Assembly: GCA_937125225.1 (NCBI GenBank)
Contig: CAKZLE010000020.1
Coordinates: 310,001 to 374,000, forward strand
Length of the DNA stretch: 64,000 nucleotides
From: an uncultured Spirochaetia bacterium
Lineage (GTDB): Bacteria; Spirochaetota; Spirochaetia; CAKZLE01
Direction of reading: 5' to 3'
Shown here piece after piece: positions 1-64,000 of this stretch. The notes beneath the pieces are model-generated. The model was not told the origin of the DNA. It was given only the letters and a program-made list of their open reading frames with translations, and made no database searches. A program made the position numbers and the translations under genes. Numbering within the stretch: position 1 is the stretch's first letter; every line of letters starts with the position of its first letter.

Positions 1-2
1 CG

Positions 3-2078
3 ACTAAGACCAACGACTACTCTGTGTTTAAAGAGTTCAGTGCTCTTATGGACTCCTATTATCAGGAGAACGGAGAACTTCGTGGTCTGATAAAGTTCAA
101 AGAGACCACTCCCATTCCGTTAGAGGAGGTCGAACCTGTAGAGGCAATCACAAGACGATTCGTATCTGCAGCGATGTCGATCGGATCTATCAGTCGGGAG
201 GCTCATGAGACTGTAGCAATCGCTATGAATCGTATCGGAGCGAAGAGTAACAGTGGAGAGGGTGGTGAAGACCCCGCAAGATCAAAGACTCTTGCAAACG
301 GTGATTCGAAACGTTCAAGGATAAAACAGATCGCCTCCGGACGATTCGGGGTGACGACTGAGTATCTGATGAGCGCAGATGAACTGCAGATCAAGATGGC
401 ACAGGGGGCAAAACCTGGAGAAGGTGGACAACTTCCCGGTGCGAAGGTCTCAGATTATATCGCAAAGATCAGACATACGACTCCGGGAGTGACGTTGATC
501 TCACCTCCTCCTCACCACGATATCTATTCGATCGAAGACCTTGCTCAGCTGATCAAGGATCTGAAGACAGTGAATAGTGGTGCTGAGATATCAGTCAAAC
601 TGGTATCAGAGGCTGGTGTAGGTACCATCGCTTCAGGTGTAGCAAAGGCAAAGGCTGATAGGGTCCTCATATCGGGACAGAACGGTGGTACTGGAGCCTC
701 CCCATTGACTGCTATAAAGCATGCCGGGTTACCTTGGGAGTTGGGACTCGCAGAGACTCAACAATCACTGATACTCAATAATTTGAGGGGACAGATCATC
801 GTCCAGGTGGATGGACACCTCAAAACTGGTAAGGACCTTGCTATCGCAGCCCTGCTTGGGGCTGAGGAATTTGGGTTCGGTACCTCTCTACTCATAACCC
901 TCGGATGTGTGATGATGAGAAAATGTCATCTTAATACCTGTCCTGTGGGCGTTGCTACACAGAACCCCGAACTGAGAAAACGGTTCATGGGTAAAGCTGA
1001 CTATGCTGAAGCCTTTCTGCGTTTCGTCGCTACAGAGCTTCGAGAATATATGGCTCAATTAGGATTCAGGACTCTTGAAGAGATGGTCGGTAGGGTAGAC
1101 CTGCTTGATTTTCAGCCTGCTATCCATAAATGGAAGGCGAACCATGTGAATCTCGAAAAGATCCTGAATGCTGAACATCTAGAGAGAGAACCTGACCTCC
1201 ATTTTACTCGGAAGATCATTGAGAACGAACCTACAGATCTCGATCTGGCTATCGAGAAGGAATTGAAGGGCTTCTGGAAGGACCCAACACCGATGACCCT
1301 AGATTTTCCGATCAGGAACATCCATAGAACCGTCGGGTCTGCGATCAGTGGGAAGCTGGTTCAGCAGTTCGGCGCAGAAGGTCTCCCTGATGATTCGTTG
1401 ACCATCAATCTGAAAGGTACTGCAGGACAGAGCTTTGGTGCATTCCTTGCTCCTGGTATCACACTGAACCTCAAAGGTGATGTGAATGACTATATGGGGA
1501 AGGGACTCAGTGGAGGAAAGATCATACTCACCCCGACTGAAGGTTCCCGATTCAAACCAGAGAGGAATATCATCAGTGGAAACGTAGTTCTCTACGGTGC
1601 GACCGGTGGAGAGGTCTATATCAATGGAAAGGTTGGTGAGAGGTTCGCCGTCAGGAACAGTGGTGCCATTGCAGTCGTAGAGGGTATAGGTGACCATGGC
1701 TGTGAATATATGACAGGTGGTACGGTCGTTGTCCTAGGTTCTACCGGTAAGAACTTTGCTGCAGGAATGAGTGGTGGTATCGCATATGTCTACGACCCCT
1801 CTGAGCTCTTTGATACAAGATGTAATCTTGACATGGTAGAACTTGAAGGAGTCTGGAGTAAAGAGGATAAACATATTCTCAAGACTTTGATTCAGAAACA
1901 CTACGATCTGACAGAGAGTAGAACAGCTCAAATGATCATCGAGAACTGGGAGGCTCAGCTTCCACTGTTCGTGAAGGTCATCCCGGTAGATTATCGAAAG
2001 GTATTAGAGCGAATGAAAATGAACGAAGACAGAGATGATGAGACACTGTCAGCAACTGAGGAGGTCTATGATGTCTAA
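3..2078 (+). CDS. gltB: Glutamate synthase large subunit, C-terminal part (cut by window edge)
   Basis: The reading frame is open to the left edge, so only about the last 690 residues of a roughly 1500-residue protein are visible. The N-terminal glutaminase domain lies outside. The visible part holds the FMN-binding synthase domain, the 3Fe-4S cluster cysteines in [13 protein letters not shown] (about residue 300 of the fragment), and the C-terminal GXGXG beta-helix domain with repeated glycine motifs. The enzyme makes glutamate from glutamine and 2-oxoglutarate using electrons passed on by GltD. The stop codon overlaps the start of gltD by 8 nt, which indicates one operon with coupled translation. 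Confidence 0.97.
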
Positions 2079-3480
2079 ACATAATGGATTCATGAAGATC
2101 GAAAGAGAGACACCATCCTATCGTCCTGTTGATGAAAGAATACAGGACTTCGAACCTGTTCAAGTGGATCTCTCAGATGAGAAGATCAAGGATCAGGCCC
2201 ATAGATGTATGGATTGTGGTGTCCCTTTCTGCCATATGTATGGTTGTCCGGTAGGAAACAGAGTCCCCGATTATTCGGATGCACTCTATCATGATAACTG
2301 GGAAGAGGCTTTGGAGCTTCTGCATTCAACCAATAATTTCCCGGAGATCACTGGACGTATCTGTCCGGCTCTCTGTGAAGCAGCCTGTACCTTATCGATC
2401 AATGATGATCCTACGACCTGTCAGCATATAGAACTGAAGATCGCTGAACATGGTTGGGAGATGGGGTGGATAACCCCGCAGGTAGCACCCGTGAAGACTG
2501 GTAAGAAGGTTGCCGTGATAGGTTCTGGCCCCGCAGGTCTTTCTGCAGCGCAGCAGCTTGCCCGCCTGGGGCATGACGTCACGGTCTTTGAGAAGTCTGA
2601 TCGGATTGGTGGTCTGATGATGTATGGGATTCCGAACTTCAAACTCGAGAAGGGCATCATCGATAGAAGACTTGAACAGTTAACAGCTGAAGGGGTCAAT
2701 TTCGAGACTGAGGTCGAGGTCGGACGTGATATCTCTACAAGGTATCTGAAAAAGAACTACGATGTGATACTTCTCGCATCAGGTACTCCGAAACCCAGAG
2801 ACCTGCAGATACCCGGGAGGGAACTGAAGGGTATCCATTTTGCCTTGGATTTTCTTACTCAACAGACGAAACTCGTCCTCGGTGATACGATCTCTAAAAG
2901 AAAGCTGATAGACCCCAAGGGTAAGAATGTCGTTGTGATCGGTGGTGGTGACACCGGGTCAGATTGTGTCGGCTCTGCGATAAGGCAAGGTTGTAAGTCT
3001 GTGACTCAGATAGAGCTGCTGCCTCAACCGAGTGAAGATAGGATAGAATCGAACCCCTGGCCGGAATGGCCGAAGATCCTGAGGACCTCTACCTCTCATA
3101 AAGAGGGTTGTGAGAGACTCTGGAGCATAGGGACGAAAGAGATCTATGGTAAAGATGGTAATGTCGTAAAGGTCGGTTGTTCTCGATTGGAATGGGAAAA
3201 TAACTCGTTCAAGGAGATCTCAGGTTCTGATTTCCTCCTTGATGCAGATATCGTGCTGTTGAGTATGGGATTTGTTCCTTTCAGGGAGTCCCCCCTCGTG
3301 AAGGGCTTCAAACTTGAGACAGACCCTCGAGGTAACATAGCAGTGACAAAGGGCTATATGACTTCTGTTGATGGTGTATTTGCGACTGGAGATGCTGTTA
3401 TGGGAGCCTCATTGGTGGTCCATGCCATAGCTCAGGGAAGAAATAGTGCCCAAGCTATCGATTCCTACCTAAGAAAATAG
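2071..3480 (+). CDS. gltD: Glutamate synthase small subunit (NADPH)
   Basis: 469 residues. The start at 2071 (MSKHNGF) is chosen because AGGAGG at 2059-2064 sits 6 nt before it; an ATG three bases earlier is too close. The N-terminal region has the Cys sets for 4Fe-4S clusters ([18 protein letters not shown]). Two dinucleotide-binding motifs follow, [10 protein letters not shown] for FAD and [10 protein letters not shown] for NADPH. The subunit takes electrons from NADPH and passes them to the FMN site in GltB for ammonium assimilation. It is full length for the family and is followed by a strong terminator. Confidence 0.97.
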
Positions 3481-3502
3481 ATCTAGCCGTTTTAACTGAT
3501 AG

Positions 3503-3541
3503 AAAGGCTGCGGTGGGTATCATACCTGCTGCAGTCTTTTA
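3503..3541 (+). terminator. Rho-independent terminator of gltBD
   Basis: A 14-bp stem (3506-3519 with 3523-3536, several G-U pairs) with a 3-nt loop is followed by TTTT. It ends the gltBD operon. Confidence 0.8.
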
Positions 3542-3570
3542 CTCTTTAAGGCTTGTTAGGTCAGAAGATA

Positions 3571-3600
3571 AAAAAACAGGAGCAAGAAGTCGCTCCTGTC
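3571..3600 (-). terminator. Terminator of the lacZ-tetR transcript
   Basis: The inverted repeat ACAGGAGC/GCTCCTGT (3576-3583 with 3592-3599) is flanked by an A run at 3571-3576. On the minus strand that run reads as a T tract just downstream of the TetR gene. Confidence 0.75.
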
Positions 3601-3621
3601 AATAATCTCTATCTATGGGTA

Positions 3622-7402
<3,781 letters not shown>

Positions 7403-7405
7403 TTA

Positions 7406-7422
7406 TGTTACAAGTTGTAACA
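7406..7422. promoter_or_regulatory. Perfect 17-bp palindrome, candidate TetR operator for lacZ-tetR
   Basis: TGTTACAAGTTGTAACA has 8-bp arms around a single central base and ends 13 nt before the lacZ start. Its length and symmetry fit TetR-family operators. It lies in the 67-nt gap between the MFS gene and lacZ. Confidence 0.7.
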
Positions 7423-7460
7423 TGATACTAGCATGAGTCAGATACCCCGTAAAGGATACT

Positions 7461-8624
7461 TCACTGTTTTTTCTTGGCTCTTGTAACGAGTAAAAGCAGG
7501 ATGCAGGAAAGGATCACCATCATATAGCTGATAGGTATGACGATGAGAGCCCTATTGAGAGAACTCATATCTCCGATATACCCCATGACCCAGGTCGCTA
7601 TCCCTATACCGGGAATGCCGAAGCAGGACAGTAGTATGAACAGGAGAGTAGGATCTCCTTTGACGAAGGTCGTTGATACCGATTGGATAGTCGGCCAATA
7701 GGGAGCTACGGCAAAACCAGAGAGGAATAGCATAAGATAGAATATATTGATCGATGGAGTAGTATAGATCCCGAGACTTACGATGAGACCCAGTAGGGAG
7801 ACTCCCAGTAGGAGCCAGCGGTCTGCATGGTGGTTCTTCGTGATCTTACCGGTTGTCATTCTCCCTATTGCCATGGCAAGAGCGAAGAGCGCCGTACCTA
7901 TTCCACCGGCCGATGCCATCGCACTGAAATGAACTTGAATATAACTGGCACTCCAGAACGTGAAGGCAGCCTCTGCAGCACCACCGAAGAAGATAGCAGT
8001 AGCCAGTATCCAGAAGATCGGTTGCTTGAGACACAGAAGCCAGTTCTTGAAATGGACTGATGAACCTGACTCCTGTATTGCGTCATCTTTTGGGAGAAAA
8101 AGAAGGGCAGACGTAAGGGTCAGGATCCCCGTCATGATGAAGATCGTTCTCCATGAAATATCAAAGGTGAGCAGAAAGCCGGCTATGATGACGGTGAATA
8201 CCACTCCTATCGAGAAGAAGGCATTCACATAGTTGAGATACCGGTTCGACTCCTCAGGGTGAGCATCATGGATGAGAGGGTTTGTGAGGGCCTCTATGAG
8301 ACCACAGCCGATTCCCATGATGATCATACAGATCATGACGAACTCATAACTCGTTGCTAGTCCTGCACCGATGAGGGTTATTCCTACGATTACCATTCCT
8401 GTACCGACCGCTAGTCTCTTGGTTATCTTAGCTGCGATAAACCCGCTGATGAGAAGACTTGCGAGGATCAGGAAGTTCTTTACCCCACCGAGAGCTCCTC
8501 CACCGGTATAGGAGAATGAGAACTCCTTTGCCATCTCAAGTAGACATATCGGGGTGATGACCATGCTTGCTGCATAGACGAAGAGGGCCGTACTTGCAGC
8601 AATGTCAATTCGTTTGATTCTCAT
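7461..8624 (-). CDS. MFS transporter (FucP-like fold), probable sugar uptake
   Basis: 387 residues with about twelve hydrophobic segments. The family is clearly major facilitator superfamily, resembling the fucose/glucose permease branch. The start at 8624 (MRIKRID) is chosen over a longer upstream frame for two reasons: the protein then begins at the first membrane helix, and TTGCGG-17-TATACT ends exactly 7 nt before this ATG. There is no Shine-Dalgarno sequence, so the mRNA is probably leaderless. Its position directly before lacZ on the same strand suggests it imports the beta-galactoside; this is inference. It is divergent from cobO. Confidence 0.88.
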   Translation of the reverse strand: MRIKRIDIAASTALFVYAASMVITPICLLEMAKEFSFSYTGGGALGGVKNFLILASLLISGFIAAKITKRLAVGTGMVIVGITLIGAGLATSYEFVMICMIIMGIGCGLIEALTNPLIHDAHPEESNRYLNYVNAFFSIGVVFTVIIAGFLLTFDISWRTIFIMTGILTLTSALLFLPKDDAIQESGSSVHFKNWLLCLKQPIFWILATAIFFGGAAEAAFTFWSASYIQVHFSAMASAGGIGTALFALAMAIGRMTTGKITKNHHADRWLLLGVSLLGLIVSLGIYTTPSINIFYLMLFLSGFAVAPYWPTIQSVSTTFVKGDPTLLFILLSCFGIPGIGIATWVMGYIGDMSSLNRALIVIPISYMMVILSCILLLLVTRAKKKQ

Positions 8625-8631
8625 GGTGAGA

Positions 8632-8677
8632 AGTATAGGAGGTTTCATTGGCAACCGCAAGGATAACATGATATAGT
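8632..8677. promoter_or_regulatory. Divergent promoters of the MFS gene and cobO
   Basis: Minus strand: TATACT at 8637-8632 with TTGCGG 17 nt upstream, 7 nt before the MFS ATG. Plus strand: TTGGCA at 8648-8653, an 18-nt spacer and TATAGT at 8672-8677 with an upstream TG (extended -10), 7 nt before the cobO ATG. Both would give transcripts starting at or next to the start codon. Confidence 0.65.
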
Positions 8678-8684
8678 CGCTGGT

Positions 8685-9209
8685 ATGAAACAGAATATAA
8701 TCGGTGTGTATACAGGTAATGGTAAGGGGAAGACCACAGCCTCTCTCGGTATGATCTTCAGAGCATGTGGACATGGTCAGCGATGTGGTGTACTTCAGTT
8801 CATCAAGAGTGGCCCTGAGAATTGGGGAGAGTTCAAGATGGCTCAAAAGCTTGGGATCGACTGGGAGAACTACGGTTGTGGTTTCACCTGGAAAGAGAAG
8901 GATCATACCCGATCTATCGAAGAGGTGAAGAGGGGTTGGGAACAAGCTAAGACCTGGATCCTCTCAGGAGATTATGATCTCATACTACTAGATGAGATCT
9001 CATATGTCCTGACCTATGGTTGGATCGATGCTGAGGAGGTCTCTTCCTGGCTGGTGGAGCATAGAGAAGAACTTCCCACACTCCTGCTAACAGGAAGGGC
9101 CATGGCACAACCTATACTTGATATATCCGACCTGATCTCAGAGATCACTGATGTGAAACACCATTTTCGTAGTAGAGGCGTCCCTGCTCAGGAGGGGATA
9201 GAATACTAG
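8685..9209 (+). CDS. cobO: Cob(I)alamin / cobyrinic acid a,c-diamide adenosyltransferase
   Basis: 174 residues, usual for the CobO/BtuR family. The P-loop is GVYTGNGKGKTTAS near the N-terminus, followed by the DEI motif in LILLDEISYVL and the family-typical end AQEGIEY. It transfers the adenosyl group of ATP to reduced corrinoid, making coenzyme B12 or salvaging it. It stands alone rather than in a cobalamin synthesis cluster. No Shine-Dalgarno sequence precedes the ATG, and TATAGT ends 7 nt upstream, so translation is probably leaderless. Its stop overlaps by 4 nt the stop of the convergent EamA gene. It shows the cell handles corrinoids, in line with the methyltransferase cluster at 40-50 kb. 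Confidence 0.94.
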   Translation: MKQNIIGVYTGNGKGKTTASLGMIFRACGHGQRCGVLQFIKSGPENWGEFKMAQKLGIDWENYGCGFTWKEKDHTRSIEEVKRGWEQAKTWILSGDYDLILLDEISYVLTYGWIDAEEVSSWLVEHREELPTLLLTGRAMAQPILDISDLISEITDVKHHFRSRGVPAQEGIEY

Positions 9210-10093
9210 GAGACTCTTTGTGTCTTATTCCCGTAATAGAGGATGACAGACAATGCTATGATCACCATCCCTATGATGGTCATGAGTTGAGGGCTCTCTT
9301 CGGGGAAGATCACCCAACTGAGGATTGCACCAGAGACCGGGATGATGAACTTGAAGATATTGATCTCTGATACCTTGATCTCCGGGACCTGTAGAAGGGT
9401 ATACCATATTGAGAATGATACTGCAGAGACTACACTGAGCCAGAGAAGGGCTATATAGAATTCCATTGGCAGTACTAAAGTGGGGACTCCTTCAAATATA
9501 AAAGAACTCACTACTAGGATCAGACCGCCTATGAACAGCTGAGAAGCGTTCAACAGGAGCGGGTTGTTCGGTCTCTTCTTGACGATGACCTGGCTGAAGG
9601 CATTCGTCATACTCGAGAAGAGCAGAAGGATGATACCGAGTATCTCATGGTCTTGAGAGCCACTATTACTATTCCTGCTGATACTGATGAGGATCACCCC
9701 GGTAAGAGCGATCAGGAGACTGAGCACCTTCTGTTTTGACAATCTATCATTCAAGATGGTGAAATGGGTAATGATCGCGGTGATAAGAGGACCGGCACCG
9801 ACGATGATCGCTGCAATACCTGCAGGAAGGAGATCGACTCCGTTGAAATACAGACCATACATGATCGAGGTCTGAAGTAGTCCTACTACCAAAGAGATCT
9901 TCCAGTTCTGAGCTAAGAAGGAGAAGATATGTTTACGATCCTTGGTCAGCACTAAGACGAGTATCCCTGCGATCATGAATCTGATTCCTGCAAAATAGAG
10001 AGGAGAGGCATAGGTCAATCCGATCTTCACTCCGGTGAAGGCCGTTGACCAGAGTAGACATGCTAATATAGCTTTAGAATAGGTTTTCCACAT
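9206..10093 (-). CDS. EamA/DMT family transporter
   Basis: 295 residues with ten predicted membrane helices in two repeated EamA halves; the first begins FTGVKIGLTYASPLYFAGIRF. The drug/metabolite transporter family exports amino acids, metabolites or drugs, and the substrate cannot be read from sequence. The -10 hexamer TATACT (10108-10103) ends 9 nt before the ATG and there is no ribosome binding site, so the leader is at most a few nucleotides. It converges with cobO. Confidence 0.9.
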   Translation of the reverse strand: MWKTYSKAILACLLWSTAFTGVKIGLTYASPLYFAGIRFMIAGILVLVLTKDRKHIFSFLAQNWKISLVVGLLQTSIMYGLYFNGVDLLPAGIAAIIVGAGPLITAIITHFTILNDRLSKQKVLSLLIALTGVILISISRNSNSGSQDHEILGIILLLFSSMTNAFSQVIVKKRPNNPLLLNASQLFIGGLILVVSSFIFEGVPTLVLPMEFYIALLWLSVVSAVSFSIWYTLLQVPEIKVSEINIFKFIIPVSGAILSWVIFPEESPQLMTIIGMVIIALSVILYYGNKTQRVS

Positions 10094-10206
10094 AATGAGG
10101 CGAGTATAGCTTAAGGTGTGGGTTGAAGCAATAGTGATACTCTTATTGACGTATAATAGGTCGAGCGAGTAGAATTGTGGTAAGAGCGAAGAAAGGTGGG
10201 GTATCG

Positions 10207-10695
10207 GTGAACAAGAATACGACTAGTAATCAAGAGGACTATCTAGAGGCAATACATAAGATACTACAGGATAGACCTGTCGTGCGAGTCAAGGAGATTG
10301 CAGCTGAACTCGAAGTGAGTAAGCCAAGTGTTACCTCTGCACTTCAGACTCTTTCCCGTGATGGCTTGGTCAATTATGAACCATATGGCCTGATAACGCT
10401 CACCACAGCAGGAGAGAAGAAGGCTGGCATGATCTTTCAGAAACACAAGATCATCGAAGAGTTCTTTGAGACCATCCTCGGGATCGAAGAGCAGGCAGCC
10501 GCTGAGCAGGCTTGTGTCATGGAACATGGTCTGGACAATCCCACCTTTAAGAGACTGATCATGTTCATGAGATATCACTATGAACATGAGGGTGATAAAG
10601 ATCTATGGTTGAAGAAGTTCTCTGACTTCTGCGATAAGAATCCGATAGATGGACTGAAAGCAGAAGAGGTTCAGGAGTTTTTACATAAGGAATAA
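10207..10695 (+). CDS. DtxR/MntR-family metal-dependent regulator
   Basis: 162 residues from the GTG at 10207, chosen because AAAGGTGGGG lies 6 nt upstream; another GTG at 10177 is possible. The N-terminal winged helix (QEDYLEAI, VRVKEIAAELEVSKPSVTSAL, GLVNYEPYG) is typical of DtxR/MntR proteins. It is followed by the helical dimerisation/metal domain (HKIIEEFFETILG, C and H residues near ACVMEHGLD). There is no C-terminal SH3 domain, so it is MntR-like in size. Such proteins bind Mn(II) or Fe(II) and repress metal uptake genes, but no metal transporter is next to it. The next gene starts 14 nt downstream. Confidence 0.85.
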   Translation: MNKNTTSNQEDYLEAIHKILQDRPVVRVKEIAAELEVSKPSVTSALQTLSRDGLVNYEPYGLITLTTAGEKKAGMIFQKHKIIEEFFETILGIEEQAAAEQACVMEHGLDNPTFKRLIMFMRYHYEHEGDKDLWLKKFSDFCDKNPIDGLKAEEVQEFLHKE

Positions 10696-10709
10696 AAAGG
10701 GTAGTGGAT

Positions 10710-12068
10710 ATGAAGCGTGTCTTGTTGTTAGGAGCCGGTCTTCGGGGTCTCGATATCTATGGGCAATGGATGGCATCACATCAGGAGTTTGTGAGAGTAT
10801 CCGGGGTCGCTGATCCGAACAGGATCCGTAGAACAAAGGCTGCCCGACTATTCGACCTGACAGAAGATCAACTCTACTCAACCGCTGATGAACTTCTCGA
10901 TCAACGGATCCCTGCAGATTACGCCTTTATCTGTACCCAAGATCAGCTACATACCTCTATCGCCGTAAAAGCGATGGAGATAGGATATGATATCATCCTG
11001 GAAAAACCAATCGGAGTGACCGAGGAGGAATGCCTTACGGTCTATAAGACTGCTAAACGGCTCGATAGACGGGTCCATCTCTGTCATGTACTTCGTTATA
11101 CCGGCTTCTTCGGTGCGATCAAGAAGAGTATCGATGAAGGGATGATCGGGGATATCATCCATATCGAACAGTCTGAACATATCTCCTACTGGCACTTTGC
11201 ACACTCCTATGTGAGAGGTAATTGGAATCGTGAGGAAGACTCCTCTCCGATTATCATCGCAAAGTGCTGTCATGATCTCGACATCATAAATTGGCTCCTT
11301 CCTGAACGGATCTCAACCGTCGCCTCAACAGGAGTTCTTAGTTGGTACCGGGGCGAGCATGCACCTGAGGGGGCTCCAAAGTTCTGTCTTGATGGATGCC
11401 CCCACAGTGAAACCTGTTCCTGGTATGCACCAAGGCTCTATATGCGTGCTCTTCCTCTGATAAGTGGATTTCGATACTCCTCTAACAGATTCCTGAGTTT
11501 CGCAGGAAACGTGATCCTGCGATTCCCTCGATTGACAGGTAGGATATTCTCCAAGATCAAGGCTCTAAGCTATCTCTCAGAGTGGGATATGTGGCCTTCT
11601 ACGGCGATCACTGATGATCTGAGTAGAGAGGGGAAATTGAAGGCACTTGAAAGTGGCTCCTATGGTAGATGTGTATTTCGTTGTGATAACGATGTACCTG
11701 ATCATCAGGTGGTCATGATGCAGACCTCCTCAGGGGTGACTGCGACTCTGACACTTGAAGGACATTCCTACCTTGAAGGTCGATGGGTCAGGATAAATGG
11801 AAGTAGAGGGACCTTGGAGGGAAGATTCACCCTAGCAGATGAGACTCTCACCTATTTCGACCATTTCCAAGGTAAGAGGCAACTCTTATGGGAGGATAAG
11901 AATCCTGTGACAGGTCATGGGGGAGGTGATATGAGGTTAATGGAATCACTGTTCATGAACTCTCGCAGAGACAGTGATAGTACTTTGGAGGAACTCCTCC
12001 AAAGCTATAGGATAGGGTTCGCGGCAGAACGAGCGAGAAAAACTCACTCTATAGCAGTTATAGAGTAG
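10710..12068 (+). CDS. Gfo/Idh/MocA family oxidoreductase with an internal cysteine cluster
   Basis: 452 residues. The N-terminal Rossmann fold is clear (VLLLGAGLRGLDIYG) and the family EKP motif occurs in IILEKPIGVTEEEC. An insertion near residue 230 holds CLDGCPHSETCSWYAPRLY, a cysteine pattern known in one branch of the family. These enzymes oxidise or reduce sugars, inositols or similar compounds with NAD(P); the substrate is unknown. ATG 10710 is preferred to GTG 10704 from spacing to AAGGG. It may be co-transcribed with the DtxR gene 14 nt upstream. Its end overlaps the convergent XRE-cupin gene by 11 nt. Confidence 0.85.
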   Translation: MKRVLLLGAGLRGLDIYGQWMASHQEFVRVSGVADPNRIRRTKAARLFDLTEDQLYSTADELLDQRIPADYAFICTQDQLHTSIAVKAMEIGYDIILEKPIGVTEEECLTVYKTAKRLDRRVHLCHVLRYTGFFGAIKKSIDEGMIGDIIHIEQSEHISYWHFAHSYVRGNWNREEDSSPIIIAKCCHDLDIINWLLPERISTVASTGVLSWYRGEHAPEGAPKFCLDGCPHSETCSWYAPRLYMRALPLISGFRYSSNRFLSFAGNVILRFPRLTGRIFSKIKALSYLSEWDMWPSTAITDDLSREGKLKALESGSYGRCVFRCDNDVPDHQVVMMQTSSGVTATLTLEGHSYLEGRWVRINGSRGTLEGRFTLADETLTYFDHFQGKRQLLWEDKNPVTGHGGGDMRLMESLFMNSRRDSDSTLEELLQSYRIGFAAERARKTHSIAVIE

Positions 12069-12636
12069 TATCGATCTGTTGATTATATCGAACGACTAGA
12101 TGGACCTTAGCCTCTGAATTACCAATATTCTCGATCGTATGGTCGACATCACAATGATAGGTGATGAAGTCTCCCTTTTTAAGATCTCCGACATTCTCTC
12201 CTGCTTTCACTCTCACATGACCCTTTACCACGGTGAGAAACTCCTCAGTCTTGGGGAAATGAGCTTCTGAATCAAGTCTGCTCTTCGGTTCGAAAGAGAG
12301 GATATACATCTCAAGGTCTTCAACCATACTTAATGGTGAGAGTACATGGACATGTACCCCTTCAGCATCGGTATCGAGTGTGGTGATGTTCTCATATCGA
12401 TTGATCAAGAATTTCCTCTTTGGAACGACACTGCCGGCAAGGAGTGCATGAATCTCCACACTCAACCCCTGAGCTATCTTCCAAACGGTAGCTACAGTAG
12501 GATTCACCTTATCTGATTCAATTTGGCTGAGCATAGCTTTTGATACACCACTTCTCTCTGATAGGACATTGAGGGTGAAGCCCTGTGAATTTCTCAACTG
12601 TTGGATATTCTTACCGATCTTTGGAGGTCTTTCCAT
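12058..12636 (-). CDS. XRE-cupin transcriptional regulator, probable controller of tdh-kbl
   Basis: 192 residues. The N-terminal HTH_3 domain (IGKNIQQLRNSQGFTLNVLSERSGVSKAMLSQIESDKVNPT) is followed by a C-terminal cupin_2 domain that would bind a small ligand. I place the start at ATG 12636 (MERPPKIG). CAGGAG lies 8 nt before it, and the -10 box at 12667-12662 overlaps the longer frame's ATG at 12663, which would then lie in front of the transcript. Divergent placement 140 nt from tdh and a sequence shared by the two -10 regions suggest it controls threonine degradation and itself. The ligand is not known. Confidence 0.85.
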   Translation of the reverse strand: MERPPKIGKNIQQLRNSQGFTLNVLSERSGVSKAMLSQIESDKVNPTVATVWKIAQGLSVEIHALLAGSVVPKRKFLINRYENITTLDTDAEGVHVHVLSPLSMVEDLEMYILSFEPKSRLDSEAHFPKTEEFLTVVKGHVRVKAGENVGDLKKGDFITYHCDVDHTIENIGNSEAKVHLVVRYNQQIDTTL

Positions 12637-12660
12637 CCTGTAACTCCTGCTTTTCGTGTT

Positions 12661-12720
12661 CATTATAGTGAAATCTTGTTTGACATGATAAACCTTGTTT
12701 ACTATAATGAAAATAGTTTA
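12661..12720. promoter_or_regulatory. Divergent promoters with matching inverted sites (XRE gene / tdh-kbl)
   Basis: Plus strand: TTGACA (12680-12685), a 17-nt spacer and TATAAT (12703-12708), a full consensus promoter for tdh. Minus strand: TATAAT (12667-12662) for the XRE gene. The sequence ACTATAATGAA occurs at both -10 boxes in opposite orientation, forming a long inverted repeat. The tdh copy is also part of ACTAT-N7-ATAGT. A repressor bound there would block both promoters. Confidence 0.75.
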
Positions 12721-12777
12721 ATATATTGTATTTCGAATTCTAGGTATAGTCAAGATATATAGAGGAAGGTAGATAAG

Positions 12778-13725
12778 ATGAGACGTATCATGATAAACGG
12801 GTCTCTCGGCCAATTGGGGTCGGAGATCGCCATAGCCCTACGAAAGAGGTATGGGACGGATAATGTGATTCTCACTGATATCAGGGATGATATAAACGTA
12901 GAGTTAGTGAACTCCGGGCCATTTCATAAGGTGGACTGCAGGGATGGTGAGAGATTGACTGAACTCGTTAAAGAGTATCAGGTTGATACGATCTATCATC
13001 TAGCGGCATTGTTATCAGCAACTGCGGAGATGAGACCCCAGATGGCCTGGGACATAAATATGAATGGGTTGATGGTAGCTCTAGAAGTTGCGCGATCGAC
13101 AGGCTGCTCGATTTTTACCCCCTCCTCGATTGGTTCCTTTGGCCCCACGACTCCCAAGGATTTCACACCGCAAGATACTCTGCAACGACCGACCTCCATG
13201 TATGGAGTGACTAAAGTGGCAGGTGAGCTTCTCTGTGACTACTACAACCATAAGTATGATGTTGATACAAGGGGAATCCGTTATCCCGGTATCATATCCA
13301 ATATGACTCCTCCTGGAGGTGGAACGACAGATTATGCTGTTGAGATCTATTATGCAGCGGTGAACAGTGGCAGGTATGAGTGCCCCCTATCAGGTAGTAC
13401 CTATCTCGATATGATGTATATGCCTGATGCCGTGGCTGCGGCGATCTCGATCATGGAGGCCGATGGCGATCGTCTTCGCCACAGGAATGCCTTCAATGTC
13501 ACAGCGATGAGTTTCTGCCCCGAAGAGCAGGCTGCCTATATCAGAAATCATATTCCCGATTTCCAGATCAGTTATAAGGTCGATCCTGTCAAACAGGCTA
13601 TCGCAGATTCATGGCCGAACTCTTTAGAGGATTATGCAGCACGTGTAGAATGGGGTTGGGAACCGACCTATGATCTACATGCGATGACAGCAGATATGAT
13701 CACGACCCTCAAGGGTCGAATGTGA
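12778..13725 (+). CDS. tdh: L-threonine 3-dehydrogenase, extended SDR type
   Basis: 315 residues. The Rossmann motif NGSLGQLG (7-14) and the catalytic Tyr142/Lys146 pair in YGVTK are those of extended short-chain dehydrogenases. The SDR-type threonine dehydrogenases have this length and this start. It oxidises L-threonine to 2-amino-3-ketobutyrate with NAD+. The kbl gene 21 nt downstream supplies the next step, which settles the function better than the fold alone. GAGGAAGG precedes the ATG, and a consensus promoter with a putative XRE-cupin operator lies about 70 nt upstream. Confidence 0.92.
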   Translation: MRRIMINGSLGQLGSEIAIALRKRYGTDNVILTDIRDDINVELVNSGPFHKVDCRDGERLTELVKEYQVDTIYHLAALLSATAEMRPQMAWDINMNGLMVALEVARSTGCSIFTPSSIGSFGPTTPKDFTPQDTLQRPTSMYGVTKVAGELLCDYYNHKYDVDTRGIRYPGIISNMTPPGGGTTDYAVEIYYAAVNSGRYECPLSGSTYLDMMYMPDAVAAAISIMEADGDRLRHRNAFNVTAMSFCPEEQAAYIRNHIPDFQISYKVDPVKQAIADSWPNSLEDYAARVEWGWEPTYDLHAMTADMITTLKGRM

Positions 13726-13746
13726 TCACCAGGTAAGGAGAATACG

Positions 13747-14937
13747 ATGTTTGGAAAGATGAAAGAGGACCTTAAGGACCTCATGAAAGAGTTGGATGAA
13801 CATGGCTTGTATAAACGTGAGAGGGTGATCACCACCTCTCAGAGTTCACATATCGGGGTGAGTGGAGGGTTGGAGGTATTGAACTTCTGTGCCAATAACT
13901 ATCTAGGTCTATCAAATGACCCTGATGTGATCGAGGCTTCAGCAAAGACGATGAAAGAGTGGGGTTATGGACTTTCCTCTGTACGTTTCATCTGCGGTAC
14001 TCAACAGATTCATACTGAGCTAGAGAAACGGATGAGCAAGTTTCTCGGGACTGAGGATACGATCCTCTATGCAGCCTGTTTCGATGCGAACGGGGGGCTC
14101 TTCGAACCGCTTCTCGGAGCTGAAGATGCCCTGATCTCTGATCAATTGAACCATGCCTCCATAATCGATGGAGTGAGACTCTGTAAGGCACAACGCTTCA
14201 GATATGAGCATTCGAACATGGAAGACTTGGAGAGATGTCTCAAAGAGTCTAAAGGGGCCCGTTACCGGCTAATAGCTACCGACGGGGTATTTTCCATGGA
14301 TGGAGATATCGCGAACCTCAAGGGTATCTGTGATCTGGCTGATCAGTATGATGCACTCGTCATGGTCGATGACTCTCATGCTTCTGGGTTTATCGGTGAG
14401 AAGGGACGTGGGACGAGTGAGTACTGTGGGGTGATAGGACGAGTTGATCTCATAACAACCACCTTTGGAAAAGCCCTCGGTGGCGCGAGTGGTGGTTGTA
14501 CCTCAGGACGAAAAGAACTTATCGAGTTACTCAGACAGCGTTCCCGACCGTATCTTTTCTCGAACACCTTAGCTCCAGCGGTCGTTGGAGGCACCCTTGC
14601 GGTGATCGATAAACTTGAAAGAGAGTCCTTGAGCAGAGTTCGTGTCACCGAATCAGCGGCCTATTTCAAAGAGCGGATGATCGAAGCTGGTTTTGATATC
14701 GTGAAGGGAGATACTCCCATCGTTCCAGTGATGCTCTATGATGAGGTCACTGCTGTTGCCTTTGCAGACAAACTACTTTCTGAAGGAATCTATGTGATAG
14801 GGTTCGTCTATCCTGTAGTTCCGAAGGGAAGGGCTAGGATACGAGTACAGATCTCTGCTGCCCATTCTAAAGAAGACCTGGACTGTGCATTATCCGCCTT
14901 CATCAAGGTAGGAAGGCAGATGAAGGTGATCAGTTAG
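13747..14937 (+). CDS. kbl: Glycine C-acetyltransferase (2-amino-3-ketobutyrate CoA ligase)
   Basis: 396 residues, the usual length for Kbl. It belongs to the alpha-oxoamine synthase family with PLP-binding Lys242 in TTFGKALGG and the DDSHASGF motif just before it. It splits 2-amino-3-ketobutyrate with CoA into glycine and acetyl-CoA. Together with Tdh it lets the cell use threonine as a source of glycine and acetyl-CoA. It is cytoplasmic. Its last 8 nt overlap the end of the convergent sbcB gene. Confidence 0.96.
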
Positions 14938-16345
14938 ACTTGATCACTTTTCTGTGAAGCTCCTCTCCATACTCTTCAAGGGCTTTCAGGACGAGTTTTC
15001 CTTGTCCTGTAGTCTCTTTGCTTGCTACCTTCTCTTTGATCTTCCGGGTATAGAATTGATAACTAGTCATGACATCCCCGGGAGGGAAGAGTAGTCTGCT
15101 TGCACAGAAGTTATGCCATTTACGTCGTTCCTCTGTGCTGAGTGCCTCAGGATAGTTCCTGCAGGTATATCGCCAGAGCATCTCTGATACCCGTTTATCT
15201 TCAAACCTCAGGTTAAGGTCCATCAGCTCCTCAGGAGTGGCTCTTCTGATGATGGAGAATCGGTCTCTATCTGTATCGGGGAAGAATCCTCCAGAATAGA
15301 TCTGAAAATCGGGATCGGAAGTACTCTCCTGATAGGGGGTACTGAAGGTCGCATGGATCTTGCTTGGGAGATCATGTCGTTCTCTGATCCTCTTGAAATT
15401 CTTTCGACAGAGTTGTTTATCGATATGGAGTCGCTCTGCTACCTCATCAGTGAAGATCGATACAGGTGATATGAAAGGGCATTTGTTCAGGCCTATCTTC
15501 ACGAGATTCGAGTGTTCTCTCAACTCATCTGGGGTTGCATCCAAGAGGAGTCTAGGATCCTTGGAGAGATCAAAGCACAAGACACCATTGCTGTTATGGG
15601 GATCTGCGGTTATCGGCATCATGAGAGCCGAACAGCCGAATTCTGTGGTATGGATCCCTGAGGTATGAAGGAATGGTGTCTGATTAAATACATTGACAAG
15701 ATCCTTCAAAGGTCTTTTTGATCTATGTGTGAAGGAGTAGTCATAAAGATTTGGTTGATGATCCTTGACGAGTCTAGCAACACTTATCGTCGCATAGACG
15801 TCTGCAAGAGCATCATGAGCGTCTTCATGGCTGATACCATTCTCTTTTGTGAGGCTTTCTAGTCGAAAAGATGGACGTCCCTTCTCGTTGATAGGCCATT
15901 TGATGCCATCAGGTCTCAGATCATGTGCGGCACGCAGCATGTTCATCACATCCCATCTACTGTTCCCATTGGCATATTCTCGAACATAAGGATCGAAGAA
16001 GTTCCTGTAGAGTGCATTTCTGATGAACTCATCATCGAAGGCTATACTGTTATAGCCTACGACACAGGTGTTCGGTTTTGAGAACTCAGAGAAGACCTTC
16101 TGCATGAACTCTCTCTCCGGTAGCCCTTTCTCCAAGGTCAACTGCGGAGTGATACCGGTTACTAGACAGGCTAGCGGGTCAGGAAGATAATCCTCAGGTA
16201 TCTTACAGTAGAGAACGATCGGTTCTTGTATGATCTCAAGATCCGTGTTGGTCCTGATCGCTGCGAATTGAGCGATCTTGTCATATTGATTATGTAATCC
16301 GAATGTCTCCAGATCATACCAGAGTAAAGTTTGAGAGTGCTGCAT
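14930..16345 (-). CDS. sbcB: Exodeoxyribonuclease I
   Basis: 471 residues, against 475 in E. coli. The DEDD exonuclease motifs are present: WYDLETFG at the N-terminus, [11 protein letters not shown] near residue 105, and HDALADVYA near residue 180. The SH3-like and helical C-terminal domains of exonuclease I follow. It degrades single-stranded DNA 3' to 5' in recombination and mismatch repair. The start at 16345 ([11 protein letters not shown]) is chosen because TGGTATAAT ends 7 nt before it and homologues begin here. No Shine-Dalgarno sequence is present, so the mRNA is probably leaderless. Confidence 0.95.
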
Positions 16346-16352
16346 AAGAAGA

Positions 16353-16361
16353 ATTATACCA
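16353..16361 (-). promoter_or_regulatory. Extended -10 promoter of sbcB
   Basis: On the minus strand TGGTATAAT ends 7 nt before the sbcB ATG, so transcription should begin at or next to the start codon. No clear -35 box is seen, as expected for an extended -10 promoter. Confidence 0.6.
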
Positions 16362-16439
16362 TAATTGGGAAAAAAGAGGTAGGTATCATCACAGAAGGTG
16401 TCTCTGTATGCTACTATTATCGAGTAGGAGGGGAGTGCG

Positions 16440-17192
16440 ATGTGTTTCAATATGTCTATCGTTACTGAGTTAATGGCCTTAGAGGAGGAGTTCGGAACGA
16501 TCTTTGATACCTATCCCGCCTATGCCTCAACAGATGGTCGGCTCATCTATCACCAAAGATCCGGGTTCTCTCATCCGGCATGGCCGATTCTCCCTGCATC
16601 CGAGGCGCCAAAACTCTCCTCTGGCTTCTGGGGACTGGTCCCTCACTGGACGAAAGATCGCACAAGTGCATTAGAGATTCAGAACAAGACTCTCAATGCG
16701 AGGAGTGAGACGGTTAGAAGCCTCCCGTCTTTCCGGACTGCAATGAAACAGCAACAACGTTGCCTGATACCTGTCAGTGGATTCTTCGAGCCTCATTCCT
16801 ATCAGGACAAAAGCTATCCCTTCTACCTCCATAGGAGAGGAGCGCTCTTTGCTCTCGGAGGTATCTTCGATATCTGGTATGGACCTGAATCCGGGAAACA
16901 ATATAGGAGTTTCTCTGTCCTCACCGCTCCCTCAGTCGGGATCGTAGATGCTATTCACAATAAGAAACACAGGATGCCTCTACTTATCGAGAAAGAATCC
17001 TATGCTACATGGCTCGACCCATCAACTGATCCAGATACTATCAATGAATTGATGACTAGTAGAGAATCAGACCTCTGTGCCCATCCGGTATCGAAACAAT
17101 TGTATGGCCGTAGTGAACTGGCGATCGCTCCAGAGGTGAGAGAACTCAGCTATTATGGTATTGATGCTATTGATAATCTTACTGTTCTATAA
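16440..17192 (+). CDS. SRAP-domain protein (YedK/HMCES family), abasic-site DNA-protein crosslinker
   Basis: 250 residues. All SRAP hallmarks are present: catalytic Cys2 directly after the initiator Met (MCFN), the NARSE motif (LNARSETV), the glutamate in GFFEP and the histidine in HRMPLL. In this family Cys2 bonds covalently to abasic sites in single-stranded DNA and shields them. AGGAGGGG lies 6 nt before the ATG. Its stop codon overlaps the -10 box of umuD, and the three genes SRAP-umuD-umuC form one DNA-damage cassette. SRAP genes are known to sit with SOS genes in bacteria. Confidence 0.93.
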   Translation: MCFNMSIVTELMALEEEFGTIFDTYPAYASTDGRLIYHQRSGFSHPAWPILPASEAPKLSSGFWGLVPHWTKDRTSALEIQNKTLNARSETVRSLPSFRTAMKQQQRCLIPVSGFFEPHSYQDKSYPFYLHRRGALFALGGIFDIWYGPESGKQYRSFSVLTAPSVGIVDAIHNKKHRMPLLIEKESYATWLDPSTDPDTINELMTSRESDLCAHPVSKQLYGRSELAIAPEVRELSYYGIDAIDNLTVL

Positions 17193-17212
17193 TATGCTTA
17201 ACTTATGTTAAG
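17188..17212 (+). promoter_or_regulatory. umuDC promoter with candidate LexA-type operator
   Basis: TATAAT at 17188-17193 is followed 3 nt later by CTTAAC-TTAT-GTTAAG (17197-17212), a perfect inverted repeat across the expected transcription start and the first possible ATG. It matches neither the E. coli (CTGT-N8-ACAG) nor the B. subtilis (GAAC-N4-GTTC) box exactly, but it has the B. subtilis-like 6-4-6 spacing. Confidence 0.6.
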
Positions 17213-17633
17213 TATTATGCTTCAGGATGAATTATCAGAACTCAAGGTGCCTCTCTATATATCCCCGATACATGCAGGATTTCCCTCCCCGGCAGCCGAC
17301 TATACAGAGGAAGACCTTGATTTCAATGAACTTCTTGTTCACCGGAAGGCCTCTACCTATTGTCTACGGGTGACAGGCGAGTCTATGATCGGTGCTGGGA
17401 TCCACCCGAACGATATCATCGTCGTAGACAGATCTCTTCAACCGTCGAATAGGGATATCGTAGTAGCCTCTCTCGGTGGAGAGTTTACGGTGAAGCGGTT
17501 CTTTAAGAGGCAGGGACGTATCATTCTCCAACCTGAGAATGATAACTTCGAAGCCATCGTCATAGGGCCTGAAGAAGACTTTCTCCTCTTCGGTGTTGTG
17601 ACCTCGGTAGTCAGACAGTTTCGACAGGGATGA
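17205..17633 (+). CDS. umuD: UmuD-type translesion polymerase accessory protein (S24 self-cleaving)
   Basis: 142 residues. Ala-Gly in HAGFPSPAADY is the self-cleavage site. The catalytic Ser is in GESM and the Lys in FTVKRFF, matching E. coli UmuD and LexA. RecA-driven cleavage would produce UmuD', which pairs with UmuC to form polymerase V. Two starts are possible, ATG 17205 inside the inverted repeat and ATG 17217; neither has a Shine-Dalgarno sequence. The stop overlaps the umuC start (ATGA). The palindrome on top of the start suggests SOS repression. Confidence 0.94.
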   Translation: MLSIMLQDELSELKVPLYISPIHAGFPSPAADYTEEDLDFNELLVHRKASTYCLRVTGESMIGAGIHPNDIIVVDRSLQPSNRDIVVASLGGEFTVKRFFKRQGRIILQPENDNFEAIVIGPEEDFLLFGVVTSVVRQFRQG

Positions 17634-18871
17634 AAATCATAGGCCTTATCGACTGTAATAGCTTCTATGCCTCCTGTGAGCGGGTCTTCCGCCCTGATCT
17701 GATCAACCGCCCCATAGCTGTCCTCTCGAACAACGATGGTTGTGTAGTCGCTATGAGCAGTGAACTGAAACAACTCGGGGTGAGAAGGGGGGCTCCCTAC
17801 TATTCAGTCCGTGATCAACTCGACCGATATCAGGCTGCCGTATTCTCCTCGAACTATACCTTGTATCAGGATCTCTCTGATCGCGTGATGGAGATCATCA
17901 GATCATTTGGTGATCCGATTGAAGTCTATTCCATAGATGAAGCGTTCCTCTACACCTCTGGTGATGAAGAGAGTCTACTTCTGTTAGGCAAGCAGATTCG
18001 TGATAGTGTGATACAACAGACAGGTATCCCCGTATCGGTCGGGTTTGCTAGGACAAAGACTCTTGCGAAGATTGCAAACAGGTATGCGAAGAGACATTCA
18101 GGCGTCTTCTATCTTCAGGAGAGTGGGGAACTTCAGATGCTACGCAATACGAACCTGCTCGACGTATGGGGAATAGGAACACGAAAGGCTCGATTCCTCT
18201 TCACTAAAGGAGTCATGACGGCCTTCGATCTGATGCAGTGTGAAGATCGATGGATCCGAAAGTATCTGAGCCTAGTGACCCTGAAGACGGTATGGGAACT
18301 TCGGGGAGATCAGGCTATCGAACGGGAACTCTTTCGCCCTAAGCGTAAAGGGGTACTCTCTTCGCTTGGATTCAGTGAGGAGATCACTGATGTATACTCC
18401 CTCGAGGTGGCACTTGCCTCCTATGCGGCGATTGCAGTGAGGAAACTTCAGGAGCAAGGATCAGAGGCGATGTCTCTTACGGTCTTTCTCCAGACCCATC
18501 GCTATAAGCATTCCTATTATGGTAACTCTATAGACGTGAGACTGTCCCGTGCCACTGCCTATCTTCCCGATATCATAGGACCCGCAGTACAGGGGCTTCA
18601 TGCGATCTTCCTTGAGGGGCTCTCCTACACGAAGGTCGGGATCTACCTGCATGGTATCGATGAGGCTGATCAGTTCCAGATGGATCTCTTCGATCAGAAT
18701 AGAGAGAAGAAGAGAAGGGCCGCTCGAGCGGTCTATGAGATCCAACAACAGTATGGCAGGGGCTCGATCACCTGCAGGAATAGCCTGCCTCAGGAGAGTT
18801 GGCGAATGAAACGACATATGCTCTCATCAAAATATACGACTAGTTGGAAAGAACTCCCTCCGGTGTCTTAG
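17630..18871 (+). CDS. umuC: UmuC-type Y-family DNA polymerase subunit
   Basis: 413 residues, near the 422 of E. coli UmuC. The palm motif is at the N-terminus (GLIDCNSFYASCERVFRP) and the second catalytic acidic pair is in YSIDEAFLY. A helix-hairpin-helix region (LLDVWGIGTRKARFL) and the little-finger domain follow. It copies past damaged bases with low fidelity, as the catalytic subunit of polymerase V with UmuD'. It overlaps umuD by 4 nt and is the last gene of the SRAP-umuDC cassette. Confidence 0.95.
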   Translation: MKIIGLIDCNSFYASCERVFRPDLINRPIAVLSNNDGCVVAMSSELKQLGVRRGAPYYSVRDQLDRYQAAVFSSNYTLYQDLSDRVMEIIRSFGDPIEVYSIDEAFLYTSGDEESLLLLGKQIRDSVIQQTGIPVSVGFARTKTLAKIANRYAKRHSGVFYLQESGELQMLRNTNLLDVWGIGTRKARFLFTKGVMTAFDLMQCEDRWIRKYLSLVTLKTVWELRGDQAIERELFRPKRKGVLSSLGFSEEITDVYSLEVALASYAAIAVRKLQEQGSEAMSLTVFLQTHRYKHSYYGNSIDVRLSRATAYLPDIIGPAVQGLHAIFLEGLSYTKVGIYLHGIDEADQFQMDLFDQNREKKRRAARAVYEIQQQYGRGSITCRNSLPQESWRMKRHMLSSKYTTSWKELPPVS

Positions 18872-19346
18872 TAGTGAAATGGTCGTGATATTAGTCAGAA
18901 AGGAAAAAAAAGGGAATGAATTTAGCTATTGTAGATGGCCTTCTGGTATTTCTAGCTATTACTGTTGCACATTAATAGGATGTAATAATCCTTTTATTAT
19001 GTGTGTTTCTTGCGTGTGATACAAGCTAATATAAAAATATTCAAAGTTTTTTTACTTGAGTAACTCGTTACCCAATAAGGTGATTAAACGGTTTAAATAT
19101 CTTTAAAAGCCGTTTTTCAAATAACGCATGTAACCATGATATAGGTTGATGCTTTAAATATATGAACCACAGTAGACAATGCGTTTTTTTGTTTTGTGGT
19201 TTACAAATCATCTATTAAGTTAGATAATACAAAGTGAATGTTCTGTAGAATCGTAAAAAACAAGGAAAAAGCTTGATTATCTTATTCAAGCCTTATATCA
19301 TATTCATGTTATACTACAGAAACAACAATGAAATTAGGGGGAATAC
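18872..19346 (+). promoter_or_regulatory. AT-rich 475-nt intergenic region with the promoter of the first nucleotidase-like lipoprotein
   Basis: No gene is seen here. The stretch is strongly AT-rich, with runs of A and T that could act as UP elements or bend DNA. Near its end TGTTATACT (extended -10, TATACT at 19310-19315) lies about 30 nt before the lipoprotein ATG, and AGGGGG precedes that ATG. No convincing terminator for umuC was found. Confidence 0.5.
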
Positions 19347-21173
19347 ATGAAGAAGCAAACACTCTTGCGTTTGATGGTCGGCTTAGTTTTAATCCTATCC
19401 CTAGTCGGATGTAAGACTACTGCTCCAGAAGAACCAGTAGTAGATGAGCCCGTAAAGGTAGAGAAGGAAGTGGTTAAACCCGCTCCAAAACCAGAACCAA
19501 AGCCAGAACCAAAACCAGAAGTTGCTGAGGAAGCTGTTGTTGAAGAGGTTGTCGAGGAACCTGTCGTAGAAGAAGTCGTAGTGGATGACATCAATATCAA
19601 AGTGATCGCAACTAGCGATATAAATGGTATGTTGTTTCCTGACAACGTTGTGACTGGTCGAGCAGCTGATACCTCACTTGCTCAGATCTATTCCTTCGTT
19701 GCTGAGGAACGAGCTGATGATTCACAGGGCGTAGTTCTTCTTGATGCTGGAAACGTTATGCAGGGTCAGTTGATTGTAGATTACTACAACTACCTAAAAC
19801 CTGCTAATGAACACATCGTACCTGCTGTTATGAATGCAATGGGTTATGATGCTGCTGTCCCAGGTGCAGATGATGCTGCAATGGGCGCTGAATTGCTATA
19901 CCAAGTTGGTGCAGCTTCAGAATTTCCATGGATCGGTGCTAACGTAGTTAGTGCTCAGACTGGTAAAGCATTCAAGGGCTTTGCTTACACTGTAATCGAA
20001 GAGAACGGTGCTAAGATCGCTATCCTTGGATTGACTTCATCATCAATCGAAGCTCCACAGGGAATCAAAGTAGAAGATATGGTTACCACTGCTAAGAAGT
20101 GGGTTCCAATCATTGAAGCTAGAGAAAATCCAGACATGATCATCGCTCTCTGTCAATCAGAAGGTTCAGACGAAGGTGTCAAAGTTGCTGAGATGGTTCG
20201 AGGAATCGACCTAGTAATCGCAGGAACTAAGACAGTCAAAGCTCTTAACCCAGATGGTGACACAGTATACGTTGTAGGTGCTATGGAAGATGCTAAATCA
20301 GTAGCTACTGCTGATGTAACTCTATCATGGGACAAAGCAGCAGATGAATTCGCAGTTTCAAAAGTAAAAGCTAGATCACAGAGTATGGCTTCTTACCCAG
20401 TAAGCAAAGTTGCAATGGGAGCTTTCTCCTATGCAGTTGATGAGCTGAAAGCTGCAGTAATGACTCAGGTCGGTTACCTTAACGGTGATGTTGATGCTAA
20501 CGATGCACTCTTCGGAGATTCAGCAATGGTAGACATCATGCATAACCTTCAGTTAGATATGACTGGCGCAGATATTTCATTCGCTGCTCCTCCAGTTGCT
20601 AATGTCAAACTGAAAAAAGGACCTATCTATGTTAGAGACCTTCTCTATGTTATGGAAGCCTTCGGACTCGAAAGCAACCAGACATGGCTCTACACTGGCG
20701 AAATGACCGGTGCTGAGATTGATGCTTATCTTGAGTACTCATATGCAAACTGGTTCAACGATATGCAGTCAATCAACGATAACCTTCTTGGTGGACTTGA
20801 TTACTACAACTTTGACAGCGCTGCTGGAATCAAATATGTAGTTGATATTAAGAAAGATGCTGGAAAGAAAGTAAACATCAAGACTACTACAGCTGATGGA
20901 CTCAAATTCCAGAAAGACAAGACATATACCGTAGTAATGAATGCTTACCGAGCATTTGATTATGGTAAATTCCTTTCAAAGGGTGTTGGACTCTCAAGTA
21001 ATGAGATCGCATCAAGAGTACAGTCTTCATTCTCTGTGAATCTTCTTGAAGGATTCATGATGGGCGAAGATATGCTAGGAACAATCGATGCAGAAGCAGA
21101 TGATAACTGGTTTGTATCTCCTAGATATTGGGCTCAGAAAGGTATGGAAAACGATATGAAATTACTAAAATAA
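19347..21173 (+). CDS. 5'-nucleotidase-like lipoprotein, probable inactive paralogue
   Basis: 608 residues. The signal peptide ends in a lipobox (LSLVGC, Cys22), followed by an acidic linker with KPEP repeats (residues 45-60). The rest aligns throughout with the next gene and with UshA-type metallophosphoesterases plus the 5'-nucleotidase C-terminal domain. The metal-binding residues are gone: SDVHG is SDING (91-94), DNGD is DAGN (133-136), GNHD is GADD (173-176), and the later FHSG and GHDH motifs are also replaced. It therefore probably binds something without hydrolysing it, or has a structural role. A strong promoter, a good ribosome binding site and its own terminator suggest high expression. 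Confidence 0.85.
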   Translation: MKKQTLLRLMVGLVLILSLVGCKTTAPEEPVVDEPVKVEKEVVKPAPKPEPKPEPKPEVAEEAVVEEVVEEPVVEEVVVDDINIKVIATSDINGMLFPDNVVTGRAADTSLAQIYSFVAEERADDSQGVVLLDAGNVMQGQLIVDYYNYLKPANEHIVPAVMNAMGYDAAVPGADDAAMGAELLYQVGAASEFPWIGANVVSAQTGKAFKGFAYTVIEENGAKIAILGLTSSSIEAPQGIKVEDMVTTAKKWVPIIEARENPDMIIALCQSEGSDEGVKVAEMVRGIDLVIAGTKTVKALNPDGDTVYVVGAMEDAKSVATADVTLSWDKAADEFAVSKVKARSQSMASYPVSKVAMGAFSYAVDELKAAVMTQVGYLNGDVDANDALFGDSAMVDIMHNLQLDMTGADISFAAPPVANVKLKKGPIYVRDLLYVMEAFGLESNQTWLYTGEMTGAEIDAYLEYSYANWFNDMQSINDNLLGGLDYYNFDSAAGIKYVVDIKKDAGKKVNIKTTTADGLKFQKDKTYTVVMNAYRAFDYGKFLSKGVGLSSNEIASRVQSSFSVNLLEGFMMGEDMLGTIDAEADDNWFVSPRYWAQKGMENDMKLLK

Positions 21174-21195
21174 TTTCATTCTGATTCAAACTTAG

Positions 21196-21222
21196 AAGCT
21201 GCTCGTAAGAGCAGCTTTTTTT
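21196..21222 (+). terminator. Terminator after the first nucleotidase-like lipoprotein
   Basis: AAGCTGCTC/GAGCAGCTT (21196-21204 with 21209-21217), a GTAA loop and a run of T to 21222. Confidence 0.9.
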
Positions 21223-21295
21223 GCGTCCAAAAAAGTGTATTTGGAATTCATTTAGTGGTATACTAGAAATTAGCTTTAATAGGAGGAGCACTAGT

Positions 21296-23182
21296 ATGTC
21301 GATAAAAAAAATATCATTCTTGATTGTTGGAATACTGATTATTTTCGCATTCGTTGGTTGTAAGACTGCACCTGTGACAGAGGAAATTCCTGTCAATGAG
21401 AGTGTGGTTGAAGAGAAGGTAGAACAAGCTCCTGCGGTAAAATCTGCAGAGAAATCTATGATGAAAGAGGATATACATGTGAAGATCATTGAGACTAGCG
21501 ATGTCCATGGAAGTCTATTTCCCTATGATTTTATCAATGATAAAGAAACAAAGACCTCGCTAGCACAGGTGTATTCATATGTAGAAGAACAAAGAGCGGA
21601 TGAAAATCAATCTGTAGTGCTTCTAGATAATGGTGATATTCTTCAGGGACAACCGATAGTCTACTATTATAATTTTGAGAATACCACAGATGAGCATATT
21701 ATCGCTTCCGTGATGAATGCTATGGAGTATGATGCAGGAACAGTGGGAAATCATGATGTTGAGGCAGGACCTGCGGTCTATCTCAAGGTAGCGAAAGAAT
21801 GTGATTTTCCCTGGTTGGCTGCAAATGCAGTTAGTGAAAAGACTGGAAAGAATGTGGTTACCCCCTATACGGTGATTGAACGAGAAGGCTTGAAGATTGC
21901 CGTACTTGGAATGATCACTCCCGGGATTCCGAATTGGCTTCCAGAGAACCTTTATGAGGGAATATTCTTTGAAGACATGATTGATACAGCACAAAAATGG
22001 GTTCCTATTATCCTGTCAAAAGAAAAACCAGATGTTCTCGTTGGATTATTCCATTCTGGTGTAGATTTTGAATATGGTGGAAGAACAGCTGATGAAAAAT
22101 ATCTAGAGAATGCAAGCCTTCTTGTAGCAGAACAGGTTCCGGGCTTTGACATTATCTTTACCGGACATGATCATCAGGATACCAATATGATCGTGAAGAA
22201 TCCAGATGGTGAGGATGTGTATGTACTTGGTGCACTTAATGCAGCAAGGTCAGTTGCTGTAGCAGATATCGATTTTGCATGGGACACTGAGAAAGGTGCC
22301 TATGGGGTAAAAGCAATCAATGGTTCTACAGTCATGATGGAAGATTATCCTGCAAGTGAAGTTGCAATAAACACTTTCAAATATGCTATGGATGAGGTAA
22401 AAGAATGGGTTTCTAGACCTATTGGAACCATAACAGAGACCATATCTACACCTGAGGCTATGTTCGGAGATTCAAAGTTCGTTGATTTGATTCATACTTT
22501 ACAGCTAGATCTCACTGATGCAGATGTATCTTTCGCGGCTCCATTGTCTTTATTTGCCTCGATAGAAGAGGGACAGGTTTATGTACGTGATATGTTCAAC
22601 CTCTACAAGTATGAGAATCTGTTGTATACAATGGAACTTACCGGTGCTGAGATCGATGCCTTTTTGGAATATTCTTATATGAATTGGTTCAATCAGATGT
22701 CATCAAGCGATGATCACATCATTAGATTCAAGACTGATGATAATGGAGAACTTATCTTTAATGAGCGTTACAATTCCTATGACACGGTAACTCGGTATTA
22801 TAATTGGGATAGTGCGGCAGGAATCAAGTATACTGTAGACTTGAGAAAGCCTGATGGTGATAAGGTAAATATTAAGACCTTGATCAGAGATGATGGATCA
22901 ACAGAAAAGTTCAATAGGGCTAAGACTTATACAGTAGCGATCAATTCTTATCGTGGAAATGGTGGTGGTGGCCACCTTACTAAGGGGGTAGGACTATCCA
23001 AAGATGAAATTGCTGATAGAACAATTGATTCTACCGTTGCAGATTTGAGATTCTATTTCATAAAACAGTTCGAGAATATGGGAACAGTGGTTCCTTCAGT
23101 AGATATGAACTGGATCGCATCACCGATCGTATGGGCGAAGAAGGCTATGGTACAAGATTATCCATTACTGTTCGGCGAATAG
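21296..23182 (+). CDS. 5'-nucleotidase / metallophosphoesterase lipoprotein
   Basis: 628 residues from ATG 21296, which has AGGAGGAG 7 nt upstream. The lipobox is AFVGC (Cys22). The two-metal site is complete: TSDVHG (Asp69, His71), DNGD (Asp114), GNHD (Asn152, His153), FHSG and GHDH. The C-terminal nucleotidase domain follows. It should be anchored on the outside of the cell or in the periplasm and dephosphorylate nucleotides to nucleosides for uptake. TGGTATACT lies about 30 nt upstream. It arose by tandem duplication with the preceding gene and keeps the activity that copy has lost. Confidence 0.93.
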   Translation: MSIKKISFLIVGILIIFAFVGCKTAPVTEEIPVNESVVEEKVEQAPAVKSAEKSMMKEDIHVKIIETSDVHGSLFPYDFINDKETKTSLAQVYSYVEEQRADENQSVVLLDNGDILQGQPIVYYYNFENTTDEHIIASVMNAMEYDAGTVGNHDVEAGPAVYLKVAKECDFPWLAANAVSEKTGKNVVTPYTVIEREGLKIAVLGMITPGIPNWLPENLYEGIFFEDMIDTAQKWVPIILSKEKPDVLVGLFHSGVDFEYGGRTADEKYLENASLLVAEQVPGFDIIFTGHDHQDTNMIVKNPDGEDVYVLGALNAARSVAVADIDFAWDTEKGAYGVKAINGSTVMMEDYPASEVAINTFKYAMDEVKEWVSRPIGTITETISTPEAMFGDSKFVDLIHTLQLDLTDADVSFAAPLSLFASIEEGQVYVRDMFNLYKYENLLYTMELTGAEIDAFLEYSYMNWFNQMSSSDDHIIRFKTDDNGELIFNERYNSYDTVTRYYNWDSAAGIKYTVDLRKPDGDKVNIKTLIRDDGSTEKFNRAKTYTVAINSYRGNGGGGHLTKGVGLSKDEIADRTIDSTVADLRFYFIKQFENMGTVVPSVDMNWIASPIVWAKKAMVQDYPLLFGE

Positions 23183-23204
23183 ATTTTTAATAGAAATGAT
23201 TCGA

Positions 23205-23232
23205 GAAAGCTGTCCCTTGGGGCAGCTTTCTT
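23205..23232 (+). terminator. Terminator after the nucleotidase gene
   Basis: A 12-bp stem GAAAGCTGTCCC/GGGGCAGCTTTC (23205-23216 with 23219-23230, one G-U pair) with a 2-nt loop. The T tract is weak. Confidence 0.6.
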
Positions 23233-23266
23233 ATGGTATACTGCCAGAAAGACAGGAGTTGTAAGA

Positions 23267-24268
23267 ATGGATAGGATAATACGTTGGGGGATTCTAAGTA
23301 CGGCTAATATTGGGATAGAACATGTTATACCCGCAATACAGAGGGCTTCAGGGTGTGAGGTTTTAGGAATAGCTTCAAGAAAGATCACTGGAGCAGAGGC
23401 TGCAGCAAGAAAATTAGGAATCCCAAGAGCCTATGGGACGTATGAGAGTCTCCTTGATGACCCTGATATTGATGCCGTCTATATACCTCTACCAAACCAT
23501 ATGCATATAGAATGGATGCGAAGATGTCTTGAAGCTGGGAAACATGTCTTATGTGAAAAGCCCTTGGCTCTTAAGGCCCAAGATATTGATGAGATGATTG
23601 CATGGGAAAAGCGTAGCGGCTTAGTTGCCGGTGAGGCCTTTATGGTCCTTCACCATCCAAGATGGAAAAGAGTGAAAGAACTAATCGCACAAGATGAGAT
23701 CGGTAAGATCAAACATGTAGATGGATTTTTCAGTTACTATAATGATGATCCTATGAATATTAGGAATAAGCCTGAGTATGGGGGAGGAAGTACTTATGAT
23801 ATCGGAGTGTATCCAGTAGTGACCTCACGTATGGTTCTCGGAGAAGAGCCCTTGAGAGTTGTAGCGAAAGGGACAATGGATCCTGTGATGGGGATCGATA
23901 CGTTGAGTAGCTTCCTATTGGAATACCCCTCTTGTAGTGCCGCTTTCACCTGTTCGATGCAGATCTCTCCATTTCAGCAGATGCGTTTCTTCGGTGATAA
24001 GGCGATCCTTACCTTGGATACACCGTTTAACACACCCAATGACCGTTCTGTAAATTTAGAAAGGGTAGCAGGAATCTTTCCAGAAGATATCTCTGTAAGG
24101 GAAGAATTCTCTGCCTGTGATCATTATACCCTTCAGGCAGAGGCGTTTAGAAAGAGTATTATAGAGGGTGTTCCCTTTGCAGGTTCTTTAGAACATGCGA
24201 AGAGGAATCAACGTGTGATAGATGCGATCTATCGATCGATCTCAGTCGGTGACTGGGTAGAGGTGTGA
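23267..24268 (+). CDS. Gfo/Idh/MocA family oxidoreductase
   Basis: 333 residues. The N-terminal Rossmann fold (RWGILSTANIGIEHVIPAI) is followed by the signature VLCEKPLAL near residue 100 and the C-terminal alpha/beta domain with GGGSTYDIGVYP. The family covers glucose-fructose oxidoreductase, inositol dehydrogenase and deoxyglucose-type dehydrogenases; the substrate cannot be told. TGGTATACT (-10) lies about 30 nt upstream and CAGGAG before the ATG. A membrane protein gene follows 22 nt downstream and may share the mRNA. Confidence 0.9.
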   Translation: MDRIIRWGILSTANIGIEHVIPAIQRASGCEVLGIASRKITGAEAAARKLGIPRAYGTYESLLDDPDIDAVYIPLPNHMHIEWMRRCLEAGKHVLCEKPLALKAQDIDEMIAWEKRSGLVAGEAFMVLHHPRWKRVKELIAQDEIGKIKHVDGFFSYYNDDPMNIRNKPEYGGGSTYDIGVYPVVTSRMVLGEEPLRVVAKGTMDPVMGIDTLSSFLLEYPSCSAAFTCSMQISPFQQMRFFGDKAILTLDTPFNTPNDRSVNLERVAGIFPEDISVREEFSACDHYTLQAEAFRKSIIEGVPFAGSLEHAKRNQRVIDAIYRSISVGDWVEV

Positions 24269-24290
24269 TGCCAATATGAGAGGTAATGAT

Positions 24291-25271
24291 ATGAAGACAA
24301 AAACAATGACTACGAAGAAGTTCTTGAGCATCTCATTCTTAAGTTATGGGATCCTTCTTCTTCTCACAGGACTTCTCGGTCCAAGACTGGTCGAAGCTTT
24401 TTATCCGTTACCGGTAGATCAGGGACCCAGTTGGTATTTCTGGCAGACTTCTGCTACCGAGGGAATTGTTCGAGCCTCCTATATCATAGGTTACCTTTTT
24501 CATCAGATCATACTCTGGTATCTTCTTGTCAAACGACGAAAACAGGCTACAGGCGTGTCCGCTGGCATTGGATTAGATAATCTACTTATTCTTGGTGTGA
24601 ATGTCGTGTTCGTGCTTCTACACCTCTTACAGACTCACATATGGTATGATGGGCTTGCAAAAGATGTTCCTATCTGGACCTCACAAGGCTCTGTGATAGT
24701 GATGCTGGTCCTTGTTCTCTATATGATGTTACCAATAAGAGGTCTGTTCTTTGGAAAGCGGTTCACCCCACCTGTACATATGATGAGATTCATTCAGAGA
24801 TGGCATGGGATGTTCATCTCCTGGGCGATCGTCTATACCTTCTGGTTCCATCCTATGGAGGGGAACTGGGGTCTTTTATCAGGTTTCCTCTATATGTTCC
24901 TCCTTTTTATCCAGATACAGCTCGTAGGCACAAAGATGCATCTCAATAAGATTTGGATCGTGTTGCTTGAGAGTTTTGTCACTATCCATGGGACTCTGAT
25001 CACCGTCTATAAGCATAATGAGATCTGGCCGATGTTCCTCTTTGGTTTTCTTGCGATGTTCGTATTCACTCAAGCCTATACCTGGAAGATGAGACCGCAG
25101 TATAAATGGTTGATAGTTGTCGTATATGCAGTCTCTGTTCTACTCGTCTATGGAACGATAAGAGGATTTGAGCATATCTATGAGATAACTTTCATACCGG
25201 TAGCTTTGTATGGAGGCGCTGCAGCATTAGTCTTGATAGGATGGATCTGGGATAGGGTAGCCAAGCGTTGA
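24291..25271 (+). CDS. Integral membrane protein of unknown function
   Basis: 326 residues from ATG 24291, which has AGAGG 6 nt upstream; an in-frame ATG at 24276 is less likely. There are about nine hydrophobic segments and a short loop after the first (PLPVDQGPSWYFWQ). Conserved-looking polar or aromatic sites within membrane regions include HLLQTHIWYDG and RWHGMFISWAIVYTFWFHP. I do not recognise the family. The buried His and Trp residues could bind haem or a metal, but this is speculation. It follows an oxidoreductase gene with a short gap. Confidence 0.7.
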   Translation: MKTKTMTTKKFLSISFLSYGILLLLTGLLGPRLVEAFYPLPVDQGPSWYFWQTSATEGIVRASYIIGYLFHQIILWYLLVKRRKQATGVSAGIGLDNLLILGVNVVFVLLHLLQTHIWYDGLAKDVPIWTSQGSVIVMLVLVLYMMLPIRGLFFGKRFTPPVHMMRFIQRWHGMFISWAIVYTFWFHPMEGNWGLLSGFLYMFLLFIQIQLVGTKMHLNKIWIVLLESFVTIHGTLITVYKHNEIWPMFLFGFLAMFVFTQAYTWKMRPQYKWLIVVVYAVSVLLVYGTIRGFEHIYEITFIPVALYGGAAALVLIGWIWDRVAKR

Positions 25272-25497
25272 AGGGACTCTCCGATAAGGAAGTCTAAAAA
25301 GAGTTTCTTTACTCACGTAGTGATAAACTAATTGAATTTTTTTTTGGGAAGAACCTGACGTTCTTTACAGCTTATGAGTTTTTTAGAACGTTTGGTCTTG
25401 TATTCCTGAAAGACTCTAATACCATTTGATTCATTGTCATATGGCAATATCTCATGCTATACTACGGAAAATCCCAATACTACTTTAGAGGTTATCA

Positions 25498-26709
25498 TTG
25501 ATTACACTTGATTTAGCGAGAAGGCCTGCAATCCTTAGTTGGGAAGGTCGATTCAAAGACAGTTCTATAGAGACAAAGTTTTTAACTGGACAGAGTACTC
25601 AGGTCGCCAATAGGATTCGAGTCATATCTGTTCTGACTGGATTGGCCTATCTTAGCGGGATGTACAGTGATCATATAGTCTTGGGAAGCTCAAAGGAATA
25701 CTCGCTGATGGTCCTCGTACGTGGCGTGACCTGTCTATGTGCTCTATTATGCTTCTTAAGCACATACGTAAAGCGACGTGACAGGATAGCCCCAATAGTC
25801 ACCTTCGCCTACTTCATGGCAATCACGGTATCAGAATGCACTGAGCTAGCCCTTCGCCCAGAATTCAGTAATCAGATCATCCCTTTTCTTGTACTCGTTA
25901 TGATCGTCTATTACGTGTTCTTCCCGGTCAGGCTCTCTTTGCAGATCACTGGTGGCATCTGTGCAACAATCCTCTACTCGATCAGCCTCTCTTTAGGGGC
26001 TGCTGACATGAGCGTATACCTCTTGGTGAATGTGGTTTTTCTGCTGGTGAACCTGCTAGGGATATATGTGGCCTATACGATGAATGTAGCCGCACGGAGG
26101 GAGTATCATACGAAGTTAGAACTCCTAGAGACCAATGACCGGCTGAAAATTGAGATTGATGAAAGAAAAAGGGCAAGTGACAAGTTGACCGAGATGGCAA
26201 CTATCGATGAACTTACACAGATCTATAATAGAAGAAACTTTATAAATCTAGCAAAGATCGAGATGGAGAGAGCCCGAGATCTTGAATTGGAGGTGAGTCT
26301 CCTATTTATGGATATTGACTACTTCAAAAGGATAAATGATACCTATGGGCATAGTATGGGAGATGTCGTTCTCCAGAGATTATCTGCAGTGATAGGAAGC
26401 TCTATCAGAGAGGTTGATATCTTCGGGCGGTTCGGAGGTGAGGAGTTTGCCATACTGCTTCCCGGTTGTAGTCTTGAGCATGCAGAGGCTAAGGCTCAGC
26501 AAATATGTGAGTTAGTGTCTTCACTGAATTTCGCTGTCGATAAACCCGAATCTCCAGTTGGAGCTTTCAGTACGACCATCAGTATCGGAGTCGCTGCTTG
26601 TGTACCGAAGATCTGTGATGACTTTGAATCGATCATGCATCAAGCAGATACTGCCCTTTATCAGGCAAAAGAGGAAGGACGTAACCGGGTAGTCCTCAAG
26701 AGGATCTAA
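25498..26709 (+). CDS. Membrane-bound diguanylate cyclase
   Basis: 403 residues from a TTG start with GAGG about 7 nt upstream. The N-terminal half has about six membrane helices (residues 40-195) forming an unnamed sensor region. A short coiled coil (EYHTKLELLETNDRLKIEIDERKR) leads into a GGDEF domain with an active GGEEF motif. The RxxD inhibitory site (REVD) lies five residues before it, so product feedback is likely. It should make cyclic di-GMP in response to an unknown signal. TGCTATACT lies about 40 nt upstream. Confidence 0.92.
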   Translation: MITLDLARRPAILSWEGRFKDSSIETKFLTGQSTQVANRIRVISVLTGLAYLSGMYSDHIVLGSSKEYSLMVLVRGVTCLCALLCFLSTYVKRRDRIAPIVTFAYFMAITVSECTELALRPEFSNQIIPFLVLVMIVYYVFFPVRLSLQITGGICATILYSISLSLGAADMSVYLLVNVVFLLVNLLGIYVAYTMNVAARREYHTKLELLETNDRLKIEIDERKRASDKLTEMATIDELTQIYNRRNFINLAKIEMERARDLELEVSLLFMDIDYFKRINDTYGHSMGDVVLQRLSAVIGSSIREVDIFGRFGGEEFAILLPGCSLEHAEAKAQQICELVSSLNFAVDKPESPVGAFSTTISIGVAACVPKICDDFESIMHQADTALYQAKEEGRNRVVLKRI

Positions 26710-26786
26710 AAGCTCATCTCATTGCCTGCCGCTTAAGCGGACTCTAGCTTATTGTTCATGTTTAGAGGTATAATTCCGAATAATTA

Positions 26787-27533
26787 ATGAATAATAGGAT
26801 AAGATCAACTATGAAAGAAGATAGACTCAATGTTTGGGACCCCGCAATTCTTAAGAGAGGTGATGTGGTCTTTACCTACCTCCTGAGACTCTTATTCATA
26901 GTGGCCTTCATCATCAGTGTCGTTCGGGGGAACTGGTCGCTCGTGGCTGTCTCAATAGCATCTCTCGCACTGACCTTCATACCCTCTATTCTGGCACACA
27001 GCATCCACGTGAGTCTTCCTGCCTCTTTTCAGATCGTCCTGCTCATCTTCATATTCGGGGCCCAGTTTCTGGGTGAGATATTTGACTTCTATGAACGATT
27101 CTGGTGGTGGGACCTCGTACTTCATGGGTGGTCAGGGATCCTTCTTGGGACTATAGGTTTCTTACTGGTATTTATACTCAATGAGGCCTCAGGGGTGAGG
27201 ATCGTGATGTCTCCCTTCTTCGTAGCGTTCTTCGCCTTGTGCTTTGCTGTCACCTGTGGTGTTGTCTGGGAAGTGTTCGAATATTTGATGGATGTGATCT
27301 TCGGTACCAATATGCAGAAGTCTGGGCTCCATGATACGATGGGAGACCTTATCATCGATTCAGCTGGAGCCCTCATCGTAGCGATCAATGGTTACTTCTC
27401 GCTCAAAGATAACAGGATGAGTAGAATGCAAGAGGCAATAACTGAATTCATGACGAGGAATCCAGCTCTAGAGAAGCGTATAGATGACCAACTTTCGGTT
27501 GGAAAGCGGAGAAAGGATCAAAAGAACATCTGA
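26787..27533 (+). CDS. DUF2238 (YjdF-like) membrane protein
   Basis: 248 residues with about six membrane helices and a charged C-terminal tail. Polar motifs inside membrane segments fit DUF2238/YjdF: FYERFWWWDLVLHGWSGIL, WEVFEYLMD and GLHDTMGDLIID. The function of the family is unknown to me. A -10 box TATAAT (26769-26774) lies 12 nt before ATG 26787. ATG 26811 (MKEDRLN) with AGGATAAG upstream is an alternative start. Confidence 0.75.
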   Translation: MNNRIRSTMKEDRLNVWDPAILKRGDVVFTYLLRLLFIVAFIISVVRGNWSLVAVSIASLALTFIPSILAHSIHVSLPASFQIVLLIFIFGAQFLGEIFDFYERFWWWDLVLHGWSGILLGTIGFLLVFILNEASGVRIVMSPFFVAFFALCFAVTCGVVWEVFEYLMDVIFGTNMQKSGLHDTMGDLIIDSAGALIVAINGYFSLKDNRMSRMQEAITEFMTRNPALEKRIDDQLSVGKRRKDQKNI

Positions 27534-27591
27534 CATGAAGTTAAGTGAGAGTAAAACATGTAAAATCTTACTTAATTTCTTGATTTTATAA

Positions 27592-27620
27592 TTGTACCAC
27601 AATTCATATTGTTTTATGAT
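27592..27620 (+). promoter_or_regulatory. ilvE promoter
   Basis: TTGTAC (27592-27597), a 17-nt spacer and TATGAT (27615-27620), 47 nt before the ilvE ATG. The ATG has AAGGAGAG upstream. Confidence 0.65.
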
Positions 27621-27667
27621 ATGCAGACTGACAACAGTTCATCATAAAAACAAAGGAGAGTATATCT

Positions 27668-28690
27668 ATGTCAAGCAAACTACCTAAATGGGACACTCTG
27701 GGTTTTGATTATATCAAGACTGATAAACGTTATCTTTCCGTCTGGAAAGACGGTTCTTGGGATGATGGGGTCTTAACTGAAGATAACTCTCTTCATATAA
27801 GTGAGGCCTCTACTGCTCTGCATTATGGGCAGCAGTGTTTTGAGGGGTTGAAAGCCTATAGAGGAAAAGATGGTAAGGTCAGACTATTCAGACCTGATAT
27901 GAATGCTCAGAGGATGCAACTCAGCTGTGACCGCCTCTTGATGCCAGAGATTCCTGTAGAGAAGTTCATCGATGCCTGTAAACAGGTCGTAGCAGCTAAT
28001 GAGAGGTGGGTACCTCCCTATGGATCCGGGGCTACTCTTTATGTGAGACCCTTCGTAATTGGGATCGGACATAATATTGGGGTAAAACCCGCACCAGAAT
28101 ACATATTTTCAGTTTTCTGTGTTCCGGTAGGGCCATATTTCAAGGGTGGACTCTCTCCTGTGAACTTCACAGTGACAGATATGGATAGAGCTGCACCCCA
28201 TGGAACCGGCCAGGCTAAAGTCGGTGGGAACTATGCGGCCTCAATGTTGCCACATAAGGATGCCGTCGATAGAGGTTTTGCTGATTGTATCTATCTTGAT
28301 CCGGCTACACATATGAACATTGAAGAGGTCGGTGCTGCCAACTTCTTTGGTATTACAGCAGCAAATGAGTTCATCACACCGAAATCACCATCGATCCTGG
28401 CAAGTATCACCAAACGATCTCTCATGGAGATTGCAGAGAATAGTCTTGGGATGAAGGTCATAGAACGTGATGTTCCGGTCACTAGTCTAGAAGATTTCAC
28501 TGAAGCGGGTGCCTGCGGTACAGCTGCGGTGATCACCCCGATCGGTGGGGTAGAGTATAAAGGCGACTTGCATGTATTCTATTCTGAGTCAGAGACTGGA
28601 CCCGTGACACGAAAGCTGTATGATACCCTTTGCGGGATCCAGTTCGGTGATATCGAAGGGCCCGAGGGTTGGATAGAGATCGTAGAATGA
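27668..28690 (+). CDS. ilvE: Branched-chain amino acid aminotransferase
   Basis: 340 residues, fold type IV PLP enzyme. It has the HYGQQCFEGLKAYR start motif, the PLP lysine near residue 184 in GQAKVGGNYAAS, and the signature YLDPATHMNIEEVGAANFF. Length and motifs match the group II (eukaryote-like) branch. It carries out the last step of leucine, isoleucine and valine synthesis or the first step of their breakdown. It stands alone between a sigma-70 type promoter and a strong terminator, with no T-box or leader peptide seen. Confidence 0.96.
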   Translation: MSSKLPKWDTLGFDYIKTDKRYLSVWKDGSWDDGVLTEDNSLHISEASTALHYGQQCFEGLKAYRGKDGKVRLFRPDMNAQRMQLSCDRLLMPEIPVEKFIDACKQVVAANERWVPPYGSGATLYVRPFVIGIGHNIGVKPAPEYIFSVFCVPVGPYFKGGLSPVNFTVTDMDRAAPHGTGQAKVGGNYAASMLPHKDAVDRGFADCIYLDPATHMNIEEVGAANFFGITAANEFITPKSPSILASITKRSLMEIAENSLGMKVIERDVPVTSLEDFTEAGACGTAAVITPIGGVEYKGDLHVFYSESETGPVTRKLYDTLCGIQFGDIEGPEGWIEIVE

Positions 28691-28707
28691 TACTTCGAAG
28701 ATAACTG

Positions 28708-28753
28708 ACCAAATAAAAGGTATTGCTAAAGATCGCAATACCTTTTATTTGGT
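28708..28753. terminator. Strong bidirectional terminator after ilvE
   Basis: A perfect 19-bp stem (28708-28726 with 28735-28753) and an 8-nt loop. The outer part of the stem is A-rich on one side and T-rich on the other, so it can stop transcription from ilvE and from the opposite direction. Confidence 0.85.
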
Positions 28754-28958
28754 GTAGATGATTAGTAGAAGGTCATCATTAAACGTCATTGTGCAGTTAA
28801 GATCAGAAAACTCAGGTTTCGATGTGTTAAGCACCATCTTAGCGAATAGGGAAAGATTGAATATATTCCCCTCTAGGGGCTATCAGAATCTATAAAGAGG
28901 TGAAGACTCTCTTGAAGTGAACTTGAAGGGAATAGATGCTAATAGTGATCTTAGACAA

Positions 28959-29687
28959 TTAGCGTGCTGAAATGATCAAAGGGACGCTAGTCCTCTCAAG
29001 TGGAGTCCTGTCAAATCCACCAAACCAGGTATAGTTCATAAATCCTGCTTCTTGGAGCAGCTCTTCGAGTTCTTTCCTTCTTAGAGGATACAGTTTGACC
29101 ATCTGAGAAGATGAGCTACCACTCATCTTATCGGTTAGGATTGTTGAGAATGCAATTCGATGTTCATCCTCGAGATACTCATATGTTCTGATAAAGCTGA
29201 TGAATTCATTCTCTATCGTTGGTAAAGAGGTTATACCATCATCAAGGATCCTATCATAGTTTATGATCTGAATATGAAGGGGAGCATCTTCTTTCAGGAG
29301 AGTCTTTGCTGACATGAAGAAATCAAGCATCTCACTCTTGTTATCAAGATGTACGAGCGTATTACCGAAACAGCAGATACTGTCAAAGAGTCCAGCTGAG
29401 AGATCCTTTGCGATCTCAAGCATATCCAACTCTATGAATTGAACATGTGCTTTGCTCTTCAATGCTTTAGTACGTGCGAACGAGAGCAACGTCCCATCAA
29501 TATCTAACCCGGTTATTCTCCTACAGTCCTTTGCAAGCTCCAGCGTCAGGGAGCCTGTTGCACATCCGATCTCCAGGATCTCTGCAGCTTCCGGATCCTT
29601 CAGATTACCTAAGACGAACTCCTTCTGTTTAGGTGAGAAGGGGAAGATATGATCATAACGATAGGCGATTGCCTGATAGAAATCCAT
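28959..29687 (-). CDS. Class I SAM-dependent methyltransferase
   Basis: 242 residues from ATG 29687, which has AAGGAGTG upstream. The SAM-binding motif is ILEIGCATGSLTLELA (about residues 38-53), followed by the acidic loop ITGLDIDGTLL and motif IV FDSICCFGNTLVHL. The type is the small-molecule or Methyltransf_25 class; the substrate is unknown. It stands alone and converges with ilvE. The 270 nt on its downstream side hold only the terminator. Confidence 0.88.
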   Translation of the reverse strand: MDFYQAIAYRYDHIFPFSPKQKEFVLGNLKDPEAAEILEIGCATGSLTLELAKDCRRITGLDIDGTLLSFARTKALKSKAHVQFIELDMLEIAKDLSAGLFDSICCFGNTLVHLDNKSEMLDFFMSAKTLLKEDAPLHIQIINYDRILDDGITSLPTIENEFISFIRTYEYLEDEHRIAFSTILTDKMSGSSSSQMVKLYPLRRKELEELLQEAGFMNYTWFGGFDRTPLERTSVPLIISAR

Positions 29688-29693
29688 GTGCAC

Positions 29694-30104
29694 TCCTTGA
29701 AGATTCGGGCAGGGTAAGATCTTATGTACTCTTCCCCTGTATTCTCCTGGTAAAAGTATAGAACTTAGAGACGTACTTGTTAAGGAACATAGGTCATATA
29801 AAGATCAAATACCTGCGGTTGTTGCAAAGACGATGGCCGAGATTCGGAGGAGGGTACTCGATATCTTGCCTTGTACACTTATCAATGTATTGTATAGGTA
29901 TTCATCCTCTAAGTATCAGTAATTTATGATAAAAACTTTAAAATCTTTTCATTCAGGTGTATGATTGCATGGTATCGGTTCGGCTTTGTCTTGATGTGAC
30001 GTCGAGTAGCTAGAACAGGAGTTTTGATTCTTTTGAGCCAGGACTATCGAGAAGTGGGAGAACCCTCTTAGTTTAACTTTCAGTTCATGCAGTGCGGAGG
30101 ATTT
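29694..30104. other. Intergenic region of about 400 nt without a recognisable gene
   Basis: It separates two divergent genes and must hold both promoters. AT-rich stretches occur near 29930, but no convincing -35/-10 pair, operator or RNA element could be identified. Short open frames here have no ribosome binding site or protein-like composition. Confidence 0.4.
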
Positions 30105-31802
30105 ATGAAAAGTATGCATCACTCAGATAGAAGATTAGGGACACATCTTCAGCTGGTCCTTTTGATTCTCGTTGGTGTGGTATTACTCTTATCGATGTAT
30201 GTTGACTCCTTCTTAGAGGTAGAACCCTTAAGAGATGGGGGGGCGCTCCTACTAGAAACTGGATGGGAAATCTCGACTGAGGGTAAACTTCTTGAAAAAG
30301 ATCTAACACTTCCTTTTAAGATCGATGATGAAGTCGGTGGGAAGACCTATCAGATCACGCGAAGACTGCCGGAACACCTCCCCAATAGTAATGCGAGTCT
30401 ATCGATAGATACCAGTATGGCCTCCCTTGAAGTTCTCATTGATGGACAGAGTATATACTCCTATTCCGGTGAGATGACTCTCTGGAAGAATCCCGTGTTA
30501 GGTGGCAGTTTTACACATTTTGTACGTCTTCCGGATTGGGCTGCAGGTCAAAAGATCTCAATGGTGATGAGATTCACCTCGAATAACTCCTTTGCAGGAG
30601 GAATCCAACCTCCTCAAATAGGGACGAAGTCAGATCAGATTCTTGACCAACTCAGAGAACTCCCTTCGATTATTTTTGGAATAATCTTTCTCTTCACCGG
30701 TATTGTCTGTTCTCTGACATCCCTTGGGTTAAGAAAAGGTAAGGAGAGGGAAAGTCTCTGGTATTTCGGATGGTTAGAAATCGCTCTTGGATCATGGGTC
30801 TTTACGCAGAACTGTGCAAAACTGATTTTTATCAGAAACCCGATCCTACCACTCAATCTCAGTATTTTCGCCCTGTTTGTTCTTCCCTATTTTCTCATAC
30901 AGTATATACGCTCCTCCTATATGATCATCGATCGGAAACTCAAACCCTTCATCTTTGTTTCAGAACTCTTTCTTATCGCATATATCATAGGAGGGTTCGC
31001 CCAGTATCTCGGGTTCTTCATGTATACAGATATGTTGCTTTTAGCTGGTTTATCTCTCGTTCTATTAATCATCTGCCTGTTTTGTGTGCTTCTTATCGAC
31101 TATATCCGAGGGAATAGGGAGTTGCTATCTTTTCTCTTAGCCATAGGAGTACTTCTGTTTACTGTGCTTGCCGAGGAGTCACTCCTCCTGATGTCTATAA
31201 CGCTTGAGAATGCCGTGATACTCCATGTTGGTATGAGCTTATGTGGAGCGATCCTTCTCAGCCACAGTGCACGTTTCATCTCAAAAGGTAATAGGTCTCA
31301 GATGCATGAACAGATGCTCCTGAAGTTGGCCTTTACCGATTCCTTGACTGGGGTGGATAACAGGACTGCCTATACGAACAGAGTGGAAGATGTTATCAGT
31401 AGAGGGAGTCGGTCACGGGTGATTGGAGTCCTTCTGATCGATGTGAACGATCTTAAGCCTATAAACGATAAGTTCGGTCATGCTACCGGAGATCAACTTC
31501 TTAAAGATGTTGCTATCAGGATCACAGAACTTCTGCCTGATGGTACAGAGATATACCGGATCGGTGGAGATGAATTCGTCTCTTTCATTCCTAATATCAC
31601 GAAAGAGCAGTTAGCATTAATGTGTGAAGCCATCCACTCGCAGATCTTTAAAATTAAAGACTTTCAATATACTGTTGCATGTGGATACTCTCTCTATCTG
31701 AAAGAAAAGACAAAATCATTCACTGATGTCATAGCTGAGGCTGACTCTGTCATGTATGCTTGTAAAGAGGTGATGAAGAAGGGGACTCTTGAATCTGATT
31801 AG
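30105..31802 (+). CDS. 7TM-DISM-like sensor diguanylate cyclase
   Basis: 565 residues from ATG 30105, with GGAGG 5 nt upstream. The order is a signal anchor, an extracytoplasmic beta-rich domain (about residues 40-185, with SLEVLIDGQSIYSYSG like a carbohydrate-binding sensor fold), seven membrane helices (about 195-395), then a GGDEF domain with an intact GGDEF motif (YRIGGDEF). The region before GGDEF reads TEIYRIGGDEF, so the RxxD feedback site is absent. It probably links an external ligand to cyclic di-GMP. It is divergent from the methyltransferase gene. Confidence 0.88.
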   Translation: MKSMHHSDRRLGTHLQLVLLILVGVVLLLSMYVDSFLEVEPLRDGGALLLETGWEISTEGKLLEKDLTLPFKIDDEVGGKTYQITRRLPEHLPNSNASLSIDTSMASLEVLIDGQSIYSYSGEMTLWKNPVLGGSFTHFVRLPDWAAGQKISMVMRFTSNNSFAGGIQPPQIGTKSDQILDQLRELPSIIFGIIFLFTGIVCSLTSLGLRKGKERESLWYFGWLEIALGSWVFTQNCAKLIFIRNPILPLNLSIFALFVLPYFLIQYIRSSYMIIDRKLKPFIFVSELFLIAYIIGGFAQYLGFFMYTDMLLLAGLSLVLLIICLFCVLLIDYIRGNRELLSFLLAIGVLLFTVLAEESLLLMSITLENAVILHVGMSLCGAILLSHSARFISKGNRSQMHEQMLLKLAFTDSLTGVDNRTAYTNRVEDVISRGSRSRVIGVLLIDVNDLKPINDKFGHATGDQLLKDVAIRITELLPDGTEIYRIGGDEFVSFIPNITKEQLALMCEAIHSQIFKIKDFQYTVACGYSLYLKEKTKSFTDVIAEADSVMYACKEVMKKGTLESD

Positions 31803-31908
31803 ATAGGTAACATTTTATTGTAAATAGGATTATAGTCTTGTTATACCTGCATTCTCCGAAAATCTTCAGTACGACTAGAACCCTATGGAAGAATGACTTT
31901 GACAAATA

Positions 31909-31937
31909 AAACTCCCGGTTAATACCAGGAGTTTCGT
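31909..31937 (-). terminator. Terminator downstream of the tRNA pair
   Basis: Stem AAACTCC/GGAGTTT (31909-31915 with 31928-31934), extended inwards by GG/CC after one mismatch. On the minus strand it is followed by TATTTG, 20-50 nt past the tRNA-Arg 3' end. Confidence 0.6.
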
Positions 31938-31957
31938 TTTGGAAAAATTAATGCCTT

Positions 31958-32031
31958 TACGCCCAATAGGATTCGAACCTATGACCTACGGCTTAGAAGG
32001 CCGTTGCTCTATCCAGCTGAGCTATGAGCGC
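31958..32031 (-). tRNA. tRNA-Arg (anticodon UCU)
   Basis: 74 nt on the minus strand, a full cloverleaf. The acceptor GCGCTCA pairs with TGGGCGT (G-U at the first pair). The D-arm is AGCTCAGCTGGATAGAGCA. The anticodon stem ACGGC/GCCGT encloses CTTCTAA, and the T-arm contains GGTTCGAATCC. CCA is not encoded. Confidence 0.95.
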
Positions 32032-32047
32032 ATCTGTTTAAGAAAAT

Positions 32048-32120
32048 TCGGGGTGAGAGGACTCGAACCTCCGGTCTCCTGCTCCCAAAGCAGGCGCCTT
32101 AGCCACTAGGCAACACCCCG
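32048..32120 (-). tRNA. tRNA-Pro (anticodon UGG)
   Basis: 73 nt on the minus strand. The acceptor CGGGGTG pairs with CACCCCG. The anticodon stem CCTGC/GCAGG encloses TTTGGGA, and the T-arm contains GAGGTTCGAGTCCTC. CCA is not encoded. It lies 16 nt before tRNA-Arg, so one transcript is likely. Confidence 0.95.
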
Positions 32121-32206
32121 TCGAACGAATTCAGAGTATATATACTTCGTTATTAAACGTCAATAGGTATTTCATAACTCATTCTCTTTTTTAATCTTCA
32201 CTATTT

Positions 32207-34381
32207 TCAATCACACATACTCAGGCTGATTCGCTTTCTATTCAGGTCGACTTCCATGACCGTCACCGTGACTTGCTGGTTCACTTTGACCACATCATTT
32301 GGGTCTTTGACATAGTTGTTCGAAAGTTTGCTTATATGCACGAGACCATCCTGATGTACTCCGATATCGACGAAGGCCCCAAAGGCAGTCACGTTGGTGA
32401 CGACCCCTGGAAGTTTCATACCCGGTAAGAGGTCAGACATCTCATGCACATCATCAGAGAAGGAGGCATAGGTGAAGTTCTCTCTCGGGTCTCGACCCGG
32501 CTTTTCAAGCTCCTTCATAATATCCTCTAAAGTGGGGATTCCTACAGACTCTGTCACATAATCCTTAATACGAATCTTCTTTTTCAGTTCAGGCATCTTG
32601 ATGAGGTCTTTGATGGTGCATCCGAGGTCTCCTGCCATCCTCTCTATGATAGGATAGGACTCTGGATGGACAGCACTGCTATCTAGGGGATTCGCGGCAT
32701 CTCTGATACGTAAGAATCCAACAGACTGTTCATAGCTCTTTGGACCAATCCCTGTGACCATCAGAATCTGGGATCGTTCTTTGAAGGCCCCATGTATCTC
32801 CCGGTATCTGATGATAGCTTCAGCTGTCCTTGGAGTGATCCCTGAAACATATTTCAGTAACTGAGAACTAGCCGTATTGATCTGTACCCCTACTGAGTTC
32901 ACACAGGACTGAACCACATCAGAGAGGGTCTGTTGAAGCATCGTCTGATTCACATCATGCTGGTACTGCCCGACTCCAATAGATTTAGGGTCTATCTTCA
33001 CCAGTTCTGCTAAAGGGTCCATCAGTCTTCTTCCAATCGAAATAGATCCTCTGACTGTGACATCCTTATCAGGGAACTCCTCTCTTGCTACACGTGAGGC
33101 GGAGTAGATCGAGGCCCCACTCTCATTGACCATGATGACCGGTATATCAAGATCAAGATCTCGGATCGTTGACTTCAAAAAAGATTCGGCCTCTCTCCCT
33201 CCAGTCCCGTTGCCCACGGCGATAGCTTCGATATTATATGAACGTATCCAATTCTTGATCAGGGTCGCAGCCTCTCTCTCTTTTCTGTGAGGAACAAGAG
33301 GATAGATCGCATCATGATGGAGCAGGTCTCCTGTCTCATCTAGTGCTACGACCTTACATCCTGTTCTCAGTCCTGGGTCCACAGCAAGAATTCTCTTTGC
33401 TCCAAGAGGTGAGGCTAACAGGAGTTCTCTGACATTATCACCAAAGACTTTGATCGCTGCGATATCTGCCCGTTCCTTACACTCCTTACGCAGAGCATTC
33501 TCAAGAGAAGGGGCCGTCAACCGTTTATACCCATCAAGCAGAGCCTCTTCGAGTAGTACGGCCGCATGATTACGGCGGGTATCGAGATTACCCAATACTC
33601 GTCTCTTCAGTCTATTCAGGGCCTCTTCTTCATCTGGTCTGAAGTGTGAGATGAGGGCCCCTTCATCAGTACCTCTGAGGATCGCAAGGATCCTGTGGGA
33701 AGGAGCCTTTGCTGCAACCTCATCCCAGGCAAAATAATCTTTGTACTTCTGAGCATCTCGATCCTCCTTCTTTCCGGGAACCGGTTTGGAGGTGATGATC
33801 CCGTTATAGTTGAAGAAGCTTCTGAGATCCTGCCTCAACTCCTTATCCTCATTGAAACGCTCAGCGAGAATATGCTTTGCTCCCATGATCGCTTCGATCG
33901 TTGCAAAGATCTTCTTTTCAGGATCAAGGAAGCTCTGAGCCTTCTCGAGGACCTGCTCCTTGGAGATATCATCACGTCTTTGACCTTTCACCTCGATCCA
34001 ATCTGCTAGAGGTTCCAATCCAGCCTCTTTTGCGATCATTCCTTTAGTCTTCTTCTTCTGTTTGAAGGGGAGGTATATATCTTCAAGAAGGCTCAAGGTC
34101 TCAGCCTCTAGAATAGCTTTCTCGAGTTCTGGGGTGAGTATATCTCGCTCCCTCATGTTTGAGAATATCGCCTCTTTTCGTTTTTGTAGCTCGTTCCAGG
34201 TCTCACGAACATCACGTATAGCAATGATCTGTACCTCATCCAATCCTCCTGTCACCTCTTTTCGGTAACGGGCGATGAAGGGGATTGTACAGCCTTCGTC
34301 CAAAAGACGCAGTACCGAAATCACTTGTGGTGCCGGTATGTCTGTCTTTGTGTGTATATGTTTGATTTGTTTTTGATCCAT
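32207..34381 (-). CDS. tex: Tex-family RNA-binding transcription accessory protein
   Basis: 724 residues. The helical Tex N-terminal domain (IPFIARYRKEVTGGLDE) leads into a YqgF/RuvX-like nuclease fold (ILAVDPGLRTGCKVVALDETG, about residue 330). Helix-hairpin-helix repeats (LLKYVSGITPRTAEAIIRYRE) and a C-terminal S1 RNA-binding domain (PGVVTNVTAFGAFVDIGVHQDGLVHISKLS) follow. Tex proteins are conserved in bacteria and bind RNA or ribosomal complexes; the exact role is unclear. There is no Shine-Dalgarno sequence, and TGGTATTTT ends 7 nt before the ATG, which points to a leaderless mRNA. Confidence 0.95.
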   Translation of the reverse strand: MDQKQIKHIHTKTDIPAPQVISVLRLLDEGCTIPFIARYRKEVTGGLDEVQIIAIRDVRETWNELQKRKEAIFSNMRERDILTPELEKAILEAETLSLLEDIYLPFKQKKKTKGMIAKEAGLEPLADWIEVKGQRRDDISKEQVLEKAQSFLDPEKKIFATIEAIMGAKHILAERFNEDKELRQDLRSFFNYNGIITSKPVPGKKEDRDAQKYKDYFAWDEVAAKAPSHRILAILRGTDEGALISHFRPDEEEALNRLKRRVLGNLDTRRNHAAVLLEEALLDGYKRLTAPSLENALRKECKERADIAAIKVFGDNVRELLLASPLGAKRILAVDPGLRTGCKVVALDETGDLLHHDAIYPLVPHRKEREAATLIKNWIRSYNIEAIAVGNGTGGREAESFLKSTIRDLDLDIPVIMVNESGASIYSASRVAREEFPDKDVTVRGSISIGRRLMDPLAELVKIDPKSIGVGQYQHDVNQTMLQQTLSDVVQSCVNSVGVQINTASSQLLKYVSGITPRTAEAIIRYREIHGAFKERSQILMVTGIGPKSYEQSVGFLRIRDAANPLDSSAVHPESYPIIERMAGDLGCTIKDLIKMPELKKKIRIKDYVTESVGIPTLEDIMKELEKPGRDPRENFTYASFSDDVHEMSDLLPGMKLPGVVTNVTAFGAFVDIGVHQDGLVHISKLSNNYVKDPNDVVKVNQQVTVTVMEVDLNRKRISLSMCD

Positions 34382-34487
34382 AGACTATAAAATACCATAT
34401 TTTCTAGAGAGATACAAAGATATTGTTTTTCTGTTCGTGTTGATTTATGGTATGATGTACTCTAGTTGAGAGTAATTGGAGGAGTAT

Positions 34488-35309
34488 ATGGATTTTACTA
34501 ATATGCTTGATAAGGTACAGGAACTGTTATTGACCTATGGGTTGAATATCCTGTTTGCTATCCTCATCTTCATCTTCGGTCGAATAACGGTGAAGATCAT
34601 CATAAAATGGTTGAGATCATTCTTTAACAAGAGGAAGTTCGATGCGACCTTGAGCTCCTTCGTCCTCAATCTGATCTATATCATTCTATTGGTCTTTGTG
34701 ATCATTGCAGCCCTTGGGCAACTGGGTGTTCAAACAACATCACTTGTCGCTATTCTAGGTGCTGCAGGGTTGGCTATTGGTCTTGCACTTCAAGGGTCTC
34801 TAGCTAACTTCGCTTCGGGTGTACTTCTCATCGTGCTGCACCCCTTCAAACTCGGTGATTATATCGAAGGTGGGGGAGCCTCAGGAAGCGTCATGGAGAT
34901 CGGGATGTTTACGACCACGCTCAATACTCCAGATAATAAAGTCGTGACTATTCCCAATACCCAGATTATGGGGGGGGCTATCACGAACTATAGTAAGATG
35001 AAACAACGAAGACTCGATCTTGTGATCGGGGTAGGCTATGATGATGATCTCAAGAAGGTAGAGAAGGTCCTTACATCGATCCTCGAAAAAGAGGAGAGAG
35101 TCTTAAAAGAGCCTACCTATACCATCGGAGTGATGGAACTTGGGGATAGCAGTGTGAACTTTGCAGTACGCCCCTGGGTCAATGGCTCAGATTATTGGCC
35201 GACTAAATTCGATCTACTCAAAGAGATCAAGATTCAATTCGATGCTAAGGGAATTTCCATACCCTATCCACAGCAAGATGTACATCTGCATCAGGAAGAA
35301 AAAAAATGA
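34488..35309 (+). CDS. mscS: MscS-family small-conductance mechanosensitive channel
   Basis: 273 residues from ATG 34488, with GGAGGAG 5 nt upstream. It has three membrane helices; the pore-lining third one is the Gly/Ala-rich AAGLAIGLALQGSLANFASG. The cytoplasmic beta domain (FKLGDYIEGGGASGSVMEIGMFTTTL, VTIPNTQIMGGAITNYS) follows. Length is close to E. coli MscS (286). It opens under membrane tension to release solutes in osmotic downshock. It stands alone and is followed by a terminator. Confidence 0.95.
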   Translation: MDFTNMLDKVQELLLTYGLNILFAILIFIFGRITVKIIIKWLRSFFNKRKFDATLSSFVLNLIYIILLVFVIIAALGQLGVQTTSLVAILGAAGLAIGLALQGSLANFASGVLLIVLHPFKLGDYIEGGGASGSVMEIGMFTTTLNTPDNKVVTIPNTQIMGGAITNYSKMKQRRLDLVIGVGYDDDLKKVEKVLTSILEKEERVLKEPTYTIGVMELGDSSVNFAVRPWVNGSDYWPTKFDLLKEIKIQFDAKGISIPYPQQDVHLHQEEKK

Positions 35310-35360
35310 CAATTATGTAGGAAATGTGTGTAGAATCCTACATAAATGTTGGTTATATAT

Positions 35361-35407
35361 GGCTCTTCTTTTGGTTGTCTGAACCAAAGGCGGGGCCATT
35401 ATTATTT
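35361..35407 (+). terminator. Terminator after mscS
   Basis: A 16-bp stem with several G-U pairs (35361-35376 with 35382-35397) and a 5-nt loop, followed by ATTATTATTTTT. Confidence 0.75.
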
Positions 35408-35471
35408 TTGCTAGGATTAACTGATACTGCTATAGGAAGTTAAAGAAACCGTTGCATTCACTGTAATCATA

Positions 35472-35488
35472 TTGGCATGGAATTTGCA
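35472..35488 (+). promoter_or_regulatory. Sigma-54-like promoter upstream of the BMP/ABC operon
   Basis: TTGGCATGGAATTTGCA fits YTGGCACGrNNNTTGCW with one mismatch and has the required 10 nt between the GG (-24) and GC (-12) elements. It lies 425 nt before the bmp ATG and points towards it. An inverted repeat ATAAGAAT/ATTCTTAT (35501-35508 with 35522-35529) follows. No enhancer-binding activator is in the window. Confidence 0.45.
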
Positions 35489-35912
35489 ATATTTTATGTT
35501 ATAAGAATTGTCCTGTGTAACATTCTTATAGCCGTTACATAAGAACACTCTGGAATCATAAGATTGTGCAACAAATTGCAACTTTTTAATAATGATTGCT
35601 TATTTGCATTGAACCTGTTAGTATAAGATTCAGATATTCATTGTATGGTGAACTGATACATGAGCACTTATGTATAAACAGTAACCACGAAACCTTGCAG
35701 GCTTTGCAAGTCTAAAACAGCCAGTTCTTGTCGCACATTCGTGTGGTTTAATAGAAACAAATAAACCTTATTCAGTATCAATTTCGTGTGGTAGCGAAAA
35801 ATCATCCCATCTCAATGTGTTCTTGTGAGTGACCTGTTTCTCAAAAAGACTCTATTACCGTCTATACGGACGGATGAGAATATTTTTTGATAACGAGTAA
35901 GGAGTTTAGGGT
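35489..35912 (+). other. Long untranslated leader of the BMP/ABC-corrinoid operon
   Basis: No gene is seen in these 424 nt. They contain the short hairpin CTTGCA/TGCAAG (about 35693-35710), the direct repeat TTCGTGTGGT at 35738 and 35783, and a small CCGTC/GACGG hairpin about 40 nt before the bmp start. I could not match it to a known riboswitch; the cobalamin and purine riboswitch cores were looked for and not found. AAGGAG precedes the bmp ATG. Confidence 0.4.
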
Positions 35913-36992
35913 ATGAAGAAAGTTCTATGTCTATTTGCTATCCTGCTGGTTCTGTCTCCACTGTTCGCTGGTGGTGCTCAAGAAGCTGAGAAAGAAGATG
36001 AGTTCAAGGTAGGTTTTGTATTTACTGGACCTATCGGTGATAATGGTTGGACTCAACAGCATAATGCTGGTCGTCTAGCGATCGAGAATGAACTCGGTGT
36101 TGCAACATTGTACAAAGAGAGTGTTCCAAATACTCAAGAAAGTGCAAAAGTCATGAGAGACATGATCGCTCAAGGTGCTAAGATGATCTTTGCAACCAGT
36201 TTTGGTTACATGGATTACATGTTAGAAGTCGCTGCTGAGAACCCAGATGTAGCTTTCTTCCATTGCGGTGGATACAAGAACTCTGAGAATGCAGTGAACT
36301 ATCTTGGTAAGATGTACCAGGCTCGTTATCTATCCGGTATCGTAGCTGGCCTCAAGACAGAGACAAACAAATTAGGTTATATCGCAGCATTTGAGATACC
36401 TGAAGTAGTTCGAGGAATCAATGCATTCACTCTAGGTGCTCTCAGTGTCAATCCAGAAGCGACTGTCGAGGTGACCTGGACACATAACTGGAATGATCCA
36501 CCAAATGAGAAAGAGGCTTCTTTTGCTCTTATCGATAACGGATGTGACGTAATCGCTCAGCACCAGACAGCACCTGCAAACCTACAGGCAGCAGAAGCTC
36601 GTGGTGTATGGGGAGTCGGTTACCATGCAGATATGAATGACTCTGCTCCTGAAGCTTGTCTTACATCACCTTACTGGAACTGGGATCCCTTCTATGTAGC
36701 AGTGACTCAAGAGGTCATGGATGGTACATGGGATGCGAATAACTACTGGGGTGGAATGGAAGACGATGTGATCAGACTAGCTGAACTTGGAAAGAACGCA
36801 CCTGCTGAAGCAGCTGCGATCGTAGAAGAGGTCGCTGCATCTCTTGTTGACGGTTCTTTCGAAGTATTCGCCGGTCCTCTCTATGATAACCAGGGGAATA
36901 TGATCCTTGCAGATGGCGAATCCATGGATGATTTCGCTAAACTGGGAATGGGATTCCTCGTAGAAGGCGTTATCGGAAACATCGAGAACTAA
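35913..36992 (+). CDS. BMP family (PnrA-like) substrate-binding protein of an ABC importer
   Basis: 359 residues. The signal peptide ends in LFAGGAQEA and has no lipobox cysteine. The mature part is a BMP/PnrA fold: KVGFVFTGPIGDNGWTQQHNAG at the start, then IFATSFGYMD, VTWTHNWNDPPNEKEAS and GVGYHADMND. Known relatives bind purine nucleosides (PnrA) or riboflavin (RfuA); the ligand here is probably a small heterocycle. Codon use and the hairpin right after the gene suggest high expression. It is the first gene of a run of five ending in a corrinoid activator. Confidence 0.93.
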   Translation: MKKVLCLFAILLVLSPLFAGGAQEAEKEDEFKVGFVFTGPIGDNGWTQQHNAGRLAIENELGVATLYKESVPNTQESAKVMRDMIAQGAKMIFATSFGYMDYMLEVAAENPDVAFFHCGGYKNSENAVNYLGKMYQARYLSGIVAGLKTETNKLGYIAAFEIPEVVRGINAFTLGALSVNPEATVEVTWTHNWNDPPNEKEASFALIDNGCDVIAQHQTAPANLQAAEARGVWGVGYHADMNDSAPEACLTSPYWNWDPFYVAVTQEVMDGTWDANNYWGGMEDDVIRLAELGKNAPAEAAAIVEEVAASLVDGSFEVFAGPLYDNQGNMILADGESMDDFAKLGMGFLVEGVIGNIEN

Positions 36993-37012
36993 TAACTGAT
37001 CATTAATTGAAA

Positions 37013-37047
37013 TAAACAGGATGAGGAGTCCCTCCTTATCCTGTTTA
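37013..37047 (+). other. Intercistronic hairpin after bmp
   Basis: A 16-bp stem (37013-37028 with 37032-37047) with a 3-nt loop and no T tract. It probably stabilises the upstream mRNA or partly limits read-through, so that the binding protein is made in excess over the membrane parts. Confidence 0.7.
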
Positions 37048-37075
37048 TCGATCGTAGCAGGTGCAGGAGTATACG

Positions 37076-38599
37076 TTGAACAATGAATTCGTGATCAGAA
37101 TGGAGGGGATAACCAAAGAGTTCGGTTCCCTCAAAGCTAACAACAATGTAAATCTCAATATACGAAAGGGTGAAGTGCATGCCATCTTAGGTGAGAACGG
37201 TGCTGGGAAGAGTACCTTGATGAACATCTTGTCTGGTATCTACACCCCTGATCATGGAAGCATCAAGGTGAATGAAGAGGAAGTGGCCTTTCACTCTCCT
37301 CAGGATTCCATCGGTGCCGGAATCGGTATGATCTATCAGCACTTCAAGCTGATCAGTGCCATGAAGGCATGGCAGAATATCATAGCAGGACCCTCTGGAT
37401 CTCTTATGTTAGATAAGAAATCCTGTAAAAGAAAGATCAATGAGATCTGTGAAGAGACTGGACTCTCTTTGAATCTAGATGCCTATGTTTCAGATATGGG
37501 AGTAGGGCAGAAACAGACCCTGGAGATGCTTAAAGTTCTCTATAGAGGGGCCGAGATACTCATTCTCGATGAACCTACCACCGTATTGACTCCGCAGGAG
37601 ACCGACAGACTATTCTCGATCATACGGAAGATGCGTGATAGTGGTAAGACCGCTATTATTATCACCCATAAGCTGTATGAAGTCATGGAGATCAGTGATC
37701 GAGTCACCATCATGAGAAAGGGAGAGGTCATCACGACTCTCAATACGAAAGAGACCACACAGAAAGAGATAGCAGAGATCATGGTCGGAAAGTCTATGAT
37801 CATGGAGTTCCCAAGATTGAAGATCCCTCGAGGGGATGTCGTCATGAAGGTCAAAGATCTCAGATTAGAGGACCTTGTCTCTATGCGGAAGCTTAATGGA
37901 GTATCCTTCGAGCTTCACCATGGAGAGATCCTAGGAGTGGCAGGAGTATCAGGAAGTGGACAGAAACAGCTGTGTCAGGCTTTGACAGGGTTGCAGAAGA
38001 TAGATTCAGGAAGTGTGAGTGTCGATGGTGATGAGATCGCAGGGCTTACCGCCTATGATATCTTCAACAAGGGTGTCGCACAACTCAACTTCGTGCCTGA
38101 GGATCGATTAGGAATGGGGTTGATAGCAAGCATGAGCCTTGTCGATAATGTGATGCTGCGAGATTACCAGAATGGTGACAGTATCTTCATCGATTCAAAG
38201 AGGGCCTATAAAAGAACAGAAGAACTCGTCGAAGCTCTTGATGTCATGCATCCGGGGATCGATAAACCCATCAGTGTCCTCTCAGGTGGAAATCTGCAGA
38301 AGATCCTGATCGGTAGAGAGATCATGAGTGAACCGAATATCCTCATAGCCTCCTATCCTGTTCGAGGTCTGGACCTTGGAGTGACCCACAAGGTGGTAGA
38401 ACTCCTCAACGAACAGAAACAACGTGGAGCCGGGGTACTGCTCATTGCAGAGGACCTTGATCTGATGCTTGAAGTCTGTGACCGGATCATGGTCATGTAC
38501 TGTGGAAAGATCTCAGGTATCGTCGATCCTGAGACCATCACGAAGAACGATCTCGGTGTTCTTATGACATCGATCGACGAGGAGTGCCCAAATGGCTAG
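37076..38599 (+). CDS. ABC importer ATPase, two-domain nucleoside/sugar type
   Basis: 507 residues from TTG 37076, with AGGAG 6 nt upstream; GTG 37061 is the alternative. It has two fused ABC domains. The first has a full Walker A (GENGAGKST) and Walker B (ILILDEPTTVLTP). The second has the degenerate Walker A (GVSGSGQKQ) usual in this type, and LSGGNLQKI. It powers uptake with the two permeases downstream and the BMP binding protein. The next gene overlaps its end by 8 nt. Confidence 0.94.
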   Translation: MNNEFVIRMEGITKEFGSLKANNNVNLNIRKGEVHAILGENGAGKSTLMNILSGIYTPDHGSIKVNEEEVAFHSPQDSIGAGIGMIYQHFKLISAMKAWQNIIAGPSGSLMLDKKSCKRKINEICEETGLSLNLDAYVSDMGVGQKQTLEMLKVLYRGAEILILDEPTTVLTPQETDRLFSIIRKMRDSGKTAIIITHKLYEVMEISDRVTIMRKGEVITTLNTKETTQKEIAEIMVGKSMIMEFPRLKIPRGDVVMKVKDLRLEDLVSMRKLNGVSFELHHGEILGVAGVSGSGQKQLCQALTGLQKIDSGSVSVDGDEIAGLTAYDIFNKGVAQLNFVPEDRLGMGLIASMSLVDNVMLRDYQNGDSIFIDSKRAYKRTEELVEALDVMHPGIDKPISVLSGGNLQKILIGREIMSEPNILIASYPVRGLDLGVTHKVVELLNEQKQRGAGVLLIAEDLDLMLEVCDRIMVMYCGKISGIVDPETITKNDLGVLMTSIDEECPNG

Positions 38600-39668
38600 A
38601 ATAGTACCACTTGAGAACTGCTCAATGGCAAAGAAGGTGAGGATCAGAGTCTTTGCGATACTCATGGCCTTCACCTTGTCTGGTTTTCTCCTGCTTTTTC
38701 TGGGACATAATCCCTTTGAAGTATATGCATCGATGCTCGATGGAGGACTCGGCTCCTCTTATCGAGTGAAAGAGACACTGATTCGGACGATACCGTTCGC
38801 ACTGACCGCTCTCGGTATAGGTCTCTCCTTCAGAATGAAATTCTGGAATATCGGAGGAGAAGGACAGATCATGATGGGTGCCTGTAGTGCGACTTTCATC
38901 GGTCTTAACTTCCAACAGCTACCCTCATTTATTCTGCTTCCTCTTATGGCTATAGCCGGAATGATCGGTGGAGGGCTCTGGGCTCTCATACCTGCATTTT
39001 TGAAAGTGAGATACCGGACTAATGAGACTATCCTCACATTGATGCTCAACTATGTCGCTTTGAAATGGATCACCTATCTTCAGTATGTACTCTGGAGAGA
39101 TCATGAGGCCTTCGGTTATCCAAAGATACCGAACCTCGTCAAGAATGCTCAACTCCCCAAGATCTTCGGACTTCATATCGGGGTCCTCTTAGTTCCTATA
39201 CTCGTCATAGGTATCTATCTTTTTATCACCTATACCAAAAAGGGTTATGAGATCCGGGTCATCGGTGAGAATGAGGCCACTGCACGTTATGCAGGGATGC
39301 CTACCTCGAAGATCATCCTCGGGACTCTCTTCGTAAGTGGTGGTATCTGTGGTGTGGTCGGAATGATCCAAGTCGCAGGTGTGAACATGACCTTGAGTAT
39401 AGATGTCAGTAACGGAGTCGGGTATACCGCTATTATCATCGCCTGGCTAGCCCAGCTGAATGCCATAGCGATCCTGGTCGTATCTTTCCTCTTTGCCGTG
39501 ATGGTCGAGGGTGGCTCCTATATTCAGACAGTATTTCAGATACCTCAGGCTGCAGCCTCATTGCTACAAGGTCTTATCCTGTTCTTTGTACTTGGTAGTG
39601 AGTTCTTTATAAAATATCGTGTGATACGAGATCGAAAGACGCGTATCGTCACTGAAGGGGAGGTCTAG
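38592..39668 (+). CDS. ABC importer permease (BPD_transp_2)
   Basis: 358 residues with about nine membrane helices. Family marks are FRMKFWNIGGEGQIMMGACSA in the first half and YEIRVIGENEATARYAGM in the cytoplasmic loop. It is one half of the membrane channel of a nucleoside-type importer. GAGGAG lies 7 nt before the ATG, and the gene overlaps the ATPase gene by 8 nt. The second permease starts after a 1-nt gap. Confidence 0.93.
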   Translation: MARIVPLENCSMAKKVRIRVFAILMAFTLSGFLLLFLGHNPFEVYASMLDGGLGSSYRVKETLIRTIPFALTALGIGLSFRMKFWNIGGEGQIMMGACSATFIGLNFQQLPSFILLPLMAIAGMIGGGLWALIPAFLKVRYRTNETILTLMLNYVALKWITYLQYVLWRDHEAFGYPKIPNLVKNAQLPKIFGLHIGVLLVPILVIGIYLFITYTKKGYEIRVIGENEATARYAGMPTSKIILGTLFVSGGICGVVGMIQVAGVNMTLSIDVSNGVGYTAIIIAWLAQLNAIAILVVSFLFAVMVEGGSYIQTVFQIPQAAASLLQGLILFFVLGSEFFIKYRVIRDRKTRIVTEGEV

Positions 39669-39669
39669 T

Positions 39670-40611
39670 ATGGATCTGAACTGGTTCGTATGCTTCCTTG
39701 GAGCAGCAGTAGTCGCAGGTACCCCATTGGTCCTTGCGACCTTGGGAGAACTCATAACAGAGAAGAGTGGATCATTGAATCTCGGTGTCGAGGGAATGAT
39801 GTACATGGGAGCTATCATCGGCTTCACGACTGGTCTTCAGACTGGAAGTCCCTTCTTCGCCTTCATTGGTGCTGCTCTTGCCGGAATCCTTGGAGCGATG
39901 ATCTTCGGCTTCGTCACCATAACCTTGAGAGCCAACCAGATTGTTACTGGTCTGACTCTTACGATGTTCGGGACGGGCTTTGCGGGATTTATCGGTACGC
40001 CGATCATCGGAGAACGGGCACCACAGAAGATCATCGATACCTTCGTTAAAGTGAAATTACCTCTTTTAGGTGATATACCGGTGATAGGGGAGATCTTCTT
40101 CAATCAGGACTATCTCGTCTACCTGACCTATATCCTCATTATTCTAGTAGGCTTCTATCTCTATAAGAGTAGATATGGACTCAACGGAACGATCGTCGGT
40201 GAAAATCCAAAGGCCGCAGATTCTCTAGGAATCTCGGTTATAGGGTACAGATACCTGCATCTAGCAATGGGTGGAGCCCTTTGTGGTCTAGCCGGAGGAT
40301 ATCTCTCCTTGATCTATGTCCCCTCTTGGCAGGACTCTATGATCGCAGGACGAGGATGGATCGCTGTTGCTTTGGTGATCTTCTCCAAATGGAATCCCTA
40401 CCGTGCCTATATCGGGGCACTGTTCTTCGGTGGATTGAATATCGTAGGTTTCAGATTACAGCAGTTCGATCTGCCAGTCTCGACCTATCTATTGGATGCT
40501 CTTCCCTATCTTATGACAGTCATCGTACTAGTCTTCGATTCGATGAGAAGTAAATCACGAAGTCATGCACCTGCAGGACTCGGAACACCCTATTTCAGAG
40601 AGGAGCGCTAG
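39670..40611 (+). CDS. ABC importer permease, second subunit (BPD_transp_2)
   Basis: 313 residues with about nine membrane helices. The signature TEKSGSLNLGVEGMMYMGAIIG and the loop GLNGTIVGENPKAADSLGISV are typical. It pairs with the preceding permease. GGGGAGG precedes the ATG. The corrinoid activator gene starts only 8 nt after its stop, which ties transport to methyl transfer chemistry. Confidence 0.93.
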   Translation: MDLNWFVCFLGAAVVAGTPLVLATLGELITEKSGSLNLGVEGMMYMGAIIGFTTGLQTGSPFFAFIGAALAGILGAMIFGFVTITLRANQIVTGLTLTMFGTGFAGFIGTPIIGERAPQKIIDTFVKVKLPLLGDIPVIGEIFFNQDYLVYLTYILIILVGFYLYKSRYGLNGTIVGENPKAADSLGISVIGYRYLHLAMGGALCGLAGGYLSLIYVPSWQDSMIAGRGWIAVALVIFSKWNPYRAYIGALFFGGLNIVGFRLQQFDLPVSTYLLDALPYLMTVIVLVFDSMRSKSRSHAPAGLGTPYFREER

Positions 40612-40619
40612 CGAATCAG

Positions 40620-42470
40620 ATGAGAGATGACCGTACCTATACGATAACTTTATTACCTCAACAACTGCATACCACCGCCTCTTTTGGGGATAATCTCCAT
40701 ACGGTGATCCATGCGATCCTTGTTGAGGTCGGTAGTGAACAACTCTCTGGGTATCAGAGTCCCTGTGGGGGCAGAGGTACCTGTGGTAAATGTAAAGTAC
40801 AGATCATATCGGGTATGACCTCACCCTTGAGTTCTCAGGAAGAGAGCCTTCTCAGTGAAGAAGAGATATCATCAGGTATACGCCTAGCCTGTTATCAGAG
40901 CATCGAGGATGATCTTATCATCAGAGAGTTCGCAGAACATCGTGAGATGTCAGTCGAGACCTCCTTCAACTCAGAGGAGGAGATGACCGTTGATAGAAGA
41001 TTCGTCGAGAGTGTTCTGATCACCTGTGAACTCCCGACCTTAGAGAATAATCAAGATATCGCTGCTAGAGTCATCGCTGCAGTGAAGGAGAAACACTCCC
41101 TCACTGATCATGAACTATCGCTCAACGTTCTTCATCAGCTTGCTGTGATGAATAGACATCTGACAGAGATAAAGGAATCTGTAGAGATATGGGTCCATAT
41201 CTGTAATGGGCGAATCAGTGGAATCAGCCCTGCTGAGGGACTCGAGAACTTCTTTGGCATCGCGGTAGATGTCGGAACGACTACTATAGCCTGTTATCTC
41301 ATAGATCTTGCCAATGGCAATATAATAGGAACTGAATCTGCTCTGAATGCACAGCATATCGCAGGAGCGGATGTGATTGCCCGAATCGGCTATACCATGA
41401 GCGAGGGAGATGGTTCTCAGATTCTCTCTGACTCGGTAAAAGAACAGATACAGGATCTGATCCTGAACCTCTGTGGATCCTATCAGGTATCCCCGGAACA
41501 GATCACCTCTGCAGCGATCGCAGGAAATACGACGATGATGCATCTACTGCTTGGTGTAGATGCAAGGACCATAAGTAGATATCCTTTTAACCCCGTATTC
41601 ACCAACAGTCTGATCTGCAGGGATCTCTTCGGAGAACTATTGAACTGTTCTGTCTATCTGCTCCCGAGTGCCTCAGGGTATATCGGCGCTGATATCGTAG
41701 GTGGAGTGGTCGCTATCGGGATGGAAAAGTCTCCGAAGACCTCGCTGTTCGTTGACATCGGTACCAACGGTGAGATCGTCTTGAAGACCGATAGTGCCGT
41801 CTATACCTGTTCTACAGCAGCAGGCCCAGCCTTCGAAGGGGCGAGCCTCTCGTGTGGATCTGGTGGTGTGACCGGTGTCATCGATAGTGTGACCTATCAT
41901 GATGAGAGCTTCAGATTCACTACGATCGGAGATATGGAACCTATGGCTATCTGTGGCTCAGGAGTACTCGATGCGGTAGCTCTTCTCATCAATGAGGGGC
42001 TCATCGATAAGAAGGGTAAGTTCACAGGAACCGATCATCAGTTGAGTGACCGGATCATAGAGGTCAAGGGGCAGAGGGCTCTGGCATTCGTTGGAGAGAA
42101 GGTCTATCTCAATCAAGCTGATATCCGAGAGATACAGCTGGCAAAGTCAGCGATCTGTACCGGGATAGAGTCTCTGAGTTCTGCTGCCGGAATCGCTCTT
42201 GAGGATATAGAGGTTCTCTATATTGGTGGAGGGTTCGGAAGTAAGATACGAATCTCCAGTGCAGCAGTGACGGGATTGATACCAGCAGTATTGTCAGACC
42301 GGGTCATCTGTGTGGGGAATTCCTCAGGAAGAGGTGCAGCAGGAGCCCTGCTAGATAAGAGTTTCAGAGAACGATGCGAAGCATTGCGAACGAATATGCA
42401 AGTTATTGATCTTTCTGGGCGTAAGAGCTTTACGAAGGATCTGATGAGAAATATGTACTTCAATGCGTAA
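40620..42470 (+). CDS. Reductive activator of corrinoid proteins (RACE, ASKHA/DUF4445)
   Basis: 616 residues. The N-terminal 2Fe-2S ferredoxin-like domain has Cys ligands in SPCGGRGTCGKCKVQ and a fourth in LACYQ (about residue 98). A linker leads to the ASKHA ATPase-like domain (GIAVDVGTTTIACYLIDL, FVDIGTNGEIVLKT, IAGNTTMMHLLLG). Such proteins use ATP to return inactive Co(II) corrinoid to Co(I) in methyltransferase systems. The gene follows the importer with an 8-nt gap and precedes the methyltransferase genes. GAGGAG lies 14 nt before the ATG, an unusually long spacing. Confidence 0.93.
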   Translation: MRDDRTYTITLLPQQLHTTASFGDNLHTVIHAILVEVGSEQLSGYQSPCGGRGTCGKCKVQIISGMTSPLSSQEESLLSEEEISSGIRLACYQSIEDDLIIREFAEHREMSVETSFNSEEEMTVDRRFVESVLITCELPTLENNQDIAARVIAAVKEKHSLTDHELSLNVLHQLAVMNRHLTEIKESVEIWVHICNGRISGISPAEGLENFFGIAVDVGTTTIACYLIDLANGNIIGTESALNAQHIAGADVIARIGYTMSEGDGSQILSDSVKEQIQDLILNLCGSYQVSPEQITSAAIAGNTTMMHLLLGVDARTISRYPFNPVFTNSLICRDLFGELLNCSVYLLPSASGYIGADIVGGVVAIGMEKSPKTSLFVDIGTNGEIVLKTDSAVYTCSTAAGPAFEGASLSCGSGGVTGVIDSVTYHDESFRFTTIGDMEPMAICGSGVLDAVALLINEGLIDKKGKFTGTDHQLSDRIIEVKGQRALAFVGEKVYLNQADIREIQLAKSAICTGIESLSSAAGIALEDIEVLYIGGGFGSKIRISSAAVTGLIPAVLSDRVICVGNSSGRGAAGALLDKSFRERCEALRTNMQVIDLSGRKSFTKDLMRNMYFNA

Positions 42471-42524
42471 CGATAGTGTGTAAGGAGGTCTAGCGGGTAG
42501 AATAAAGGTGTTACGAAATTCTGT

Positions 42525-42757
42525 CATAATCTTGCAATTGATTGTTTTTGCCAGAAGATGACAGATTGTAGTTTGTGGTGAGAAGCCATGCCTGCAAGCA
42601 TTCGCAACCTTGTCCATGACAAGTTTAAAACCTGGCGCTTGTTCGGTTATTTATGGATTTCTATCCATCGGATGGTCGATCTTGAGATACTCATGATCGA
42701 ATAGAGAGAGGGGGCAGGTACCCCCGTACAGTCTTTAATTTGGATAAGGAGAATGAT
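42525..42757 (+). promoter_or_regulatory. Structured leader with possible promoter before the methyltransferase gene
   Basis: A weak extended -10 (TGTCATAAT, CATAAT at 42525-42530) may start a transcript. Four hairpins follow in a row: CTTGTC/GACAAG (42609-42614 with 42618-42623), ATGGAT/ATCCAT (42653-42658 with 42663-42668), TCGATC/GATCGA (about 42677-42700) and GGGGG/CCCCC (42710-42714 with 42721-42725). The last lies 20-30 nt before the ribosome binding site. I could not match it to a known riboswitch class. Confidence 0.45.
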
Positions 42758-44143
42758 ATGAAACAGAAACCAGATCTTATTGAGATCCTGCGTAGATCTC
42801 GTGAAGGGGAGTACTGTAGTGCTCATGAATGGGACGTGAAGAGAGTTCCTAAAGCCGTGAAGAAGATGCTCAAGAAATATGATCTTCAGAATAAACTCGA
42901 CAAAGAGAACCCCGTCAATATGGATATGGAGCTAGCAGATAAGTTCTACCAGGCAGGATTCGACCTTGCTCTGGAACTCGGAATGCTCAATGAGGCTCGA
43001 GATAGGATCGTCAAGATCGATGAAGAGGAGCTCATCAGTACGTTGCACCTCGCACCGGCAGAGGTAGAACTCGGTTTCGGGCATGATAAGAGAATCATGA
43101 AATCTCGAACACCTTCCGACCCATACCCAATGCTCTTCGGTTCTTCTCTTGGTATCACCATGAGTGAAGAGGCTTGGCCTTATATCACTGAAGGTATCGC
43201 TAGACAGCCACAGGTCGACATCCTCGAATCAGGCTCACTATGTTCCATCAATGGTCTTGAAGCACTTCCGAATGACCCTTCAGAGACACTTCTGTGTTAT
43301 GAACAGGGACGTAAGCATGTCGCTCTCAGACGACAGGCAGGAAGAGAAGGAATGCCTGGTATTGGAAACATCTCAGCTGTGACCGAGTTCGGACAGTTCT
43401 GTTATGGAACTAGAGGGAACTTCTATACAACAGACCTCTCTTTGATCCTCTACCCATCAGAGATGAAGATCAACAATCAGACCATGCATAAGGTAGTACA
43501 TACTCTCGCTATGGGTGGAATGGTATTCGCTGGGTCTCCAGGAATGATCGGTGGAATGCCGGGACCTCCAGAAGGTGCAGTCATCTCAAGTATCGCAGCA
43601 GCACTCCTGCAGTATGCGATCCTCTTCTCGACCGTTGGTGGTGGAGAGCTCTATGACATCAGATACTTGTCAAACGTCAACCGTGAAGGTCTCTGGGCTT
43701 TAAGTGTCACACATCAGGCATTGAGCAGAAACACACACCTCTGTACTCATGGCATCGCAAATCAGGTATCAGGTCCAGGAACAAAAGAACTTCTCTATGA
43801 AACACTCGTAGGTGTCTCTGTTATCGCAGCCTCAGGAGCGTCTTTCTCAACAGGACCTCGTTCTGCAGGTGGAAAGTTCAATGACTACCTTTCTCCATTA
43901 GATTGTCGATGGTGTGCTGAAGTTGCTCACGCAGCATCAGGTATGGATCTCAAAGATGTGAATGCTCTCGTAAAAGAGTTCCTTCCAGAGTTCGAAGACA
44001 ATATCAAGACTCCGAACATCGGAAAACCTGTACAAGAAGTATGGGACCTCAAGAACTTCAAGCCTCTTCCAGAAGCTGAAGCAGTATATAACGAAGTACG
44101 AAGCCGAGCTAAAGCATTCGGCCTTCCACTTGACGCTATCTAG
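42758..44143 (+). CDS. MtmB-family corrinoid methyltransferase without pyrrolysine
   Basis: 461 residues from ATG 42758, with AAGGAG 7 nt upstream; archaeal MtmB has 458. The N-terminus (SREGEYCSAHEWDVKRVP) and the body follow monomethylamine methyltransferase. In methanogens the pyrrolysine lies at residue 202 in a GMGV-Pyl-GPE loop followed by GNIS. Here the matching stretch is AGREGMPGIGNIS (194-206), so about nine residues including pyrrolysine appear deleted. No in-frame TAG occurs inside the gene. MtmB proteins move a methyl group from a methylated amine to a corrinoid protein, and the partner gene follows directly. Loss of pyrrolysine implies a different substrate or mechanism. Codon use suggests strong expression. 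Confidence 0.85.
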   Translation: MKQKPDLIEILRRSREGEYCSAHEWDVKRVPKAVKKMLKKYDLQNKLDKENPVNMDMELADKFYQAGFDLALELGMLNEARDRIVKIDEEELISTLHLAPAEVELGFGHDKRIMKSRTPSDPYPMLFGSSLGITMSEEAWPYITEGIARQPQVDILESGSLCSINGLEALPNDPSETLLCYEQGRKHVALRRQAGREGMPGIGNISAVTEFGQFCYGTRGNFYTTDLSLILYPSEMKINNQTMHKVVHTLAMGGMVFAGSPGMIGGMPGPPEGAVISSIAAALLQYAILFSTVGGGELYDIRYLSNVNREGLWALSVTHQALSRNTHLCTHGIANQVSGPGTKELLYETLVGVSVIAASGASFSTGPRSAGGKFNDYLSPLDCRWCAEVAHAASGMDLKDVNALVKEFLPEFEDNIKTPNIGKPVQEVWDLKNFKPLPEAEAVYNEVRSRAKAFGLPLDAI

Positions 44144-44173
44144 AAAAGAAAAAGAGTTTAGGAGAATTTTAAT

Positions 44174-44869
44174 ATGAGTGATTTGATTAATAAATTGTAT
44201 GAAGCAGTCATTGAAGGTGAAGAAGACGACGCTCTGGAGATTGCGAAAGCAAGTATCGAAGCTGGACTCGAACCTTTGAAGGTTATTCGTGGTGGTATCC
44301 AGGCTGCAATGGATCTTATGGGAGATCAGTTCGAGAACGGTGAAGCGTTCCTCCCTGAGTTGATGCTCGCAGGTGATGCGGCGACTCTCGCAATGGAAGT
44401 ACTTCTTGCGAAGATCAAAGAAGATGGTGGAGAAGGTGCAGATTCCGGAACAGTCGTTATCGGTGTCATGGCAGGTGACCATCATGATATTGGAAAGAAC
44501 CTGGTTCGAGCTATCCTCTCCGCGAATGGATTCAAGGTCATTGACTTAGGAATCGACGTTGGAGTCAGAGACTTCATCGAAACAGCTAAGAGAGAGAATG
44601 CGAAAATCATCGCCTGTTCTACTCTTATCACCACATCTCTTCCATACCAGAAAGAGCTCATTGAGACTCTAGATGCTATGAAGATCAGAGAGAAATATCA
44701 GGTCATCCTCGGTGGTGGTCCTGTTACTCCTCAGTGGACGAACATGATCAAGGCTGACGGTTATTCGAATACTGCATCAGAGTGTGTTGAACTCTGTAAG
44801 CAGCTTGTATCCCGTGACCTTGAAGGTGGAGCTGCAGACCCGATCATCATCGGTGCGCTGAACGCTTGA
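44174..44869 (+). CDS. Corrinoid protein (MtmC/MtbC type)
   Basis: 231 residues. The N-terminal four-helix cap (MSDLINKLYEAVIEGEEDDA, FLPELMLAGDAA) precedes the B12-binding Rossmann domain with the DHHDIG motif (102-107); His104 should be the lower cobalt ligand. LITTSL and LGGGPV complete the fold. It carries the methyl group between the MtmB-like enzyme and a second methyltransferase, probably the UroD-type protein at 49400. It starts 30 nt after the MtmB-like gene with GTTTAGGAG upstream. A strong hairpin follows the gene. Confidence 0.95.
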   Translation: MSDLINKLYEAVIEGEEDDALEIAKASIEAGLEPLKVIRGGIQAAMDLMGDQFENGEAFLPELMLAGDAATLAMEVLLAKIKEDGGEGADSGTVVIGVMAGDHHDIGKNLVRAILSANGFKVIDLGIDVGVRDFIETAKRENAKIIACSTLITTSLPYQKELIETLDAMKIREKYQVILGGGPVTPQWTNMIKADGYSNTASECVELCKQLVSRDLEGGAADPIIIGALNA

Positions 44870-44880
44870 TAGACTATTAA

Positions 44881-44926
44881 AACCATCTGAGACCGGTAGG
44901 CATCTGTCTATCAGTCTCAGGTGGTT
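44881..44926 (+). other. Hairpin after the corrinoid protein gene
   Basis: A 13-bp stem AACCATCTGAGAC/GTCTCAGGTGGTT (44881-44893 with 44914-44926) with a 20-nt loop and no T tract. Like the one after bmp, it probably protects the 3' end of an abundant upstream mRNA segment while the operon continues. Confidence 0.6.
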
Positions 44927-44948
44927 CATCTATATGAGATGAGATTGC

Positions 44949-45620
44949 ATGAGAAAGACCTATTTGATCATCTGTGAGACGATATACGTAGAGTGTGAGT
45001 CGATCATACCTGATGATATGCTTGTCCTGAAACAGGACTTTACTCTACATAACAAACCTGATCTATTACGGGAGCATCTACAGGAGATCATTGATTCCAT
45101 ACCTGGAAAAGATGATGATATCGTATTAGGGTATGGACTCTGTTCCAATGCGACAGTGGGACTCTCTTCTAAGAGCCACAGACTGATACTCCCTAGGATC
45201 CACGATTGCATAGCTCTGTTCTGCGGCTCCCAATCCTGTTATAACAGGCATAAGGATGAGGCTATCGGGACCTTCTTCTTGACGAAAAGATTCATAGAAT
45301 CAGAAGATGGGAGATTCCATCTGTTAGAATACGATACATATATTGAGAGATACGGGGAGAAACTCGCACACAAGTATACGAAGATGCTTTTGACCCATTA
45401 CGAGAGGGCCGCACTTGTCGATACTGGTGAATATGATACTGCTCCCTATAAGAAGCTTGCACAGGAGTTCTGCGAGAGGTATGAGCTCGATTATACTGAG
45501 ATCACCGGGGATCAACGTTTGATGGTAAAACTCTTCTCTGAGGATTGGGATCATGAGATCATCATAGTCAAACCTGGGAATGAGGTCACTCTTCTTGATT
45601 ACTTGACTGATGCTCAGTAA
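44949..45620 (+). CDS. DUF1638 protein associated with methyltransferase systems
   Basis: 223 residues. The family pattern is clear: LGYGLCSNATVGL followed by LILPRIHDCIALFCGSQSCY. Cys, His and Asp residues in these two motifs could bind a metal. Genes of this family sit beside corrinoid methyltransferases in methanogens and anaerobic bacteria, but I know of no assigned function. Here it lies between the corrinoid protein and the molybdenum hydroxylase genes. The ribosome binding site is weak (GAGATGAG). Confidence 0.85.
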   Translation: MRKTYLIICETIYVECESIIPDDMLVLKQDFTLHNKPDLLREHLQEIIDSIPGKDDDIVLGYGLCSNATVGLSSKSHRLILPRIHDCIALFCGSQSCYNRHKDEAIGTFFLTKRFIESEDGRFHLLEYDTYIERYGEKLAHKYTKMLLTHYERAALVDTGEYDTAPYKKLAQEFCERYELDYTEITGDQRLMVKLFSEDWDHEIIIVKPGNEVTLLDYLTDAQ

Positions 45621-45696
45621 CAGACCATAGTAGATTTCTGGATTTCACGGTAGAATCCAAACAGATAATAACTAATTGAAGGAGTTGGAGGAATGT

Positions 45697-46494
45697 ATGA
45701 TAAGAAGTTATAAGCAGCCTCAGACAATAGAAGAGGCAGTCGCTTTGAAGAAAGAGCAGCCCGACGCAGATTATTTTGCGGGTGGGACCTGTATAAATCA
45801 TGCTGATTGCACTCAAACATATACCCATGTGATCTCTTTGGATAAATTGGGATTGGACTCGATAGAGATAGTAGACGGTGTGGTGAGGATAGGGTCTATG
45901 ACCACCTTTCAGAATCTTGTTGATTCTCCTCTGATCATGCCTGTCGTCAAGGATGCGGCAAGAGCTATCTATTCTCGTAATGTGAGGAACATGGCGACAA
46001 TCGGTGGGAATCTCGCAAGTTGTTGGACTCATTCAGCTATGATTCCTGCATTGACTGCATTGAAGTCAGTGATAGAACTCTCCACAAAAGAGGATCTACC
46101 TATTGAAGAGTTTCTCGACTCTCAGAGTGAGGCTCTGATCACTGCGGTAAAGATACCTTTGAGTAATAGAGCCTGTTCAGTCAAAAGAGTCAGGAGATCT
46201 AGTGGCTCGAAGACCCTCTTGAGCTTTGCAGTTTCTCTGGAACTCAGTGAAGACGGGATGTGCATAGACCCTATCGTTATCGCGACAGGTTTTGCTGAGG
46301 TCCCTGTGAGGCTATCTGAGATAGAGACGCTTCTTACTAAGAGAAAAGAGCATTCGGTTTTCGAGTTCGATCTGGCCTTCAGAGCCATGAAAGAGCTTTC
46401 CACTGATGAACATAGCTCAAAAGCATATAAGACCTATATCTCGGCACGAACGGTCGTAGCCTGTGCAGAGCAATGTAAGGAGGTACTGGCATGA
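45697..46494 (+). CDS. ygfM: YgfM-type FAD subunit of a molybdenum hydroxylase
   Basis: 265 residues from ATG 45697, with GGAGG 6 nt upstream. The FAD-binding fold of xanthine dehydrogenase medium subunits is recognisable in DYFAGGTCINH, RIGSMTTFQNL and RNMATIGGNLAS. It resembles E. coli YgfM, the partner of XdhD. It would carry electrons from the molybdenum subunit to an acceptor. The xdhD start overlaps its stop (ATGA), so the two are made together. The usual 2Fe-2S subunit gene is absent; compare the cysteine-free domain of XdhD. Confidence 0.88.
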   Translation: MIRSYKQPQTIEEAVALKKEQPDADYFAGGTCINHADCTQTYTHVISLDKLGLDSIEIVDGVVRIGSMTTFQNLVDSPLIMPVVKDAARAIYSRNVRNMATIGGNLASCWTHSAMIPALTALKSVIELSTKEDLPIEEFLDSQSEALITAVKIPLSNRACSVKRVRRSSGSKTLLSFAVSLELSEDGMCIDPIVIATGFAEVPVRLSEIETLLTKRKEHSVFEFDLAFRAMKELSTDEHSSKAYKTYISARTVVACAEQCKEVLA

Positions 46495-49367
46495 AAGTGA
46501 ACTTTACGTTAAATGATGTACCTCGAACAGAGGCCGTATCAGTTAATGAGAATCTGCAGGAGATGCTGCAGAGGATCGGTATGATATCAGTCAGAGATAG
46601 TGACAACCATCGAGGTTTTGTTGGATCCGATACCATCCTATTCGATGGGGTTCCAGTGAATGCTGGATTGATGATCGCAGCACAGATCAATGGACATTCC
46701 ATCACCACTGCTGAAGCTCTCTCTACCATAGAGCGACCCTTGAGCCCAGTTCAATCTGCGATGATCGATGCAGGTGTAGTCCAATCTGGCTACAATGCTC
46801 CGGCTGCTGCACTTTTGATAACCGAACTTCTTGCTCGGAAGGCTGATCCTAGCAAAGCAGAGATCAAAGAAGCCCTATCCTCTCTATACAATCGTGCAAC
46901 TGGATATGAGCAGTTCTTCACGGCTGTAGAGCTTGCGAAGAAACGGATCATTGATGAGAAGGCAACCATGAAAGTGAGCGATGAGTTCAGAGATGATCTG
47001 AAGTATGTCGGAAAGGCTCACCGAAAGGTTGATGGTGCTAAACTCGTTAGAGGAGATAGAGCTTTCGTAGAGGATATGGTCCTCCCTGGCTCTTATATCC
47101 TGAAGATGTTACACAGTCCCCATGCCTCAGCTTATATCATGAATATTGATACTACAGAAGCTGAAGCACTCCCGGGTGTACGACTCGTACTTACCTATAA
47201 GAATGTTCCCGATAACTACTATACCCCGGCTGGACAGGGCTTCCCTGAACCATCCCCTTGGGATAGACGGATGTTCTCTCAGAAGGTCAACCATGTGGGA
47301 GATCGAGTAGCTGCAGTCGTGGCAGACACCGAAGCGATAGCTCTTACAGCCCTTGAAAGGATCAAGGTCGAATATGAGGTCCTCAAACCTGTGTTCACCA
47401 TAGAAGAGGCTGAAGCAGAGGGCTCTCCCATCGTCCATAACTCAGTGGTCTCCTATGTAGTAGGGGCTCCTGATGACTTGGAAGAGAAGAACAAGAACGC
47501 AGATCCAAGAGATGGCAGGATAGAGATCCAGTTTCCTATCGGTGCTGACCCCCATGCCAATAAGGCGGCAAGTGTATCAGGCTCTATCGGAGATGTCGAG
47601 AAGGGCTTCGCAGAGGCTGATACCGTCATCGAGAGAACCTATGAGACTGCTCAGTTCCAGTGTACTCCTTGTGAGACACATATCGTATATACCAAGATGG
47701 ATGGGGATCGATTGGTCATCCATGCATCAACACAGGTGCCGTTCTTCGTCAGGAGGATCGTCTCTAAGATCATAGGTATTGATGAGAACAAGATACGTGT
47801 CATCAAGGAACGAGTAGGTGGTGGGTATGGTTCGAAGCAGGAGGTCCTCCTAGAGGATGTCTGTGCCTATGCGACCTGGATCACCAAGAAACCGGTTCTT
47901 TTCCACTTCACTAGAGAAGAGGAATATACTAATAGTGTATCTCGATTCCCCATGAAGATAACCGTGAAGATCGGAGCCAAGAAAGATGGTACCTTCACTG
48001 CGATGTATATGGATCTGAAGGCCAATAATGGTCCATATGGAAACCATTGTCTGACAGTCCCCATGAACGGTTGTTCAAAGTCATTACCACTCTATCTGAG
48101 TGATAACATAGCCTTTGATGTGAACGTGTTCTATTCGAATATCATGCCTACCGGAGCCTACCAGGGTTACGGTGCACCAAAAGCGAACTTCGCTCTGCAT
48201 ATGGCTATCGCAGAGCTCTCCGAAAAACTCGGGATCGATATGCTCGAAGTCGTTGAGAAGAATCGAGTCGATGAAGGGGATACCCTTGAGATCCTTCGAT
48301 GTCTCGGAGAGGGACGAGAGGGCACACCTGCTACGATCAAGAGTTGTGGACTCGCTGCATCAGTATCTGAAGGTGCGAAGATGATCGAGTGGGGTAAGAA
48401 AGAAGAGAGTTCAGATATCGACATCAAGATCGGAAAAGGAATGGCTTTGATCCAACAGGGATCAGGACTACCTGGACTCGATATATCGAATGCTGATGTG
48501 AAGATGCTCAATGATGGTTCGGTGATCATCCACTCAGGTGGAGCGGATCTTGGAACAGGTCTTGATACGATCAGTGTGAAGATGACTGCAGAGATCCTCA
48601 ATATGGATCCAGAGCGGATCACTATCCTCTCAGGCGATACTGACCAGACACCGTTCGACACTGGAGCCTTCGCATCGAGTGGTACCTTCTTCTCTGGTGG
48701 TGCAGTCAACAATGCTGCAGAAGAGTTGAAGAAGAAGATCCTCAAGACTGCTTCAGAGATGATAGGAGAACCTGTGGAGGATCTGAATCTGCAGTTCCCT
48801 GAGAAGGTTAATGGGCTCAAGGGCTCCGTGACCTTCAGAGAGATCGCTCAGGCGACTCATGGTGGTGAGAGTGAGGGACAGCTCATTGGCTCAGCCTCCT
48901 TTACCTGTGATGACGCCTCGTTCCCTTATGGTGCTCACTTTGCACAGGTAGCTGTGGATAGAAGGACCGGTGAAGTCAAAGTACAGAAGTATTATGCATT
49001 GCAGGACTGCGGGACACCGATCAACCCCGAACTAGCAGAGGGACAGATCTATGGAGCTGTCATGAAGTCTATCGGGCATACCTTGTATGAGGAGGTGAAG
49101 CTCTCTCCAGAAGGAAAGAACCTCACTACTGACCTCGAATCCTACGGAGCACCACTTATCGGTGATATCCCAGAGGATTTCAAGGTAAAACTCGTTGAGA
49201 CGACAGATCCCTACGGACCTTTCGGAAGCAAGTCGGTCTCAGAGATCGCTATGAACGGAGCTGCTCCTGCTATCGCTAATGCGATACATGATGCACTCGG
49301 AATATGGATAAGAGAACTCCCTATAACACCAGAGAAGATCCTTCGGGCATTAGGGAAGATCAAATAA
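46491..49367 (+). CDS. xdhD: XdhD-type molybdenum hydroxylase, large subunit with cysteine-free Fe-S-like domain
   Basis: 958 residues, against 956 in E. coli XdhD, and alike along the whole length. Residues 1-165 have the shape of the 2Fe-2S small subunit but no cysteine: QCGFCTPG is QSGYNAPA (98-105) and LCRCTGY is LYNRATGY (132-139). The molybdopterin domains follow (RVGGGYGSKQEVLLEDV, GGADLGTGLDT), with the catalytic Glu in SVSEIAMNG near the end. The family hydroxylates purines and similar N-heterocycles, and XdhD belongs to anaerobic purine or urate breakdown clusters. Here it sits in a methyltransferase cluster. The gene overlaps ygfM by 4 nt, and the UroD-type gene starts 32 nt downstream. 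Confidence 0.92.
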   Translation: MKVNFTLNDVPRTEAVSVNENLQEMLQRIGMISVRDSDNHRGFVGSDTILFDGVPVNAGLMIAAQINGHSITTAEALSTIERPLSPVQSAMIDAGVVQSGYNAPAAALLITELLARKADPSKAEIKEALSSLYNRATGYEQFFTAVELAKKRIIDEKATMKVSDEFRDDLKYVGKAHRKVDGAKLVRGDRAFVEDMVLPGSYILKMLHSPHASAYIMNIDTTEAEALPGVRLVLTYKNVPDNYYTPAGQGFPEPSPWDRRMFSQKVNHVGDRVAAVVADTEAIALTALERIKVEYEVLKPVFTIEEAEAEGSPIVHNSVVSYVVGAPDDLEEKNKNADPRDGRIEIQFPIGADPHANKAASVSGSIGDVEKGFAEADTVIERTYETAQFQCTPCETHIVYTKMDGDRLVIHASTQVPFFVRRIVSKIIGIDENKIRVIKERVGGGYGSKQEVLLEDVCAYATWITKKPVLFHFTREEEYTNSVSRFPMKITVKIGAKKDGTFTAMYMDLKANNGPYGNHCLTVPMNGCSKSLPLYLSDNIAFDVNVFYSNIMPTGAYQGYGAPKANFALHMAIAELSEKLGIDMLEVVEKNRVDEGDTLEILRCLGEGREGTPATIKSCGLAASVSEGAKMIEWGKKEESSDIDIKIGKGMALIQQGSGLPGLDISNADVKMLNDGSVIIHSGGADLGTGLDTISVKMTAEILNMDPERITILSGDTDQTPFDTGAFASSGTFFSGGAVNNAAEELKKKILKTASEMIGEPVEDLNLQFPEKVNGLKGSVTFREIAQATHGGESEGQLIGSASFTCDDASFPYGAHFAQVAVDRRTGEVKVQKYYALQDCGTPINPELAEGQIYGAVMKSIGHTLYEEVKLSPEGKNLTTDLESYGAPLIGDIPEDFKVKLVETTDPYGPFGSKSVSEIAMNGAAPAIANAIHDALGIWIRELPITPEKILRALGKIK

Positions 49368-49399
49368 CAAATCTAGAACAAGGAGAAACTACTGATTAG

Positions 49400-50770
49400 A
49401 TGAATGGAAAAGAGTTAGTCATTGACATCTTGAATCATAAAGAGGTCCCAAGACCTGCATGGGTCCCCTATGCAGGGATACATGCAGGGAAGACAAAAGG
49501 GTATAGTGCTATTGAGGTCCTCCAGGATGAGGATAAACTCCTCGAATCTCTCATTGAGGTGAACAGGCTCTACAGTCCAGATGGACAGACGGTCATGTTC
49601 GATCTTCAGTTAGAGGCTGAGATCCTTGGATGTGAACTGAAATGGGTAGAGAAGAATCTGCCTTCAGTAGTCTCACACCCTCTGAAGAAGAACCCTGAGA
49701 TCCCTACCCAGATGCTGAAGAAAGATGATGGACGACTTCCTATGGTCTGGAACGTCATGCGACGTTTCAAAGAGGCCGTTGGTGACCATACCGCTTTATA
49801 TGGACTATTCTGTGGACCATTTACTCTAGCCTCTCATCTTCGAGGTACCAAGCTGTTCATGGATATGATCAAGAATCCAGATTATATGCATGAGATCCTA
49901 GCCTATACCACTGAGATCGCCATAAACATGTGTGACTTCTATATCGAAGAGGAGATGGATATCATCGTGCCGGTGGATCCTCTGATGTCTCAGATCTCAC
50001 CAAAACACTTTGCTCAGTATTTTCTCGAACCCTATACGAGACTCTTTGACTACATCCGGGAGAAGGGTTCCTACAGCTCCTTCTTCGTCTGTGGTAATGC
50101 GATCCATAATATCGATCTGATGTGTCAATGTGGACCTGATGCGATCGCAGTTGATGAGAATGTCAGCATGATCGAAGCAAAGAAGATCACGGATAAGCAT
50201 GATGTGGTCCTCGGAGGTAATATTCCGCTGACGACCGTGATGCTCTTTGGGAATCAGCAAGACAATATGAAATATACGGTCGATATGCTCGATGGGATGG
50301 AAGCTGCAGGGCTCTCGATAACGAAGAACCTGATCGTCGCACCAGGTTGTGACATGCCCTATGATGTACCGCCACAGAACTCTGTAGCAGTCGCACAGGC
50401 AGTCCAGGATACTGATGTGGTCAGGAAACTCGTAGAGAATCATTCAGATAGTACTAACTTCGCAGATATCAAGGTCGATCTACCAGATTATGAGAACCTC
50501 GATAGACCTCTTATGGAGGCCTTCCTTCTCGATCCTATCGCCTGTGCTGCCTGTACCTATATGGAGGCAGCGGCCAAGTCCGGGAAAGAGGTCTTGGGAG
50601 ATAGCATAGATTTTGCAGCCTATCAATACAATAATCCTGATGATATAGCTCGAATACAGCAGCTCGGTATCACCTGTCTGCCAAGTATCTATATCAATGG
50701 TGAGTTGAAATACCCCTCGATCATTCCCAGTACCGAAGAACTCGTAGAGGAACTTAAAAAGCTCATGTGA
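49400..50770 (+). CDS. UroD-family corrinoid methyltransferase fused to a thioredoxin-like domain
   Basis: 456 residues. Residues 1-345 follow the uroporphyrinogen decarboxylase-like methyltransferases (MtbA/MtaA/CmuA), which pass the methyl group from the corrinoid protein to a thiol acceptor through zinc. Of the His-x-Cys...Cys zinc site, Cys231 (FFVCGN) and Cys317 (APGCDMP) remain, but the His position is Phe229. Residues 365-456 form an added thioredoxin-like domain with a CAAC motif (382-385) and a cis-Pro region (TCLPSIYING). The usual length is about 340, so the extension is a fusion. An in-frame TAG directly precedes the ATG, so no earlier start is possible. AGGAG lies 14 nt upstream. 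Confidence 0.85.
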   Translation: MNGKELVIDILNHKEVPRPAWVPYAGIHAGKTKGYSAIEVLQDEDKLLESLIEVNRLYSPDGQTVMFDLQLEAEILGCELKWVEKNLPSVVSHPLKKNPEIPTQMLKKDDGRLPMVWNVMRRFKEAVGDHTALYGLFCGPFTLASHLRGTKLFMDMIKNPDYMHEILAYTTEIAINMCDFYIEEEMDIIVPVDPLMSQISPKHFAQYFLEPYTRLFDYIREKGSYSSFFVCGNAIHNIDLMCQCGPDAIAVDENVSMIEAKKITDKHDVVLGGNIPLTTVMLFGNQQDNMKYTVDMLDGMEAAGLSITKNLIVAPGCDMPYDVPPQNSVAVAQAVQDTDVVRKLVENHSDSTNFADIKVDLPDYENLDRPLMEAFLLDPIACAACTYMEAAAKSGKEVLGDSIDFAAYQYNNPDDIARIQQLGITCLPSIYINGELKYPSIIPSTEELVEELKKLM

Positions 50771-50812
50771 TCAATATGATCGAATCTGTTGGATGAACGC
50801 ATCCAATGATCG

Positions 50813-50860
50813 GGCTATCAGCTAGCAGTCAATCTTCTGTTGGTTGGTAGCCTTTGTTTT
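50813..50860 (+). terminator. Terminator of the methyltransferase/hydroxylase operon
   Basis: A 16-bp stem rich in G-U pairs (50813-50828 with 50837-50852), an 8-nt loop and TTTGTTTT. It closes the cluster that begins at the bmp gene. Confidence 0.75.
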
Positions 50861-51031
50861 ACCCCTGTGGTAACAACTTGTAACGGGCACCAGATGGATA
50901 AAGCTTATCATCTCCATCATGGTAGAATAGAGGAAATAACGCTCAGAGAGCTATAAAAGTAAGATTCTAATTGTATTTCGAATCATATTGTACTATGGTT
51001 GAATTGAACACACGGTGAGACAGGAGAATGT

Positions 51032-52381
51032 ATGAGAATAACAAATAAGGTATTTAATGATCTAGGACTCTTTATGATGTTCTTTGGATTGATCATAGGG
51101 ATCATCTTCCCCTTCTTCATGCTACTATTCGGAGTACCTGCCTCCTATGTCATGACCTTCGGGTTCTTTTCCTCCTGTATTGGTGCGGGGATCGTCGTGG
51201 GTGCTGTGAACCTCATCTTGAGTAGGGTCATCGTCGCGAAGAGGTTGAAGATCCTCTCTCATAAGATGACCTTCATCACAGGTCATCTTGGTTCTAAGAT
51301 GACCAATGAAGAGATAGATATGTGTACGAAGGACACCTGTAAGATCATCGTCGATTCTGAGGATGAGATAGGGGAGAGTGCGCAGGCCTTCAACGATCTT
51401 GTAGAGAATCTCTCGAAATCGATGAAGACTGAGAACTCTATCAAACTCTTCAATGAGGTCCTTACCTCTCAACTCGATATCGATGCTATAGCCCAGAAGG
51501 GTATGGAACAGCTTATCTCCTATCTTGATGCTCAAGGTGGCGCAGTACTTCTCGAAAGAGGTGGTGATCTGTTTGTCGAGTCCTCATATGCGATCAAGGA
51601 TGTGGGGCAACTCGTTAACAACGATGTAGTGTGGAAGGCTCTCAAGAGTGCACAACGACAGGTACTCCATATGCATAAGGATATCATCGTAGATCAGGCA
51701 CTCGTTGAGTTCTTTCCTGACGAGACGATCATTGAACCTCTCGTTTACAAAGGAATATCGCTTGGTGTGATCATATTGGCAAGTTCTCATAAGATACCCG
51801 AAGGGTTGCTCTATGGGTTCGAGATGTGTATCAGGACATTTACCCTATCTTTGAGGAATGCCGTCACCTATGAACAGTTGCAGCAGTTGGCTGCCAATGA
51901 TCCCTTGACCGGGGTCTATAACAGACGATTTGGTATGGTCAGATTAAAAGAGGAATATAATAGGTCAGTACGGAGCAATCTCCCACTAGGAGTGCTCATG
52001 ATAGATATTGACCACTTTAAATCGGTGAATGACACCTATGGTCATACCATCGGGGATAAGATCCTCATCAATATGACCCGCATCACCAAGATGGCCCTTC
52101 GAGAGGGTGACATTCTCCTTCGCTACGGTGGAGAGGAGTTCATGGTCATCATGCCGGGAGCCTCAAGGCAGGATTCAGAGTTCGTCGCAGAGAGAGTCCG
52201 TCGTATGATCGAAGAGTCTTCTGCACAGCATGGGGAGCACCAGATATCTGTGACAGTCTCGATAGGAGCGGTATCCTCTCCTGAGACTGACGTGAGTGAT
52301 GAATCTAAATTGATCGCTTTATCAGACAAGGCTCTTTATGAGGCGAAAGAGCAGGGGAGAAATCGTGTCATTCTCTACTAG
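51032..52381 (+). CDS. Membrane diguanylate cyclase with GAF-like domain
   Basis: 449 residues. Two N-terminal membrane helices (about residues 12-70) are followed by a linker, a GAF-like domain (about 130-280, MEQLISYLDAQGGAVLLERGG) and a GGDEF domain with active GGEEF (LLRYGGEEF). The RxxD feedback site (REGD) lies before it. It makes cyclic di-GMP and senses a cytoplasmic signal through the GAF-like part. AGGAG lies 6 nt before the ATG. The nth gene begins inside its last codons. Confidence 0.9.
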   Translation: MRITNKVFNDLGLFMMFFGLIIGIIFPFFMLLFGVPASYVMTFGFFSSCIGAGIVVGAVNLILSRVIVAKRLKILSHKMTFITGHLGSKMTNEEIDMCTKDTCKIIVDSEDEIGESAQAFNDLVENLSKSMKTENSIKLFNEVLTSQLDIDAIAQKGMEQLISYLDAQGGAVLLERGGDLFVESSYAIKDVGQLVNNDVVWKALKSAQRQVLHMHKDIIVDQALVEFFPDETIIEPLVYKGISLGVIILASSHKIPEGLLYGFEMCIRTFTLSLRNAVTYEQLQQLAANDPLTGVYNRRFGMVRLKEEYNRSVRSNLPLGVLMIDIDHFKSVNDTYGHTIGDKILINMTRITKMALREGDILLRYGGEEFMVIMPGASRQDSEFVAERVRRMIEESSAQHGEHQISVTVSIGAVSSPETDVSDESKLIALSDKALYEAKEQGRNRVILY

Positions 52382-53009
52382 GGAGGAGCATGTCCTTCAG
52401 GTTCATAGACTACTCGATTCCCTCTATGGGGATAATATAGGGTTTCTTGAGGCTCATACTCTTGGAGCCTATCAACTGCTGATCGCAGTCATCCTCTCTG
52501 CCCAGACCACCGACCGGCAGGTGAATGTCATCACACCTGCACTCTTTGAGAAATACCCCACACCGGCTGATTTAGCAAAAGCAAAACAGGTCGAGGTAGA
52601 ACATATCATCAGATCCACCGGCTTCTATCACGCAAAGGCACGGAATATCATCGGGGCCGGGAAGGTCCTTGCAGAGAGTTTCAATAATACGGTCCCTCAG
52701 ACGATGAAGGAGCTTATCTCTCTTCCCGGTGTCGGTAGAAAGACTGCAGGGGTGATTCTTGGTTCGATCTTCGGAAAACCTGCGATCATCGTAGATACCC
52801 ATTTCAAGCGTGTGGTCAAAAGGATAGGTCTTACGAGACAGACAGATCCGGTCAAGGTTGAGAATGATATCGCTGCTATATTAGCTGCTGAGTACCATTA
52901 CAGATTCTCCATGACTGTGAACACTCATGGCAGAGAGTACTGCAATGCAAGAAGACCTGCCTGTGATCGTTGTCCTATCGCTGAGCTGTGTTTGAAAGTA
53001 GGGGTTTAA
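52365..53009 (+). CDS. nth: Endonuclease III
   Basis: 214 residues from GTG 52365, with AGGGGAG 5 nt upstream, overlapping the GGDEF gene by 17 nt. The helix-hairpin-helix LPGVGRKTA contains the catalytic Lys, and VDTHFKRV the catalytic Asp. The 4Fe-4S ligands are spaced C-x6-C-x2-C-x5-C in CNARRPACDRCPIAELC. It removes oxidised pyrimidines from DNA and nicks the abasic site. Its stop lies 5 nt from the stop of the convergent unknown gene. Confidence 0.97.
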   Translation: MSFSTREEHVLQVHRLLDSLYGDNIGFLEAHTLGAYQLLIAVILSAQTTDRQVNVITPALFEKYPTPADLAKAKQVEVEHIIRSTGFYHAKARNIIGAGKVLAESFNNTVPQTMKELISLPGVGRKTAGVILGSIFGKPAIIVDTHFKRVVKRIGLTRQTDPVKVENDIAAILAAEYHYRFSMTVNTHGREYCNARRPACDRCPIAELCLKVGV

Positions 53010-53014
53010 GGAAC

Positions 53015-53503
53015 TCATCCTCTCAGATGATGCTCCTCTAGTGTGGAGATGAACAGATCTTCCCACCAAGAGATCTCTGAAGAGACGGTGATCCTCATCG
53101 TAGTGATCCAGAGATCGGAGATTCGACAGGGACTATCAAGAGGTATCAACTCGGTCGTTTCCTCTTTCTCCCCAATATAGATCCCCTCCGATATGGGGAA
53201 CAATCCTGAAATGGTTTCTGGCATGCTGTTCTGAACCGATCGAATGAGTCCAGGCTCCTCTAGGGGAAGATACCAGCTATTACTATTGAGAATCGGCTCT
53301 CTGTTTATTGCCATACCCTGCTTGAATGCGGTAATATAGGGCTTGGGTAGGGGAGAATCCGAACTACTCCAGTACAGTGGTATAAGAGGAGGGAAAGCCA
53401 TAGCGGAGACACAGTCATACGCTTTATAGAGTTTTCTCTTATATGCTGTTAGTGCAAGATGGGCTGATTGTGAGACCGTTAAGGCATGCAGGAGTATTTC
53501 CAT
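53015..53503 (-). CDS. Protein of unknown function
   Basis: 162 residues from ATG 53503. I do not recognise the family. It is mostly soluble in composition, with a Pro/Tyr-rich segment near residues 36-60 and an acidic C-terminal part. No signal peptide or membrane helix is clear. Support for a real gene comes from its promoter (TTGCAA-16-TATGGT), which ends 7 nt before the ATG as in other leaderless genes here, and from filling the space to nth without overlap. Confidence 0.55.
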   Translation of the reverse strand: MEILLHALTVSQSAHLALTAYKRKLYKAYDCVSAMAFPPLIPLYWSSSDSPLPKPYITAFKQGMAINREPILNSNSWYLPLEEPGLIRSVQNSMPETISGLFPISEGIYIGEKEETTELIPLDSPCRISDLWITTMRITVSSEISWWEDLFISTLEEHHLRG

Positions 53504-53510
53504 GATTTTT

Positions 53511-53538
53511 ACCATACTTAAATTGATAATAATTGCAA
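53511..53538 (-). promoter_or_regulatory. Promoter of the unknown gene at 53503
   Basis: On the minus strand TTGCAA, a 16-nt spacer and TATGGT, ending 7 nt before the ATG. No ribosome binding site is present. Confidence 0.5.
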
Positions 53539-53694
53539 TAGGGGACTTTACATAATCCCGATTATTTGCTACTTTCAACGAGCTATAGTTTCATATTATG
53601 ATATCTGATACAGAACTGTCTTTAGCAGGTATGATCCTATGAATCATGATTTATAAATGTATAGCATTAGATCCTTATAAGGTGGAGATATAGT

Positions 53695-53922
53695 ATGGCA
53701 CGTAGATGTGAAATATGCGGAAAGGGTACAGTCGCAGGAAATAACGTACCAAGAAAAGGTCAAGCTAAGAAAAATGGTGGTGTTGGTCAGCACATTGGTG
53801 TAAAGACTAAACGTGTCTTCAAACCAAACATCGTCAAAGTAAAAGCAAACATCAATGGAACCACAAAGACTATCAAAGTCTGTACAAGATGCTTGAAAAG
53901 CGGAAAAGTTCAGAAGGTATAA
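53695..53922 (+). CDS. rpmB: Large ribosomal subunit protein bL28
   Basis: 75 residues, basic, with the bL28 start ARRCEICGKGTVAGNNVPRKGQ. The two Cys pairs (CEIC, CTRC) make it the zinc-binding form. It is part of the 50S subunit. AAGGTGGAG precedes the ATG and a strong terminator follows, so it is transcribed alone. Confidence 0.98.
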   Translation: MARRCEICGKGTVAGNNVPRKGQAKKNGGVGQHIGVKTKRVFKPNIVKVKANINGTTKTIKVCTRCLKSGKVQKV

Positions 53923-53963
53923 TCACTTGTACGAGTGATTCGTCTATGGTTTAACCAAAATAG

Positions 53964-53991
53964 AGAGCCCCTTCGATAGGGCTCTTTTTTT
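53964..53991 (+). terminator. Terminator of rpmB
   Basis: AGAGCCC/GGGCTCT (53964-53970 with 53979-53985) followed by a run of T. Confidence 0.92.
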
Positions 53992-54020
53992 ATACATTTT
54001 ATTTTTAGAGGACAGATAAC

Positions 54021-56504
54021 ATGAGTAACAGTGAGATGTGGAGTGTACATGCGATTTCCGGGGCTATGTGTGTTACTGATCATGGAAGTGATCAGGTAGT
54101 GAAGATTCACGAGAACACCAACACCTCGACTGTCTTCGTAGTATCTCCCTTAAGTACTCATGCCGGTTCTCTTACCTCTCTCATCGATGATGCGATAGTA
54201 CATGACGAGACGATCTGGGCAAAACTGGAAAATCGTTTTGAAACCTGGGCTGATACGATCGAAGGCTTGGTCGATTCGCATGATCAGATTGCGATGCAGC
54301 AAGAGGTCAAAGAGGGCTTCGATCAGATCGAAGATATACTCAAGGCCGTATGGCTCGTCAGAGATGCTTCGATGGCTTCAAGAAAGTATGTCGATTCGAT
54401 TGAACTCTCCTGGGTACTCAACAGTCTGAAAAGTAGATTCCAACGCTCTGGTAACTCGGTTCTAGTCGTTGATTCTGCTAGGATCTTCTCCGGCTCTCTT
54501 GATGAGAGTGGAATCCGCTTCGATTATGAGGCTTCGATGGCTCGCTTGGAGGCCTATCTCTCAGAGAACAAGAGCTATGATACGATCTGTATTTCGGGGG
54601 GATGGGTCTCAGATACTGAGGGCAGACTTCTCGATAACGGACATACTGATAGTGAACTGATAGCCTCTGCCTGTGGATATCTGTTGCAGGCTCAGGACAT
54701 AACCTTCTGGAACAAAGATGATTTCCTCATGACTGCAGATATCAAAGAGGTCCCCGGCGCGGTGGTCATCTCTGAGATAACCTATGCAGAGGCAACTGAA
54801 CTCTCCTTCTTTGGAGCAAAAGTGCTACATCCTCATGCCTTCGTACCGGCTATCGCAAGGCAGATCCCCATACGGCTCAGATGTTTCTCTGATGTAGAGC
54901 ATCCAGGAACCTGGGTCCTTGTCAAGAAGCAGGAGACAGATCATCAACAGGTCAAGGGCTTCTCTGTGATCCATGAGGTTGCTCTTATCAATATTGAAGG
55001 TGCAGGCATGATCGGGGTCCCTGGTGTCTCCTCTCGACTGTTCTCAGCGATGAGAGAGAACCATATTTCGGTGATCCTCATCTCACAGGCCTCTAGTGAA
55101 CACTCTATCTGTTTTGCCGTACCGGAGAGACATGCGAACCTTGCCGCCTCAACGGCAAGAAGAATCTTCGCAGAAGAACTTGAGACATTCAAGATCAACT
55201 CGATCGAGGTTGAATATGATTGTGCGATACTCGCTGCAGTAGGAGAACAGATGCCTGGAGTACCAGGTATCGCCGCCAAGTTCTTTGGAGCTATCGGTAA
55301 AGCACATGTGAATGTCAGAGCCATAGCTCAGGGCTCTTCAGAGAGAAATATCAGTGCAGTCATCAAGAGTTCAGACTCGACAAAAGCTTTAAGAGCTCTT
55401 CATGCCAACTTCTTTCTCTCTAAGCAGACCTTGAGTATCGGGCTTATCGGTCCAGGACTTATCGGTTCGACTCTGCTAAAACAGATCGCCTCTGAGTCAG
55501 AGCGACTAAAAACAGATTTCCATGTCGATCTCAGAGTCCGAGGGATCGCGAATTCTAAGAAGATGCTCCTTTCAGATCAGGGGATCGACCTTTCGAAATG
55601 GGAAGAACAGCTAGAGCGAGAAGGGGAGCCTGCAGAACTCGAAGCCTTCTCTAAACATGTTGCAGCAGATTATTTCCCCCATTCAGTCCTGATTGACTGT
55701 TCTACCTCAAATGTAGTCCCCTCACAGTACCTTAAGTGGATAGAGAGAGGGATCCATCTCATCACACCAAACAAGAAGGCGGGAACCTTCCCCTATCCCC
55801 AGTATGATGAACTGATGGCAGTCGGACGAAAAAGAGGCAAACATTTCCTCTATGAGACCACGGTCGGTGCAGGACTCCCGATCATCGGGACTCTCAAGGA
55901 TCTGATCCAGACTGGAGACAGGATCAGAAAGATCGAAGGGGTCTTCTCTGGTACTCTGGCCTATCTTTTCTGGAGATTCGATGGTAAAGCCCCCTTCAGT
56001 CAACTCGTAAGAGAGGCTAAAGAGTTGGGCTACACAGAACCTGATCCAAGAGATGATCTGAGTGGTATGGATATCGTGAGAAAGGCGGTGATCCTCTCAA
56101 GAGAGATCGGGATGCTTACAGAGATAGAAGATGTACCCGTATTGAATCTTGTACCTGATGAACTCGTAGATGTCTCGATCGAGGAGTTCATGGAGAAGAT
56201 GTCTGTCATCGATGCAGATCTGTTGAAGATGCAGCAGGAGGCAGAGGCAGAAGGAAAACTTCTCAAGTATGTTGGGATCATCGACCCTGAGAAGGGGACC
56301 TGTAAGGTTGAATTGAAAGGGTATAAGTCCGATCATCCGTTCGCACGGATTTCGGGAACTGATAATATCGTAGCCTTCACTACTGCTCGTTATCATGAGC
56401 AACCTCTCGTCATACAGGGACCTGGCGCAGGTCCTGAGGTGACAGCAGGAGGAGTCTTCGCAGATCTACTGAGACTCGGAGCCTTTCTCGGCGCACGATA
56501 CTGA
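54021..56504 (+). CDS. thrA: Aspartokinase/homoserine dehydrogenase fusion with degenerate kinase domain
   Basis: 827 residues, against 820 in E. coli ThrA. The kinase domain (about 1-280) keeps its fold and the motif YAEATELSFFGAKVLHP (255-271). Its active site is changed: the KFGGT motif near the N-terminus is AISGA in WSVHAISGAMC (7-17), and the GRNGSD nucleotide motif is DNGHTDS (205-211). Two ACT domains (about 310-465) follow. The homoserine dehydrogenase part from about 471 looks complete: GLIGPGLIGS, TPNKKAG, YETTVGAGLPII, GYTEPDPRDDLSGMD. I expect dehydrogenase activity and threonine sensing, but no kinase activity; a separate aspartokinase should exist elsewhere. thrC follows 31 nt downstream. 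Confidence 0.9.
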   Translation: MSNSEMWSVHAISGAMCVTDHGSDQVVKIHENTNTSTVFVVSPLSTHAGSLTSLIDDAIVHDETIWAKLENRFETWADTIEGLVDSHDQIAMQQEVKEGFDQIEDILKAVWLVRDASMASRKYVDSIELSWVLNSLKSRFQRSGNSVLVVDSARIFSGSLDESGIRFDYEASMARLEAYLSENKSYDTICISGGWVSDTEGRLLDNGHTDSELIASACGYLLQAQDITFWNKDDFLMTADIKEVPGAVVISEITYAEATELSFFGAKVLHPHAFVPAIARQIPIRLRCFSDVEHPGTWVLVKKQETDHQQVKGFSVIHEVALINIEGAGMIGVPGVSSRLFSAMRENHISVILISQASSEHSICFAVPERHANLAASTARRIFAEELETFKINSIEVEYDCAILAAVGEQMPGVPGIAAKFFGAIGKAHVNVRAIAQGSSERNISAVIKSSDSTKALRALHANFFLSKQTLSIGLIGPGLIGSTLLKQIASESERLKTDFHVDLRVRGIANSKKMLLSDQGIDLSKWEEQLEREGEPAELEAFSKHVAADYFPHSVLIDCSTSNVVPSQYLKWIERGIHLITPNKKAGTFPYPQYDELMAVGRKRGKHFLYETTVGAGLPIIGTLKDLIQTGDRIRKIEGVFSGTLAYLFWRFDGKAPFSQLVREAKELGYTEPDPRDDLSGMDIVRKAVILSREIGMLTEIEDVPVLNLVPDELVDVSIEEFMEKMSVIDADLLKMQQEAEAEGKLLKYVGIIDPEKGTCKVELKGYKSDHPFARISGTDNIVAFTTARYHEQPLVIQGPGAGPEVTAGGVFADLLRLGAFLGARY

Positions 56505-56535
56505 TACAACATTAGAGAATCCAAGGAGCATGAGT

Positions 56536-57810
56536 ATGAAATTTATCAGCACAAGAGGAAGATCACCCGAGGTAAGTGCCTTTGATGCGATCCTTCAGGG
56601 ATTGGCCCCAGACGGTGGATTATATATGCCTGAGGTACTACCGAGACTTCCCGAAGAACTCTTCAACCCCCACATGAGCTATCAGCAGATGGCCTATGAG
56701 GTCCTGACACCCTTCTTTATCGGTGATCCACTTGAGGCACACCTCAAAGCGATCTGTGATGATGCATTCGACTTTCCAGTCCCACTGCATTATCTCAATG
56801 AGACTGAAGCTGTCTTGGAGTTGTATCATGGCCCTACGGCGGCTTTTAAAGATTTCGGGGCACGTTTCCTAGCAAGCTTCATGGAACGCTCCTATGAGGT
56901 TCGTCAGCAGCCTCTGACCATCCTGGTCGCAACCTCTGGTGATACCGGAGGTGCTGTAGCAGCGGCCTTCCATAAAAAGAACCATATTGGTGTGAAAGTA
57001 CTGTTTCCCAAGGGGCGAGTATCTGCTCGGCAAGAGAAACAGTTGACCTGCTGGGGTGATAATGTAGAATCCTATGCAGTGACTGGAGCCTTCGATGATT
57101 GTCAGACTATGGTGAAATCAGCCTTCATGGATAGTGAACTCAAAGAGCGCTATGGATTGACATCAGCGAACAGTATCAATCTTGGACGACTGCTACCTCA
57201 ATCAGTCTATTATGTGTATGCTTCGGTTCAGTATAAGGAAAAGACTGGTAAAGAACCGGTGTTCATCATCCCGAGTGGGAATGTCGGTAACTCGGTAGGA
57301 GCCCTTTTCGCCAAGGAGATGGGAGCACCGATCAAAGATATCGTATTGGCAGTCAATGAGAACAAGACTATCCCGGATTATCTTGAGACGGGAGTATATG
57401 AGGGTAGGGAGAGTATCGCGACTCTTGCGAATGCCATGGATGTAGGTGATCCGAGTAATATGGAGAGGATGCGGTTCATGTACGACTCGATCGAAGAGAT
57501 CAGATCACATGTGAGTGCCCATAGCGTCTCAGATGAACTGATCAAAGAATCGATCTCTGAAGTCTGGAAGAATCATAGGTATGCCGTATGTCCACATACC
57601 GCATCAGGGGAGTATGTGAGGAATCATATCATCGAAGATACTGATACCATCGTAGTCTCTACAGCTCATCCTGCAAAGTTCGAGACCATAGTAGAACCGG
57701 TGATCGGTGAAACGCTACCGATCCCAGAAGCTCTCTCAAAACTCTTCGGTAAAGAAAGTATCTGTAAAGAGATATCTGCTAAGATCGAGTCTCTGTTCGA
57801 CGAGAGTTGA
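56536..57810 (+). CDS. thrC: Threonine synthase
   Basis: 424 residues from ATG 56536; AAGGAG lies 7 nt upstream, whereas ATG 56530 is only 1 nt from it. The PLP lysine is in GPTAAFKDFGARF (about residue 105), and the glycine-rich phosphate loop appears as ATSGDTGGAVAAAF. It converts O-phosphohomoserine to threonine. It shares an operon with thrA. A homoserine kinase gene is not present in the window. Confidence 0.96.
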   Translation: MKFISTRGRSPEVSAFDAILQGLAPDGGLYMPEVLPRLPEELFNPHMSYQQMAYEVLTPFFIGDPLEAHLKAICDDAFDFPVPLHYLNETEAVLELYHGPTAAFKDFGARFLASFMERSYEVRQQPLTILVATSGDTGGAVAAAFHKKNHIGVKVLFPKGRVSARQEKQLTCWGDNVESYAVTGAFDDCQTMVKSAFMDSELKERYGLTSANSINLGRLLPQSVYYVYASVQYKEKTGKEPVFIIPSGNVGNSVGALFAKEMGAPIKDIVLAVNENKTIPDYLETGVYEGRESIATLANAMDVGDPSNMERMRFMYDSIEEIRSHVSAHSVSDELIKESISEVWKNHRYAVCPHTASGEYVRNHIIEDTDTIVVSTAHPAKFETIVEPVIGETLPIPEALSKLFGKESICKEISAKIESLFDES

Positions 57811-57830
57811 TCTCGATGTCAGAAAAGAAA

Positions 57831-57872
57831 AGCCATTGCAGGATCTGATGAATATGCAATGGCTCATTTTTT
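57831..57872. terminator. Bidirectional terminator between thrC and galK
   Basis: AGCCATTGCA/TGCAATGGCT (57831-57840 with 57855-57864) is followed by TTTTTT on the plus strand. AAAAGAAA before the stem gives T-rich sequence on the minus strand. Confidence 0.85.
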
Positions 57873-57885
57873 AGGGTTTCTCACT

Positions 57886-59175
57886 CTACCCGATACGGGT
57901 AGTCGGGGTGTTTCTGATCGCTAATGGGGTGACGACCCCCTTGCCGAGAACACGCTCCATCATGATAACATAATCTGAGAAACGCTCATTGGGGATATAG
58001 GCTTGGATGGTCCCCGCAAAGCCACCACCATGGACTCGAGCCGCACCTGCACCCATCAGGAAGCCCTCTGTCATCGCTAGGGCTAAAGTCACTCCCTGTT
58101 CTGAGGGGAGGGAGGTCGGATAGAGATTCTGCAGGAACATCCCTGAAGATTTTCCTGATTCTCTCACCATGGATAGATAGGAGTCTATATCATCTTTCTG
58201 AAGAGTTCCCACCATATCGGCAGCCCTTCTGTCTTCGAAGAAGAAGTGTATAGCTCTGATCACTGCTCGATCTCCGACAGTCTCTCTGAGACCTTTCAGT
58301 TGTCCAAGAAGTTCTTCAAAGGTAGTCTCATGGCAGGTAGTCTTACCCATTGCCTCTGCGACCCCTCTCATCTCTATCGGGATAGCCGCATACTCCGGGG
58401 TGAGGTTCGCATGGTTACCTCCTGTATCAACGACACACAGGGTATATCCTTTTGCTCTGAAATCATAGGATACCGGATCGATGACAGGACTAGCGGTATC
58501 GGCAAAATCTATTCCGACGATACCTCCATTGGCACAGGCTATCTGATCCATGAGGCCTGAGGGTTTCATGAAATAGACGTTCTCTGCATATTTCCCATAG
58601 ATCGCAAGATCTGTCGTGGAACAGGCATAATCACCATAAAGATCGTTTAAGATCGTACCGATGAGTACTTCGATGGCAGCAGATGAGCTCAATCCTGAAC
58701 CTTTGAGGACCCTCGTCGAGGTGGCAGCCTTGAAACCTCGGATCTTACAGCCATGTTCGGCGAACTTGGCTGCGATCCCACGGAGGAGTGCCTCAGTAGT
58801 TCCCTCTTCTTCAGGATGGATAGAGAGATCCGACAAGTCCATGACTACAGGGTCGAATCCTTCAGAGTCGAGGATTGCGATCATATCATCGGCAGGTGAG
58901 ACCACGGCTATCGTATCAAGGTTGATACTCGCAGCGAGTACATGACCATGATTATGATCAGTATGGTTCCCTCCGAGCTCTGTTCTTCCTGGTGTAGAGT
59001 AGATCCGGACAGGTTCATCAGAACCAAAGAGTTCCTGATGTCGTCTTACCTGAGTACTATATCTACTATCCATATCTTCAGCTGTATAGAAAGCCCCATA
59101 GAGCTTTGGATAGATCTCATGGAGCATCCCCTCACTGATCTTCTCAAGTAATCGTGTCGATTGATACGCTCTCAT
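57886..59175 (-). CDS. galK: Galactokinase
   Basis: 429 residues from ATG 59175, one base after the galT stop, with GGGAGA inside the end of galT. It is a GHMP kinase with the galactokinase signature GRTELGGNHTDHNHG near residue 45, the ATP loop LKGSGLSSSAAIE and the C-terminal ARVHGGGFAGT. It phosphorylates galactose at C1 with ATP. With GalT it feeds galactose, for example from LacZ, into glycolysis. An epimerase gene (galE) is not in the window. Confidence 0.95.
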   Translation of the reverse strand: MRAYQSTRLLEKISEGMLHEIYPKLYGAFYTAEDMDSRYSTQVRRHQELFGSDEPVRIYSTPGRTELGGNHTDHNHGHVLAASINLDTIAVVSPADDMIAILDSEGFDPVVMDLSDLSIHPEEEGTTEALLRGIAAKFAEHGCKIRGFKAATSTRVLKGSGLSSSAAIEVLIGTILNDLYGDYACSTTDLAIYGKYAENVYFMKPSGLMDQIACANGGIVGIDFADTASPVIDPVSYDFRAKGYTLCVVDTGGNHANLTPEYAAIPIEMRGVAEAMGKTTCHETTFEELLGQLKGLRETVGDRAVIRAIHFFFEDRRAADMVGTLQKDDIDSYLSMVRESGKSSGMFLQNLYPTSLPSEQGVTLALAMTEGFLMGAGAARVHGGGFAGTIQAYIPNERFSDYVIMMERVLGKGVVTPLAIRNTPTTRIG

Positions 59176-59176
59176 A

Positions 59177-60223
59177 TTACAAAGTCTCCCGATAATGGAT
59201 CTCAGGAAGCTCTCTGAGACTCCTCGCACTTGTCTCTGCGGTGATATCTCTTTGAGGCATCCCCATCAGTTCGTATCCTACCATGAACTTCTTCACCGTA
59301 GCTGATCTCAGTAGTGGTGGAGCATAGTGCATATGGAATTGGACTTCAGGATAGGACTTTCCATCCGTTGGTGCCTGATGGATCCCCATCGAGTAGGGGA
59401 AGCTAGTCTTGAAGAGATTATCGAGTTTGATACCGAGAACCTTGATGATGGATGCAAGATGTTCTCGTTCGATCTCTGTGAGTCCCACGATATTCGATAC
59501 GGATCTTCTTGGTAGGACCATCACCTCATAGGGCCATACAGCCCAATAGGGTACTAATACGACAAAGGATTCATTCTCTAGGACGATCCTCTCTTTCTGT
59601 TCGAGTTCATAGGCGAGGTAATCCATCAAGAGGGGGGTGCCATGTTCCTCGAAATAGATCTTCTGCTTCTCAAGTTCTTTAGCAGGAATATCGGGGATGT
59701 TCTCTTCAGCCCAGACCTGTCCATGTGGGTGAGGGTTGGAACATCCCATGACCGCACCTCTGTTCTCAAAGATCTGAACATGATTGATGTAGTCGACTGC
59801 ACCGAGTTCTCTATATTCATTGGCCCAGAGGTCTACCACTTTCCTGATATCCTCATGCTCCATACGAGCGAGAGTGAGGTCATGCCTTGGAGAGAAGCAG
59901 ATGACATGGCAGATACCACGTTCAGTCTCAGCTTTGAGCATACCGTGAGGTCCCGTAGTACTCGAACCCTCAGGAACATTGGGAATCAATGCTGCAAAAT
60001 CATTGGTGAAGGAGAAGGTCCCATCATACTTTGGGTTCGTATGGCCACCGGCTCGTTCGTTACCTGGACAGAGGTAGCACTTCTCATCATATTCGGGGAG
60101 TGTGTCAAGTTGAGGCTTCTCGACCTGTCCCTGCCAGGGTCTTTTCGTTCTATGAGGGGATACTTTGACCCACTCTCCTAATAGGGGATTATAGCGTCGG
60201 TGAGGATGTTCCTGTAAATCCAT
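59177..60223 (-). CDS. galT: Galactose-1-phosphate uridylyltransferase
   Basis: 348 residues, as in E. coli. The active-site histidines are in [11 protein letters not shown] (about residue 160). The N-terminal metal site is seen in [12 protein letters not shown] and the family start in [23 protein letters not shown]. It exchanges galactose-1-phosphate with UDP-glucose. AAAGGAG lies before the ATG. It is the first gene of galT-galK, divergent from a LacI-type regulator, with a palindrome in between. Confidence 0.96.
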
Positions 60224-60241
60224 TACACACTCCTTTTATTC

Positions 60242-60270
60242 TTGATTATTATTATGTACACGTGTACAAT
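60242..60270. promoter_or_regulatory. Regulator promoter with LacI-type operator in its spacer (gal region)
   Basis: TTGATT (60242-60247), a 17-nt spacer and TACAAT (60265-60270) ending 7 nt before the regulator ATG. The perfect palindrome TGTACACGTGTACA (60255-60268) fills the end of the spacer and the -10 box. LacI-family operators have this size and central CG. Binding should repress the regulator itself and the divergent galTK operon. Confidence 0.75.
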
Positions 60271-60277
60271 ACACTAC

Positions 60278-61291
60278 ATGAATTCAGTTGTCAAGAATAA
60301 ACAATCAACAGTGACTCGGGATATGGTAGCTACCGAGGCCTCGGTAAGTTCGGCTACCGTCTCACGAGTCTACAACAATCCCGATTCAGTGAGACCTGAG
60401 AGAAGAGAGGCAGTCCTCAGTGCAGCGAAGAGACTCGGTTATGTCCCGAACAAGTCTGCTAGCGCTCTAAGAAGGAAGGGGACTGGTATCATCACCCTCG
60501 TCGAGTTCGATAAGGGGGAGAGACCCTATTATTGGAATGACATGCCGTTGTTCAACTGGTTCTATGGAGATGTTATCAAGGGGGCCAAAGAGACCATTGA
60601 TAAGAGCATGTATAATCTCAACCTTGCAACGGTGAGTAACCATAAGGAGCTCGAACAGCTTCAGGATAGCTCTGATGCACTGTTGTTCTTTGATGTGGAT
60701 GATCTGAGTGAGGTCGAGATGATCGAGCAGGTGAGCATCCCCTATGTGGCAGCCCACCATACGAATATCTATAAAGGGTTATGGAGCTGTTCTACCGATA
60801 ACAGGTTTGGAGGTGGACTTCAGGCAGAAGAGCTCTATAGAAAAGGGGTGAAAAGACCTCTGTACATTACGAGCCATCTGAAGAGTGTCGTACCTCATAC
60901 TGAGAGACTTTCCGGATTCCTTTCACGGTGGAACGAGTTGTCAGTGGTAGAGCCGATCGTCATCGAGGTCGAGAGCCGTGAGAATGATTTCGATCAGATG
61001 CTCTCAGAGGTCAAGACCCAGTTGGATGGCCAATGTGACGGGATAGCCTCTGTTAATGATATCCTCCTTTTGAGGATCCTCAACAGGGTATCTATCGAGC
61101 CTCTACCACTAGTTGGTTACGATGCTAATCCCATGAGGGATATCATCCCCTATGATATCTCGAGTATCGATATCAGGCAGAAAGAGATCTATAAACGGGC
61201 AGCTCGCATCCTGATAGAACGACTGAACCAACCCTTGAGGGATGAGAGTCCCTGCCAGGAGATCCTTCCCCCTGTGATCGTACAGGGCTAA
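60278..61291 (+). CDS. LacI family regulator of the gal operon
   Basis: 337 residues from ATG 60278. The N-terminal helix-turn-helix (DMVATEASVSSATVSRVYNNPDSV) and hinge region (SASALRRKGTGIITLVEF) are followed by a periplasmic-binding-protein-like ligand domain. Galactose or a derivative is the likely effector, from its place divergent to galT. There is no Shine-Dalgarno sequence and the -10 box ends 7 nt before the ATG, so the mRNA is probably leaderless. A palindromic operator overlaps its promoter, implying autoregulation. Confidence 0.92.
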   Translation: MNSVVKNKQSTVTRDMVATEASVSSATVSRVYNNPDSVRPERREAVLSAAKRLGYVPNKSASALRRKGTGIITLVEFDKGERPYYWNDMPLFNWFYGDVIKGAKETIDKSMYNLNLATVSNHKELEQLQDSSDALLFFDVDDLSEVEMIEQVSIPYVAAHHTNIYKGLWSCSTDNRFGGGLQAEELYRKGVKRPLYITSHLKSVVPHTERLSGFLSRWNELSVVEPIVIEVESRENDFDQMLSEVKTQLDGQCDGIASVNDILLLRILNRVSIEPLPLVGYDANPMRDIIPYDISSIDIRQKEIYKRAARILIERLNQPLRDESPCQEILPPVIVQG

Positions 61292-61349
61292 TGACCCAAA
61301 CTCTATGAACCCGATGATCTCTTAGAGATACTCTACCCCTGAAGAGGGT

Positions 61350-61377
61350 AAAAAGAATCAGCCCCAACGGGGCTGAT
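61350..61377 (-). terminator. Terminator, best oriented for the minus strand
   Basis: ATCAGCCCC/GGGGCTGAT (61357-61365 with 61369-61377), 3-nt loop. The minus-strand continuation is TCTTTTT. On the plus strand it lies 65 nt after the LacI gene without a T tract. The nearest minus-strand gene ends 190 nt away. Confidence 0.6.
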
Positions 61378-61570
61378 CAAAAGGAGTATGAAAAAAGTAT
61401 AGCTATGTATATGTGATCTGAGAAATGGTCTTGGCTTTATCACCATTCTTCAGATGATCGATTATAGGATTATCTATCCTTGATATCCCTACCATATCCT
61501 ATATCCCCAGTTGAGTTGTTAACGTGATGTAAAGTAGATGTAAACGATGTAAATTGATAATCTTGTGAGA

Positions 61571-62143
61571 CTAAGGGGTTGAATGAGTCGTGACCCAGAC
61601 GGTCACCTCATGAGGGGCTTTTATGTTCCCACCGAAATAGGGATAGGAGAGATACTTCCGCTCTGCATAGAATTCATCATCCTTGGTGATCGTAACACTG
61701 TTTCCCTCGTAAGAGAAGGTATACCGGTCGGGGGTCGTTGTGATAGTCCCCTCATAATCGATACCGATCTCAGCAGTACCTAAAGATTTACTTATCCTCC
61801 CCCCATCTACATAACAGTAGGCAAGTATCTCGATCCTGTCATTCAACCATCTCCAGCCGAATCGGGCAGAATACTCATGGATGTTCTGAGCTTTACCTTC
61901 GGCGAAGCCGAAGAGCTTGTTGATATCACTCTGTTCAGAGCCGATATCATAGATCGCTGAACCATCGAATCTGAAGGAGAAAGATAGGGTGTCATCAGTG
62001 ATATACTGGAAAAAAGCATGCGTGGAGTAGTGGGCCCCTGCGGGGATGATATAGGCGACCTCCTCATCATAGGATGAGTAGAGTGAACAGGATGAGATGA
62101 GAGCGGTAATGAACAGTAGAAGGAATATCTTTTGAAACCTCAT
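61571..62143 (-). CDS. Small lipoprotein of unknown function
   Basis: 190 residues from ATG 62143. A signal peptide with lipobox LISSC (Cys near residue 19) is followed by a beta-rich domain with alternating hydrophobic and polar residues (TLSFSFRFDGSAIYDIG, DRYTFSYEGNSVTITKDDEF), reminiscent of a lipocalin-like barrel. The family is not recognised. TGCTATAAT ends 6 nt before this ATG and there is no ribosome binding site, so the mRNA should be leaderless and a longer upstream start is unlikely. Confidence 0.7.
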   Translation of the reverse strand: MRFQKIFLLLFITALISSCSLYSSYDEEVAYIIPAGAHYSTHAFFQYITDDTLSFSFRFDGSAIYDIGSEQSDINKLFGFAEGKAQNIHEYSARFGWRWLNDRIEILAYCYVDGGRISKSLGTAEIGIDYEGTITTTPDRYTFSYEGNSVTITKDDEFYAERKYLSYPYFGGNIKAPHEVTVWVTTHSTP

Positions 62144-62232
62144 AGTTCGATTATAGCATGAACAGAGAAAAATTCCTTTCATAAGATCTATATTCTGATA
62201 GAATGAGGCATCTCATTCGTGGAGTTATAGAT

Positions 62233-63486
62233 ATGATAAGAGCATACCGAGGCGATATCGTCTACAGTGCAGATAAAGATGAACTAAGAGTCTTTGACGA
62301 TAGTTATATCATAGTGAAAGCGGGTAAAGTCCTCGAGATCACAAAAAAGTTACCGCAAGAGTACAAGAATCTAGAGATCATCGATCATTCCGGGAAAATG
62401 ATCATCCCTGCCTTCTCTGATATGCATCTCCATGCTTCCCAGTATTACCAACGAGGTGTGGGAATGGATAGACTCCTGCTCGATTGGCTCAATGATTATA
62501 CCTTTCCGCAGGAGAGCCGGTTCGAGGATATGGGGTATGCAGAACGTGCCTATGACCTTTTTACTGAAGATCTCATCAATCATGGGACGCTTCACGCGAG
62601 TATCTTCACGACCATCCATTATGAAGCTTCTGATTATCTTTTCAACCTGTTAGAGCGCAAGGGGTTGTATGCCTATGTCGGGAAACTGAACATGAATCAG
62701 AACTGTCCTCCTTCTCTACGAGAGAACACGAAGGACTCAATCCTCGATACAGAGAGGTTCATCCTCGAACATCAAGGGGGTAAGACAGTAAGCCCGATCA
62801 TTACCCCAAGGTTTGCCATCTCCTGTACAGAAGAACTCATACAAGGACTCGGAAGTCTGGTAAAGCGGTACAAGGTGCCAGTACAGACTCATCTGTGTGA
62901 ATCCGAAGAGGAGATGCGTACTGTGAGTACTCTCTTCCCAGAGTACTCATACGATTCTGAGATCTATCTCAAGTATGGATTGATCGGGAACAGTCTGTCT
63001 CTCATGGCCCACTGTATCTACTTGGATGAGAAGGATATCAAGGTGCTCAATAGTCATGGAGGGGTTGCAGTACACTGTCCCGACTCCAATATCAATGTGA
63101 CTGCTGGTCTCATGCCTTCAGCAAGCCTTGCAGATACCGGGATGAATCTCACTCTCGGCAGTGATATCGGAGGAGGCCATGATATTCCCATATACCGTGC
63201 AGTGGCTCGGGCAGTGCAGGTCTCGAAGATTCGGGTCCAGCTTGGGTTGGATCAGCGGAAGCTCTCGTTAACGGAGGCCTTCTACTTTGCGACAAGAGCT
63301 GGGGGTGAATGCTTTGGTGAGATGGGAGCCTTCGATCAGGGGTATCATTTCAATGCACTAGTCATTGATGATGAACGATTTCGCGGTCTAGAGATCGGAA
63401 TCTCTGACAGATTGGAGAGATTCTGTTATATCGGGGATGACCGTAATATCATAGCACGGTATGTCGACGGGAAGCTGTTAGACTGA
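62233..63486 (+). CDS. guaD: Guanine deaminase
   Basis: 417 residues from ATG 62233, with GGAG 8 nt upstream. An in-frame ATG at 62203 is possible but lies within about 9 nt of a TATATT -10 box. The amidohydrolase metal motif is PAFSDMHLHASQY near residue 65. Further metal ligands lie in VQTHLCESEEE, MAHCIYL and LGSDIGGGHD. The HLHASQY signature is that of guanine deaminase. It turns guanine into xanthine, which a molybdenum hydroxylase could oxidise further. A TauE/SafE permease gene converges from the right. Confidence 0.9.
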   Translation: MIRAYRGDIVYSADKDELRVFDDSYIIVKAGKVLEITKKLPQEYKNLEIIDHSGKMIIPAFSDMHLHASQYYQRGVGMDRLLLDWLNDYTFPQESRFEDMGYAERAYDLFTEDLINHGTLHASIFTTIHYEASDYLFNLLERKGLYAYVGKLNMNQNCPPSLRENTKDSILDTERFILEHQGGKTVSPIITPRFAISCTEELIQGLGSLVKRYKVPVQTHLCESEEEMRTVSTLFPEYSYDSEIYLKYGLIGNSLSLMAHCIYLDEKDIKVLNSHGGVAVHCPDSNINVTAGLMPSASLADTGMNLTLGSDIGGGHDIPIYRAVARAVQVSKIRVQLGLDQRKLSLTEAFYFATRAGGECFGEMGAFDQGYHFNALVIDDERFRGLEIGISDRLERFCYIGDDRNIIARYVDGKLLD

Positions 63487-63495
63487 TAACTTCCA

Positions 63496-64000
63496 TCACA
63501 TATAGGCTTTGATCACCATTCTGACCACTAAGATCGTGATACTGAGCTTTATGATCAGTCCATACCATCTGCTATCGAACTTCCCGATTGCCCTCTTACC
63601 CAGGAAGTTTCCCAGGATAAGTGCAGGGATCGCCAGTAGAATATAGAGATACCACTCGAAGAGAACGAAACCTGAGAGGGTATAGATGATGATCTTGAAG
63701 ATATGGATCGGTACCTGACAGGCTGCTTTTGTGGTAACGAAACTGTCCTTCTCAAGCTTGGAGTTGAAGAAGAATGGGGCTGTCAAGGGTCCTGTCGCCC
63801 CGATGAACAATGAGAGAAACGATGATATTGCACCTACGACAAAGAACTTACCTGGAAAGTTGACACTCTTGAGGATCACAGGGAACCAGGTGAAGGTCAG
63901 CATGGCGACTGCAAGTATCAGGATCGAATAGGTCGAAGAGAAGGTCTTGTCTATGGGGAAACCCGCAAGTGATCCTATGGTGGCACCGACAGTGAACATG
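63496..64000 (-). CDS. TauE/SafE family permease, C-terminal part (cut by window edge)
   Basis: About 168 residues are visible and the frame runs off the right edge; the family usually has about 250, so some 80 N-terminal residues are missing. There are five or so hydrophobic segments. The glycine/proline-rich repeat motif FIGATGPLTAPFFF and the second-half motif ILGNFLGKRA are typical. The family exports sulfite or organosulfur compounds or imports small acids; the substrate is unknown. Confidence 0.85.
   Translation of the reverse strand, partial: MFTVGATIGSLAGFPIDKTFSSTYSILILAVAMLTFTWFPVILKSVNFPGKFFVVGAISSFLSLFIGATGPLTAPFFFNSKLEKDSFVTTKAACQVPIHIFKIIIYTLSGFVLFEWYLYILLAIPALILGNFLGKRAIGKFDSRWYGLIIKLSITILVVRMVIKAYM

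Follow-up and report, generated by a model that had tools for sequence, protein, structure and literature searches.

Why should a spirochaete keep an ABC importer, a corrinoid-dependent methyltransferase system and a molybdenum enzyme of the XdhD type together in one operon? The window analysed here, a stretch of 64,000 nucleotides from an uncultured Spirochaetia bacterium (GenBank assembly GCA_937125225.1, contig CAKZLE010000020.1, positions 310,001 to 374,000), contains such an operon. A first-pass annotation had proposed that it imports an N-methylated heterocycle and removes the methyl group by a corrinoid-dependent route; this part of the proposal is well supported by the gene context, and the heterocycle is most likely a purine. 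Based on gene content and on comparison with other genomes, we consider it likely that the operon lets the cell use an N-methylated purine base (methylurate, methylxanthine or methylguanine) without oxygen.

Operon layout, conservation and a candidate leader RNA

The operon consists of eleven co-directional genes on the forward strand (positions 35913 to 50770, Table 1), at the coordinates and on the strand of the first-pass annotation, and family searches found the domains that had been named there. Intergenic distances range from -8 to 79 bases, the sole exception being 296 bases upstream of mtmB, and the run is closed, as had been proposed, by a terminator-like hairpin. The likely start of mtmB is the ATG at 42767, which is kept in the orthologue of genome G001 (see below), rather than the TTG at 42740. 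For ygfM, which adjoins xdhD, the ATG at 45697 was preferred over the TTG at 45676. The nearest named relatives of the host genome are Spirochaetia.

Table 1. Features of the operon and its candidate leader RNA (positions within the window).
Feature	Position	Strand	Family match or structure
Candidate leader RNA, copy A	35640..35750	+	Core hairpin 35694-35710, then TCTAAAAC
BMP-type substrate-binding protein, AtzT-like, probable purine-base binder	35913..36992	+	Bmp PF02608
ABC transporter ATPase, two ATPase domains	37061..38599	+	ABC_tran PF00005, two stretches
ABC permease 1	38592..39668	+	BPD_transp_2 PF02653
ABC permease 2	39670..40611	+	BPD_transp_2 PF02653
Corrinoid-protein reductive activator, RACE/RACo-like, N-terminal 2Fe-2S domain	40620..42470	+	PF14574, PF17651, PF00111
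Candidate leader RNA, copy B	42604..42645	+	In the 296-base gap before mtmB
MtmB-family methyltransferase without pyrrolysine, proposed methylated-purine:corrinoid methyltransferase	42767..44143	+	PF05369
Corrinoid protein, DHHDIG motif in translation	44174..44869	+	B12-binding PF02607 and PF02310
DUF1638 protein, probable accessory for corrinoid reactivation	44949..45620	+	PF07796
YgfM-type FAD subunit	45697..46494	+	FAD_binding_5 PF00941
XdhD-type molybdenum enzyme, urate-reductase type (probable)	46491..49367	+	TIGR03313
UroD-family (MtaA/CmuA-like) methyltransferase with thioredoxin-like domain, probable second methyltransferase	49400..50770	+	PF01208
Terminator-like hairpin	50812..50853	+	17 pairs, then TTGTTTT

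All eleven genes occur in identical order in a genome from another genus of the family (G001, record JAIPFY010000018.1). The mtmB products of the two genomes are 83% identical, while identity is 35% for RACE, 39% for YgfM and 44% for the DUF1638 protein. Since the order has been kept though the neighbours have diverged or been replaced in place, we expect that there is selection for this combination of genes, and on this comparison, with three genes at only 35-44%, the eleven-gene arrangement is more than chance would be expected to give. Molybdenum hydroxylases of any kind are present at only a handful of sites in the window genome and in G001, and by our own estimate the chance linkage of mtmB to one of them would therefore be in the order of a few per cent per genome. 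The MtmB branch to which the window protein belongs is rare, being present in two of 296 Acidimicrobiia genomes and two of 200 genomes of the termite Treponema family; at a strict threshold, a match to the branch among 393 genomes of the phylum was found in the window genome only.

The operon may also have its own regulatory RNA, for which the candidate is a hairpin motif present in two copies (Table 1). Copy A lies about 160 bases upstream of the importer genes and is conserved with the corresponding leader of G001. The window genome (3.43 Mb) contains exactly two occurrences of the motif, CTTG-N(3-20)-CAAGTYTAAAAC, one in the importer leader and one before mtmB, and G001 also contains exactly two, at the equivalent sites. 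When 395 genomes of the class were scanned for the exact pattern, matches were scattered and no commoner than those of a reversed-pattern control, the exception being the two copies each in the window genome and G001, which lie within the operon. Rfam gave no match over the operon at E values up to 1, and a covariance model of the motif found its own four members only in 437 kb of related loci. Covariation over these four copies was not significant, and the leader copy had an ordinary folding energy. We rejected a DNA operator as an explanation for the CTTG/CAAG repeat, as the spacing of the arms varies among the copies, which fits a hairpin better.

The methyltransferase, the importer and the molybdenum enzyme

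The mtmB product matches PF05369 with 218.7 bits (cut-off 25), and its predicted structure (pLDDT 88.7) has the MtmB structures 1tv2, 1l2q and 1nth as its best fold matches, with a TM score of 0.93. That the protein lacks pyrrolysine, as noted in the first-pass annotation, was borne out by the presence of Ile at the column of pyrrolysine-202 and by the absence of an in-frame amber codon or internal stop; for lack of this residue we rejected an identity as a monomethylamine enzyme. The window protein has L, G and I at MtmB columns 229, 259 and 333, where MtmB has E, E and Q, residues that we take to be contacts of pyrrolysine or ammonia. MtmB homologs that lack pyrrolysine are numerous, and a tree from 2026 comprised 1,061 MtmB sequences with and without this residue. 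The only one of them to have been characterized is MtqB, reported in March 2026 to act on tetramethylammonium and choline (PMC13044021). The earlier statement that MtmB, MtmC and RACE remove methyl groups from amines is therefore incomplete.

In a tree of 37 MtmB sequences, MtqB not among them, the window protein falls in a branch of 17 sequences (support 100/100), and in 15 of these 17 a purine-type gene lies within 10 kb of mtmB. The other two members are an archaeal sequence (Hecatella), around which purine genes are absent, and L061, where genes for a Rieske protein and an aminohydrolase lie about 10 kb away. Purine genes within 10 kb were found for none of the five members of the sister group (from G010 and G035, partly one and the same genome), and purine linkage is also seen at some more distant Acidimicrobiia MtmBs of the genomic islands described below. 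The purine label is thus clustered on the tree, with six changes, and is not exclusive to the branch.

The best solved relatives of the binding protein are AtzT (6pi5, E 1.3e-79) and 3s99. AtzT, a binder of guanine and 2-hydroxyatrazine, came purified with guanine bound (KD 0.11 uM), and its Asn218 and Asn220 closely contact the isopropyl group of 2-hydroxyatrazine (PMC6834077). Like AtzT, the window protein has an aromatic sandwich, and four of the seven guanine contacts are identical (Ser97, Phe98, Glu165 and Trp194). The remaining three differ, with Y45 changed to W, N218 to H and N220 to T, and His and Thr are present at positions 218 and 220 in all three spirochaete orthologues. Because the two asparagines contact the isopropyl group in AtzT, their replacement by His and Thr could admit a methyl group.

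Ring hydroxylation, which the first-pass annotation had assigned to XdhD and YgfM, is probably wrong, since a 2025 study found that E. coli XdhD-YgfM is a urate reductase whose product is 2,8-dioxopurine (yanthine), with Glu606 of XdhD proposed to orient urate (PMC12507026), and the window copy keeps the features of this type. The window XdhD matches TIGR03313 with 1312.5 bits (cut-off 1101.9), in alignment it has lost all 2Fe-2S cysteines of the fused N-terminal domain, as has E. coli XdhD, and it retains Glu606. On these three features we rejected a purine hydroxylase, and we consider XdhD/YgfM to be probably of the urate-reductase type; YgfM scored 152 bits with TIGR03312, below the cut-off of 241.5. 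The mtmB-linked XdhDs, which come from three genomes, group in a single clade (support 90/99, present in all 200 bootstrap trees) that is separate from the uricolytic XdhD paralogs in two of those genomes, and therefore xdhD has been duplicated and kept with mtmB. This suggests either a methylated substrate for this XdhD or a self-contained unit.

A substrate methyltransferase, a corrinoid protein and an ATP-dependent activator are together in the operon, which is the composition of a corrinoid-dependent methyltransferase system. For the DUF1638 family, a genetic link to corrinoid reactivation is known from Phaeobacter inhibens, where it involves a RamA-like activator (PMC5764234). In the UroD-type protein the C-terminal thioredoxin-like stretch is weak (20.8 bits, below cut-off), the TIGR01463 match is also below cut-off, and the zinc motif reads FVC for HxC (His to Phe) in both the window and G001 copies. 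A methyl-THF:corrinoid methyltransferase stands in for this protein in G035 and the Acidimicrobiia described below, where the methyl acceptor would probably be THF. No such methyltransferase was found in the window genome, and it is absent from the operons of the window genome and G001; the only pterin-binding domain found in the window genome belongs to a frame of 1211 residues, presumably MetH, that lies close to MetF.

Purine genes beside mtmB in other genomes

The most extensive linkage is that of a deep-sea spirochaete ('Spirochaetes bacterium Dive96_bin4.94', JAJSAL010000165.1; G035), whose mtmB is 69% identical to that of the window. Its co-directional run starts with GntR, the methyl-THF:corrinoid methyltransferase (293.9 bits, cut-off 259), mtmB, the corrinoid protein, RACE and the BMP importer, and continues with an 8-oxoguanine-deaminase-type enzyme, ygfM, xdhD, ygfK, ssnA, ygeY and ygeW, of which ygfM to ygeW are six genes of the E. 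coli reductive urate pathway. We rejected the label SsnA for the aminohydrolase, as it passes the curated cut-off for 8-oxoguanine deaminase (579.7 bits, cut-off 532) and the true SsnA is encoded four genes on. SsnA exceeded its curated cut-off in the window genome, G001, G035 and G416. A reductive uricolytic cluster is recognized by ygfK and ssnA alongside, and the window operon, which encodes neither a deaminase nor YgfK or SsnA, is not one. The window genome has a separate uricolytic cluster at C35, composed of ygfK, ssnA, ygeY, a molybdenum-hydroxylase trio, an 8-oxoguanine-deaminase-type enzyme, ygfM, xdhD and ygeW, with yqeB and a gene read as selD further along the contig.

In termite-gut Spirochaetaceae/Treponema (G416 and G417), mtmB homologs of 35-40% identity lie beside corrinoid proteins and have a BMP importer, XdhABC-type subunits and aminohydrolases as further neighbors. 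The Acidimicrobiia islands (G415, G523 and L027/L028) carry several mtmB genes, the closest at 54-61%, along with BMP importers, XDH subunits, aminohydrolases, MetF and its C-terminal partner, and a methyl-THF:corrinoid methyltransferase as in G035 (59-60%). A Rieske enzyme encoded near mtmB in these islands has NdmB (E 3.5e-48) and NdmA (E 5.2e-48) as its best solved relatives. NdmA and NdmB are aerobic Rieske oxygenases that require O2 and produce formaldehyde. The conserved co-occurrence of an MtmB-like gene, xdhD/ygfM and a BMP importer, which had been put forward as a check on the first-pass annotation, is seen in several genomes of two bacterial phyla. Gene content, synteny, protein families and the linkage to uricolysis can all be read directly from these sequences.

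Proposed pathway, alternatives and known systems

From the above we infer the substrate class, the order of steps and the methyl acceptor. We favor a purine substrate because of the AtzT-like binding protein, the linkage to uricolysis, the purine-linked MtmB branch and the neighbor resembling NdmA/NdmB. The binding protein and ABC transporter would take up the N-methylated purine base, and the MtmB-family enzyme would transfer the N-methyl group from this base to the corrinoid protein in its Co(I) form. RACE, together with the DUF1638 protein, would keep the corrinoid protein reduced. The UroD-type enzyme would hand the methyl group on from the corrinoid protein to a further acceptor. XdhD-YgfM would reduce the purine ring (urate or methylated urate) to a yanthine-type product, and this would then be degraded through the YgfK/SsnA/YgeY/YgeW route, whose genes lie at another site in the genome.

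It is conceivable, although we regard it as doubtful, that the operon represents a dedicated O2-free, MtmB-family demethylation of methylated nucleobases combined with reductive purine breakdown and, in this spirochaete family, with control by an undescribed operon-specific RNA, possibly a methylpurine riboswitch. Examples of nucleobases for such a system are 7-methylguanine from RNA turnover and caffeine-type compounds. Methylated purines are shed by cells from RNA and are released by people as caffeine. Among open-licence papers, we found none on corrinoid enzymes with methylxanthine, methylated purine, caffeine or 7-methylguanine, and none joining corrinoid demethylation with reductive uricolysis. 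If the proposal of methylpurine use is true, an oxygen-free demethylation of methylated purines, missing from the literature searched, feeds into the reduction of urate that was reported from gut bacteria in 2025 (PMC12507026), and the MtmB branch without pyrrolysine gains a testable substrate class.

An alternative is that import and XdhD come first and the MtmB-like enzyme demethylates an N-methylated ureido or amino fragment, after the ring has been reduced and opened. The duplication of XdhD and its retention with mtmB, as if it acted on a ring that is still methylated, would fit this order, as would the YgfK, SsnA, YgeY and YgeW genes that follow in the G035 run. However, no ring-opening enzyme is encoded in the window or G001 operon, and in Acidimicrobiia mtmB is paired with a Rieske enzyme of the NdmA/B-like family, which demethylates the intact base; we therefore consider demethylation of a fragment unlikely. 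Less probable again is a substrate other than a purine, such as choline or another quaternary amine, trigonelline, creatinine or N-methylhydantoin, with XdhD/YgfM acting in an unrelated or different step. Although MtqB acts on tetramethylammonium and choline (PMC13044021) and the ligands of BMP importers vary, such a substrate would leave several observations to be accounted for: the guanine-type binding protein, the recurrence in two phyla of uricolysis, XDH and purine-deaminase-type genes beside mtmB, and the sister MtmB branch without purine linkage.

We give very little credence to ordinary purine or urate catabolism in which the corrinoid genes supply methionine or one-carbon units and are simply co-regulated, with no demethylation of a methylpurine. 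Proteins of the UroD type and DUF1638/RACE are known from methionine-related systems as well (PMC10418091, PMC5764234), but a substrate-specific MtmB-family enzyme has no part in methionine synthesis from methyl-THF, and the genome already holds a MetH-sized protein, MetF and the separate uricolytic cluster.

For the use of a methylated purine, which we prefer over these alternatives, the closest precedents are MtqB/MtqC for the chemistry (PMC13044021) and reductive uricolysis for the ring (PMC12507026). MtqB/MtqC of Methanococcoides methylutens Q3c, like the window operon, pairs an MtmB-family enzyme without pyrrolysine with its cognate corrinoid protein; unlike the window operon, it belongs to a methanogen, has CoM as acceptor and a quaternary amine as substrate (PMC13044021), and we saw no mention of a purine importer or XdhD alongside it. 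Type 1 mlp clusters also combine a UroD-type MtaA-like protein with a corrinoid protein and RACE and lack a THF methyltransferase, but they require at least two MtaA-like proteins (PMC10418091), whereas the window operon has a single UroD-family gene, with a thioredoxin-like fusion, and an MtmB-like protein in addition. The NdmA/NdmB caffeine N-demethylases have the same overall job as that proposed here and a relative adjoining mtmB in Acidimicrobiia, but an enzyme of this Rieske type is absent from the window operon. The described reductive uricolysis clusters (XdhD-YgfM/YgfK/SsnA/YgeY/YgeW/YgeX) contain no corrinoid methyltransferase and act on unmethylated urate (PMC12507026), and the mtmB-linked XdhDs form a separate clade; nevertheless, the curated XdhD family, the loss of the Fe-S cysteines and Glu606 are shared with the window XdhD, and the route itself is present in the window genome and lies directly downstream of the mtmB block in G035.

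Motif, activator and fusion protein of the operon

The hairpin motif CTTG...CAAGTYTAAAAC, which is absent from the rest of the organism's own genome, is a candidate regulatory RNA of the operon. The operon of G001, a genome from another genus of the same family, has the same gene order; however, its RACE gene has only 35% identity to that of the window, versus 68–83% for the neighbouring importer genes and mtmB, and is apparently a non-orthologous activator swapped in at the same place. In the UroD-type fusion methyltransferase of both operons a zinc-ligand His is replaced by Phe.

Positions of features in the window and in loci of the genomes compared
Feature	Locus (genome)	Positions	Note
Hairpin motif	Window	35694-35718, 42609-42631	2 copies per operon
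Hairpin motif	L014 (G001)	3940-3969, 10988-11010	2 copies per operon
UroD-type methyltransferase with fused thioredoxin-like domain	Window	49400-50770	CAAC motif in thioredoxin-like domain
Same	L014 (G001)	17698-19062	CAAC motif in thioredoxin-like domain
RACE	L014 (G001)	8901-10871	
In-frame TAA of mtmB	L015 (G035)	10690-10695	- strand
BMP importer, MtmB homologue	L020 (G040)	10609-16721	
YgfK, MtmB homologue	L019 (G026)	9347-17462	
Rieske oxygenase	L055 (G415)	6573-7661	
Rieske oxygenase	L061 (G523)	829-1908	Identified by eye only
YqeB, SirA-like, SelD, cysteine desulfurase	L034 (G000:C35)	16141-19899	
Amidohydrolase family (PF01979)	Window	62203-63486	

MtmB homologues elsewhere

The mtmB of G035, a deep-sea spirochaete, has one in-frame TAA close to the C terminus, with clear homology past the stop, reflecting either a point mutation or an assembly error. 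A distant MtmB homologue (25%) lies directly 3' of a BMP importer in G040, with no corrinoid gene seen nearby, and in G026 a single distant homologue has, ~4 kb away, a gene for YgfK with 52% identity to the E. coli protein. In two Acidimicrobiia, NdmA/NdmB-like Rieske oxygenase genes adjoin corrinoid-type mtmB, apparently placing O2-dependent and O2-independent demethylases in adjacent genes.

Other genes of the organism's own genome

The further amidohydrolase-family gene lies 11 kb downstream of the operon. Downstream of this genome's uricolytic cluster, at C35, YqeB (55%) was identified by search, together with putative SirA-like, SelD and cysteine desulfurase genes assigned from reading alone; such a set is the expectation for labile-selenium molybdenum enzymes.
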